From Nymphaea colorata (Eukaryota > Streptophyta > Magnoliopsida > Nymphaeales > Nymphaeaceae), in the NCBI RefSeq assembly GCF_008831285.2, contig NC_045138.2:29917934-29981933 (forward strand): DNA of 64,000 nt. The letters are read 5' to 3'. The notes under the pieces were generated by a model. That model saw nothing but the letters and a program-made list of their open reading frames with translations. It had not been told where the DNA came from and did no database searches. Below are positions 1 to 64,000 of the stretch, piece by piece (the stretch's first letter is position 1; every line of letters begins with the position of its first letter). Both the position numbers and the translations under genes were made by a program.

Positions 1-689
1 TGAATCTAGAAACAAGTGATGTGAGGCAGATCACACAACTGAACATTTGGGTTCCCTTTACGAAATGGCAATAAGAAGATGACCAAAGTCACGTGTTGAG
101 GCAAACTCTACGGTCTGATTTCTGAGCCTGTTGAATCATTGAAACCTCAAATCTAGAAGGCACAGATACACTCCTTTCTCCTCTAAGGTATGCAATCTCC
201 ACCATCTGGAATTCCTTTGCCATAACTACCAGTAAGACATTTTGGTGGAACAAACAGTCAATAAGGGATGGAGGTTAACTATTACAAATTTCCCTTTCAA
301 TTTCAGATTTTCAAAAGAAGTAAGTTAGACAAGCTTGTTTCTAGTGAACATTATAGCACTCATCCCCTACGAATGAAAAGACACTTTCTTAGTTCCAGAT
401 TAAATTTGTCTTACACTTTTTAACATGCACATAACTCATACAGCCGATCATACGGAAGCAAGCAGCCAGGAAAGAGCATGAGAATTATCAAGCACATGCA
501 TGGAAGATTCACCTGAGAAGAACTAATAAAATACCACCTAATGAAGTAAGCAAGGGTGAGTGCAAGAGTAACCAATAAGTTTCCAAAATGTAAAAAAGAA
601 CAGCCAACTTCTAATAGGTCAAACTTCTTTCTCTCAACAGCCAAGTTTTATTTGGTGCAACAAGTTCTTTGAGGTTCAGCAACATGGTC
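1..689. other. Intergenic, 3' of HOL copy 1
   Basis: AT-rich sequence beyond the inferred last exon of the first methyltransferase gene. I see no exon with recognisable protein similarity, no RNA gene and no repeat here. Part of it is probably 3' UTR of that gene. Confidence 0.4.
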
Positions 690-3600
690 TCAGTTAGTTT
701 GCCACCATCTCTGGGTCAGTTTTGAGAGGCACACACTTTCCAATATCTGAGCATAAGGCATTGAGCTATTAGGTTTCACTACTGTGATCAATTTGAGAAG
801 TAGGGGACATTTTATTCTTCAATTTAAGCCAGCAGAATTTCGTAATTTTTGAGAACCCATTTATGAAATATGAAAGTGTACTCATATACACTTACTAGAT
901 ATGCTACAGTACATGGCCTTCCAGCACTTTTAGAGTATCTATTGCAAATCATAAAAAATGCAGAATGCATTTTAAGAACAAAAAACTACTCACCTCAGAT
1001 GCTGCAACAATGCAGACATCTCACTGAAAAAAAAATATATACTTGGTACACTACACACTAGAGAACAAGGAGCACCATGAGCTTGGTCACATGCCACACT
1101 GCACATTGACTATAGCCAAACTCTCTCTCTGTCTGATTTTCTCAAGCAAATGTTGACATTATAAAAAGACAAAAGCTAAAGGAGAAATAAATATGTTTGT
1201 AAACCTTCCGAGGCTTAATTGCAAGTTGATTATCTTCAATTGTGATTGCCTTGAAACCAAATGGATGTAGCACTTCCTCATAACTGCAAGTGCATAAACA
1301 CCATGCAAAAAATCACACACTCCACTTATGGTGCAACCAAATGTATTAATCTCAAAGATGCAAGAACAACTTCAAGGATTGGAAATTACTCAGTCACAGA
1401 AACTTTAAATGGTGGACCTCCGATATGATCATCAACCTGTCCCACACAGTAGCCATCTATTAGTCTATTAAGCCTCCACCATTACAAGTACGATACCATC
1501 TTACACAGTTAAGAAAATGAAGGCATCAACCTGCAATTTCCAAATTCGCTGTACTTTCAAAGTACTGGCATTAAACATCTCATAATGAGAATTATATGTA
1601 AAAGTTATATGTAGAATAATCCAAGTGTACTGTGATCATCATAAGTTGCAACTTAAAAACTAATAACAGAACTTTTTAAGGACTCCAGCAAGGTTGAACC
1701 AAAGAGCCAAATAAGAAAGGAACTGAGCACAGGTTCAAACTTTACTGGGAACATCAATGTAATAAGTTCCCCATCAATTCTCAAGAGTTCATGCATGCCT
1801 TTTGCCCAAGCTGACCTCATGCTTGGTTCCAGGCCGCAGAAAAACCTGTAGACTTTTGAAACAAATAGTCAGGATATAATAGGGGTATAAAACTTAATGG
1901 TGATAAGTAACAGAATGGGATTGATATAGCTGATTGCAAAACAAATGTTAAAGAAACTTACGTATAATCAAAGATAAAATCAAACAACTCTGTTGGTCTC
2001 CAAGTGAAAAAGTCAGCAGCGATGAAGGCAAAGTTATCAAAATTGGTGGCTGAGGAAAATAACTGCATAGAGTTACGAAGACCAACAATGGCATTAGTCA
2101 CATGAAGATCCATGTTTTTTGTGCTGATGGTAAACCAAATGTGAAAAAAGAAAAACAAGAGAACCAAAATAACATATATAGGTTAAGCAATCCATGTACA
2201 TAAAAAACCTAATCTGCAGTATCAATTCTGTGAATGGTGACCTGGAACCACCAATAATTCTAATCTAACCTTAGAGAAAAGTTACATACAAACACTTTAG
2301 ATCAGAATGACAGCAACGAATTTACAAGAAAAGCTTATATTTTTGGCAGGTTCATAGATGAAGAATTCAAATCACGACAGAAATGAGTGCATACTTACTC
2401 CTTTGGCCCGTTTAATAGCCTTTTCTGATATGTCCAAACCTACAACAAAGAGATCAGCACTGGCAAGAGCCACTACATCATACCCCTGCAAAGAAGGAAA
2501 TTGGAAAACTGAAAGTGGATATGTAAAACCTTGAAAATAGTTAAAGATAAATTGACCTTCCAGGAACAGTCATGTGGGAGAAAATAGACTAGTGTTTCAC
2601 CATTGAGGTGAACTGACCAACTAATTGCAAGCTAACTTATAATGACTTCATCAGTTCAACAGCTTTTAGACAAGTTACCAAGAAATAACTGGTCTCTTCC
2701 TGCAGTGACACATGCACAAATAGGATGCACCAAGGCACTTTTTGGCTGAAAGAAATCAGTATATAAATTGCCACACATGATGAAATGTAGTCAAGAAAAG
2801 ACATTTTTTTACTCTAAAGGAATGAGAATCTAAATGTTCCAAGACCAACAATTAGACCAGATGACTCAAAGAACACCATTTATTTTTAGAAACCAAGGAC
2901 TACCCAACTGAAACTTATCACAACTTAGCAATGGCCAAGTGCCAAAGACATCAATATGCACAACCAAGGTCCAAGGAGAAGCAGGAATCCAGAAATCATG
3001 GTCGACTAGCTCTGCGTTTAGGAGTTACCAAGAAGACCAGGGAGTGGTCCAACGACTTACCCCATAAAGTTAAAAATATATACATTATATTTACTTCTAG
3101 AAACTGAACTAGCAAAAAAATTATAAAAATATAAGTTGAAAAGATGCTTACACTACCACATCCTGGGACAAGGCCCCTGCCTTTTGGGAGGGATCCGTTC
3201 TGAACAAGATGAAGAACGACCGGCGTTGGCTTTCCTAAGTCCCAAGGTGCAAATTCTTCCTCCCAACATTTATCCCATCCATCTAAGTTGCCAGTATAGT
3301 TATGAGAAAAGCACAAAGGAAAACAGTGAAAAAAAAAAGGTTCACTAGTAAGAAAAGAAAAAATTCCACCCATTTCAAACATGACTATAAGTAAAGCAAC
3401 TTTAATTTCAATTGCCAATTTCGAGTATAACAACAAAACTAGAAAAGAAACTTTCACTAGCTATAAAGGTATAATGAATTTGTCAATCCTCATAAAACAG
3501 GGAACGATAGGGACAACAAAATTTGCATTCCACATGCAATAGCCCAACAACAGCCTACAAGGCTGTGCACAATGCTCCCGTTCTGAATTAGATGGTTTAA

Positions 3601-3953
3601 GGTTAACGCCTTCACATTGGCAGAGGTCTAGAGTTCGCTTCTGCTGATCAGCATCCGCTTGTCCACAAAGTAGAATTATTATAGTGGAAAAAGGCAATAA
3701 AGCACAGGAGAGTCGACGAGTTCAATATCGAAAATCAGAAACTCTACGATTATCAAGAAAAGAGACATGGAAAGTGTTCATGAATAACCACCCAATGAAC
3801 GACGGTCTGAATTTGGGGAATCCAAGTGTCACCTAAGCCATGTTGCCGCATGATCGCCTGAAGCTTGGACGGCGGTTGAGGTTGTGTCCTGCTCATGCAC
3901 TTGCCATCGTCACACACACCATCATCCTTCGCGCCTTTCTTCGTGGACTCCAT
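690..3953 (-). CDS. HOL: HOL-type halide/thiocyanate/thiol methyltransferase, copy 1
   Basis: SAM-dependent methyltransferase of the HARMLESS TO OZONE LAYER family, which methylates halide, thiocyanate or bisulfide ions, probably in the cytosol. Inferred exons, in transcript order: 3953-3833, 3282-3152, 2485-2399, 2062-1962, 1845-1746, 1436-1390, 1283-1205, 746-690; about 240 residues, close to the 227 of Arabidopsis HOL. Phases agree at every junction. Landmarks: DGWDKCWEE and [12 protein letters not shown] (residues about 41-60); the SAM motif [19 protein letters not shown] across the exon 2/3 junction; [45 protein letters not shown]. The start ATG follows a leader reading HQLN that is also present at copy 2. 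The last exon is odd: the family's LGRW C-terminus is replaced by a sequence starting [10 protein letters not shown], so this end is the least certain part. Family assignment is firm; substrate is not readable. Confidence 0.88.
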
Positions 3954-5793
3954 GTTGAGCTGATGAACCTCCCTGGATGCTGGAACTCCTCCCACGCCTC
4001 TTCTACGTATCACAAGGGCCTCGCTAGATTGGTGGCCAGCCTTGATCCAAGCCCCAGTAATACTGGATCTGCAGAAAACGGATCGAAATCTATTCATTTC
4101 ATGTATTTCGAAGGCTTGGCTCACCGGTATGTAACGTGCCCGTGCTCCTCCACCAACCCCACAGGGGAGGAGATGGATTTACGCGGTTCGGGGAGAAAAA
4201 ACGACGAGGAAAAAGAGGAGAAACAATTTCATTCGTTGGTCAATTTTTATCATAATTTCATATGTAGGTCGCATGATTTTCATTTGCCAGTTGAAGGCCA
4301 ACCTCCTACCTCTCCCTTTTGTTGTTCTTTCTGTAAAGCTCTATACATACTTTTTGTTTGAATCAAAGGTCAGAGGCCTCATCCTCCAGCTGGGTTGTCG
4401 CGGAATTCTTAAAAAATGAGTTCCTACATCAAACAAAGTGAATGAATGAAGAAGAAGGAAGTAGCGAAGTAATTTGCAGAATAAATGACAAATGAAGTTA
4501 GTTTTTCCAACTACTGAGCGAATCAAACACTATGCAGCAAAATTTACTGTCACTGTTGTGCCTCTATGATGATCTCAAATTCTGAGCGGGCATGAGTCCA
4601 ACCAGTTATTGCCAAACTCAATAATAACTTTAAAATCTGAATCTAAATCTGATCCAGATCCATCTATGCATACCGGCACTTGTCTGACCCCCAAGCCTGA
4701 ATTTGAACCTAATCAAACAGTTAAGTTGAACTCGATGTGCATCTTTGGATGTTTGCACCATTGCATGCGTCAGCAATGACTTCATCCTACTCTCTCTCCC
4801 TTACTGTTCAAAGAATGGTCCTCAAAAGTTTGGTTCTTGTCCAATCGGATCGCTCGCTCCTTGAAGTTTGTGTAATTATTTAGTATTTGTGGTCTTTCAC
4901 GTAATCTTCGTTAGCACGTAACGTGGTTGCAGCCGATCATTCCTCCCAAGTAATTGACTGTCTTCACAAGAGATTGAGAGTGAGAGGAGGACATGCCATC
5001 CGATTTGCATACGTGATAGCGCAATGAAGATTCAGCACTAATTGGAGGCATGAATAATTGCATGTATAACTACTACCTGTAAATTTGAGTAAATTTTTTG
5101 GATGGTGTTTGGTAAGATGATTGTGGTTCTTGGGACACACGAACGTAGAGCACATGAAAAGTATTATGTTGTTGACTGAATAAATATGATGTGTTTATGA
5201 ATGTTGTTTCTAGATAATATAGCCAATGATGTGACTACCAATACCAACATACCGAGGGGAGTTCCATCCACCTGGCTAGGGGTTTAGATTTAGGATCTTT
5301 TAAGTTGAATGATCTCAATAGCTTGATGCCAGGATCCAACATCTTAGCACAAAAATGAACTGATCAATGGCTTTGCTTCGTCGAAGCCAAAAATTTAATT
5401 GAAATTGCGAAGGTACAACCTGGTCAGTTACTCGTGCTCATCAGTGGAAAATCTGTTGAAAGCAGAAGTGGCAGGGATGATTCAATAATCTGTTAGTTTG
5501 CACAAGGTTCTGCATTTTCCCTGTGCACACTTAAGACTTAATTGTCATCAACCTCATCTATCCAGTTGGAAGTAGCAACAAAGCTAGGGGAATCATGATC
5601 CTTTTTGAAACACAATAAGTTTATGAAAAAATGTTTAAAGATTCAAATATTTCAAGGTAGCTGAGTTGCTGTGAAATCATTCATTTCCCAGTCAGAATTG
5701 TAATCAGCAGCTAAAATTCCAATGCACTCACTATCTTCTTTTCACCAAAAGAAATATTATGTGTGTGGGAGAGCAAAAGAAAGCGAGGGGGAA

Positions 5794-5796
<3 letters not shown>
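3954..5796. other. Intergenic between HOL copies; 5' flank of copy 1
   Basis: The first 200 bases upstream of copy 1 stay open in the frame of its start codon and are probably leader; the segment ending HQLN just before the ATG resembles the same place at copy 2. Around 4580-4720 there is degenerate repeat-like sequence built from words such as aaatctgaatct, also seen near 35000 and 39700. No gene recognised. Confidence 0.4.
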
Positions 5797-5866
<70 letters not shown>

Positions 5867-5897
5867 GTGAGAGAGAGAGGGAAAGGGAGAGAGAGAG

Positions 5898-5939
<42 letters not shown>

Positions 5940-5972
5940 GTGAGAGAGAGAGGGAAAGGGAGAGAGAGAGAC
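5796..5972. repeat. Duplicated compound microsatellite (TA)n-(GA)n
   Basis: A long (TA)n run from about 5796 to 5860 is followed by a GTGATAGTGAGAGAG...GGGAAAGGGAGAG block, then a second shorter (TA)n run and a second copy of the same GA-rich block (period about 73 bp). The reading frames through it are low-complexity and not genes. Confidence 0.95.
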
Positions 5973-6275
5973 AATTGTAGCCACATAACAAAGCACTGCT
6001 ATGGTTATGCATGTGATATCAACTTCGAGTTGTCTATATATTGCATAGTTCCTTGTAATCCACTCACACCACCATGTCATGAAGAATTTTTCAAAGTAAC
6101 CGACATTTTATTTATGACATTTATTTCATAAATGGAACACCAATTACCACAAACCACTACCAACACATAACAGGAATGAAACTTGACAGCAAACAAGACA
6201 TCCTTAAATCTGAGAACATATTACTGGCACTACTGCATTCTCAAGCCAGAATGACTTTAAATCTTCATCCATCTG

Positions 6276-9200
6276 TTACTCGCTTACTAAAGAAGGGTTT
6301 GAGGTCCTTCTCCACCTTCCCAGTATTTCCCTTCCCTGTAGCAAAAAATCACAAAGAACCATGAAGTAACACCTGAGTATCTCTTTCTCACTAGAATAGA
6401 GAAATAATTTATATGGCAAGCGAACCAGGATTATTAAACTCATATGTGGGCACAACTTCTTTCATGTACATGTAAACAGAATGCTTGCTAACATATATTC
6501 AATTTTAAGAACACATTACAGATTTCATCTGCTCAGAAGTTGTGCAGCCCATGAACTATCTCGTTCATTCACGAATCACGAGGCATTGGCTGGTTGGCAG
6601 AGCAGATGGCTGATCTGTCCTTGCATAAGCAAAGTCCTTTACATAGTCTCACAGATTCTCACTGGGCAAAGCATGATATGCATGAGCCGCAGTTTTGGAC
6701 ATCCTCCAATGTCCAAATGTCATTGATTACAATTGGAACTAACATTAAATTTAGGAACTAGATCCTCTTCCTTACACTTAAAATGAAGTGACAACTTGTA
6801 AAACACAAAATAAAGGCCAATTATTAAGTGTAACAAAATAAATTGCAGTAAGAGCTCCAGTATCCTGAATGACTGAAACACAAAGGCCCGCTTTTGAGTC
6901 ATATTTCCGATAACTTAGCACCATTCACCAGTGGCACTATTGCATATTATGAACAATGGGAAACACGTCCTTAAAACCCACAACATCTGAGATAATAAAT
7001 CGAATAATTACAAGGTAGATTACATTTCAAATCAGCCTTTGATAGGGAACAATAAAATCTAGTTGCTCTTAATTCTTTTAACGTGTCGCAGTTCAATTTA
7101 AAAGAGTGCCAACTGAATTGAGCTCCCCCCTTCTAGTTTTATTCAAGCATTATTTGGTGCGCAGTTTTCATGAGAAAGTAAGATCCACTTAGGTAATCCA
7201 AGGATGCTAACTGAAAAGAATCACCTTAGCAGTTCCTAGGGATGATATACCAGAACTTTCCCGTGCTGTTTTATATCTTCAATCTCTCTCTCACTATCAC
7301 CTGGCACAACTATTTTAAAGAACTCATCCACGAAATGTCAAAAGGGTGGACCCCAAATACACTCAGTGGTTAGACAGTCACACCAAAAAATGGCTTTCCA
7401 ACATGTTGCTATGGTATCTATTATGTCTGAAGCAGACAATACAATGTGCAACATGCACTTTGAGCAATGAATATTGAATACCTTAAAAATCTCAAAATGA
7501 TAATAAGGTTGCTTCTCATAAAATTTTCACTCATGGAAAACCAGACACAAGAGAAAAAACAATCAACACTAAGGTCAGATGAAATATGGCACTTCGACAC
7601 TGACTTTTATTCTTGACACTACTGAGCTATATCAAGTGAAATGTTTATAACATAATCTAGACAAAAGGAACAAGAAACATAGATATGCATACAGACCTTA
7701 CGGCTCTCCACTGCATATTCATTATCTTCAACCTTTATTACCTCGAAACCAAGTGCACGTAGAACTTCATCATAACTGCAGAGTGCAGAAACACCATGCA
7801 AAAAGTTTTACATCCATCCTCTTTTTTCCAATGCTAGCATATATACCAACCTCAAAGAGTATAATATAAGACAAAGGATTGGACATTACGCTTCAACAGA
7901 AACTTTAAATGGTGGACCTCCACTATGATCATCAACCTGCCTCACAACAGTAGCCATTTATCAGTCTACTTACTTCAGCCACTACCATGAACAGTGAAAG
8001 ATCTCTTGATTCCCAGTTTATGAAGAGGCATTGGGCAATTCAAATAAACATGCTAGTACCACTTTGAACTTACAGACTATCTTACTATAGGTTGAAAACA
8101 TTGGCAGCACTTGTTTATTAAAGAGGATTACAGGTAAAATGTATGTCTAGAATGTTCCTAGTGTGACATTCATCATCATATAGTTGAAACTTTACAAAAC
8201 CAATAACAGAAATATGTAATGACTTCACTTCAGTCTTTAACCAAGAAGACAAGCATCTGCTAAAAGGAAAGGATGCGAAAGGAAGCACAAACTTTACCGG
8301 GAACATCAAAATAATAAGCTCCCCATCGACTGTCAAGAGCTCATGCATGCGTTTTGCCCAAGCTGACCTCATGCTTGGGTCAATAGCACAGAAAAACCTA
8401 CATTTTCCAAGCAAAGAATTAGGATGGACAAAAAAATCATTCAATTAAGCTGATTTGGAAGCAAGCATTGTGCAAGAAACTTGCGTGTAATCAAAGATAA
8501 AATCAAACGACTCTGTTGTCTTCCAATTGAAAAAGTCCGCAGCAACAAAGGTGAAGTTATCCACGTTTGGGACTGAGGAAAACAACTGCATAGTGTTAAG
8601 AACCAGAAATTACATTAGTTGCTCATAAGTCCATTTGCACTAACTGTAAATGCAATAAGACAAAAAAGAAGACCCAAAGCACACACATTAAGCAATCCAT
8701 TGACCAGCAAAAATAATGCACATGAAAGACCAGGGTGATTATTGCAACAATAATTTAAATCAATTCATGATAGTACATATCTCTATATAATCTTACAAAG
8801 AGAAAAAAGTTCAAGCATGACTAATTCATAAGTGAGTAAATTAGCAGTTTAACAATGAAAACATGAATGCTCAAGAATACTTACTTCTCTAGAACGTGCC
8901 ATAGCCTTTTCTGATATGTCCAAACCTACAACATAACGTTCAGGACTGGCCATTTCCACTACATCATATCCCTGCAAGGAAGAAAACAAAGGGAAAACTT
9001 GAAATAATTAACATAAACCTTGAAAATAGTTGCAGGACAAAAAAGAAAGAAACATCCCAGAAGCAACAAACATAGCATCATTATTAAGGTTAATTGTTTA
9101 TTGAACTGCAAGCTAACTTTCAGCCCCCTATTATTTGACATGATGGTGGAAGGGCTTTGAATAAACATAAAGCAAGTTAAGAAATTCTTTCCAAGATGGC

Positions 9201-11095
9201 CAGCTGACTGTGGCATGTTTTTCTTTATTCAACAACTTTTAGATAAGTTACTCGAAAGCTGCTGGCTTCTTTCCCTAGTAACAGCTCTATAAAGGAATTT
9301 TTGCAAATAAATGGCCGAAAAATCTATATGTCTGTAAGATGACCGAGCATGACCTACAAGGAGTCCAAACAAAACAGCTTATGTACTTCATGAAATCTGA
9401 AGTCTGCAAATCACAGAACACAAGTAGATATATATTGCCTATACTGACTGAATATACCGACCTATTAGGGAAACCAAACACCTTATAGTTATGTCAGAGG
9501 ATGCTGTCATTTCCAATTCCAAACACTTCAAGCACTCAAAGTTTCACAATTGCTGGACTTAATTGGAACCTATCAGATAGCTCGAAGATGTATGTGCATA
9601 AAGAGACTTTGCAAGCTACTCAGTGGCTCTGATACAACTTGTTCCAAGTTAAAGCTGAAGTTCGCTACAGAGCAAACATTATCAGTAAATCATGCAGTAG
9701 AAGCCATAGAAAGACACTTTTTGGGCTAGAAATCAGTATGTAGATACCCGGATATCATCTTTTAGGCCAGAAACTCTCAATTAAACCATTTAGTTCAAAA
9801 ACCAAGGATCCTCCAACCGAATCTGATCATAACTTCGGAATACCAAGAAGCCACAGAGATTAATAAGCATGCCCAAGCTGATATGCAAGAAGCTAAGTCT
9901 AAAGTCCGACAACTAGCCCCATTAAATTAAAAACTATGCATAATAGAAACTTCTTGAAACTGAACTCCGCAAAATTCATGATAAATAAAAGTTGTAACGA
10001 CACTTACGGTACCACATCCAGGGACGAGGCCCCTGCCTTTTGGGAGGGAACCAGACTGAACTAGATGAACCACCAGTGGGGTTGCCTGTCCTAAATCCCA
10101 GGGTATAACTCCGTCCTCGTAACACTTATTCCATCGATCTAAGTCACCATTAAAATCCAGATATATAATTAGGAAAAGCTAAAAATTAAGGAAAAAAAAT
10201 AAAAACAGAGGTTGGTGGAAAAGAAAATACACAATCAACACATTGCCAAGCATCATTTAAATCGACTTGAGATTTAAAGCTTCCAAATTGGAGTCCCCGA
10301 TACTCCAGACGGGTGTCCATTTGTGAGAAAACCAAATTAACGACAATATATATATATATATATATTGTCGTGAATTTTGGTATATATATATATATGGCTA
10401 TCGTAATTGAGAACTGAAACATTAACACCAAGCAACAGTCAATACAAAAACATGAAAAATATGCACCCCCTACGTTGGAAAGATGGATACATGAAAAACT
10501 TAGCTATTGACAAATTCATGAACAGCAGGCAGATTTTTCTCAAGGAGGGCGTATTGCCCGTATCGGTCAATACACATTGCCTCGGCCCTTCACTAACATG
10601 CTGCAAGAGTTGATAGATGGTCTTTCAGAAACCGGTGAAGCTTAGCCTGAATCGGCTAACCCGTCCCATATCAGCTCCTTACTCAATAAAAACAACGACA
10701 GTTTTTTATTGTTTTGCATTCTTCAAGTACAAAAGACATTTTAGAATGCCAATTTAGATTTCCATGATGATTAGATAGGGCAAACTCAAGTCAACTTTTG
10801 TTCATTTTCAAAATGATTCGCCGCTTGTTCTGAAATCATCATCAACAAAAAGAACAAGTTAAAGACGATTAAGTAGTGAACCTTGGGAAGAGCCTGACGA
10901 TCGGGCACTTGGGCAGAAGCTTTTAGGCTTGCCATCGTCATGATCATCACCATCCTCCCTCCTGCACTTCAGACACTCCATGTTTTGCCGCTCAGCTTGG
11001 GAAGAGCCTGACGTTTGTGTACTTGGGCAGCAGCTTTTGGTCTCGCCATTGTTATGATCATCACCATCTTCCCTGGTGGACTTCAAACACTCCAT
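6276..11095 (-). CDS. HOL: HOL-type halide/thiocyanate/thiol methyltransferase, copy 2
   Basis: Tandem paralogue of the previous gene. Inferred exons: 11095-10882, 10138-10008, 8971-8885, 8585-8485, 8397-8298, 7936-7890, 7775-7697, 6335-6276; about 272 residues. Exons 2-7 have exactly the same lengths as in copy 1 (131, 87, 101, 100, 47, 79). Landmarks: [99 protein letters not shown] and the family C-terminus GREILGRW. The N-terminal exon is longer than in copy 1 because a 38-codon segment starting MECLK is repeated; the second MECLK ATG (10981) is an alternative start. Intron 4 has a GC donor (AC|GCAAGT) where copy 1 has GT. All conserved catalytic-domain blocks are present, so I infer an active enzyme. 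The join of exon 1 to exon 2 rests on phase only. Confidence 0.88.
10340..10371. repeat. Perfect 32-bp AT palindrome
   Basis: ACGACAATATA...TATATTGTCGT reads identically on both strands and could form a hairpin. It lies in intron 1 of HOL copy 2 and is followed within 10 bp by another (TA)n run. Confidence 0.9.
10540..10690. repeat. Possible transposon fragment rich in GTATCGG words
   Basis: Sequence with words such as cccgtatcggtcaatac and aatcggctaac resembles the composition of the block at 19300-19400. It is in intron 1 of HOL copy 2. No ends or target duplication found. Confidence 0.3.
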
Positions 11096-12500
11096 GTTGA
11101 GCTGATGAGCTTCTCCAGAGGCAGGATCTTCAACCCCTCACCCTCTTTTTATAGACAGATAAGCATTTCTTGGGAGGTTGGGATTGGGACACCAGAACGT
11201 GACAAGAGGCACGCCATTACTGGTGTCTACCTGTGGTCCAAGATGTGTACTGGATCTCAAAAAAAGACCTAGGAAGATCCAGATCTCTTTCCGCTCCAAA
11301 TATAAACAATATATTTGGATCAAACCCGTCCCCTTCAGAACTCTGTTACATAGAGCTGCCATGATTTCTTCCAACCATGTCCACTCTGATTTATTTGAGT
11401 TTAAACCTGGATTTGGACACGAATCCAACAACGTATGAAATGTTTGGCTTTGGATCCACCTATAAGATACATATTCTTATCGAAGTCGCTTTCAGGAAAA
11501 GCAAAAGGGAAACTTGTAATGCGTCAGGGCTGACTTCACGCCTTGAAAATAATCTATTATTCAAAGTCCAAACTTGAAAAAGGTAGGCGTCAATGGATTT
11601 GGCCCTGCCCAATCACTCAATCCGAGCTATTATTGTTATAAATACACAATTCATGTTTAATATATTGTTTCGTGTTTTGATCTTATGGGAAATTAGACTA
11701 AAAATGTTTTGAATACACCTGCATTTATTTGCAGAATGCATCAGCAGATCAATATTCGACTAATCAGTACCGTGTTTGTACATACAGCAGAGATCAGAAA
11801 TGAAAAATTCTGCATTGTAAAATGTGCTTGGACCACTGAAGTATAGTGCTTTATTTATAATCGTTTATCTAATGTTTATCCCTAAGAATGGAGTACTGAA
11901 GTTAGCTATCTCTACAATTTGAAAGATTTATAAGTTTGATGATTCTAAGCAGATGATGAGCCTGTCAGCTCAAGAGCAGTTTATGGGAAGAAAATTTACA
12001 ATATTTAAACAAAAAAAATATATTGTTGGTAAGGTTTTGATTAATAATTACAATTTCTCAAAAATTGAAGATTTTGATTCTAAAATTCTATGATTCTGGT
12101 ATATCAAACACTCTTTTAGTAAATGACCCATGAAAGCAAAGGGAAGCCATCAATGGCGGAAGTAAGTTGTGGCTGTTGAGCCAATTCCTTCAAGTCTTTT
12201 GTTGGCCATCTATCTAATTTCATAGGTGGATAGAACCGCCATGCTATTACTATTTTTTTCTTTTTTTTTTTTTTACTTTTTTAATCTAAGTCCAACTAAG
12301 CTGGGGGGCTGTGGTTTTAATAAATGAGTTTCAAGCTCATTTTAAAAAGTTGTATTTATATAGGGCGATTTGAATAATTAAAATAAAAATTAAGATTAAA
12401 AAACCATGGAATATACAATTGAAAAAAAAAGGTTTTTAAGAATGATTTTCCCTGCATTTATTAGTGCTTGCTAAGACAAGGGGTTAAAAGTAAACGTGTA
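11096..12500. other. Intergenic, divergent promoters of HOL copy 2 and the membrane-protein gene
   Basis: The first 60 bases carry the HQLN-type leader shared with copy 1, but here a stop codon closes the upstream frame, so translation must begin at 11095 or later. The rest is AT-rich with poly-T and poly-A runs (about 12250 and 12010). No exon recognised. Confidence 0.4.
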
Positions 12501-12755
12501 GTGAGGTTTTCTGAATATGAGCTTTATTTCGGGGGTTAAAGTAGCATTAAATTTTCAACGACGTCCAAGAAAAGCGCGTCCACGAGAAGGGGAGAACGGA
12601 GAGAGGGATGGAGGGAGAACTCATGGTCCGCGGCTGCAAGGGAGCGAAGGGGGAAACCCTAGATTCTTGAATCTTCTGAAAATTACAGTTGCAGGAGCCC
12701 CACGAATTTGTTCAATTCTTATCCATTAACTGCCTCCTTTTTGCCCGCCATAATC

Positions 12756-12875
12756 ATGTCGGTTTTCCTCAAAACCCAAAAAATCGAGCTCCAGGAGCAC
12801 TCGACCACGCGCCCTGAACCCCGCGATTCCTCGTCCATTTCCACCGTCCTCCACGTTACCGAGCGCCGGATTTAG
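12756..12875 (+). other. Upstream ORF (39 codons) ahead of the membrane-protein gene
   Basis: An ATG opens a 39-codon frame (begins MSVFLKTQKIE) ending in TAG, 246 bases before the main ATG, in GC-rich leader-like sequence. Whether the leader is transcribed through this position is inference. If it is, the uORF could lower translation of the main frame. Confidence 0.35.
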
Positions 12876-13121
12876 TGTTCGGAGGATTGATGATATCCCC
12901 GTCCGGATCCCGATCGATGTTACCTGAATTTCGTCCTTCTTGTTGTTCCAATTCGATGATGCTGCATTTTGGCCAATCAAGGGTTGCTAATTGGCAGCAT
13001 TCGCAATCAGAAATCCTGAATTCGGCGTGGGTTTTTTGAGGTTTTCACGGAGGGGAGCCGCGTGCGGAGATTTTCCAGGTTTTGGGACTTGCGGCAGGTT
13101 TTCATTTCTCTCCCCTTTCGC

Positions 13122-16100
13122 ATGGCGATAATTGGGGACGCCCTCCGGCAGGCCTTCATGCCGAGACATGAGTATGATAATCTGAGGGAAGAGGAGAAAG
13201 CGTGGGGACGGATCCAGCGGCCGTTGGTTACCGGCACGGTGGCGCTTCTTTGGTTTGCAGTGCTTCTTTCTGCTTCCTTAAGCCTGAACATTGTGTTTCC
13301 AGCCGACGGTGGCGACCGGCCTCTGTGCGATGACCGCCGGATTCAGCCGTTACCCGTCGTGCCTGAGAATAGATCCGAGGGCGTCGAGTTGTTGCCCCAC
13401 GCGTATTACTTGACGGACGAAGAGGCGGCTCAATATTACTGGGTAGTGGTGTTCATCCCTTCTGCTATCCTCTTCCTGTGCTCGGTTATTTACCTCTTAG
13501 CAGGTAAATGTTTCAACTTCTGTCGTCTCATCACCTTAACAACTATCGCCACCACTTTCGTTTTGGTGGACTTCCATATATGTAGCCACCACCCAAATGT
13601 GGGACTTCTTTGCTTCTGAAATTGCAGTAGTCTATGGTTACCGACTTACCGTTAAAGTATTGAAAGATATCTTACATCATTCAGAACGTGTCTCTTGCAT
13701 CTCTCTGTTCACGTTGATGGTTGGTTTTCCTTTCGTAGGAATAAATTATGAATGAAGGCGGGTATGTGCTAGTTATTTTTATGCACGCTTACTACGGCCA
13801 CCGACATCGTCCTTTTGTTGTTCTATGCCTTGTGATGTGTATCTTCATTTGTTCGTTCATTAGATTTTGGGGAGAAGAAAGAGGTTCTATTTTTTTTTCC
13901 TGCCTTCTCTGCCACTTGCTTATAAGGAGGGATTTTAGAGTGAACTCGATTATTGTCTTCGTTGAAACATTGGTTTCTAGTATGACTAAGAAATTGCATA
14001 ATACTTGGTTTTAGTCTCTCCAGTTTGCGATAGAGGGTAAGTTTGGTAGAAAAGCCATAAAATCAACCCAGTCGTTCTAAGTGGGGAACATGATAAAATG
14101 GCGACAGATCTTCATTTGTGCATAGTTTGATAGCATAACATTCTACTTGGGTTTAGTGTTCTGGAGCCAATTATTGCTAATCCTCTTTGGTAAAGATGAC
14201 CGCACTTCCCGATGTCCTGTGCGACGCTTGCTGGTCCTCAATGATAAAACTTGTAGTTCTTCAATGCATTTATTGAAGATATTGACAAATACGCAAATAA
14301 ATTCAGCAGATCTGCTTTTTCTTCTACTGTAATGAAGAGGAGCTAGGTACACCTAACAGCATTTGAAATTTCACCTTTATAATAGTGTCATCTTTGAGTT
14401 ATGGAGACCCATCATCATCTGTGGTGAATGTGCAGTTACTTGATATTGTTGGTAAGTTGATAATCGACAGTTTGGAAGGCCTGTGAGGATTGACAGCAGC
14501 ATTTTTCAAAATGACTCAAAAGGAAGTTCAAGTTCAAATGGTTAGAGTGATGTTGGTGCCAGAAGTTTTTCTCAGGGATATGGTAGATATGGTCCACTTG
14601 AAGGAGGGTGGACAAAAAATTAGGCAGCATTTTTTCGCATCTGCTCCAACATGGACTTGCGTTTGGAAGTGGTTCCATAGGATGGCCTTCTTTGAGGGTG
14701 AACTTTTGGTCAAAGCTCTAAGCCATGATCCTGGATGGCCAGGATTATAGAAGCCTTTGGACCTGCCAACCTATGATTGTTTGCACTTTGCAGTGTTCTT
14801 GTCTCATGATTTTTTTGAAATGCTGGTGTGTATAGCAGTTTGTTTCAGTGTTGTACGTATCGTACGATACATATTATTGCAGTTTCAAAAATACGATATG
14901 ATACACCACCTATATCGTAAATAGGTGGTGTACCGTGCCTGTATTGCACATATATTATATGATACAAGCACTGTATCCTACGATGCAGTTACAATACAGT
15001 GATTTTTACTGATTTTTTATGATTTTCTTCTGATTATTTTTTTAAAATATGATACAGTTACGATACGCTACAATATTTTACGATACAACGTATCTTAAAG
15101 CTAGACCAATACTGCTTATGATACGTTTTTTACAACATTGGTTTGTTTTCCACTTCTTTGGTGCGTTAGTTTTTTATATCTTCTCAATAATGGTAGGAGC
15201 CGAGGAGGTCCACACCCACGTTCAAGGGTAATAGATATGTGCAAAGCTCGGAGATGATAGTTTTTCTGATTCCCGCAGCTACTATAACCGATTCATTTAT
15301 AATCCGGCCTTGTTAATGATAAGAAAGCCAACCTCCAGCACGTTCAAGGGTAATAGATATGTGCAGAGCTCGGAGATGATAGTTTTTCTGATTCCTGCAG
15401 CTACTATAACCGATTCGTTTATAATCGGGCCTTGTTAATGATAAGAAAGCCAAGCACGTTCAAGGGTAATAGATATGTGTAGAGCTCGGAGATGATAGTT
15501 TTTCTGATTCCTGCAGCTACTATAACCGATTCATTTATAATCTGGCCTTGTTAATGATAAGAAAGCCAACCTTGTCACGATTAGGTATAAAGCTAGAATG
15601 CAGTTTCTGACCTAGGTTGCGGTTGAAACTGAATTTGACTCCATGTATAAATGATGTTCTATATGGCTTGCACTGTCTTTATTTGTATCTACTGGTTGTT
15701 GTGTTCATGTGTTATGAACATGATTATTAGTTAAATTCAGCATAAGACACGAGTCAGAGTTGATAATTTATTGAATGGCATATGCAAAGCTTGGTTGGCT
15801 AATCGGCTTAATTTCTTGCATGAGTAGCTTTTAAAGACACTTGACCCTCAATAGTCAACTTGTCTGGGTTCCATCTATGACTCAATTACTAGGTCAAGCA
15901 CTGGCAGTGTGTGCCAAGGGAACCCACCTGGTGGATGACTTGTGCTGGACTTGCTTACATTGGTTGCCATGACTTTGAGCCCCTAAATATTTTAGTTCTT
16001 CATGCCAGTCAGTTTCTGGTCAGACATTTGTTGAATGTTAAGGTATCTAGTCTTCATAAGTGGCAACTATTTTTGGTTTAGTGATGACATCATCCTGTGG

Positions 16101-17608
16101 AAACAAATTGAGATCAGTCACCAACTGTGCCTGTCGCCCAACAACTGGGACCATCTGGTCTTGGAGTTGCCAGTGTACTGGTGGCAGTACATTGAAAACC
16201 AGATAAGGGGTAACAGGTGGCGATCTGATCTCTACTCTGTGAGAAGTAGAGTTCAGACAACTGTGCTATTTGATGTTTATGTTGACAGCTCTTGAATGCC
16301 CAAAGAATTGGGTTTCATGACCCTTTCTGAACCATTAGTTTCTTTGTGTGTTTATGTGCTACTCCCACACAGTATTAACTGTTAAATAATTTGCACATGT
16401 TGTTTAAGGATGTCTACTTTTCACGTTTAATGATATATCATATGTGAATACTTATAAACAAAATCCTGATCACTGCAGGAATGGCTGTTGCATATGCTGC
16501 TCCTGCAAGACATGCATGCTTGAGGGTTGTTGAGAATAACTACTGTGCTTCAAAGAGGGGTATGCTCTAAATTTCTAATTGAAGAAAACCTTTTTTTTTG
16601 TGCAATTGCTCAATGAGTTGCACCTATAATTTTTTATCTTTCCTTTCCCAATCTGCTGCAGTCCATAACGATGAAGAATAGTCGAATCCAATTTTAATTC
16701 TCATGGCAATTGGTGTGTTCTCATTTTAGTTCCTAGAGTCCATTGACTTCATTTTTAGCTTGGATAGAACTACCAACACCAACTTCCTGTATAATTCATT
16801 TAGGATGAACTCATCGATCTGTCAACTCTCTAGGCTCGGTTGGCCTGAGAAAAGTGTCCAATGGAGCAGTAGTTGATCATAGGAATGAAGGTTTAGTGTC
16901 AGCTGCCCAATATGGTTGAGACATGAAATCACCTGCCTTTTGTGTTGGACCATTGCTTGAGAAATGGCAAGTGATTAGCGATACATACTTCATCTGTGTA
17001 TACAGAACAATTAATTTTTGGACCATCATGCTGTCTTTGCTTTATCTGTGTTCTACTGTTTTTTTTTTTTTCTCAATTTGGTATTTCTCATCTTTGGTAT
17101 GGATCTGTCAGCGAATGCTGTTGATTCAACTCTTAAACGGATATGGGGATTTAGTGTGCCTAAAGTTTGTATCATGTTTGTGCCTGTAGGGCATTTGTTT
17201 ATTTATAATTTGTGAGACTTTTTCTTTTCTCAATCAGGTGGAGTCCGCTGCTTGTCCATTCTCAACTTAATATTTGCTGTTGTTTTTGGACTCCTTGCCT
17301 TATTCATGGGCTCCAGCATCCTCACATTAGCAAGTAACTGTTCAACGGCCCTGTTTTGGTGCTACGAAGTGTTCAGCTGGGGGCTTGTGATCCTGTATGG
17401 AGGCACAGGGCTCCTTCTCCGAAGGAAAGCTGCAGCTATTCTCGATGAAGGTGAGGTTGCAGGCAGCCGGACCATTGGTCTGGAAATGCTTGAGGCTCCA
17501 ATGGATGTGACACCAGAGATGGCAAGGCGAGCAAACGAAGGTTTCAAGTCTTGGATGGGTTCGTCGCTGCTTTCTTCTGATGACGAAGAAGGTCCTGAGA
17601 ACTGGTGA
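13122..17608 (+). CDS. Plant four-span membrane protein, function unassigned
   Basis: Three exons: 13122-13503, 16479-16559, 17238-17608, all GT-AG, joining in phase to 277 residues. I do not recognise a named family. Visible: an N-terminal soluble stretch (MAIIGDALRQAFMPRHEYD) rich in charged residues; hydrophobic spans at about residues 36-58, 105-127, 160-182 and 195-213; a cysteine-containing loop of about 45 residues between spans 1 and 2; and an acidic C-terminal tail ending SSDDEEGPENW. An in-frame non-ATG extension exists upstream, but the ATG at 13122 is followed immediately by a protein-like N-terminus and is preferred. Intron 1 is about 3 kb and holds a hAT-like element and a three-copy tandem repeat. 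Coding status is strongly supported by the joined hydrophobic architecture; function is unknown. Confidence 0.8.
14838..15148. mobile_element. hAT-like non-autonomous element with perfect 8-bp target duplication
   Basis: The element proper is 14846-15140 (295 bp). It starts CAGTGTTGTACGTATCGTA and ends GATACGTTTTTTACAACATTG, so its ends are imperfect inverted repeats (CARTGTTGTA). It is flanked on both sides by GTTTGTTT (14838-14845 and 15141-15148). Terminal CARTG and 8-bp target duplications are features of hAT-superfamily DNA transposons. No coding capacity; the interior is made of repeated CGTATCGTA-type words. Inserted in intron 1 of the membrane-protein gene. Confidence 0.88.
15217..15570. 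repeat. Three-copy tandem repeat, about 116-122 bp
   Basis: Copies begin with CACGTTCAAGGGTAATAG at 15217, 15339 and 15455 and end near AATGATAAGAAAGCCAA. They differ by only a few substitutions and a small indel between copies. It lies in intron 1 of the membrane-protein gene, just after the hAT-like element. Confidence 0.93.
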
Positions 17609-20440
17609 CTAGCAGCAGATGACAAAAGAAGAGAGACTTTCAGGTGCTTTTGGCATTCTCTAGCTCATCCAGACTGGTGGATGTCGTGAGACATAAGGTA
17701 GGGAACAAAGGCGTTTCCTGCCATCCGGCTGCAAATGGTTGTCTTTTAATGTAATCTGTAAAGACAGGGTATTCGTGGTGCCATCACTTGGAAAGCCTGT
17801 CATCTTCAGCGGGAAATCTGTAAAGAATGAAAAGATGAAAATGAAAACCTTTGATGGTTTAGAAAGCTTGTTCAAAGTTCAAATTAATTCTTTGAAGCTA
17901 TCATTGTTGGGCATAAGTAACAGAATATCATGACGTCAGCTCAAGTGATTTCACCTAATTTTCGCTTTTCACGTTATTGATGATTCTGCTTCTACACTTG
18001 ATCCTTTTTATGTGTGATGCAGGTGTGAGGTGGCCACTAGCGAGGGTGCAGTCGGCAGCGTAGTTGGGAGCATGTGAGCCTCACTGCCTTCGGAGTTCGT
18101 GTCTTGCTCTGCTCCACCACCAACTCCTCACGGGGCATCTGCAGAGAAATGGGGAACATGGTGGCGCATGGCTAACTCAGCACCTTTCGGCGGGTGGACT
18201 GATGGGGATTTATATTAAAAACAAATTAAAGTCGTCCAAATAATTATAAACTACTAAAATCAGTGTCAAAAAATCAGGATTCAGATCAGCCTGTTTCCAT
18301 TGATACAGTATCTCATGTTGGCGCTAGAAAAAAGAGAAAAAAAAAAACAGCCCTCTTCCTTCCTCTCTCCCTCCCCCATTGAGGCCCTGTATCGGTAAAT
18401 GAGATATTCAAACGATGAGTGGTTGACAGAAGTTACAGAACCAAGCCCGCTCTCTCCTGCACACACACACACACACACACAGAAAGATGCAGTGGGCAGG
18501 TGGTCCCTTGCAGATTCGATGGAAAACAAGGGCGGAAAGATGTTCAATTCTATACTACAACTTGAGTTTTACCAATGGCGACATTTGTATACACAATAAG
18601 AAATTCAGGAAGATCAGAAAGCCTATTTCTCTGGAATTTGCAAACAAACAGGCCCTTAAAGCTGGAGCGTTGGTGACCCATTTTGTGTTTCCTTTGCTTT
18701 GCTGCCTGCCTATAGTAAGTAATGGCGCATCAACTTGCTTCCGACGGGACACAGCCTTAGAGATGAATTATCTTTATCGATAGGTGGCTTGAATCCGTTT
18801 CAGGCATGCTCAGCTCCCATCGGAAGTAGGTCCAAAAAATTCAAGTAAACGCAATGGAGTCAGATTCAATCATTGAAACTTGTTCTTACTTTTTCAATAT
18901 TTTCAGTTAAAACCTAGAAGGGTATTAAGGTTTTGACTTACTTCGAGACTTGGGTGAATCTATTATATGGTATATTTTTCAATTCAGTTATCGTATTTAC
19001 TATTTATTATCACTTGCAGCTTAGAAGAGTAACACATTGGAAGGTGAAAGCAATCACATGATTCAAATTCAGACATGGTTCAAATCTCAGACCCCTCAAG
19101 TGTTGGCTTACTTGATCAATTTGACTTTCCAAGTTTGAACGCCTTCCTGTGCGTGAGACCCACCAGTGCACTCACTTTTAACCATCACTTGCATCGAAAA
19201 CCTTGAAAGATTGACGGGGGCAATATGCATGGTTCCCCATTTGCTTGTATCAATCTTTAAAAAATGCCTTAGTTAATTTTTTATTTTTTTTTAATGCATC
19301 AGGCCGTATCGGCCAACATGAGCCGAGTCAGCCGCATATCGGCCCTCATGTCGGGTCAACATAGGACCGATACGATACATATTGGTACGGGCCGATATAA
19401 TTCACATGAGACCTGATTGGCTTCAGGAGGGTATGGACAGCACAGATCCAAAAGCTCAGCAAAAAAGAGACGAATCGCAAGTACCAAGGCAATTCCTTGA
19501 TGGGCCATTTTCAAAGAAGAAAAGGGCCTTTTTTTTTTTGGTCCTCTACGTGACGAGTGCGAATGACGGAAATACCCTCGAGCATATTGTGCGAGTGGAT
19601 CGGACTCATGCGAACTGGATTGAGAAGCTAATTTAGACTAAATGGCAACATATAAAATAACTCTATCAAACTCACATGTCTACATGAACATGCACACTAA
19701 GCCAACCAAAGGACGATAAATCAAGTCCGGTGGGGAGTTTGTATTGATGGATCAATTTAAACAAGGATGGTCATTGGTCCTGCTACTTCTTTTTCTTTTG
19801 GGTTTCCATATCCAAGTTCGTTTTAGATCCAAACTTGTCATAAGATCCATGGTTTCATTATATGTGCTTGAAGATTTAAACAAACTCAGAGTGGAGCTGT
19901 CGTTTTTTGGGTTGCAAGTGGTTCGTATTTGGTTCGAGTATTTTGTTAAGTTTTACTGCGATCCGACAGCCATGCACATCTCTAGCAGGAAGTCAGCTCT
20001 GCCTGTCTGCAAATAACTTAGAAAAATAAAAATCTCTATAGACAGATAAACTAACCTAACCTACACACAATTTATTGCATATACAGTCTATTCTGTATTT
20101 ACCCATCTAAGTTGTATTTGACATGATTTGAAGGTGTAACAATGTTCATCACTACTAAAGAACTTTCAAATCAAATACACATCCGTGTTCTTGGCATAAA
20201 AATGTTCTAGTTGGCCTAGCAAATTTGATTCGCTTTCAGACTTTGATTTTTTAGATCACCCATTAGTATATGTTAGATCAGCCAATCAAAAGCTAGTCTT
20301 TCTTGAACTATTCAAACTTTTTGATTTTTTGATCACCCGTATGCATGTCAGATCATCAAAAGCTAATCGTTGTTGAACTAACTGCATCTATACAATTGAT
20401 TAGAAAAAAAATGCTAAAATTTAATTAATTTGTATGCAGA
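17609..20440. other. Intergenic with transposon debris
   Basis: Begins with the probable 3' UTR of the membrane-protein gene. A short (CA)n run lies at about 18461-18481. A block at about 19300-19400 made of GTATCGGCC- and CGATACG-type words looks like a repeat remnant. I find no exon that joins to a recognisable protein. Confidence 0.4.
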
Positions 20441-20452
20441 AAAGATTCCACC

Positions 20453-20464
20453 TATATATATAAA
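20453..20464 (+). promoter_or_regulatory. Candidate TATA box of the ABIL gene
   Basis: TATATATATAAA sits about 145 bases before the ATG at 20608, with a pyrimidine-rich stretch following it. The position suits a plant TATA box with a leader of roughly 110 bases. Inference from sequence only. Confidence 0.45.
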
Positions 20465-20607
20465 GGGTTCACGGGTCGTCATTCTCTTTCTCTATCTCTG
20501 TCTGAAATGTGGCGGATATCTTCTTTTTCTGTTTCCGGATCAGTGTACTGAGAGCCACCTTATAAAACAGCAGACGGTCCCCTCCATAGAGAGAGGAAGA
20601 GAGAGAT

Positions 20608-23600
20608 ATGGTTGTCTCAGAGAAGTCGATGAGCGATCTCGGGGAGGAGTCGCTGGAGTTGGATGATCTTTCCCGCTTTCAGAAGTCATTGCAGGTACCT
20701 GTACTTCTCCTCTTTCTAGCTTCTTCGCTCCTTATTTCAATCCTTTTCTTCTTCTTCCTTTTGTACCATTTTTTCGTCGTCATTTTTGGTCCTGCTTCAA
20801 ATGGTGCAGGAGCTAAAATCATTGCGACCACAGCTTCACTATGCTGCTGATTACTGTGAGGCTTCACTGAGGGAAGCGGCTCAGAAAACTCAGAGAAAGA
20901 AGTTGGTTGCCTCCCATCCTTTTCTATCTATCCCGAAATGCAATCACGGCTCCCTCTCTCTCTCTCTCTCTCTGTCTGTGTTCTAGCTAATCTCATGCTT
21001 ACTGCAATTAAACAAGATTCACATTGTGTCGTCTACCTCCCACCCCTCTTCATATCAGTGACATTCAGTTCTTTGTCCTTCATGGATGGTGTCTCCGTTT
21101 TATTTCCAGCCTCTGCCTACAACAACGAGATTGGTTTCTCCTAAAAGAACTCACCCTACACCTAGATTTCCAGATGCCCATATCATCAAACCCTTATGAT
21201 GACAACACCAAAAAGGATCTCCACAGTGAGATTACAGACAAAACTCAGATGGCACCTTTCTAACAGACTGCCTCTTGATTCAACTGCTCCTAGCTTCTAG
21301 TTCCTGCTCCCTTTTTTGTTCTTTTTAGGAGACTGCTACAGTGGTACTTCTCGTAAGCCTTCATTCAGTGAAGGTCGCCAATGAAAACGACCCCCATAAA
21401 TGCATCATTACTGCCATTGCCGGAGAGTGTGACATGATAAATGCTTAATTATTTCAACGGCCGGAGTATGTTGTATGATCGATGCGTCATTATTTCCACT
21501 GCCGGAGAGTCTCGCAGGATATAAACCAATGTGACGGACTCTCTATCTTGAGAGTGGCTCCTCCTCTGTCCAAAATGAAAAAAAAAAATCTGCAACCATT
21601 TACTATGACTACTCCATGTGAAGAAAACATGTGCCCATTTATGTAATTGATTTTGCAGATCCCTCCGAACATTATGTGTTACCGAAGCATCTAAAAACTG
21701 TAATGTAATGTCATGTGGGTGTTGTGGCAATACGATCTGTCTTGCTGTTTCCTGTATTTTTTTAGCATTCATAAACTAATATCTATATAGGATGGGGATT
21801 ATATCTAAATATATATGAATAAATTGCTTGGAAGGGCATTGGAGAATGCGAAGGAATACATAGGGAAGGCGGTCGTGACAACCATTGATCATCTGGGAAG
21901 CGTCTCGGCGAACCTGGAATCCCTTCTCTGTCTCAGCTTGGGCGAGATCTCAAGGGTGGAGCTAAGAATCGACTGTTTGAAACAGGTGCGCCTCGCACTT
22001 CTCCTTTTCCCGTGACGCCCGTTACGCGTTCTTTCCTGTTCCCGAATAGCAGTAAAACTTCATACAAATCCTCTTTAGAGCAAGAAGACAGGGAGCCATG
22101 GCCTGTCCAATGTCTGTACAAAAGTACCCATGAAATAAGGCTGCCCATCTGATCATGCTTGTGCATTACGAGGACGGGTAGGCCTACCTTTACAGGTGAA
22201 TGTTGCCTAATCTCTCACTCGGTATCGTCCACCATGAACATGGATGGTAGCAGGAAAGCGCCCTTCTGATCTTCAAATGCACAAGTCCTCCTATTAGTTT
22301 TTGCTTTGTGGTAACTTTGGTGTGCCCATTGCTCGAGGAGCCGCAACTGGACGGCAGTATGGCTCATACGCAAGGGGTGTAAAGTGTAAAGTTCGAATAC
22401 TGTGGTCACCATCACATTAACCACAATCACATTGCAGACTGCAGTATGTTATTTTGGGTGCTGTGAATGATGGTAAACTCTACATTCGAGTTGAACTGAA
22501 TCATGTACTCTAAGCCAATTAATTCATGCTTCAAAGTAAGCTAAAATCTTAAAAATCACTCATACAGCTATAACATTAAACGGTTTCCTTTAAGTAAACA
22601 TTAGAAAAAAAACTTTGAGGTGCCCATTATACATTTAATTACTACGAGTCGCCATATTGCTAAATTGTGGAGTAAGGTTTTCACATCATCTTATAGTTCA
22701 CTATATAATCACACATGTAATCGATGTATATATATATATATATGTTATATATATATATATACATCGATTACATGTGTGATTGACAGAACCATCCGAACGA
22801 AGGATGTTATATATATATATATATATACATATACATCGATTACATGTGTGATTGACAGAACCATCCGAACGAAGGATGTTTGACTCGCTGTCACAAAATG
22901 TAGACCCAATGCCTCCATGTTACCGTTGAATGTGGTTCAACTCCATGGACCGCATTTGTCATCCGCGTTCCTGGGATGCTAGGAACATTGTGTCCCGTTC
23001 CTCTAGTATATATACGTTTGAGCCCGGAACGTGTTGGGATGTTTGAAATTACAAATATGCCCTCAGGAAGTGAAAAAGGGAAAAGCCCCCTAAACGTCTT
23101 CACTGGCTCTCCTGTGCCTTAGCTTAGGTTCCGTGAAATGAGATAATAAATGTCCACCTGTGGGCCCCACCAATTTTAGATGACCTTTTATTGAACTTTA
23201 GTGCCTTGAGGCTTGCTTTCAAAACGGTCCTGGCTTTTTGCTGGAGTCCACTGTTTGATCGTTGTGCTCTTTTAAAAAAAGTTTGTGATTTTTTATATCT
23301 AAAGACTAAAAGCTTAGATCTGAAAGGCTTAGTTTTGGAAGCACTGTTGTCTTTGTCCTATCGTATCGAGTTGATACAAGCTCCTTACTTAAGATATCTT
23401 TTTTTTTTTCTCTAAATTATTCTTAAATAGAAAGGGAAAAATTAAAGAATTACGAATATAGATTGTTAATTAGTTCGCGACGGCCGAGGAGCTAACCACT
23501 TGTTTTGAATACAAATGCTAATTGGTATCTGTAACATGCGTTGCAGAGACTTCTCACATGTGAACAGTACAGTCAGAGAGAAGGACTTGCTAAGCAATGG

Positions 23601-25353
23601 TGGAATATGCCTTTGGCAAATCATCATAGACGTTATGTGGTCGCTGGTAATCTTTTACATCCTTCTGTAGCCTGATTTTTATGATCTGCTGAATGCTAAT
23701 TCTAATGGAGGAAGGAAGAAATGACTGAACTGGTTTTAATGGAGGAAGAGAAAACCTGAAAAAAGAGCATCAGGACCAATGTAGCATACTGCATCTTATT
23801 ATGAGTAAAATTCTTTGGAGGATTTAAAAGCTGAATAGTTGATTAAATCTTCACCTCAACAGGCAAAGTTGCGAGATCAAATGAAGATGTGGGGTACTTC
23901 TCTAGTCTGCACCTTTGAATTCTTCCCTTCTTTTCTTCTCTTTTGAATTTCAGTCGGTGTTTTTCTGTATCCGGGGTTAGGCAGATCTTTGTCAGACCCT
24001 TTTTGAAATATTGAACTCTAGACCTCCTTCAACGCGAAGGTTGTAACTTTAAGATGATCCATAGTCACATTCTGGGGCGAAGCCAGGAGTTTTTCATGAA
24101 TAGGACTGAATTCTGGTTTTAAAATGTTGACATAGACCGAAATGTCATTTTTCAAAATTTTTATATAGGATACATGAAGTTTTTTGAAATTTATATGTAA
24201 ATTTTAATTTTTTTTACCCCCTCTTTGGCTTCTCCCCTAGTCACATTTGCAGCATTTTCGTCGGGAGTTTGACTAAGTACATATGTTCATAGATTTGCCT
24301 AAGGACTATTGGATGAAATTGTTTTAGCTGACACTCTCTTTATTTATCCTTTTCTCTCTGTCTAAGCAGGACAAAGGCCACCCTTCCACTTGCTTCCTCA
24401 TGTTCTATAGGTAAGTCTCAAGCATATGTCCATTTCCTCTTCCCACATGGCCTGCCTTTTGTACTCCACTAGGCATGGAGTTCATGAACTTCCTTCACGA
24501 TTGGAGATCAAAGAACTCTTTCATAATCTGAGTTCACAAACTTGGTGTGGTTTGTGTACTCCACTAAGCATGGAGTTCATGAACTTCCTTCACGATTGGA
24601 GATCAAAGAACTCTTTCATAATCTGAGTTCACAAACTTGGTGTGGTTTGTATCCCGGTTTATTATGACATGAGCATCTTAAATGCCTGTGTGATAATTCT
24701 TCTGTCTCCTTTCATGGTAGGCTTTGAGTTTTCTGCTTTGCTGCCGAAGATCGAAAACCAGCCACTGCTGATGAAGTCTGGGAGCACCACTTCTCTCAGA
24801 TCACATCCTCAGACATGGGAGGTTTGTTCTTTTTTTCTTCCTTCATGGCAACCTTTCATTTTTCCAATTCACAAGGAAATTGATGGGAGAAAAAGAAGCA
24901 AAAATCTGCTGCATTTGAAGAGACAAAAGAATGGCATTTTCCACATTAAATATATACTTGAAATTGTATAAATTATCTATAAATGTCGGGTTATGGCAAT
25001 TTAAAGATCGATATGTACCAGATAATCACAGTTCAATTGTGATCGAATCTACTTAGGAGTTTGTCATTTTAAGGGTATTTGAACATTAGATTGCAGATAG
25101 AACTTTATTTAGATATCATCCATCCAAATCTGCCTCTTGAAAGACCAAAGATGCATGTGTTTTGATATGATTTAGTCCGAAAGAGATCGTCGATATAAAG
25201 CACCTCCTTTTGGTGTGTTTCTTTGCTAACATATCCTTGATTTTCATAATTTCCTTCTGTTGGCAGCAAGGAATTGAAATGTTTGAAGATCAGCCCAAGA
25301 AATCAGGGGAGAGCAGGCGACATAGAAAGCTTCTAGTTCTTCCTTGGAAGTAG
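20608..25353 (+). CDS. ABIL: ABIL protein (Abi-1-like subunit of the SCAR/WAVE complex)
   Basis: Eight inferred exons: 20608-20694, 20810-20901, 21835-21985, 23547-23646, 23863-23893, 24370-24410, 24721-24821, 25267-25353; about 229 residues, phases consistent throughout. ABIL proteins are Abi-like subunits of the plant SCAR/WAVE complex, which activates ARP2/3 and branched actin. Diagnostic blocks: FQKSLQ-ELKSLRPQLHYAADYCEAS (residues 24-46), ENAKEYIGKAVVTTIDHLGSV (about 62-82), the EISRVELRIDCLKQ-RLLTCEQYSQREGLA helix across exons 3/4, then a short basic tail ending RRHRKLLVLPWK. The N-terminal coiled region is well conserved; the C-terminal third is short compared with longer ABIL members (about 300 residues), nearer the ABIL4/5 type. 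The junctions of exons 2/3 (donor AA|GTTGGT, acceptor GGAAG|G) and the 31-base exon 5 are weak and rest on phase and protein fit. Confidence 0.82.
22707..22880. repeat. Hairpin-forming inverted repeat plus tandem copy
   Basis: AATCACACATGTAATCGATG is followed by (TA)n and then by its reverse complement, giving a palindrome from 22707 to 22781. The right arm plus the next 30 bases (GACAGAACCATCCGAACGAAG) is then repeated 72 bp further on (from 22833). It lies in intron 3 of the ABIL gene. It may be a small foldback element, but no target duplication is visible. Confidence 0.9.
24461..24650. repeat. Direct tandem duplication, 95 bp x 2
   Basis: A segment beginning GTACTCCACTA at 24461 is repeated almost identically from 24556 (aggcatgg versus aagcatgg). 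It lies in the ABIL intron before exon 7, so the coding sequence is unaffected. Confidence 0.95.
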
Positions 25354-26920
25354 AAAACGATGTTCTCCTTTACTTCTTTGGCGCTATGTTTAAAATATTT
25401 GTCATATTATGGATGTATGAGTGAATATTGGAGGGTTCTACAGCGGTTGAATTAGTGAAATTTTGCTATTATAAAAGGAACATTTGATGATCTTTTGATG
25501 TAATTATATGATTTATTTATGTGGCGTTGGCACCGAATCGGATTTGAGTTAGTTCTGGTTCAATTTATATTCATTGATTACCTTCATTGGCTGGATCCCA
25601 GCAAAACCAATTTTTTTGGGTTTTGGATCTTGCAAACCTTTTTCTTTGAAAGTTGAAACCTGCACCAAAAAAAAAAATCTCTTCACCAAGATTTTGGCAG
25701 TTAGAACAATTGACATGGTGTCTTTTTTAAAGTTTATTTCACCACTTTCTTTGGACAATTTAGGTCCGCATAAATTCATCTTTAAAATAGACCTGGGCAT
25801 CAGGCGGCTGGCTGGCTCAGCCCGATAAGAGCCCAAAACCGGAGCCTGAGCCCTACCTGATGCTCGAGCCTGGTTTCGGTCCGATTAAAATAAAAAAATA
25901 ATTTTTAAATATAAATTATATTTTTAATAATAAAAAATATATTATTATTAAATAAAATTTAAAAAATTGTAACACAATTGTTGCCAAACACCATGGGATA
26001 TGAAAACTTTTTACCTTAAAAAATATCAAAATACCCTTCCATTAAAGCATGAGAACATACAGTCCCATATTAAGAGAACATGGAAAGCACATCTCCAACC
26101 AGCCTCTTTTCGCTGTCCGACCAACTATTCTGTGTTCTCTGTTCAGCCTTTTAGGTTGTATCTGTTTCGCTGTAGATCTCATATTCACGTTGATCAGATC
26201 CATAATTTAAGGTCAGGTCAGGTAATTATCTATTCGAGCTTAAATCCATGGTTTTAAGATTAGCATGAATTTGATATGCGATCCTCAATTTAACCCAAAA
26301 CACACATGGGCTATCGAACACAAACTTTAAATCCATGGTTTTAAGATTAGCATGAATTTAATATGCGATCCTCAATTTAACCCAAAACACACATGGGCTA
26401 TCAAACACAAACTTTAAAAGACAATTTTTTTTTTTAAAAAAAAGTAATTGTTCTCATGAAAGATTTCCACACTTATTCGTCCATCAAACACTCTTTAAGC
26501 AGGGCCTAGGTGCAATTGCATGAGATTATTCCTAGAATTTTGAGGGGAGAAAATATTCATGTCTTGGGCGTTTGAGTCTTTGTACCGACGAACACATTTG
26601 TCCGAATGAAAATAGGATGTAGAACGCGTGGTGGACCTGAGGGGCGCGTGTTAGACGCCGAACATATTATCGTTCCCACAAACTTGAGAAAAATAGAGAG
26701 CTTTCAAGACGAGGGGTCAGATGAGAAAAATGAAAAATGGAAGGCGTGTATGAGATTGCAGCCTAGATGTTGGACTGATTGAGAACATTTTTCCTGGGGG
26801 AAAAACCCTAACGTCATCGGACTGCTTTGCGGGTTGGGGCTTCCTGGTGCTTCCTCTTCCTCTTCTTCCCTCTCTCTGTGTCTCTCCCTCTGTCATCGTC
26901 ATCCAATCGAGCGGGCGGAA
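25354..26920. other. Intergenic between ABIL and eIF3L
   Basis: Contains a GC-rich repeat-like stretch at about 25795-25885 built on words such as gagcctgagccc, an AT-rich run to about 25980, and the tandem duplication listed next. The last 100 bases are the pyrimidine-rich leader of eIF3L. No gene seen. Confidence 0.4.
26241..26417. repeat. Direct tandem duplication, 87 bp x 2
   Basis: Two nearly identical copies start with TAAATCCATGGTTTTAAGAT at 26241 and 26328; they differ at about two positions. Intergenic. Confidence 0.95.
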
Positions 26921-29706
26921 ATGGCGTACGAGAGCAGCGGAGGCTACGGGAGGGACTACGACGACGTGTACGACGACGGGGTGGGGATTCCGTCGTCGCA
27001 GCAGGATGCCTCCTCCTACGACCCATCGTACGTTCCCGACGCCGTCCGGACGTTCGTCGTGATACTGTATCGCCACATCAGGGAGAAGAACGTCTATGAG
27101 ATCCACCAGATGTACGAGGGGAGCTTCCAGAAGCTGAGCGAACGGATGTTCAGGGAGACGCCGTGGCCGGCCGTCGAGGCCATCGCCCCCTTCGTCGACA
27201 ACGACCACGTCTTCTGCCTACTCTACCAGGAGATGTGGTTCCGCCACCTCTACGCTCGTCTGTCGCCGACGCCCCGCCAGCGCGTCGACTCCTGGGACAA
27301 TTACTGCAGCCTCTTCCAGGTCGTGCTCCATGGCGTCGTCAACATGCAGCTTCCCAACCAGTGGCTCTGGGACATGATCGACGAGTTCATCTACCAGTTC
27401 CAGTCCTTCTGCCAGTACCGTGCCAAGCTCAAGAGCAAGACTGAACATGAGATCGCCCTCCTGAAGCAGTTTGATCAGGTCAGGCTCCGTCGCCCCTTCT
27501 CTGCCATTTGCTAGTTTAATTCATTGTTTTCAGAACATTTTTGTTTTTTTAACTCATGCGTAGAAGGGTCAGGAACTTGGTGGCTAATGTTATTTTTGAG
27601 GGGCAAGGCTGGTTTAATGGTGAATAAGTTTATTTATAGGAAAAAACGTGTTGGAGCATTTGTTTATCTCATTTGGGTTGCTTTTCGATCAGAGGTGTTG
27701 TGGGTGAGTTTTAGTGGATTATCATTTCCAGTTACTTGAATTGTTCTGGAAGCTTGGTATGGTTGGGTGAATGGTTTCGAGTTGGGTTCCCGTTTCCTTT
27801 TTCTTCCTTTCCCTGTCTTTCCTTCTTCCTTTTAGTGACTTTTGTTTGCATTATGGAATTGATTAATTCATTGAGTGAATCAGAGGTCCACATTGGCTAG
27901 GGATTATTTCCTCATGCTGTTTTTAGTTTAGTCATGCCTCCTTTTTAAGTCGTATGACGGTATGAGATTGGTGGATAAAATATGTTGACGTTCATCTGAT
28001 AATGGCACGTGGAAGAGTGTGCTTGATCTGTAATTCATCGTCAGTTATTATTGCCGCCTACCATAGCTGAATCCGACATTGTGCTGTCTGCCTTGCCAAT
28101 TGAGAGCCCATCTTTGGGTTATCTGATTATGATTGTTCTTTTTGAATTTTTCAGGCATGGAACGTTTATGGAGTTCTTAACTTTTTGCAAGCTCTGGTTG
28201 AGAAATCCAATATCATAAATATATTGGAAAGTGAAAAGGCTGGCCTAGAACAGTTCACTGCTACGGATGGGTATGATTACAGTGGTGGAAGCAATGTCCT
28301 TAAGGTGCTGGGCTATTTCAGCATAGTGGGGTTGCTCCGAGTCCACTGCCTTCTCGGTGATTATAGCACTGGTCTTAAATGTTTGACACCCATTGATATC
28401 AGTCAGAGTGGTGTTTATACATCTGTTATTGGAAGCCATATAACTACAATTTATCATTATGGCTTTGCAAACCTCATGTTGCGGAGGTAAGTTCACATAT
28501 TCCTCTTTATTTTGTGCTATTGTTAGTATGTGAGTATTTTTTGGTTAGGGCTTTTGTATCTGCAGCTATGGTTTTTATCTTTTCATGTTTTGAGACCAAT
28601 GAGATGACAGATAAGATAAGTTTTTTATCTTTTCCTTTTCTGAGATCAAGAAGATACATACTATGAGTCTATGACTGTTATCCTGAGATATATTTTGCAC
28701 CTCCATGGAAAGAATTATAGGTCATAGGCCTTGAGTGGGTTTACTCTACTTACAATTGATGGAAGGTGGTTGGGTGTTGAATGTTACCGTCTTCTCTTAA
28801 AAAACGTAACTGTATAAGACCAAATTGCTGACAATTTGCCTAATTGTAAAACTTTGTGTTCAATGAGTGGCATGACATAACTACATAATCAACGATGTCA
28901 GCAAGGGCTTTGGATTTGGGTCCAGGGATTCTAACCTTACCTTGGTGAACAAGCCACTGCCCATTTCATGCAACGATTATTTACAGGCTCCCTGATGTAT
29001 GAACTATGAAGTATAGTAATTTTTGTCATGGTCAGGGACTTGAGGGAAGATTCTCCGAAATTAGCCATGCTGTTGAGTATTGATTGGTCATCCTTTTCTA
29101 TTGCATCAGTAATTGCACACCAGGGACAAGTTGTTTCTAAAATTTGTGTGATTGGTGCAATGTCCTGTTTATATGTTTCATCGTTCAGATTGCTTGCGTT
29201 CACTTAGATGTGTGTCTAATTCATCTGACACATCTTCATGGATGTTTGAATTCGTGACTGATTCTTCAGTAGGAGCTCTTTCATGTGCTATCTGGGTGAG
29301 GGTATTGCAGAAGTGGTGTGAGGTTGGTGTCCGGACCATGCCCATCACAAGACATTTAGTAAGAGCCTTCTAGTGGTGGAGCTTGTCCTTCTATTTGCTC
29401 CCTTATAATGCTTTTGGTTGCATACACATAGCTTTTGGTTCGTTTGTTATGATCATAATTTCTGTAGTGGAAAGCAGATTAGGCAGGTAGCAACCCTTAA
29501 GTCATCATTCCTTGTCACATAAGGCACCAATTTCACACCTGAAAATATGGCCTAGAAAATAGAAACAGTGATTCGATATCAATGTCATTTGTTTGATCCA
29601 CCAGTGAATATGACATCTCCAGAAAGAAAGCTATGTCACATGGGTGTGGGGTATGAGTGCGGGATGCGGCAAATTCCAAAAAAAAAAAGGGTGTAAGTGC
29701 GGCAAG

Positions 29707-29747
<41 letters not shown>

Positions 29748-32291
29748 GATTTTTGAACTTTTTTTTTGAAGGTTACCTTAATCTCATATAAAATTCAAGG
29801 ATTTATTAAATAAAATAGAGGAGGGGAGAGAGATAAGAGGGAAAAAGGAAGAGGGAAGGATAAGAGAAGGAAAAAGTTGGAAATGAACAAGAGAAAATGA
29901 GAGCGGGTGTGGTCAGCAGCACCCGATTTAGTTTCACCGAGTCAGGTGCTGTGTTGGGCTGCACCCGCACCCGAGTTGACTCGGGTGCACAACCATCTTT
30001 GGTGCACCCATATCACCATATGCAAAGTTAAACCACAAAATATCCTAAAATGAAAGTGGATTCAGGTCAGCCTATACGTGCTCTCTGAATGAGCAGTTCC
30101 TGACACAGGTGTTACTTGATCTGAAATGATGACTAGATTGGCATGTGTTGGATATTGTAGTTATGGCATATCTTACATGCTTGCTTCATTGGTCAGCTAA
30201 ATAGTCTGAACTAGTCCTTGATTGGGAGGCCCCTAGTCAAGTTCGTGCCTGTGTGGGAGCCATAAAAAGGTTTTATTGTTGACATGAAAAGCCGCTACTT
30301 TAAAGAATTGCAGCAATGGAGAAAAAAAAGCGTCGTTGCACTAATAATTGTAGCAATTGAAAGAAAACCCATATAGTTTGGAACTTCAAACAAAGGACAC
30401 ACATGCATTTTGTTTGTCCAGAAAAGCAAGAAAAGAAAGTTTAGATCCTTTCCATGGTTTCCTGTCTTCTGAGTTCTGAGTAAACCTTGGGGCTAGAGCT
30501 AGAGAACTTAGCGTTACTTTTGACTACACAGTTAGTTGGAGGAGCTATGTGTTTTGCTAGTATGGTGATGCCGGCATGGATGTTCACGAAGGCCGAAGGT
30601 GTATGCTTGAAAAAATTTTAAGGGTTGGGTGGCAAATAGGTTTTCAAGTTGTTTACGTATCATGTAGTTCTCTATGAAAATATTGTGCATATGCCTCTCA
30701 TCTGTAAGTATGCCATTTTTTTTCTTTTTTCAGATGCTTCTAGATGCTCATAGTATTGCTTGTGGTAATTTCTTTTCTTTATAGCTTAGATTTGCCTGTA
30801 TCTTTTCTGCTAGATATGTTGATGCAATGCGTGAGTTCAATAAGGTTCTATTATACATTATGAAGACCAAACAGTATCATCAGAAATCTCCACAATTTGA
30901 TCAGATTTTGAAGAAGAATGAGCAAATGTATGCCTTATTAGCTATTTGTCTCTCATTGTGTCCACAATTGAAGCTCGTAGATGAGAGTGTTAACAGCCAA
31001 CTGAGGGAGAAGTATGGTGAGAAAATGGCCAGGATGCAGAGGTACGATGATGATGAGGCCTATGCATTATATGATGAGCTTTTTTCATATGCTTGTCCAA
31101 AGTTCATCACCCCATCAGTGCCAAATTACGAGGAGCCGTTGGTCAATTATAACCAGGTGAGTTTGCTGCAAATTGCAGTAGGCTCTCAATGTCCTTGTTT
31201 ACTTATTTTTTCCTTTTTGTTTGGTCTTCTGCTTGGATTTTATTGTGTGTAAGAAGTTAATAGTACGAGCAATTTCTAAAGAATGTGTTGTGCAGAACTT
31301 ATTTATTATGCTTTCTGTTTTATGTGACAACCCTATGATAATTGCCCAGTTTGGATGCTCATAAGGCATCTTTGTTCTTAGTATGTATCTGTGGTGTCTA
31401 CATCATGGCAATCATAGCAAAAGGTGTACAAGTGGTTTGGGATACTTGTCTGCTGGCATGAATTCAGTTCAATGCTAACTGGTTGGTCTTGTTCTTCAAA
31501 AATTATTATGTTCATGGCATCACTTGTAGAGTATTCTAATAGTTTAGATCATGGAGTCAGTGTTGTACGTATCGTACAATATGGGGCTACGTATCGTATC
31601 GTTTACAAAATACGATACGATACACCCCCTGTATCGTAAATGAGGGTGTATCGTACAATACATGCGATACGGGCCCCCGTATCGTACGATAGGGTGCGAT
31701 ACGGCCCGTATCGTACGATACGGGCTGATTTCTAAAAAGGGGGCTTGAACCCCATTTTTTCGAGTTTTTTTTTTATAAAAACCCACCCCTTCTTCATTTC
31801 TAATCTATAGATTGTACCGCCTTAGAGGGAAATCATCGATTTCCATTGTGTAATCATCGATTTTCACCGTGAAATCATCTATTAAACCATGGATTTGTGC
31901 ATGGGTGGCTGATTCCCATTGGGAGGAAAGGGGTTTTTTTAAACCATGAAGATGAAGATGAAAAAGAATGATATTGTTATGAACCTAATAGGCACTCCAT
32001 GCAATGTTGTAAAACGCGTATCGTAAGCCGTATCGATCGGGCTTTAAGATACGCAGTATCGTAACGTATCGTAACCGTATCGTAAATTTTTAAAAAATAA
32101 TAATAATAAATCAGAAAAAATTTAAAAAAAATCGGAAAATTCATAAAAAAAATCAGAAAAAATTAAAAAGAATAAATTCGTCATAGAAAACATGTTTTAG
32201 TCTTTAGATAATGATAGACTTATTATTTTGCTAAATGCTATATATGTATTTCCTAAACAACCCCCCACCCCCCCTCCCCCGACACACACAC

Positions 32292-32335
<44 letters not shown>

Positions 32336-34446
32336 CTTATTGGTTCTATTTGTTATGACCCAAGCCTAACTCAATCAGGAATGTATTTAACTGGACCCTG
32401 ATAAAATCTGAACCATCTAAGGTAACCTATAAATCACTAAACAGAACAGGGAAGAGTCTTATTAGCTAAATCTGGTTCCCACATGGATGAATCTGGGCCC
32501 TGTTAAAGGCTCCAGCATGTTCAAAGATATGGTAAAGTAAGTTTAGATTGACCCCCTAGATATCTTTACCTTATTATGGAGATCTGAAACTTTTGTTTTG
32601 TTGCTTGCTTTTCAGTTATATGTCTTTTTCTTCTTTCATTCGTATTGTCATTAACTTTCAGTGGAAGGGCTATGTGCTAACACAAATCTCCAAGTTCTAT
32701 TTGTTTTTTTTTGTGGTTGTTATCATGTTATGTCATTTTGTCAAAAAGCTGTGTGAATTGTTGCAGGATGCTTATAGGTTGCAGTTGAAGCTTTTCCTTT
32801 ATGAAGTGAAGCAGCAGCAACTGTTGTCGGGTGTTCGCAGTTTCTTGAAATTGTACACAACCATCTCAATTGGGAAGCTTGCGACTTACATGGAGGTGGA
32901 TGAGTCAACTTTAAGGTAAGTTTCATGGTCCGTAGTAGAACCTATGACGTCCTGTAAAAATGGAGAAGAGTCTTAAACTCAGTGATAAACAGTGATGGTT
33001 TGTGCTGTTTTGGAGCAAATGACAATGCAACGATTGTAGGATGCCTGAATTTGTGAACCAGATTCAACTGATTAATGAATTATCATACATTTTGTTTTGA
33101 TATTTCTGGTGCAGGACAATATTGATGAGTTACAAGCATAAAATGCATGTTGTTGGCAATGACGGAAAGGTTCTCTCAAATGCGGATATTGATTTCTATA
33201 TCAATGAGGTATGTGGTTCAGTTTACGTAGATGTGATTACTGTGAAGCGCAAATATGAGAAATTTTAAACTATAAACACAATTAATAAACATAAACTGTT
33301 GTGGCTGCGAAGGCCTGTTTACTGAATTGATTAATTTGACATAGCTTACAATCGTTGTATGTCATTCATGTGCAATTCCCTGTACGAACTTGTTTCTGTT
33401 TGGCTTGCCACACTTGTTTTGTGCGAACTGTCGGTAATCACGTGGATACACCCACACCCACACCCACACCCACACAGGCACACACATGGACAAGAATTCA
33501 TACCTGCTGGAGTTACCATTCTTTTGATGTTTTATAGATTCTTTTCATTATTGGGGTTGGGTTAGGCAAGGCTCCACCTTTAGTTCCTCTTGTGTATCTT
33601 CTCACGAACTGTAGGTACGGTGTAGTGATCATCCATAGTATGCCTTTTTCATGGTAGGTACATTAGATGTATTTTGTTCTTCATGTCTAATGATTTCTAG
33701 TCTAATGAGACATGATTATATTTTCTGATGATATGCAGTTATACATGGTTTCAATTGCTGGTGCCTGACAACAGATTGTTTATTTTCCTTTTGGGTTTAG
33801 AATGTGGAATGGGTCGTAAGGCTTAAGAGTGAATCTCCTTAGTTTTAACAGGAGTTGTTGCTACAATGTCTGCTAGCATATGAATTGCCGCCATTAAAGC
33901 CCTTCTACATCGTGTGAGCATGTGGGGTTGAACTGTGCACTGGGACATAGCAATTAATGAATGAAATAGTTGTGGATGAAGGAGACCATTGTGTATTATA
34001 CCATGTACTGTATTCTTCTAGCAATTAATGAATGAAGTAGTTGTGGATGAAGGAGACCATTGTGTATTATACCATGTATTGTATTCTTCAACTTTTCTGC
34101 AGTTAACAAATCCATGACTTCTATTCTCAAATGATACTTGTTAATATTTGCTGACTGGTTGAGTTTTTTACCTCTTTAGGATACCGTACATGTTGTTGAA
34201 TCCAAGTCAGGAAAGCACTATGGTGACTTTTTCTTGCGTCAGATTCTCAAGGTATGTCATCTTCTACTTTGCACAGCTGGTGCAAGTCATATCCACCTTG
34301 TCGCTTGTTCTTAACTGCTAATTTTGCCTCCATGCTATATGATGTCACTGTCCTTTCTGAATGCAAATACAAGTGCAAACATTCTTATTCTGGTTGTGCA
34401 GTTCGAAGAAATAATTGGTGAGATGGACAGAATAAAGCTGGACTGA
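26921..34446 (+). CDS. EIF3L: Eukaryotic translation initiation factor 3 subunit L
   Basis: Complete gene, seven exons: 26921-27478, 28155-28486, 30814-31156, 32767-32915, 33115-33208, 34180-34251, 34402-34446; all GT-AG and in phase, 530 residues, the usual size for plant eIF3l. eIF3L is a PCI-type subunit of the eIF3 complex that binds the 40S ribosome during initiation. Landmarks: SYVPDAVRTFVVILYRHIRE near residue 40; LYQEMWFRHLYARLSP; RVDSWDNYCSLF; exon 2 GYFSIVGLLRVHCLLGDY; exon 3 YVDAMREFNKVLLYI and LAICLSLCPQ; exon 5 MSYKHKMHVVG; exon 6 HYGDFFLRQILK. The ATG at 26921 is preceded by a pyrimidine-rich GC-rich leader; exon 1 is strongly GC-rich compared with later exons. The intron at 31157-32766 hosts the split hAT-like element, and the intron at 28487-30813 a (CA)n run and repeat debris. 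Confidence 0.97.
29709..29747. repeat. (CA)n(TA)n microsatellite
   Basis: About fourteen CA units followed by a short TA run, inside eIF3L intron 2. Confidence 0.95.
31550..31735. mobile_element. Left part of a split hAT-like element
   Basis: From 31558 the sequence starts CAGTGTTGTACGTATCGTA and follows the left half of the 14846-15140 element (CGTATCG words, then TACGATACGATACACC, then a GTATCGTAAAT core), ending near 31735. The 8 bases just before it are CATGGAGT. It lies in an eIF3L intron. No right end follows in the expected orientation; see 31994-32170. Confidence 0.78.
31994..32170. mobile_element. Right part of the split hAT-like element, inverted
   Basis: From 32002 the sequence starts CAATGTTGTAAAACGCGTATC and matches the reverse complement of the right end of the 14846-15140 element, including GCTTTAAGATACG and the AATAATCAGAA-type tail. 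The 8 bases just before it, ACTCCATG (31994-32001), are the exact reverse complement of CATGGAGT at the left half. That is the pattern expected if one element was split by an inversion. Confidence 0.75.
32281..32332. repeat. (CA)n(TA)n microsatellite
   Basis: A C-rich run is followed by CA units and about 20 TA units, in the same eIF3L intron. Confidence 0.95.
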
Positions 34447-35760
34447 GCATCTGTTCTGCAAGAGTCTTCTTTCAGGATTCCATACGGCGGCCTTGTTCTT
34501 CTGAAGCCACCTGTTCTTAGTTCTACCATTATTTTAGTTAACAGAAATATTTTGTTCTTCAATTTTGATGAGAAATCTTTTCCTTAGTTTCTCTCTCTTC
34601 TGTGTTCCTTTGAACCAAAATCCCTGCAATGTTGCTTGATTTTGTTGAAAATGCAAAATATAGTATGGTGTCGGCGGTGTTTGTGATGGATTCTCTCATG
34701 CAACGAATTCTGATTTCTGCTTTGAGCGCGCGGTTTTGTGGAGTCGTCGAATCCTCAAGAACAGGTTTTGGGAATGGCGGAGTATGCTGAGAGTGAGGTG
34801 TCCTTTTGATTTCATTCAATTTCATGATAATTTTCTACTATCAGCGCATGCATTCTCCGTTTGATTAACTCCCTCTAACCTACTAGTGGTGGGATATAAA
34901 TGGATTGGATATTGTTTGTATTCATTTAACTGGATCTGGTGAAAAAATTCATATCCTATTATAGCGTGGAGTTTGCTGAACCCATCTAAATTTGGGGTCA
35001 TATACTAGTGGATCCGGACTCGGTTTTAGGAAGTATGGACTCAACCCAACTCCAAATCCAAATCGCCTTACACAAGATCGGATCCAGATTACGCATTATC
35101 CGTTAAAACCAAAGTTGGCAAGGGCCCAACATGGAACTGGGTACATTACCTCATACTTGTTTGTGCCAGAGAATTGCAACCTGGAATTAAATCTATGAAT
35201 GAGAACGGGTTCTGACTGGATCCAGTTCAAGGTTCAAACTAGTTCATATATGAACTAATCCAAATCCAAAAATCATGTTGTTGGGTTTCAGACTTAGATT
35301 CGGACCCGTGACAAGGCTGCAAGATGGACTGAAGCGAACTGGTAACTGGATCATATTTTCTTACAAAGCCTGGGTTACGAAGTCCGATTTATACATGGAT
35401 AACGAATCAATCGAACCCATTTACAGCCCGAGTTAAGCCGTCGATCATGCATGTCTCTTGTTTTTTTGCATGGATCTGATTTCCCGGGATCTGTAACTCC
35501 TCTGTCCAACCCGACTCATTGTCACAGACCCAAACCCGAATATTGATTCGAACTCGGGTGCGCTCAAGCGGGTTGAATATCCGAGATCACTTGAAATTAT
35601 TGGCGGTTGCAACTTGCAACGAGTCTGCAGAAGAAAGGCATCCGTTGGGGCCGTTGACGCGTGGAGTCATCTGACCCGTCAGGATAAGTAAAAGAAATCT
35701 GGACCGTCCGTAGAATTATGGAATCCTTGCCGTTGATTTTACGCGACCGGCTCCCTTAAA
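34447..35760. other. Intergenic between eIF3L and unit A
   Basis: Contains eIF3L 3' UTR and then degenerate repeat-like sequence (34980-35560) with words such as ccaaatccaaatc and ggatccggactc, similar in style to 4580-4720 and 39550-39800. No gene seen. Confidence 0.4.
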
Positions 35761-35779
35761 GCCACACCATTCCTTGGCT

Positions 35780-38700
35780 ATCCTCACGCCCTGGTTTCAT
35801 TCGGCTCGTCGGCGAGGGTTTCCACTGCTGCAAAGGTTGGCGGCATCATCTTCTGCGGTCATGGAGGCGGATCGGTGGCGCCGGAATCTCTCTTTAGTCT
35901 TTCCTCCTCGTGCCTCTCCTCTGTGAGTCCTGCTTCTTTTTTTTGTCCGGTCTTTTTTTTTTTTTCCTTTCTGCTGTCTCTTTGCTTTCTGTGTTTGCCG
36001 GTCGGCAGGTTTCATTTCCCGACCCTTGAATCGGATATTCTAACCTGTTTGCGTTCAGATCTTTGCAGATCTCCAAGTGTTGGCCTCCGTAATAAGGCTT
36101 TCTTTAGATCCATGTCGATTTGAAACTTTCTTCCCCTTTTTTTTTAATTTTTTTTGTAATTTTCTTTTATAAGCATGCCTTTTTTTTTCAATAATCGGAT
36201 TCCATGTGAAATCTTCGTTTCTGCTAAAAATGTCTTGTTTCACCTCTTGCGTTTCTTGTAGTTCTGGTCTAAGCGTATCTAACTTGTCTTCCTTTCTTTC
36301 GATTTTCCTAGGAGCTTCTTTTCCTATTAAAGGTCTCGTAGTGCCTTTTCCCGGTCTGTACAACCAGTCTGGTTTCGTCAAAACTGTTCTTTTATGTTTT
36401 TTGTGATCACAACTGTTGAGATTGTTAACGGTTCCGCAAAATTTTCTGATGATTTTCTGAACTTTAGAACTTTGCAGTATGTTGTTTCAATTTCTTGTGT
36501 CTTATGCAAAAAGTCTGGTTTTTCTTCTGCTTTTCCCTACTTTACATAATTGTTACATGGTTTCTGCTCCTCATCTTTTTCCTTCGCCAGATAATGTTTT
36601 CCCCAAGTGTTGAGCCCTATGAAGTTAGTTCTGACTGCTTGCTGTTGATCGGCCAAGACAGAGTGTTTTGCTGCCATTCAAAGACTTGTTCTTGTTCCTT
36701 TTCTTGAAAATTTGCGATCTTTTTGGAAATCTCCTCTGTCTTCTTCATTGTTTTCTTAGCATGTGAGTTCATGATTCTCGTGAGCAGGTTATGTTCTTTA
36801 TTGTTGTGGGACTTTTCCGTCCTTGTCTTACCCCCTTAGCAACTTTTTTGCCCCTGCCGTTGATATTCAGTGTATTAGATTTCTGATGGTGATTATTTTT
36901 CTTTGGTAGGTCTCGCCATGGGGGATTTTTCTTGCCTCAACATGGGGGAGTAGTTGGATAAAGGTTTCTGCTGGTTGACGGACGAAGCTGACGAGTAACG
37001 AGTTTGTCCCTCCCTTCCATCACGTTTTATGATCAAGTTATGTGGTTTTGAAGTCTTATCTATTTATACTGGATTTGATTACTTGGCATTCAGGTTCCAT
37101 TGCTTCACTGGAGGCTTATTTACCTTTAAGATGTAGCGATTGGCGTCCAGGTTTGATGCCTGGAAAATGATGGTCCATCGTTCCTGCAAGGGTTGTTTGT
37201 GGATGTGTCTGTAAGGTGTCTGGATATATGTTATATGTCCTCTGTGCCTGGTCGACAAAAGCGGACGATGAGGGGATATCTGGTTTGGCAGGTGTGCCAG
37301 TCGTTGTGTGTTTTGAGGCTGTGCCTTTGCGGGTGCGCTTGCGGGCCAGCCAAAAAATTTAATAAAAATTTTCCTTTTTTTGGGGGAGGGTTTCGCAGGG
37401 CGTTCTTGCCCGGGCCCTCTCGTGTGCGTGTGTGCTGTCTCTCTCTCTCTCTCTTTCTCTCCTCTCTTCTCTCCCTTTCCCTCTCCCCTGCCAGTCTAAT
37501 GCCATCGCGAATTCTGACCACTTCCAGACCCTATGTGGACTTCTCGAGTCATCTATCGTTCAGCGCTTCTCATCACATCGTGGTGCACAGGTATGCGTGT
37601 GTTTGTTGCTGTTGATCGCAAAGTTTCATTCTGCCTTATTTGGGAGCACAATGATTATCTTATTACACATTGAGTATTTAAGTTGGGTAAAATATGAAAT
37701 TGTGGGACAATGCAGGCTTTTGCATATTCATTGGTTTTGAAAAGTCTATATATTATATCATGACCATATGAGAATGATGATAGATAAGCTCTTCAACATG
37801 GAGTTGCACTTCGATACCATTTTGTTCTTCAGTTTATTGTCAGGATAAAGATCTTGAACATGGTGTTGCACTGGGGCATTATTTTGTTTTTCAGTTCATA
37901 GTCAGGCATGCTAAACCTGTTCAACATACCGTGGCAATTGTTCCTCTTCGCTTCACAATCACGCAGCGTATGATAAACTGACTTGCACCGATTTTTGGGC
38001 CACCAATATTTGCCTCATGTTATCCTGAAAATGATTCTCGCATTCAGATTTGGTGCACGGTTCAAATGCACTCATCTTGGTTCACCATCTAATACTTGCC
38101 TTCATCTTGCTCATTGCTTTAGGGGCAAATTAAGGCTTTCATTTGTTTTTGCTTGTTGGCCCTTTGGTGCCCTTTGTTTTGTTGTATATTGTTTTGTCGT
38201 CCTTTGGTATTGGGAGCAAGTGGTCTTGGTGGCGCAGCACTTTGTAAATAGGAGGAGGATGATTGGACTTGCCGCGAAGCCGTTTGTCTCTTGGACTTGC
38301 TGCCGTGGCTGTTGCGGCAGTTTGTATTGCTGATGCTGGATCCTGATACTTGGAGTTGCTGCTATGGCTGTTAGGAGGAAAATGTATTTCTAATGCTGGA
38401 TCATGATGCGTGGACGGTGCCTGCAGAAGGCGAAGGAGACCTGTCTGAGTAAATTTGCTTTTTGAAATGATCTGTATGTGTGAAGGGGCTGTGCTTTCGC
38501 AGGTGCCCTTGCGAAGGACCTGCTCAGTCTTTAATGAAATTTGCTGTTATTTTGGCGGGGGAGGGCTCACCTGGTCCTTGGGGACGCCTGTCTTCGGCTG
38601 CCCGTCCTCATGCTTTTTCTTTTTCCCTGTTACCTATTTTTTGATTTGCATACAAGAATTTGAGGATCATGATTTACTCAGGTTTTTTCGACCGTTCCTG

Positions 38701-39170
38701 CTCCTATAGTAAAAATTGTTTGCAGATTGAAGTTTGTACTTTCCCATGCCGAATGACTGCTACCATGTCCGTTTATTTGTAGGAACTGCCATCAGCTGCC
38801 TGTCGCACCGTCTTCACAAGATTCGAAACATTCATCAAGGAATAATTTTTTACGAATTCCATACGTGCTTGTGTTGACTATGTAAGATTCCTCAAAGGTG
38901 TTCTTGTGAAGCTACTGGACGGCTGCTTTGATAACTCTCCACTCCTCCTGCCGGGTGATTTTGCCTCTTTCGTCGCCGTAAATGCTTGCGCTGAAGTTTG
39001 GAGAGGGCGGGAGCCTAAGCTAGTCCACCAGAAATGGCCGTGTGCACGAGCTGATGGTGCCAAATAATATTCATCCAAAAGCCGAACTTTTACTTGATCA
39101 AACAAATCCCATATCTTCTACCAGTCGCGTGCTCAAGAGTTTGGATGGTGGAAATAATATGCTCTCTTGA
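35780..39170 (+). repeat. Amplified unit A
   Basis: Near full-length copy of a sequence family present four times up to 51.8 kb. It starts with a GC-rich, exon-like stretch at 35810-35927 (ATG at 35861, MEADRWRRN, donor-like CT|GTGAGT), continues with T-rich intron-like sequence, and is colinear with unit D from about 36600 to 37460 (for example CTGTTGATCGGC, GTAGCGATTGGC, the GTGCGCTTGCGGGCCAGCC core). It then contains a three-copy 65-70 bp repeat (37780-37960) and ends with a block reading AAGCTAGTCCA near 39020. It could be a non-coding transcription unit, an old transposon, or a decayed gene; no known protein is recognisable. Confidence 0.7.
37310..37460 (+). repeat. Conserved GC-rich core, unit A
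   Basis: About 130 bp: GGCTGTGCCTTTGCGGGTGC, then GCGCTTGCGGGCCAGCC, a T-rich spacer, GGAGGGTTTCGCAGGGCG, GTTCTTGCCCGGGCCCTCTC, then a (CT)n tract. It is the best-conserved block shared by all four units (others near 42450-42600, 44895-45020, 49648-49800). GGGC...GCCC could form a small hairpin. A more diverged version lies at about 38485-38600. Confidence 0.85.
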
Positions 39171-40100
39171 AATGAGAAGTTTTACCTGGAATCCATGACC
39201 TGTGCCTGCCGTATGCTAGAGCGGATGAGTCAAATGACATGACTTATTGTAACAAAGTTTCTCTTGGTTTGGCGATTCTCATGTTTTGTAGCATGCATCA
39301 GACTGCTTATGGTTGAAAATGTATCAATTCTTTTATCAATTGATGTACCCCTTATTCGTAGGTGTCTTAGCCGCAACGTTCTCCACACTAGGATTCAGTC
39401 TGTTTAAGTTTTTCCAATAAAGCCGTCTTCTACCAACAATTATCTTCTGGGTTAGTTAGATAGTTAATCGGCATCTAGTGAAATGAGATACAGACAGCTC
39501 TAATGGCTTGTGTGACACTTGACATCTCACACCTGATGTGAAATCGATTACTTTTGTCGAGACACAAATTTTTCTTGGATTTGAGTTTGTTTAAATAAAT
39601 GTCCAGCTAATTTTTCTTGTCTTTGCCACTGGTCATTTGATTGGATTTTAACTTGGATCAACTTAAAATGCGAAGATATTGGTACATGATACTTATTTAA
39701 GATTAAATCAGAATTCAAATCTGAATGGGTATCCAATTGGCTTTTTTTCTAAAACTAAATTTGAATCCTAATTTGGTTCGACGACATTTTTATTTCTGAA
39801 TTCAATCTACTTTTTAAGAAGATGTTTTTGTTTTTTTAGATCGGACCTGTTTCTTTTTGAAGTAGTTCGATAAGCATTCACATGTCCTGTAGAGTTCTTA
39901 CTCATGTCTACAGTATGGTTCATCCGACCGGAATATGAGCCGCTGAATGATCTCAATCCGGAATATGAGCCGCAGAAGAAAACATTGATCAAACCGATTC
40001 AAGAATAAAAGATGGATCTGTCCAGTAATATGCTGATCCATCAACTTGTTTGCCTTATGCGGATCGGCACATGCCTTCTTATTTCTTGTTCTAGATCTCG
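39171..40100. other. Spacer between unit A and the first RopGEF-flank copy
   Basis: AT-rich; 39550-39800 has the degenerate gaatccaaatc-type repeat, and a short direct repeat CCGGAATATGAGCCGC occurs twice near 39928 and 39958. No gene seen. Confidence 0.4.
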
Positions 40101-40600
40101 GAAAGTTAAGACATTTTTCTGAAAATTTTAAGCTGGAAAATTCTTTCTGTGTCTTATTGCGGCGCTGACTCTTTCCGGTTGTGCAAACTGGATCTACGGC
40201 CATCCCCAGTATAAATTGGTGGCTGTTCTTGCAAAATGGCAGTAGCTAAGCAACAAAAGTATATGCAAAGTGCACTGAAGTCTGAACGGAAGATATATTT
40301 CTTTTTATCAGCTCCTATAAGCTGAAACCACGCACGGATGAAACTTTTCAGGAAAAACTAACCTCCAGTGCTGTTTTTGTGCATGAAACGGGCTGTTATT
40401 AGATGCCCATGTTAGTATGACAATTTTTTCTTCATTAATCGGTCTTGGAGATTGAATTCCTTCCCAAAATCATGGCATATAAAGCCAGGATCAAGAAAAC
40501 GAAAGCACATAAAAACGACAGGAGAAGAAAGGAAAGAAAAATCCGCCGTCTGTAATCGAATCAATGTCCAACTGGAGGCTGTCTGTTGGTTCTAGATAAG
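40100..40600 (-). repeat. Copy 1 of the RopGEF 3' flank
   Basis: Matches the RopGEF downstream region at 52390-52770 and the second copy at 47210-47680: AACTGGATCTACGGCCAT, TTTTCAGGAAAAAC, TTATTAGATGCCCAT, GAGATTGAATTC and TCTGTAATCGAATCAATGTC occur in the same order. No RopGEF coding sequence is recognisable beyond it. Confidence 0.85.
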
Positions 40601-42080
40601 GATTGGGCAGGACCCCAAGAACAAATGCAGAAACAGTTTGCCTGAGGCAACCGCCATTTAACAGATTCCCATGCAGTGCTTATCCATGGAACCTATATGT
40701 AGAGCATGATACCTTCGGAGGGCGCTGTTTTAAAATTTCCATCGAGGAACGCGGTCATCCGTCATGGGACCGAAGGGGAGATGGTCGGCCATTGCTGTCC
40801 TGCCTCGCCTGCACAAGGCAAACGAAAAGGGCTTGGAGATTCGTGCATTCCGTGAGGTGGCTCGTCCGTAGGCATGAAAGAAGGGAGGAGTCCTCCATTG
40901 CTCGGCCTTGTTATCATTTTCTTGCCTTCCCTTCTTGATGCGGCAGCAGAAGCAAGGAAAGAAGGAAGAGGGGGAGTATGGCTGGAGGGTAGAAGATGCG
41001 GTGAGGAGGGCGAGTGAATTGCTGAAATGCCAGGCGGAGAGAGAGAGAAGCCGCCATCGCCGGCCTACGGAGCGCGACCGCTTCGTCTTCTCCCTCATCG
41101 TCTCCGGATCGATCACGGTACTCTCTCTCTCTCTCTCTCACAGTCGGATGTCTAATGCAGACAAACTGTTCATTGCTAGCTCCCTTTCTTTCTCCTCCTC
41201 TCTCTTTTGTTCTTGTTCTGGTTTCTGTTCTTTGTTCTTGTTTTTGTTTGCTAATTTTTTTGTTCTTGCTTTTCGTTTGTTTATTTTTTTCGTTTGTCGC
41301 TTTTATCTTTTTCTTTCGCCTTTGTCGATTAGTGGCGTCTTGTCACCAGATTCATTTCCGTTTTGTCAGCTCTCTCTCTCTCTCTCCTCTCCTCATCTCT
41401 CTCAAATCACATGGACTCGTGGTTTCGGTAGAATCAGAAATCTTGTATTATATTTTCTTGCTATCCACTGTTATTGAGGCCTTCCTGCATCGTTGGGACT
41501 CTAATTATCTACGTAGTTTCTGTAAGTTCATCATCTTATGTTTTCTTTTTGTCCAGCTTTTAATCGACAGTTTATCCAATTCGATCAAATCTTGTAAATT
41601 CTTTTTATAAATCCACTTTTTACATTTCTTCCCTAGGACCCACTTTTGCTCTTTTTCGGCAGACTAAAGATGGATTTTGGATCTTGGAGTGTCTAACTTT
41701 CTTGACCGAAAATTATAAGCCAGTTCGATCAAATCTTGTAAATTCTTTTTATAAATCCACTTTTTACATTCCTTCCCTACAGTGAGAACCCACTTTTGTT
41801 CTTTTTCGGCGGACTAAACCTTACCAGATTATGGGGGGAATATGGATTTTGGATCTTGGAGTGTCTAACTTTCTTGACTTCGCTCTTCTTAGCAGCTATG
41901 AATGACATCAGCAGATAAAACCAACCACATCGAATGACTTTTCTGTTTCCTACTTAAAGAGGTACACCGAGGTTCTTTCCATTGCTTCTTAAATTAAATA
42001 GCAATTGGTAGCTGGAACACAAGTGTTTCAAGGAACACCAAGTTCTTATCCAAGAGAACAAGTAGTAACAATGTTTATTA
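40601..42080 (+). other. Unassigned region with a GC-rich exon-like stretch
   Basis: 40939-41116 is GC-rich and purine-rich with an open frame from ATG (MRQQKQGKKEEGEYGWRVED...) ending at a donor-like ACG|GTACTC at 41117, followed by T-rich intron-like sequence. This resembles the layout at the start of unit A, but protein similarity between the two is weak and I do not recognise the product. It may be the first exon of unit B. Confidence 0.3.
41580..41880. repeat. Direct tandem duplication, about 146 bp x 2
   Basis: Segments starting TCGATCAAATCTTGTAAATT at about 41581 and 41726 are nearly identical, with two short insertions in the second copy. Both end in GGAGTGTCTAACTTTCTTGAC. Confidence 0.93.
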
Positions 42081-42581
42081 TTTGTAGTAGATTTCTGATG
42101 ATGATGCTTGATGCCTCAGCATCGTATGGGAGAGAAGAGGGACAAAAGTGTTCTGGTTTTTCGAGACTGATGAGTATGTCCTTTCTTTCTTTGATAAGTT
42201 TGATGGTAGAGTTACGTTGTTTTTGAAGTCTTTCCTATTTATACTGCAATTGGTTGCTTGTCGTTCAGGTCCACTGCATCACTGGAGACTTCGACTTCTT
42301 TGCCTTTAAGATGTATTAATTGAAGTCCAGGCTCGATGCCTTGAAATGTGATGTTTGTTCCTGCAAAAGTTTGTATGCGGATGTGTCTGTAAGGTGTTGG
42401 GATTGACTATGCCTGGTGGAAGAAACCAGAGGAAAAGTGGTCGTCTGCTCGTGGCTGTGCCTTTGCGGGTGCGCTTGCGGGCCAGCCAAAATAGTTCAAT
42501 AAAATTTTTCCTTTTTTGTTGTGGGGAGGGTTTCTTAGGGTGTTCTTGCCCGGACCCTCCCTTGTGAGTGTCTTCTCTCTT

Positions 42582-42620
<39 letters not shown>

Positions 42621-43268
42621 TACCCCCTTCTCTTCTTTGTGTGTATGAGCCATGTTTATTCCAACATCTTGTTGGAACTTGGAACCATTTTGTATGCTCC
42701 ACTTTTCTCTCTTTAAGCTCTCCTTGTTTCAACATCATGTTGGAATCATTTTGAGTAATGCGCATGTGCTCTCTCTCTTCTCCATGTGTATGATCTCTGT
42801 TTGATCCAACATCTGTTGGAACCATATTGAATGATATTCCAATCCAACCATTTTGAGTAATGATGAATAGTAGCATATCTCCCTCCCTCTTTCTCTTTAA
42901 TAGCTTTTGCCAATAGCACATGATCAGTAATATCCTGAGAGATTGGCACAACAACTTGGGCCTGCAGCTGGTAGGCGGCCAGTTGCATGTTCGAGTGTCT
43001 TGAGCATCAACTTTCTATGCTGCAAATGAAAAGGCACCAGTGTACAAGTTATAGCGCGTAATGAATGCCACTCTCTTCTCTCTCTCTCTCTCCTCAACCT
43101 CACCCCACTCTTTAATGGAATCTGCCATTTGAGAACCAACATGAATATTACCAAAGAGGTCCACATAAAGACTTGGGCTTGTGGCTGGTAGGCGGCCAGT
43201 CACTAGTTTGATCATCATCTTTCTATGCTGCAAAACTGGTGCACTAGTTTGAGCATCATCTCTCTCTC

Positions 43269-43327
<59 letters not shown>

Positions 43328-44380
43328 AATATCTTGTAATAGATGAAAACAATCACACAAATTTTGTTGACGCATCACATCGGTGCTGCACAAGTTGAAG
43401 AACATTTGGGGTGTCACTGCATAATCATCAAAAGCAACATTGGACCTTGGAACGTGGGACGAAGAAGGGAGACTTCATCGCTCGAATGGTGGGACCTCCT
43501 TTCATTCGCGTGGAATGCCATCGCTAGTTATGGCCATCGCAAGACCCTACACATACTTCTCCAAACTTCTCAAGTTCAGCACATTTCATCACATCTTGGT
43601 TTACAGGTATGAGTATGCTTCTAATTGATGGTTGCAATCTGACTTAGTTGAGAATGCACTGAATTTATGTGCAATGAGTATTTAATGATTTAAGATAAGT
43701 TTGAAATCGTAGGATTATTCAGACTTCTTGCATCTTCATTGTTTTCGAGAACATTTGATTATATTTTAGAGCATGTGGTAGCACACATAGTAACGATGAT
43801 AGATTTGCTCCTCAACATGAAATTGCACTTCGATACAATTTCCTTCTTCTGTTCATAATCAGGAATGATAAAGATCTCGAACAAGGAGTTGCACTTGCCT
43901 GTTCATAATCGTGCATGATAAATCTGTTCAACATATATAAAGTTGCAGTTCTTGTTCTTCTGTTCATAATCACGCACGGTATGGTAAACTAACTTGTTTG
44001 GTCCTTTGGCGTTGGGAGCAAGTGATCTTGGCGGCGCACCACGCCTATCCATAGGAAGATGTTGCTCGATGGGAGTTGCGGCTAAGGCCTTTGTAAGCAT
44101 GTACGTGGAGCTTTTGATGATCTTCTCTTGGAGTTGCTGCCATGGCTGTTCGATCACGGTTTTTGCTGTTATATTGAGCAGCTTGAACTTTGGAATTTCC
44201 CGAGCCGAATGACTGCCACAATGTCCAATCATTTGCAGGTTGGGGAGAACAGCCGCTATGACCTGCCTTTGGAATCGTCTTCAGAAGAATGGAAACATCA
44301 TCCAAAGAATAATTCTTACGAACTCTTAGGACTCCGCCTGCCTGGTAATCTTGCCGCTACAATCGCCGTGTAGGACATCT
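42080..44380 (+). repeat. Amplified unit B
   Basis: Shorter copy of the unit A/D family: TTTATACTGC and the TTCAGGTCCACTGC block at 42240-42340, the GC-rich core at 42450-42600, expanded (CT)n tracts at 42575-42600 and 43258-43325, the ACCCTACACATACTTC block ending in a donor-like CAG|GTATGAG at 43609, the 65-70 bp repeat array at 43800-43960, and a 3' block matching unit A at 38700-38990. No recognisable protein. Confidence 0.7.
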
Positions 44381-44439
44381 GCAAACTCTTTTAAGTTTTT
44401 CTTCCATCTTGTACTTGGTAGGATTTTAACTTTTTTTTT

Positions 44440-46800
44440 TTTCTTTTTCTTTTGTGGGTTGACCCCTCGGCTGTTCTTGAATGGGTTGCTTTACCTTGTT
44501 TGCATTCAGGTTTTTGCAGATCTGCAATCTTTTGTGTTGGCCGGTCGGCTGTTCTTATTTTCCGGCTCCTGAATGGGTTGCTTTACCCTATTTGCGTTAA
44601 GGTATTTGCAGATTGGCAGATTAATATTGCCATATGTTAATAGGTTTCATAAGAGTTATTTTGTTTTTGAAGTCTTGTCTATTTATACTTGTAATTCAGG
44701 GTCCATTGCTTCACTACTGGAGGCTTCTTTTTGCCTGTGCAAGATGTAGCGATCGGCGTCCTTGTTTGGCTCCTGGGAAATTGTGATCTATTGTTCCTAG
44801 AAGGGTTGTTTGTCAGACTGTAATTAAGACGTTGAGAACGTATGTCTGTGGATGAGGAGATGTCTGGCTTTGCATGTGTTCTTGTGGTCGTGCGTTTGAG
44901 GCTGTGCCTTTGCGGGTGCGCTTGCGGGCCAGCCAAATTATTTAATAAAAATTTTCCTTTTTCTTGTGGGGAGGGCCGCGGGCGTTCTTGCCCGGGCCCT
45001 CTCCTCTGCGCCTGTCCTCTCTCTCTTCCCCTCCCTCTCTACTTTGTCTCTATGAGCTTTGTTTAACCCAACATCTTGTTGGCACCATTCCAACATTTTA
45101 AGTAATTTGTGTTTTTGCTCTCTTAACATCTTGTTATGGGACCAAAAATGTTAGTAGCATTTCTCTTGTACATTCAGTGACTTGTTCTTATTCAATTTTG
45201 TTCATGCATTTCCATTTTGTCGACCCTCTCTCTGTCTCTCTCCTCTTTGTGTGTATGATTTCTCTTTGTTCCAACATCCAATTGAAACCATTTTGCGCAA
45301 TGTTGAAGATGTAATCTCTCTCTCTCTCTTTCTCTCTCTAAAGAGGTTGGTACAACAGCTTAGGCCAGTAGCTGGTAGGCGGCCAGTTGCTGGTTTGAGT
45401 TTCAAAGTGTCATCCTCTTGTGCTTTAAACAGGAGGGCACTGAAGCACATTAAGGGTGTTACTCCCTAAGTACCCAAAACAGACCCTTGAAAGGAGAGGA
45501 GGGAGAAGGAGGAGGCTTAACCCTTTCCTTGGAATTCCATTCACAGGAGTTACCGTCATGAATTGTGGACATCACAAAACCCTACATGCATGGACTTCAC
45601 AAAACATCTGTCATGCACCAGAGCTCTTCGCATCCTGCTGCACATGTATGCCTATCTTTCGTTGTTGGTTGTTGGTTGCAATGTTTCGTTTTTCATTATT
45701 TGAGGGCAACACTGATTATCTTAAATGCAATGAGTATTTAATGATTAAGTTTGAAATTATAGGATTATTCTAAGTTTTTTGCATCTTCATTAGTTTGAGT
45801 TTATATTTTGTGGTATGTTGTAACACATATAGCTATGATGATAGACAAAGCGCTTCAACGTGGAGTTGCTCTTCGAGACCACTTTGTGCTTCAGTTTATA
45901 ACTAGGCATGACAAACATCTTGAACCTGGAGTTGCACTTGAACTTGGGCATCGTTTTGTATTTAAGTTCACAATTAGGCATGATAAATCTGTTCAACGTG
46001 CAGTTGCATTTTGAAACATTTGGTTGAAACTTGATCCATTTTCTTGTATGGAAGAGTTGGTGAAAGTTGATAAGTTCCAGACGGATGGTTGTGTTGCCGT
46101 TGCACCAATCTGTTTTCTAACAACTTGTGGATTTCTTCCTTCTACTCTTTGCTCATTCGGAATATTCGTAATTGTTTCTTTGTGGTTGTTGTGTTCTTCA
46201 CAGAAATGCTGCAATGAAGTTTAGAGAGAGAGAGGGAGAGAGGGCAAGCTACTCCATGTACAATGGCTGTGTGCACGACAGTGGATAATGATGCAAATAA
46301 TATGATCAATAAAAGTGAAGAAGTTTTCTTGCTCAAACGAGTCTCCTGTCCTCCACCTAATGCACCTCACAGTTTCATGTTACAGAAGCGCTGCAGTGAA
46401 TTTTAGAGAGAGAGAGAGAGAGATATCCCAAGCTAGCCCATCTACGATAGCCGTGTGCACAAGAGCGGATGATCGATGCAAGTAACTATGTTTTATTGCA
46501 ATAAAGAAGTTTTTTACTTGGACAAATGAATCTCACGTCTTCTACTTAATGTATCTGATCGTTTCCTGATTGAAGTATATCTTATATTTGTTAATGGAAG
46601 GACGCTTCTGGGCATGCTTGTCTCTTAAGCAACAGTGTCATGTTTTGATGTTTTCCATGGATCGATTGCAACTTTTGGTAGCCGATCGAGGACGTGTGCT
46701 AGCCAAGAAAAGAAAAGAGAGCATATGTTGTCCAACTGAGGCTTCGAAATACTTATTCGCAAGATTAAGACTGATCGAGAAAATTTTGCACTGAGAACAG
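44440..46800 (+). repeat. Amplified unit C
   Basis: Starts with GGTTTTTGCAGATCTGC and GTTGGCCGGTCGGC blocks shared with units A and D, has an internal near-duplicate of that start (GAATGGGTTGCTTTACC at about 44479 and 44571), the GC-rich core at 44895-45020, the 65-70 bp array at 45840-46015, and two tandem copies (period about 185 bp, from about 46195) of a block containing TTTAGAGAGAGAGAG, AAGCTA and GCCGTGTGCAC-like words. Confidence 0.7.
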
Positions 46801-47209
46801 TAATATTAAAATCTGCCCCAAAACTCAGCAGTTCTCAATGCCAAACGGCTCCATGGCGCAGCTGTTTTTCAATAAGACCTCATTTAGTATTAATCATCTT
46901 CTGCTTCATCGCGATTGTCTAACCCAATATGCGATTGAAAATAATCGAAGAATGATTGAAATTAAAAGATGAACCAAACAATGTGTGGTCTCGTTGATGA
47001 AGAGGAAACAACTTTAGTGATTTTGTGCTCATGATTGCCGCTAATGCCAGCTTATCGATTAGTTAGATTAAAAAAAAAATGACCTCAGTGATCTCTTAGA
47101 TTTTTCATATGTTCAGACAGACAAATTTAACATTAGGTTGCTATCTAATAGTTGCCACTCAAAATAAGGGAAAGGGCAGATACACAAGTGGAAATTTCCA
47201 TTCCTTTTT

Positions 47210-47880
47210 CTGTTTATTTTAAGTTGGAAAATTTTGCTCTGTGTGAAGTAGATCTACCTCCGTTCCCATTATAATTCGGCTGCTGATGTTGCGAAACAGC
47301 CGTAGCTTAGAGGGGAACTAAAAGCTAGGCAAGGAAAGCACTGGAGGCTTCACTGAACGAATGAAAAGTTTTTATCAGCTCCTGCAAGCTGAAGCCAAGC
47401 ACGAAATGAAAATTTTCAGGAAAAAATGACCTCTAATTGTCGTTTGTATGTATAAAACGCGCTATTATCAGATGCCCATTTTCTGCTACGCTATCATAAT
47501 TTTTTCCTTCAATAACCAGTGTTTGGGATTGAATTCTTTTTTCAAATTCAGGGCCTAGAAAGCTAGGATTAATAAGAAAACGAAAGTACTCGAGAAGAAA
47601 AGAGAGAAAAAAAAAGAGATGACTATGCCATGCCTGTGCTATGCTCTGTAATCGAAGCAATCTCCATCAGGATGTCTGTTATGAGAAGTTAGTGACTATG
47701 CCATGCCTCTGTGACACTAGTCAGGGCAAGTCATCTGCTCGGGTTCCTCAGCTGCCATACAAGTGTTGAAACCACACTGATGCAAGCAAGACTAGTGAAT
47801 CTTCTGAAAAAGAACAACATGAGGAGCTCAAATTGGCACACACTTTCTTCTTCTTTCTCTACATGAAAACTTTTTAGTGC
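47210..47880 (-). repeat. Copy 2 of the RopGEF 3' flank
   Basis: Close match to 52390-52970: TTATCAGATGCCCAT, CCTAGAAAGCTAGGATTA, GTGACTATGCCATGCCTCTG and CTCAAATTGGCACACACTTTC occur in the same order and spacing. It runs straight into the decayed RopGEF exon that follows. Confidence 0.92.
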
Positions 47881-48110
47881 CTTGATGTTGCGCTTCTTAG
47901 GCCACTTCTGAATTCTCGAGTATCTCCATATAAGAGTTATTCTTGATGGTCATAATGCTGGCAGGATTCACGAATAGCGTCTCGCCGTGGATTGCCTGTT
48001 TGATCCTGCTTGTTTGAGTATCCTTCTCCATCAATTTGGCGGCCCATGAAATCGGTAGAGTTATGCCGTTTTCCTTCGCCTTAGAATTCATCTTCAGGAT
48101 CCGAAGAACA
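47881..48110 (-). pseudogene. Decayed copy of the RopGEF last exon
   Basis: Reverse-strand sequence aligns with the end of the RopGEF gene at 52968-53220: copy ITLPISWAAKL versus gene [10 protein letters not shown], copy GETLFVNPASIMTIKNNSY versus gene [18 protein letters not shown], then MEILEN versus IEKLEN. It keeps an open frame of about 64 codons but lacks the conserved start of the exon (the [13 protein letters not shown] block) and all the rest of the PRONE domain. It is therefore a truncated fragment. Further homology resumes at 48482-48580, which matches the intron between the last two RopGEF exons. Confidence 0.88.
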
Positions 48111-48189
48111 AATGTAAGGCGGTTAAACCAAATGTTTATCTGTGATCTTTAAAAAAAAAAAAAGATCTGGACTTATCCAAAACCAGTGC

Positions 48190-48400
48190 TTGTCTATATA
48201 TAGAGGATGATTCAGTGTAAGAAAGAGGTAGAAATTTATGAGGCGTTCAGACTTCGGGAAGAGGAGGAAGTAATTCTTACACGGTGTTTCTCCACTGTGA
48301 GATGCTCGTCCCCGTCCAGACGCCAGAAGCCGATCGACCATCTTTGTCTGCAAACAGGGTGCACCCCTTCATCTCCCACAGTAAAAGAACAGAGGTAAGA
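48190..48400 (+). other. Non-homologous exon-like insert inside the RopGEF duplicate
   Basis: Between the two parts matching RopGEF lies sequence with no counterpart there: a TATA-like TCTATATATAGAGG at about 48193, an ATG at 48207 with an open frame of 63 codons (MIQCKKEVEIYEAF...), and a donor-like GAG|GTAAGA near 48391. It may be captured DNA or simply diverged intron. No family recognised. Confidence 0.25.
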
Positions 48401-49767
48401 TCCTGCAACTCAATATTCTGTTACAAATTAACTTGACATGAACGTATCCAATGGGTGTTTGAAACCCAACATATATCTCCTGCAGGGTGAAGAACAAGAA
48501 CTCCAAATGTCAAAACAAAGGCTTAATAATCAAATGGAGAAAGGCCATGAAAAACTAAATTTAGCTTCGTTTCTTTGAACAAGCTTTTGCGGTTTTCTTT
48601 TTTTCTTGTCGTGGTCAACTCGTTCTTTGGTCTTGAATTGTCCAGTCTGGTTGTTTTACCCCATTTCCGTTCTGATCTTTGCAGATCAGTTCAAGTTTTT
48701 GGTTGTCCGGTCGCCCACGGTTCTTATAATGGGTTATTTTAGCCCGTTTGCGTTCAGGTAGTGGCAGACTCGCAGGTTCTTCCCTTCTAGCAAGCTTTCC
48801 TTCACATTTATTTAGATTTGGAGCTTATTTCCTCCTATTCTTTTTGCAATTAATTTCTTGTATAAGGCTGGTTTAATTTCTTTTATTAATGATGCTTCTC
48901 GGAGAAAGATTAACCCCATGAAGTCATTTCTTGCTACTCACTGTTGATCGGCTAAATAAGTAGAATGGTTTCTTGCCGCTAGGAGACTTGTTCTTGCTCC
49001 ATTTCTTGAAAATTTATAATCTCTTCCCGAAATATCCTGCGTCTTCTTCATTCTTTTCTCAACATGTAAGTTGATGATTCTCGTAGGCATGCTATGTTCT
49101 TTGTTGATGTGGGACTCCTGTATCCTTGTCCTCTTCTAATCTTTAGGATCTGTTTGCTTCGTCATTGATACTCTTGTCCAAGATTTTGATTGTGATTATT
49201 TTTCTCCAGATGGTAGAACTCCTCATGGGGGATCGGTCATGCCTAATCAACGTGGGGGCTGGAGGAGTGGGATAAAAGCGTCTGCTGGTTGAAGGATCAG
49301 ACAAGACAAGTTTGTTCCTCCTCTCTATAACATGTTTGACAATAAGAGTTATGTTGTTTTGAAGTTTTATCTAGTATTTATACTGGATTTCGTTACTTGG
49401 TATTCAGGGTCCCATTGCTTTACTACTGGAGGCTTCGTTACCTGCAAGATATAGCGATTGGCCTTCCATGTTTGACGCCGATGGGAAATGACGATCCGTT
49501 CCTCTGTTCCTGCATGTAGATGTTGTTTGTGGATTTGTCTGTAAAAGTACAAGAATAACTATGTTCATATGGTTTCTGAACCTGGTCGACAAAGGGGGAG
49601 GATGACAGGATGTATGGCTTGGCATGTGTTCTTGTGGTCGTGTGTTGGAGGCTGTGCCTTAGCGGGTGCGCTTGCGGGCCAGCCAACATATTTAATAAAA
49701 TTTGTCCTTTTTCTGTTGAGGGAGGGTTTCGCAGGGCGTTCTTGCCCGGGCCCTCTCTTGTGCGTGT

Positions 49768-49803
<36 letters not shown>

Positions 49804-50879
49804 ATATATGAGCTTTGTTTGTTCCAACATCTTGTTGGCACCCTTTTGTCTTGCATGCTTTTGCTCAGCTAACATCTTGTTAGAGAGCCTGACATGTTAT
49901 TTGCACTTTGCACTCTCTCTCTCTCTCCTTTTTTAATAGCTTATGGGAGTTGAAGAATCTTCGGCCTTCGCTTAGATGGTGGGAACTCCTTCCCTCATAC
50001 AGATTACCGTCCCAAAATGGATTTCTCCAACAATCCCATCACATCATGGTGCGCAGGTATGCATGTCATTCCATTTGTTAATCACAAGATTTTCTTTTGC
50101 CTTTCTTGAGAGCAACATTGATTATCTTATATGCAATTCGTATTTAATAACTTAAATTAAGTTTGAAAGTGTAGGATTATTCAAAGTTTTTGCATCTCCA
50201 TTGGTTACCAAAAGGTTTGTTCATATTTTATAGTATGTGGCAGCACATATGGTTAGAATGAGAGATAAGCTCTTCAACACGGAGTTACCCTTCGAGACCA
50301 CTTTGTGCTTCAGTTTACAATCAGGCATGATAAAGATCTTGAACATGGAGTTTGCAGTTGAAGTTCCATGTTTTAAAATATTTCTGAAACGGGGTTGTGC
50401 AGTTGCTATTGAAAACTATGGATCTGACATGCTATGATCTTAGATCTCGGGGTCCAAATTAGTTATGCGTTTTCTAAGCACTGAACCGAGCATAATCTTC
50501 TGCTTGTCTTTTTCTGAATTTCGGGAAATGGGTGTCCCACTGGTTCGCCTGTTCACATTTTTTTGTTCCCCTGTTTATCATCTTTTTCAGTTTGAATGAT
50601 TCACACACGCTGATCACCTTTTCTAATTTGTAAGATTGGGACTACTTGTCCAGCAACCGGAGGCTGGCTGTGTTTCTGATGCACCAAGCTGTTCTGTAAC
50701 TGCTTGTGGATTTCTTGCTTGTACTCTTCGCCCATTCGCAGAATTGATCATTGTTTCTTTGTGGCTGTTGTGTTTTTTCACAGAGATGTTGCAGTGAAGT
50801 TTAGAGAGAGAGACAGAGGCCAAGCTAAAGGCGATAACGGTGCTAGCGATAAGGAGGCAACTGGCTGAACAAGTTACTA

Positions 50880-51300
50880 TATTTATCGACTACACAGAAG
50901 ATAATGAAGCAGCTGTCAAACAGGGAGGCGTCGAAGTGTAGAGCTTGATCTATACTTAGAATTTTTGTGAAGGCATTCGTGTAATTTGTTTTTGCATTTA
51001 AAAGGTTTGTTCTAACTCCTAATCCTCATTCAGAGGGGGGCGATTTTTTGTATTCTTTGATCCATAGTGAAAAACTCTGTACGACCGTGGATGTAGGAGA
51101 AATTTGTCTCCGAACCACGTAAAATCCTTGTGTCGTCTTCTTCCTTCTCTTCTTCTGTTTCTTCTCTTGGTATCATAAGTGAGAGAAAGAGAGGGTCTCG
51201 TTCTTAGCTTCTAATCCTTGTGTCGTCTTCTTCCTTCTCTTCTCCTGTTTCTTCTCTTGGTATCATAAGTGAGAGAAAGAGAGGGTCTCGTTCTTAACTA
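50880..51300 (+). mobile_element. Probable Ty1/copia LTR fragment with duplicated 3' end
   Basis: The stretch CGTGGATGTAGGAGAAATTT, then CCGAACCACGTAAAATCCTTG and a pyrimidine-rich run ending in TTGGTATCATAAGTG is typical of the 3' end of plant copia LTRs followed by a primer binding site (usually TGGTATCAGAGC, complementary to initiator tRNA-Met). The final 90 bp, including the TGGTATCA word, occur twice (from 51124 and 51214). No gag or pol sequence follows, so this is a remnant. The left boundary is uncertain. Confidence 0.6.
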
Positions 51301-51726
51301 GAAGCGCAACAACTAAACAAGGAAATTTTCAGGTGTAACGATCGAAACAATCCTTGTAATTGAGGAAATAATCTTGTTGGTTGTTGTAATTCGAATATAA
51401 ATAAAGGAAGATCAAACGACATGATTTATTGGAGAAGTTTTCTTGGTCAAACGGGTCTCATGTTTTCTACCTAATGCACCTGAGAGTTTTGTGTCACAGA
51501 AAAGCTGCAGTGAATTTTAGAGAGAGAGGGAGAGGACAAAGTGGAATTTCATTGATGAAAAACAAGTTCGGCTGACAAGAGGTCACCAAGAAACAAAGGC
51601 AATCGAACCAAAGAATAAGGGCAACAAAAGAGAAAAGACACTGAACAAAAACAAGTGTAAGGAGAGAGAGAGAGAGAGGGAGCCCAAGCTAGTCCATCTA
51701 CAATAGCCGTGTCTACAAGAGCGGAA

Positions 51727-51727
51727 G

Positions 51728-51756
<29 letters not shown>
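51727..51756. repeat. (TA)n microsatellite
   Basis: About 14 TA units interrupt the AGAGCGGAAGA block at the end of unit D; the matching place in unit C has no such run. Confidence 0.95.
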
Positions 51757-51758
<2 letters not shown>

Positions 51759-52389
51759 TTATTGAAATGAACAAGTTTTGTACTTGCTCAAAAGAATCTC
51801 ATGTCTTCTATCCTAATGCATCTGGTTGTTTCGAAGTGTATCTATGAGCATACCCCAAAAATAGGGCAAATTCATGAAATACTTTAACAAGTGTTTTATG
51901 AATGTAGCTCACTTTTTTGGGCAGTTTCATGAAACAACTGTTGACAAACCGATCTCACAATTGATACATATCGATCATTTTTGACAAGCTATACGTGTGA
52001 AGGCCTCTCGTAACACCTCAACGCTATTCCAAGTCTACAGGTTTGTGGAAATCGGTGGTGACTTTGGTTCATTTTCAGAATTGTATGTTAATGCATGAAT
52101 TTAATGTGCGTCGAGCCGTTGTAGGTAATTAAATGTCTCTATAAGAAAATACAGTATTTTTGAAAGACAAGTTTTCTTATTTTATGTTTAAAGAACATTA
52201 TGTGCTTGTTTCAAGAAACATGTACCATTATGTATGACATTTGATTGTCATATTCGAAAAATAATATTTATAATCATGCTATGTTTCCTAAAATAAGGAC
52301 AAGGTGTTTATGAATAATGTGCTTTAAGAATCTGTGTAGTACAATATATTCTTATCAAACTGGATGAAGCAGTGTTCTAAGAAGTTGGA

Positions 52390-52967
52390 AAATTTTTTTC
52401 TATGTGAAAACTGGATCTACAGCCATTCCCAGTGGAAACTGGTCGGAGATCTTGGAAAACAGCCGTAGATAAACCAAGCACGACTGAATTTTTTCAGGAG
52501 AAAATTAACCTGTAATTGCTGTTTGTATGCGCTATTATCAGATGCCTGTTTTATGCTATGACAAATTTTCCGCCATTAACCGGTGTTTGAGATTGAATTT
52601 CTTCTCCAAATTCATGACCTAGAAAGCTAGGATTAAGAAAAGGAAAGTACACAAGAAGAGAGGAAGAAAAGGGAAAGAAGAGGTCTCACGAAGATTCCTT
52701 TGCCAAATTTATACAACTACAATGATCAATCTACGCTCTGTAATCGAAGCAATGTCCTTCAGGCTTCTGTCATGGGAAGTTAGTGACTATGTCATGCCTC
52801 TGTGCCTCTAGTCAGGACAAGTCATCTGCTCGGATTCTTCAGCTGCAATACAAGAGTTGAAAGCACGCTGTGATGCAAGCAAGACTAGTGAATCTTCTGA
52901 AAAACAACAACATGAGGAGCTCAAATTGGCACACACTTTCTTCTTCTTTTTCTCTACACGAAAAGTT
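52390..52967 (-). other. 3' flank of the RopGEF gene
   Basis: Downstream sequence, part of it probably 3' UTR, of which diverged copies lie at 40100-40600 and 47210-47880. It holds the blocks CCTAGAAAGCTAGGATTA, CTCTGTAATCGAAGCAATGT and TTGGCACACACTTTCTTC. Confidence 0.7.
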
Positions 52968-55588
52968 TTAGTGCCTTGATGTTGGGCTTCTAAGGCCACC
53001 CAGATTCTCAAGCTTCTCAATGTAAGAGATCTTCTTGGTTGTCACAATGTTGGCAGGTTTCACAAATAACTTCGCATCTTTATGCATCATGTCCTGTGGA
53101 TTACCTGTTTGATCCTGCTTATCCGAGTCTGTTTCTTGATCAACTTGCCAGCCCATGAAATCAGATAGAGTCATGCCATTTCCGCCACCTTCCACGGAGT
53201 TGATTTTCTTGACCTTTTCTACAGTATTTGGGGGCTTACCAGGGCTATTATTCTGATGGGCAAGTGAAGGGTTTCTTGTGAGAGAATCGACAAACAGAAC
53301 ATCATCTATTCGTGATAGGACCGTGAATGCTAGGCTTTCCAATACTCTGGAGTAGCTCTCTATTATAGAATGGCCAACATCCTGCAAAGCAAAGAACAAG
53401 AGCACTGAATGTTAACAAAAATTTAATTATCAAGGCCATGAGAAACAAAATTTAGCACGGTTGCTTTGAACTTACTTTGTTGTATTGGATCTTGCTGATA
53501 TCAAGCGCAGATTGAGGAATTCCTGGAAATCTCTGCTTAAGGAGAAGCAAAATGGTTTCTGCTCTTTCTTCGAACTGCTCTCTTTTTTCCAAGCTTACAG
53601 CAGAACCCCATGATGATTTTCCATCCTTGTTGTGCATCTTTCGTTGCCAAATTATCACCGAGGCTTCAATCCTATTCATCAAGTCCAAAATTTTATGCTC
53701 TGTGGAGAGGTCAATGGTGGAAAGAAAGTGTAGAGGATCGAAGCTATCCACTGTGATACTTCGATATATTGAATCGCCTAAGCTTGCTCGTCCATTCTTA
53801 CCATCAAAAAGGGAAACAAAGCTCGGTTAATCAAATTGTTGTCATCTTATGTTATCTGTAAAGAAATTATCTTTCACGCAAAAGCATCTTCATCTTCCTA
53901 AAATGGGTTATTCAGGATTATTTGATAAACTCCATAACCTTGTTGGTACTACAAATGTGATATTGTAAATTTCAAGAATAAGGTACTCCTGCCATCTTAA
54001 GCAAATCTGCAATTAAAGATGGCAAATTTTTCCCAGAAAGTCAATACCTTTGGGAGGGATTCGATGTACGCTTCAGGAATCTCCATTTCGGTGAGCACCT
54101 GCGCGTTGATGGCCATTGCTGCCTTGAGGACTTGGTTGACGGAGTCCTTCTGAAACTGAAGCCATTTTCTTGATATATCGGACAATCCCTCGGGGGGAAC
54201 TCTTGGTTTAGGAAGCCACCATTTGTCTCCCTGTCTCTGCTGGGCACTCCCTTTATCTGCTTCTTCTTGGTCTCTAGAAACATACCAGAACTCATTCCGA
54301 TCTTTGAAATTATCAAGGTACTCCTGCTCAAAGCCAATATATGTTGGTATTTCAATCCATGTCGACTTTTATTCATAAAATGGACTAACCATGAAAAAGA
54401 TGAAGAGAAAAATTGAGTTTTTCATACTATTAGCATGGCATCAAGTTTTCGAAGGGCTGGGATATTAACAAGCAAGTCCTTCCGCTGACGGGTCACCATT
54501 ACCTGCACACAAGACGCACGAGACGTTTAGAACCATTACAAATGAATCGACTGCAACCAAGTTCAATGGATGCAGTGATCTGTGGCCATTTTAATCAGAT
54601 TTAATCGAACAGTCTCTCAGCAGAGAAAAACATGATTGATAGTTGGTACTGCTGATGACGGAGACGGGAAAGAAAATGAAGTTTCGAAATTTTTGTATCA
54701 TTTTAATGCAGTAGCAATGTTCTGAGGGAACAGACTTCTGGGAGGAGTTTGAGAATTTGCAGAATTTTGCTGCTGATATATTCTGAAGGAACATTATGTT
54801 CAGGAAGAACAGGTACCCACCTCCATGCTAGTCCCATCTTTAGCTATCTGCTGCGAAGGAACAAATTCCACAATGTAATCCGTCACAGACAATAGCCAAT
54901 CAACTTCCTTCTTCCATCTTGCTTTTCTTTCCGCAGACATGGGCTCCAACCGGTATTGTTCTCCAAATACTGAAGCTGCTTGAAACAGCAAAAATCGAAC
55001 TACGGATTCACGAACGCTAATAACGACGATGACAACATGAGATGGTGTCCTACGAGGAACTAACCTGCCAAGTTGGTGATTGCATTGGACAGGGCTAATG
55101 CAGATGAAACTCCCTTTCCACCTCCAGACATGTCTTCACCTAACAGCAACTTTGCAAATCGTTCCTTCATCAAGTCAATGTCTGCAAAAGATTCGTAACA
55201 CAGTAAAAGAAGCATTATTGAGAAAAGAATCAGCAATTTCTGCATTGGGAAAGTGTATAGTACATGTGCCAATAGTCTTGCTATTGTAATCAGGTGTACC
55301 AACAAAATAAAACCAACTTCTGGTGTTCCTTCTCTTTTCTCTCGTGAGATTAATGTACTTGCCTGATGGCGGCCGGTCCTTGCTGAGACCATCCTTGCCA
55401 AGTCTTGATTTTGGCGCCTCGTTGGTAGTTTTCCGCAGAGAAGATCCTAACTGACCATCCGATCCTCTGTCCGAAGGCGACTTTGATCCTGCACTCCTGA
55501 ACAGCAGCTTATCATCCACCGCATTACTGCTAGGTTCGAACACCAAACTGTGTGCTTGCCTGCCTTCAACCATCCCCTTCTCAAACAT
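52968..55588 (-). CDS. ROPGEF: Rop guanine nucleotide exchange factor (PRONE domain)
   Basis: Complete gene, seven exons in transcript order: 55588-55363, 55181-55065, 54975-54821, 54502-54428, 54323-54048, 53796-53476, 53381-52968; about 527 residues. RopGEFs activate plant ROP small GTPases at the plasma membrane through the PRONE domain, which spans about residues 76-430 here. Landmarks: [165 protein letters not shown] and [14 protein letters not shown]. The N-terminal 75 residues and the C-terminal 100 are variable, as usual. Intron 1 fits only if a GC donor (CAG|GCAAGT) is used; the nearby GT two bases downstream breaks the frame. The leader is rich in GA repeats. Which RopGEF it is cannot be told. 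Confidence 0.95.
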
Positions 55589-57040
55589 CTTCTATCGATC
55601 AAAAGCAAGACCGAAGACTAGCCTACTAAAAGCAAATCTCCAAGACCAGACCACCATTTCTCTCTGCTTGAATTGGCATAAGGCGCTGTATCAACTCAAC
55701 CAACTTCTTCTCTCCTTTTCGTTTTTCCTACTTCATTCCCTTCATCCCCTCAAAACAGCTAATGGTGTGCATGTACAGAGAGAGACAGAGACAGGGACAG
55801 AGAGAGACTGCGTGTTTGTCTGCTGGAAGAGGAAATGGAGTGGAGAAAGTTTTCTTCCTTTTTCTCTCCTTCTGATCTGTTGTGGGGTGTAAGGCTGGAA
55901 AGGCTGGCAGGGGGATGTGAGAGCCACTAATGCCATTTGGTCGGCTGGCTGTGCAGAGAGAGGGAGAGAGAGAGATCTTAGGGGTTGACTTGCCTTTTTT
56001 GAGCCACCTCAATTACTGAGAAACCTCTTGAGACCGTTGGCTTTCCTCGTTTTGATGAGAGAATCCCCCACCATTGATTCTTTGGGCGTTGGTTTTTTTG
56101 GGAGGTTACAGAGCAGCACTCTCTCTATGTGATCCTCTCGGCTCTTCCTCCTTCATTTTCTGGTTGGCAACAAACGTGGCAGCCACAAATCTTCCCAGAT
56201 AGGCATAAATCAGCCTCCCCAAGAATCAATTGTAATTAATACAATTTTTTCAAAAGAAGGATAGAATCATGCCTGCTTATGGTGAGCCGGCCTCCAACTA
56301 AGGAAATGTTGGCGGTCCATGTCTTCATCTGTTGCTCTTAGGACCGGCCCTTCTTTCAAAGTTAGGTGTTCTATGAACGTGCTGGTAACTCACTCGAAAC
56401 AGCAGATTTTGTCAATAGTGAGACGGCAGACATGCTGGTCAAGTTTCTGAGGGTCCCAGGACGAGAATTGGTCAAGAAGGAACATGATGGCAGTGGCCTG
56501 TTTCATCTAACAGAAGGACAACGTGTGTGTATATACATATATTAAACAGAAAATCATCCATTGTCTCACGCCACCGATACATTGCTTTGGAAGGAACTAA
56601 CGATACATTGCTTTGGAAGGAACTAACTATCTGAGCTTTTCCTGTAGTTCAACACCCAAATCAATGTTTATTAGACGTTCGTCAGTCTGTATTGCCAAAT
56701 ATGCAACATATTGGCCCCTCCTCGGCAGATCAAGAGCAGCTTTTAGTATTTTATTTTCTTAAATTAACAATTTTAAATGCTAATTCAAGCTTGTGGGACT
56801 GCTTCTTTGTAATCTTTCCACAAAATGATTCATCTCTAACCAATGTTAATAATAGCACTTTTCAAAAGAATTACCAATAGACAAGATCAAAGAACAGTAA
56901 TTCAGATTCAAAATTTAATGAACCATAACTTTCTTTAGACAATCGGATCTTTTTTACAAGCTATGCTTGAACATAGGCGTTGCTCTCTTTCTTTTTCTCT
57001 TTCTTCAAGTTTAAACGAAATGAAGTGCACCTGAAACCTT
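55589..57040. other. RopGEF promoter and intergenic sequence
   Basis: The first 400 bases are pyrimidine-rich on the gene strand with GAGAGA tracts (55775-55810, 55955-55975), probably leader and promoter. A direct repeat GATACATTGCTTTGGAAGGA occurs at about 56576 and 56602. No gene seen. Confidence 0.4.
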
Positions 57041-57148
57041 TCAAATTCTTTTAGTTTCCGCAGAGCCGTTTTTCTTGTCAGGCATCACTTGTAACTTCGG
57101 AATGGCTCGGCTCCATTTTCTCCTCACACACTTCGGCTGCCAAGGAAT
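57041..57148 (-). other. Orphan exon-like ORF
   Basis: On the minus strand CTGCAG|ATTCCTTGG opens a 35-codon frame (IPWQPKCVRRKWSRAIPKLQ..., ending ETKRI and a stop). The acceptor context and basic composition look like a terminal exon, but I find no partner exons upstream and do not recognise the protein. Confidence 0.2.
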
Positions 57149-60100
57149 CTGCAGAGTGGAAGAAAGATGACATAAAAAGCATCTACTTTCCAGTTCAAAC
57201 AGTTCAGCAACCTTTATATGGTGTGCTTCGCTTTGCCAGAGAGTTTGCTTTTTCTCGTGAAGTGAAGCGATAGCTCCAAAAAGTTACTGTGTCCTATCAG
57301 ACGAAAAAGCTTCCAAAATAAAGGCAGCAACTTGCAGTTTGTACCAAGATCTCTTTTGGAGGAATCTTAGTCCTCAAGTATTCATTAGTTAGCAGTTTTT
57401 ATGAATTTTCAAGTGTCTGTTTTTATATGAGAACGAGATAACAAGTGATTAAAAAGGCTCCCCATCTCCCACTCTAAAGTTTTGAGCTACACTACACTTG
57501 TCAACTAAATATCATCAACTCCAATGTTTACTATTTAGGAGAATAACATTCATGAGAATTGAGTCAATAATAGGAATTTTATGCCATCACTTGACCAGTT
57601 ATGCTACATCCTTTAAGTTTTTCAAGTATCTTTTTTATTGTTGTTATTCATTAATTGAAAAGAAAACATAAAAAACATCTATTTGTTGTTTTTTTATTGT
57701 TATTATTGTTTTTCAAGTATCTTTATAGTTGTGTTTGTTTCACTGTGGATTAAAGATCCATGGTACCTAAGATCTTAGATCCATGGATTTAAGGTGGGAC
57801 CAACCTCTCTCCCCCCTTCTAAATTTATGGTTTTTAACATATAGCATGAATATAAAATTCATGTTACTGAAATTGATCTAAAAAATTACAGGTTTTTGTG
57901 CAGCCTCAAATCTTCCATCCAAAGTGGGGAGGAAAAAAAGGGGCTGGAAAAGGTAGTCTGGAAGGTTGAAATTACTGTTTATGTGTGTTTTTCAACGCTC
58001 TTTCATTTTTATGATTCATCCATTTTAGGTTGGAAGAAAATTATTGTCAAAACCCTAAAAAAAAAATCAGTTTTTGAAAATAATCCGTCTTCCACGCCTT
58101 TTTCTAACCCATTTCACACCTTTTGGCAACTTTAGCGAAACAGTTTTAGAAGTCCATAACGGTGAATTGGATACTTCTTTGAGAGAAAGTGCCATCAATG
58201 AGTAAATTAATTTCTTTTCCTTTGAAAAGCCTGTCTTGCAAAGGTAATTAAATTTACTCAGAAACGCTCCAATTGAAAAGCATATTAATTTGTGAGATTT
58301 TCTTTTCTTGTAAAATTACTTGTATGGAAATTATCTTTTTATGTTCAAATGTTTCAGATCTGTCTAAAATCATGTTCTGCACTTGATTTGTTTGTCAAGA
58401 AAGATACTAGACTCTTCGTTATACATCAAGTTCTTAAGAACGGAAACTGCAAGCGTTTAGTGTTGGACGCGTGTGGAGCCTGAGCATAGGCTTCCTCCTT
58501 CTTTGTAGCCTAAGAGTGGTCATAACCATCCTAAGGGGCATAGTATAGCTGGTCGCGCTGGTAAAAGCATGATCATTAATTCAATTCTTGTGGATTCTAT
58601 TCATCTGAATTGCAAAAAGTGGTAGGCGCTACTCTTGAAATGAATGCTATAATTGTAAGTTTACATAGGTCCCAATGCAACTTTGGACGCCGAGGCAGGA
58701 GGAAAGAGGTCAAGCTTTGACCTCTCATCAATGCAATAAGGTTCCTCCTGCTCACCCAAAAAAGATGGCTAATATCCCTTGTATTTATATAAGGTTCTTA
58801 TTGAAAAGCCATGAATTTTAGAAGACTTAGGTGGTTCTGACACTAAATACATGTCTATAACCCATAAGGAAGGAGTCAAAAAAATTTGGCCAAGAGGCAT
58901 TGGGTATAAAATCTTGGAAATATGAAGATCTAAGATAGGTGGCCAACCTCCTTGAAAGAGCGACCTGGGCTTCACTTTGAGGTTCATTTAGCTGTCCTAC
59001 ATGAGACTGAGGATATTCACCATTCCATGGCACCTTTGGCTCACTTTGGTTTTTAAGAGCTACCAATATGTAAATGAGAATAATTGTTCAGAAATATCAA
59101 TATAAAAATAATAAGTTTTTTTTGGTCCATGTGGGTACTTACAGGTAGCCCACACTTACCTCTAACCCTGACAACACACCAACATAAAAAAAAAAAGAAG
59201 CAATTTTTGTGAGTCTCTATAAGCAATGAACCACACTTTTTTTTACTGAAGGCATTAATAGACTGAAAGTTGTGGCTTAAAAATGATTGTCCATTTATGT
59301 GTCTCATTGAAGGTACTCTGGTTTATAAATCATTTGGTCATGAAAATTCAGCTTGATCATACTTGTCTTGAGGAGGAAATTGTGTTCATATTATGAATTA
59401 AAGAATGTACTCATGAGGGTGTCTCATAAGAAGAGCATTGTGTTCTTAGGAACACATGCATGCTATACAAAATACTATCTTGTTATTTTAGCAAACATGG
59501 TGTCATAATGCGATTCATAAATTCAAACTTAAATGTAACATGTACTCTGAGGTAAGGATATGGTGTTTTATTTTTTCAAGGAAATATGTTCTAAAGGAAT
59601 TGGAATCCAAAGCTAAAGGTAGACAAAGGTAAGATCTAATATTTTGATCCGATTCTCCTAATTATGTTATGGCATGCGTTCGAAGACGTTGTCTTTTAAT
59701 TAAGCTTGATAATCTCCACCAATTGAAAAGTTGAAAAGGGAATAATGGAATTGGAGAACGCTAAATAAGATGAAGATAAATGATAAGGGGCCACAGAGGA
59801 GGTCTTATGTTAGAGCCGGAAAATGAGGAAAATGTCATTTGAATGTGAGCCCTCAATTCCTCCTTTTTGGCTGTGCTGGCATCAATGATGGCGACATCTT
59901 ACCTTTCAATTTAAGTACTGCATTTCACCACTTAAGATATAGAAAAATAACACTTATGTAGTCGAATTAATTACTCACTACATGCCCTTTTACGGACCAG
60001 CTATGGTATGTGGAGCTAAGAATATTGGATGGTGAAGCTAAGAATTTTTCATGAGGATTAGACTAATAAAAGAATAGAGTGATCCCAGTCAATGCATGAG

Positions 60101-60880
60101 AAGGTCATTTAGATTTGATAATATCATGTGAATGGTTGATGAATCTGCTTAAATATTTAAGCAAAATAAAACACTTAAATTATTGGGATTGATTCATGAA
60201 ATACTCACAAAGTGTTATTAATATCAAATGACTCTAAAAATACACCATGTCCTTGATGATGAATGAGTTAGCTGTCGCCATGGTATCCAAATAAACCAAT
60301 AAACAACACTAACGTTAAATGCCATAATTATTTTTATGACTCCAACCTCCACCTTTTATTTCTATTTCATATTTTTTATGGGTTTTTTTATTAATAAATT
60401 GTTTCAATGACTTTAAGGGGCATATGATAAGCTGGTAGCGATTAGATGCGCCTGAAAGGTTTTAGATTTGATAGATATTGCTCTTATGGACTGTCAAAAA
60501 AAAGTAGAGGTAAGATGACTCACTGCCAACCCGACGCTAATACATATTATAAGTGTTTCATTTTGTCGTGTGGCAGATTCTAGTGTCATTTAGCCCAAAC
60601 GTTACCGTAGATTCATCAAGCGCACAAACTTTCTGCCCTAAATTTTCTTTTCTTCCCACCCCCATTGTCGACTTAGGCCCCAGTATTTTCAGGACAATAA
60701 TTCATTGTCGAGTATTCAAATCATGTGTATCAGAAAAGCGAGAAAAAGAGAAAATTGAAATCCTGATTTTCTCGATTTGCCAGAGGAGTTGGTGGGTGCC
60801 AGAATCGTCAGTGGTTGCGTCACTCCCAACAAACGGGACAAACCTAGACCAGAAAAGCGACTGCCTTCCTGCGCTGTATC
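57149..60880. other. Intergenic between RopGEF and the reductase gene
   Basis: About 3.7 kb of AT-rich sequence. A minus-strand frame at 58827-59066 (contains PWNGEYPQSHVGQ) is unlike the surrounding low-complexity sequence and may be transposon-derived, but I cannot assign it. No other gene-like signal found. Confidence 0.35.
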
Positions 60881-60889
60881 TATAAAAAG
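60881..60889 (+). promoter_or_regulatory. Candidate TATA box of the reductase gene
   Basis: TATCTATAAAAAG spans this position, 188 bases before the ATG at 61069, with a pyrimidine-rich leader between. Confidence 0.5.
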
Positions 60890-61068
60890 TTAAAAAAACC
60901 ATGCAAGTTTGTCCGTTCCCCTCTTCTCCATCTCCATCTCTCCCATTCACTCGTAGTTCATCCATTCCCTCGTGCCCTCATAGTAGGAAGGAGCTGGAGA
61001 CAGAGTGAGGGCGTTGCTCCGCCTTTTGACATCTTCCTCCTCCTGCCCCACTCCGTTTCCATCCAGAA

Positions 61069-61494
61069 ATGGAGAGCTTGGGGGTTCTGATGATGCACCC
61101 AATGATACCTTATCTGCAGGAGGAGCTGGACAAGCGATTCAGACTCTTCAGGTACTACGATGCCGCCAACAAGAAAGAGTTCCTCTCTCTGCATTCTCCT
61201 TCCATCAAGGCCGTCGTCGGCAACAGCATAGTTGGTGCCAGCGCCGAGCTCATCGACGCGCTCCCCAACCTGGAGATCGTCTCCACCAACAGCGTAGGTC
61301 TGGACAAGGTGGACCTCCGCAAGTGCAGGGAGAGAGGGATCAAGGTTACCAACACCCCCGACGTTCTCACCGACGACGTCGCCGACCTTGCCATCGGTCT
61401 TATGATCTGCACCCTCCGCCATATCTGCGCCTCCGACCGGTACGTCAGGAAAGGCCTTTGGAGAGGTTTGGGAGAGTATAAGCTCACCACCAAG
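61069..61494 (+). CDS. Hydroxy(phenyl)pyruvate reductase, exon 1 (partial gene)
   Basis: First exon (142 codons) of a D-isomer-specific 2-hydroxyacid dehydrogenase of the plant HPR2/HPPR group, which reduces hydroxypyruvate, glyoxylate or 4-hydroxyphenylpyruvate with NAD(P)H in the cytosol. It starts [20 protein letters not shown] and includes [55 protein letters not shown] and ends EYKLTTK at donor AAG|GTTGGT. In this group the first exon usually ends at this point and the second carries the NAD-binding GxGxxG fold and the catalytic Arg/Glu/His. I find no such exon up to 64000, so the intron is at least 2.5 kb or the gene is broken. The exon is GC-rich against an AT-rich surround. Confidence 0.93.
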
Positions 61495-64000
61495 GTTGGT
61501 ACTTTTTGTTCATATCCTCTCATCCTTCCCCTTTCTTCGGTTTGATCCCTCCGACATTTTCTCTTTCGTCTCGGCTTCCAGTTGCTCATTTCTTTTATCC
61601 GTCTCTAGTGATTGTACACATTTGTGAGCAGCCTTTTGGTAATGGTGGATAGTTGCTTGGGACCCCTAGGACCCAATGGAGAAGCGGCCTGCCACTTGGC
61701 AGACCCATGATTGAATATGAAACAGATAAGAGAGGGAAAATACAAACCTTTATTGGTACAGCAGAATCGTGGAATTTTACGACGTTACCAAATTCTCTTG
61801 TGTGGAGAGATTTGAAAATTTTCGTGCTATTGCTTTTACTTCCAAAACCAGAGAAGTGAGTCAGCCGTCCCCTGACTCTTGGTTGATCCCCTGGAACTCT
61901 TTGAATCGGAAGGTTATTGGGGAATACTATAACTGAGAACACAGTATGGTCTTAGTCAGGGGTGTGTCAGCTATGCAATTTAGAAATTTAAAATTATAAT
62001 CTAGAATGGTTGGACCAATTCTGTAAAAGTGTGTACCATAATCTGTAACGATTAAGTACAAAGGTGAGAAGCACCAAGGCAAAGTGTCGTGGGTGCTGTC
62101 TACAAAAGTAGGAGTCATAGGTAAAACTTATGATTTCCCTGGGATTGTTAACAAGTATCTAACATATCCTTCAAATGATAGATTTAAACATTTTTAAATT
62201 AAAAAAAAAGAGAAAAAAGCTAGAAAAAATGAGGAAAACACATGGTACATGAAAAGGTTATTGTTCACTGAAACATGGAACAGCAATTTCACATTCAAAT
62301 GAGTATGAGTTTCAACTTCCATAATAGCATGCACATGTTCATGTATAATAGAAAAAGTATGTTCTGAAGAGGGCATGTACATGTTCGGTAGAAATAATAA
62401 AAATTTAAGAACGTAAATTATTCCTTATGCTTGAACAGTACCTAATAAATAATCTATAGTTTCTATAACAAACTCATTGAACAAGTCATTGACCATGAAA
62501 CCTCAAATTTTAATTTTGGAGAGCAGAAATGACCTCCTGGACAAAGAAACCTATTTGACAATGCCTCTCATGATCCAAGTTACCAACTGCGGGTGCGGGG
62601 ACAAGAACCAGGGCCCTTAAAAGTTTTAGGAAGCAAGAATTGAGCAATGAACTATAAGCAAACCAGAAGCAAATCATGAAGCGAACCAGAGGCTAAGAAA
62701 ATAGCAGATTAAAAAGCGAGTAGAAGGCAAATATGAAGCCAAAAAAAAAAAGAAGGTAAGAGCTCTTACCTCCAAACTCCAAAGGCTCAAGTCTTAGGCT
62801 CTTAGAGTTACACAATCGAAACTAAAATAGGTAACAATGAACATCCGAATCAACAAATCAATAATTTGCAATCTTTCTCTTCCTCTTAGTTCGGAATAGG
62901 ATTTGGAGGTTGAGGAAGACAACGACATGAAGAAGAAAATGCAGGAGAAGAAAGGTAAAAGGAGAGGAGAAGAAGAAGGAGTGCACTCTCTTCCTTTTTG
63001 AAATAGTGTTCTCCATGACGCTTCAGAAGCATCTCCCTTTTCTCTTTACTATGCACACTTCCCAAGCCCCATATACTCTTCTGGTAACCCTGCTTGTCAC
63101 ACTTCATGTTCAGTTTTAGGGAATTTATGTTACTTTAAGCTAAAAAAAAGGATGCATGTTGTCACTGTCTATGTTTTGCAGGTGTAACACAACATACACC
63201 TCGTCTCCATACACCAGAACAGTTTTAGGGAAATTATGTAACTTCAAACTAAAAAAATTATGCATGCTATCACTGTTTAATGTTTTGAAGGTGTGGTTGT
63301 AACACAACATACACTCGTCACCATAACACGAGATACATGGGCGTATCATAATTACACCTAGTTCAGCATAGTTAAATCCCTGGAACTAGTTTAAGGGCAA
63401 AGGCATAGCATAGCAGTTTTTGCGATAGATACAATACATATGGTAGTGTGTACGCTACAATACTTGCAACACTGGGTTGATTGATGCCCTAATATTGAGG
63501 AGAATAAGGAATCAGAAAATCGAATATAAAAAATGAAATATGGATGGGTCAAGTAAGTAGAAAAGCCAACCAAGGTGTAGAGTGTCATTTGTGTTTTCAC
63601 AGTCTATTATTTGCTTCCAATATTATTTGGTTATGGGATATCTTCAGTCCATTCTTGTACTTAGTGCATTAGTTTTATTTGTTACCCCAAGTCAGGAAGC
63701 TAGCCTACTGGCCCAAGAAACAGGATGGCTCCAAAACTCTCGATTGTAAGAACCTCTTCAAACAAGCTTTTTCTCGACCACATAGGTTAATACTACTTAA
63801 TAGCCAGTGGATTGGTGAGTTAACCTGATGCTTGCTCAAAGCTAGGAAATATTTAGGGATTAGTAGTTACCCTTTTATCATCAATCACATACTTTTCTTC
63901 CTGGTGTAAAACAAACCAATAAATTGTATATTTAGGGAAAAAGGATTTTATCACAAACAACTGCCATTCCCTTCTAGATTCCTGTTAAACTTGCAATTGC
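61495..64000 (+). other. Intron 1 of the reductase gene, or intergenic
   Basis: AT-rich sequence without a recognisable second exon. Two short similar segments containing TTATGTTACTTTAAGCTAAAA / TTATGTAACTTCAAACTAAAA (about 63125 and 63235), each followed by a match to GTGTAACACAACATACAC, form a loose tandem repeat of about 110 bp. A segment ending TTGCAACACTG at 63473 resembles a hAT-type terminus but has no partner end. Confidence 0.4.

Follow-up and report, generated by a model that had tools for sequence, protein, structure and literature searches.

A putative long non-coding RNA gene amplified with the 3' end of RopGEF in Nymphaea colorata and its conserved two-hairpin element

What is the unit that alternates with copies of the 3' end of a RopGEF gene in Nymphaea colorata, and which part of it has evolution kept? 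The earlier note on this locus described four unit copies (A-D) and three RopGEF 3' flanks within the window, the whole 64,000-nt stretch of DNA analysed here. Our analysis suggests that the unit is probably a long non-coding RNA (lncRNA) gene, likely spliced, lying tail-to-tail with RopGEF and amplified in blocks, whose working part would be an element in exon 2.

Layout of the array and its broken starts

Self-BLAST of the window recovers A-D as colinear same-strand repeats at 35.7-53.5 kb, where the RopGEF 3' flank has two extra copies besides the native one, and the order A-f1-B-C-f2-D-f3/RopGEF agrees with that given in the earlier note (Table 1). The units are homologous: A and D match over 36615-37461 and 48914-49797 (77%, E 8e-174), the A/B, A/C, B/C, B/D and C/D stretches show about 67-88% identity, and f1, f2 and positions 52382-53181 of f3 match one another at 70-79%. 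A decayed RopGEF last exon with a piece of the preceding intron, as that note had read in a flank copy, is borne out by a frameshifted last-exon piece with a stop in f2 (tblastn E 1.2e-9) and by a match of 48478-48580 to the last-exon start and intron at 53380-53471 (self-BLAST E 5e-8). The unit tree agrees with the flank distances, and the repeats and flank copies support repeated duplication of a block that includes the RopGEF 3' end.

Table 1. Features of the array in window coordinates
Feature	Position	Strand	Basis
Unit A promoter block, common to the C6 gene	35660..35755	+	local alignment
Unit A presumptive exon 1, GTGAGT donor at end	35780..35922	+	sequence reading, by eye
Unit A presumptive exon 2	37094..37590	+	CAG acceptor, GTATG donor
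Structured element, copy A	37317..37425	+	
Weak second element-like stretch of unit A (A2)	38487..38595	+	model R1 match
Flank copy f1, RopGEF 3' side	40180..40587	.	self-BLAST
Unit B 5' part, homologue of thioesterase-gene 5' end	40744..41139	+	72% identity, 4HBT
Unit B presumptive exon 2, containing CT repeats	42269..43606	+	
Structured element, copy B	42453..42563	+	
Unit C start, break identical to that of unit D	44428..44637	+	match to L029
Unit C presumptive exon 2	44700..45645	+	
Structured element, copy C	44900..45005	+	
Unit C duplicated terminal-exon-like block, behind CAG sites	46204..46568	+	
Flank copy f2, broken RopGEF last exon	47221..48071	.	self-BLAST, tblastn
Start of RopGEF exon plus intron piece, joined to unit D lncRNA intron	48478..48590	.	
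Unit D presumptive exon 2	49408..50056	+	
Structured element, copy D	49650..49760	+	
Insert in unit D, a dispersed repeat that by eye looks like a retrotransposon LTR	about 50935..51296	.	
Native RopGEF 3' side f3, last exon and 3' flank	52382..53471	-	PRONE match

The GC-rich exon-like starts attributed to the units hold only in part. Units C and D start near the end of A exon 1, so both are without the A promoter and first exon, and the 5' part of B resembles the 5' end of another gene, which encodes a thioesterase and lies at C1:29739180-29739646 (-). Unit C's start matches L029 just 3' of the RopGEF-intron part of L029, the RopGEF-intron/lncRNA-intron fusion of D recurs on C2, and only the right part of the segment upstream of D (48072-48478) is matched elsewhere. 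The 5' region of A has only its self-match genome-wide at E 0.001. The donor-like sites claimed at equivalent places are indeed there, GTATG being found in all seven copies inspected (A-D, B2, C2, C6), and the CAG acceptor of exon 2 is alike in the six alignable copies. The units are presumably transcribed and spliced.

A constrained two-hairpin element in presumptive exon 2

The core of the unit, between the conserved acceptor and the conserved donor, is an element of about 110 nt that comprises an almost invariant hairpin 1 (35 nt), an A/U linker with AAUAAAA, and hairpin 2. A 35-nt pattern scan of the 408-Mb genome found six copies of hairpin 1 (those of A-D, a fifth within a second cluster of the array's contig, and a sixth on contig C6) and none of the reversed pattern, with 33-35 of 35 positions identical in all 15 pairs; AATAAAA is present in all six intact elements. 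Among A-D the K2P distance is 0.08-0.22 in the element as against 0.29-0.50 just upstream, the exon just 5' of it shows 64-76% identity among A-D and is unalignable in C6, and the conserved patch stops at the element edges. By this comparison the element is under constraint, although gene conversion could account for part of its likeness among A-D. No reading frame is common to the six copies through hairpin 1, which agrees with the lack of a recognisable protein in the earlier note and led us to reject a coding reading.

Covariation lends weak support to the fold. Thirty pairs are kept at 97.8%, and two of the 30 are changed on both sides, which is not above shuffles (105 of 500 reach as much). 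The pair counts exclude the weak copy A2 and the degraded copy C2; A2 does figure in the model matches and the fold scores, C2 in the model matches and the distance comparison. Fold z-scores are modest, from -1.3 to -4.7 across the copies, equally low in other windows of D and C6, and in C6 the antisense value is -2.4 versus -2.3 for sense. Folding energy is lower for sense than for antisense in six of six copies, partly because G-U pairs count on one strand only. The stretch A2 scores 25 bits with model R1 (E 0.0008) and has a fold z of -0.06.

Counterparts on C6 and 28 Mb away

On C6 the element and the closest RopGEF paralogue converge just as element and RopGEF do on C1, with about 6 kb between the element and the stop side of RopGEF, and A/C6 synteny is seen for the RopGEF neighbour. 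Ks of the C1/C6 RopGEF pair is 1.12, near the water-lily duplication peak, which is reportedly at a Ks of about 0.9. Despite lying on another contig, the C6 copy keeps hairpin 1 at 33-34 of 35 positions. The promoter block is also common to A and C6 (score 51 in local alignment against at most 46 in 200 shuffles, z 6.7), as is the stretch from the element to the exon-2 donor (z 5.7), the donor itself being common to both; exon 1, intron 1 and the part of exon 2 preceding the element are unalignable between the two. The second cluster lies 28 Mb from the array and its order is a permutation of B-C. Its C-like element (C2) has lost hairpin 1, and a 10.7-kb insert directly 3' of the element splits its copy B2. 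We considered a circular intermediate for this cluster; a tandem array with deletions fits equally, and the junctions favour neither.

These arrangements suggest that the lncRNA gene and its RopGEF neighbour were already paired before the old duplication, which would have left one pair each on C1 and C6. On C1 a block with one boundary at about the end of exon 1 of the lncRNA gene and the other in the intron preceding the RopGEF last exon would then have been copied in tandem, giving A-f1, B-C-f2 and D-f3, with A alone among the array copies keeping the old promoter, B acquiring the 5' end of the thioesterase gene and D another upstream segment; the B-C block would later have been copied 28 Mb away and partly decayed. 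Hairpin 1 may be a sequence-specific binding site for a protein, the AAUAAAA linker and hairpin 2 may set 3'-end choice or stability, and the extra copies may increase dosage.

Alternative explanations and known systems

We think it unlikely that most of the array consists of pseudogenes, with elements that resemble one another through gene conversion or because they sit in a mutational cold spot, and with A or C6 alone as a working gene. The absence of the A promoter from C and D, the loss of hairpin 1 in C2 and the splitting of B2 are what this reading would lead one to expect, and so far the decayed gene family that the earlier note considered has some backing, but the elements of A-D are more alike than their surroundings, the conserved patch is confined to the element, and C6 on its other contig retains hairpin 1. 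Constraint alone fits DNA as well as RNA, and with covariation this weak the element might act as DNA, for example as an enhancer or as a boundary between convergent genes; the position between acceptor and donor, the retained pairs and the lower sense energy, itself partly a G-U effect, make this rather improbable. The convergent order on both contigs and the RopGEF pieces held by unit copies would suit antisense silencing of RopGEF by transcripts that run on into the gene, but the C6 element lies some distance from the RopGEF stop side, the constrained part is not RopGEF sequence and the analysis turned up no sign of such antisense action; we give this very little credence. The composite transposon also proposed for the unit has next to no likelihood: the insert in D is dispersed, but a search for many dispersed copies found only that part of D, and the queries run placed the unit core at only three low-copy sites, besides a junction fragment on C2, counts that are lower bounds.

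The low-copy core, conserved donor and constrained element favour the undescribed non-coding transcript family suggested in the earlier note. We tentatively propose an undescribed family of plant structured RNAs, long resident beside RopGEF, whose lncRNA array grew by block duplication and promoter replacement. Plant lncRNAs with measurable sequence constraint are rare, and with six copies of the element in one genome, one of them dated by a paralogous neighbour, evolution itself marks the important part, a natural copy series revealing which part of the RNA matters. If relatives span the angiosperms, the element would yield a covariance model and a few bases to test in an lncRNA of unknown mechanism, and the array would clearly exemplify how new lncRNA genes come about under exchanged promoters. 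The proposed family would be defined by a hairpin that evolves more slowly than the nonsynonymous sites of the PRONE protein encoded next to it; younger array members would have shed the old promoter, one of them bearing the 5' end of an unrelated thioesterase gene, with the RNA element still under constraint.

How do the units compare with known plant RNAs? Rfam gave no match at gathering score in the 64-kb window and weak matches only at relaxed thresholds, and neither a text search of the literature with the element letters nor a pattern scan of viral contigs gave a useful match. IPS1/At4 and TAS3 are likewise plant noncoding transcripts, but their target motifs have no convincing match in the units: 8-10 mismatches of 22 for the miR399 mimic core (shuffles 7-9), 6-9 of 21 for the miR390 site (shuffles 5-8), and 6-7 of 19 for tasiARF, falling to 4 of 19 in the C6 unit (7 in one shuffle). 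ENOD40 reportedly encodes a short peptide with an HGS-type end, whereas no ATG reading frame of up to 25 aa with HGS or IHG was found in the scanned regions; the resemblance lies in a plant RNA whose structure, in the passages concerned, is better kept than its peptides (PMC4563214).

The tRNA-like sequence of GUT15 is said to lie in the final intron. Membership of the units in the GUT15/CR20 lncRNA family, as its water-lily representatives, is compatible with the mechanism proposed above and plausible, though we would not quite bet on it. Transcripts of that family are multi-exon and alternatively spliced and lack a long reading frame; the units are likewise conserved and presumably noncoding and multi-exon, with a conserved donor and no common frame. 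A tRNA-like sequence is possibly common to both, in C6 only: the C6 gene has, in what is presumably one of its late introns, a degenerate sense-strand sequence that resembles tRNA-Arg(ACG). However, it appears only at the relaxed ARAGORN threshold (90%), at which four matches occur in 184 kb and none in the window units; at the default threshold ARAGORN found none, C6 included; the place has no Rfam match, and such a T-arm also turns up in 6 of 200 shuffled versions of the C6 unit. A stable tRNA-like molecule from GUT15 is reported. Tandem amplification and replaced promoters, which set the units apart, are not reported in the passages on GUT15/CR20. GUT15 homologues are given as predicted miR156 targets in the passages concerned (PMC6572118); a miR156-like site of cluster 1, mismatched at 4 of 20 positions (5 in one shuffle), is a CT repeat, and because of such CT tracts we give the parallel no weight. 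HID1 and lncCOBRA1, whose conservation is described in the relevant passages as driven by structured domains (PMC10226578), differ in that these domains are snoRNA-like, whereas the window has no Rfam snoRNA at gathering score, and resemble the units as lncRNAs conserved through structured domains.

Layout and duplication history of the array

The window is nuclear DNA of a plant. Self-comparison yields four colinear plus-strand units (A to D), copies of a presumptive lncRNA gene, and two extra copies (f1, f2) of the native RopGEF 3' flank (f3), in agreement with the units and flanks described in the earlier note, and the decayed last RopGEF exon reported there is present as a broken piece within f2. 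The donor-like sites at equivalent places were likewise recovered as a GTATG donor at the same position in 7/7 copies; the CAG acceptor is similar in the six alignable copies, and that of the related gene on contig C6 was chosen by eye.

Features of the window and their positions
Feature	Position	Strand	Remark
Thiopurine-methyltransferase-like stretch	near 3 kb
Paf67 (eIF3l-type) gene	27-31 kb
Unit A	about 35.66 to 39.3 kb	+
Flank f1	40180-40587		copy of native f3
Unit B	40.6 to 44.4 kb	+
Unit C	44.43 to 46.6 kb	+
Flank f2	47221-48071, plus 48478-48580		copy of native f3
Unit D	48.6 to 51.85 kb	+
Native RopGEF flank f3	52382-53471
PRONE (RopGEF) exons	53-54 kb	-
2-hydroxyacid dehydrogenase	61 kb

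The homology of unit D to A begins at A 35915, adjoining the exon-1 donor, and a RopGEF intron is joined to the lncRNA intron at about 48.59 kb; the repeated block therefore consisted of the lncRNA from its intron 1 on and of the RopGEF tail, which bears out the proposed duplication of the unit with the RopGEF 3' end. The same intron fusion occurs in a lone fragment (L029, C2:20605801-20607200) at ~20.606 Mb of contig C2. In a second cluster on C1 (L010-L011, C1:2021789-2039197), B- and C-like sequences (copies B2 and C2) occur, their order permuted, together with a D/f3-like piece; a 10.7-kb insert splits B2 immediately 3' of its exon-2 element, and copy C2 has lost hairpin 1 of that element. 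In the unit tree C groups with copy C2, then D, B groups with B2, and A stands apart (98-100% support), and flank distances agree (f2-f3 0.17-0.23; f1 to either 0.29-0.30).

Unit B shares its 5' part (40744-41139), at 72%, with the 5' end of a C1 gene 219 kb off on the opposite strand; three hand-joined exons of that gene give Pfam 4HBT (E 2.7e-6) and, against structures, Thioesterase superfamily member 2 (E 3e-7). Because the thioesterase gene is more complete elsewhere, we infer that unit B was the recipient and not the source. Copia-type retrotransposon-like ORFs, recognised by eye, directly adjoin the thioesterase gene in its stretch (L028, C1:29735001-29743000). Elsewhere in the window, 1148-3296 and 7639-10152 form a tandem duplicate (68-77% identity) that includes a TPMT-type methyltransferase exon, and 39870-39981 (minus) matches the plastid psbJ 3'UTR family (41.6 bits, gathering score 65.6), possibly a plastid DNA insertion between unit A and f1.

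A conserved element in exon 2

Exon 2 of six intact copies carries an element of hairpin 1, a linker with AATAAAA (6/6) and hairpin 2. Directly 3' of the exon-2 donor, 62-nt and similar repeats (37786-37906 and 45844-46011) surround a short ATGGAGTTGCAC-type frame. The earlier note saw no recognisable protein in the unit, and indeed ATG frames across hairpin 1 differ between copies, and all frames examined in the C6 copy gave no ATG-started one through it.

Among units A-D the element is less diverged than the sequence just upstream (K2P 0.078 against 0.295 for A-D, 0.092 against 0.339 for A-C, 0.134 against 0.293 for C-D, 0.158 against 0.483 for B-C, and 0.220 against 0.501 for the most distant pair, B-D; binomial P, with upstream identity as the reference, 8e-7 to 0.002 over the six pairs). 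Gene conversion among the four units could produce part of this likeness, but would leave the conservation in C6 unexplained: hairpin 1 is identical at 33-35/35 positions in 15/15 pairs, C6 among them, where a neutral 35-mer at the synonymous distance of the RopGEF pair on C1 and C6 (1.12) would be expected to retain about 42% identity (P of 33/35 = 7e-11).

The suggestion that the unit is an old transposon did not hold, since both the unit A query and hairpin 1 have few copies in the 407.8 Mb (783 contigs) scanned. A 2-kb unit A query had at least 19 matches at E 0.001 (counts are lower bounds), 6 in this array, 5 in the second cluster (C1:2.022-2.037 Mb), 1 at C6:5.501 Mb and 7 to the CT tract only. 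A 35-nt hairpin-1 pattern that left three positions as N and tolerated at most 3 mismatches hit six sites (A, B, C, D, B2, C6), each of them without a mismatch, and its reversed control hit none in the same scan. The unit A 5' region (35400-36620) matched only itself in the genome, and about 50935-51296 inside unit D is dispersed sequence (at least 53 matches, 40/302 candidates scored).

Evidence for folding is modest, with element z-scores of -1.3 (B2), -2.2 (A), -2.3 (C6), -3.0 (D), -4.2 (B) and -4.7 (C). Fold energy is lower for sense than antisense in 6/6 copies, but the C6 element has an antisense z of -2.4, and windows at other places in D (51160) and C6 (22410), both with z -2.6, match or fall below those over the element. 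Covariation did not exceed shuffles, both-sided change in 2/30 pairs being reached by 105/500 and the score equalled in 63/500; the one clear compensatory case is G-C to A-U in hairpin 2 of C6. Paired cells fell from 97.8% to 33-58% when partners were slid, on a structure itself derived from these same sequences.

The C6 gene, proposed working and candidate relatives

The C6 gene aligns with the unit A promoter block at 35660-35755 (score 51, against at most 46 in 200 shuffles) and with its element-to-donor stretch (z 5.7). Exon 1/intron 1 of A (z 1.4), the part of exon 2 that precedes the element (z 1.3 in A, -0.7 in D) and the sequence 3' of the donor (z -1.0) gave no alignment to C6, nor did the upstream sequence of B (z 1.1) or of D (z 2.3). 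The C6 element is convergent with a RopGEF about 6 kb away. Genome-wide, seven RopGEF-exon hits other than the window's own were obtained, and this one, at 87%, stands well clear of the rest (56% or less). A Nei-Gojobori script, run over 559 codons, puts it and the window's RopGEF at a synonymous distance of 1.12, a value that exon edges may have raised, and at a Ka of 0.20 for the same span of time. Set against the water-lily duplication peak at Ks about 0.9 reported in PMC7015852, this suggests that the pair may date from that duplication. Synteny was not seen beyond the pair: the window's 2-hydroxyacid dehydrogenase had no copy on C6, and window ORFs had no match apart from RopGEF in the 50 kb of C6 compared.

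Homology, constraint and the sharing of promoter and donor are observed; the lncRNA itself would be transcribed and spliced, with a protein recognising the sequence of hairpin 1, its conserved loop included. Between the two hairpins, the AAUAAAA linker may be a 3'-end site under regulation or a switch for stability, and extra unit copies would provide dosage. That the elements of units C and D are constrained implies their transcription, either now or for a long time in the past. No promoter was seen in unit C, which is possibly reached by readthrough from B.

The element's letters had no match in the text of the literature searched, and among the matches listed in searches for the lncRNA family none described such an array. 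The sense strand of the C6 gene carries, in a presumed late intron, a degenerate tRNA-Arg(ACG)-like sequence (L013:4378-4449 (-)). ARAGORN with its threshold at 90% reports nothing else in the same 50 kb of C6, but 4 hits in 184 kb overall, and no second genomic copy of the sequence was seen at E 0.001; a canonical T-arm occurs once in the window and in 6/200 shuffles of the C6 unit. Among the plant lncRNAs considered, GUT15/CR20 fits best (PMC10226578), and the tRNA-like sequence is a lead pointing to it.
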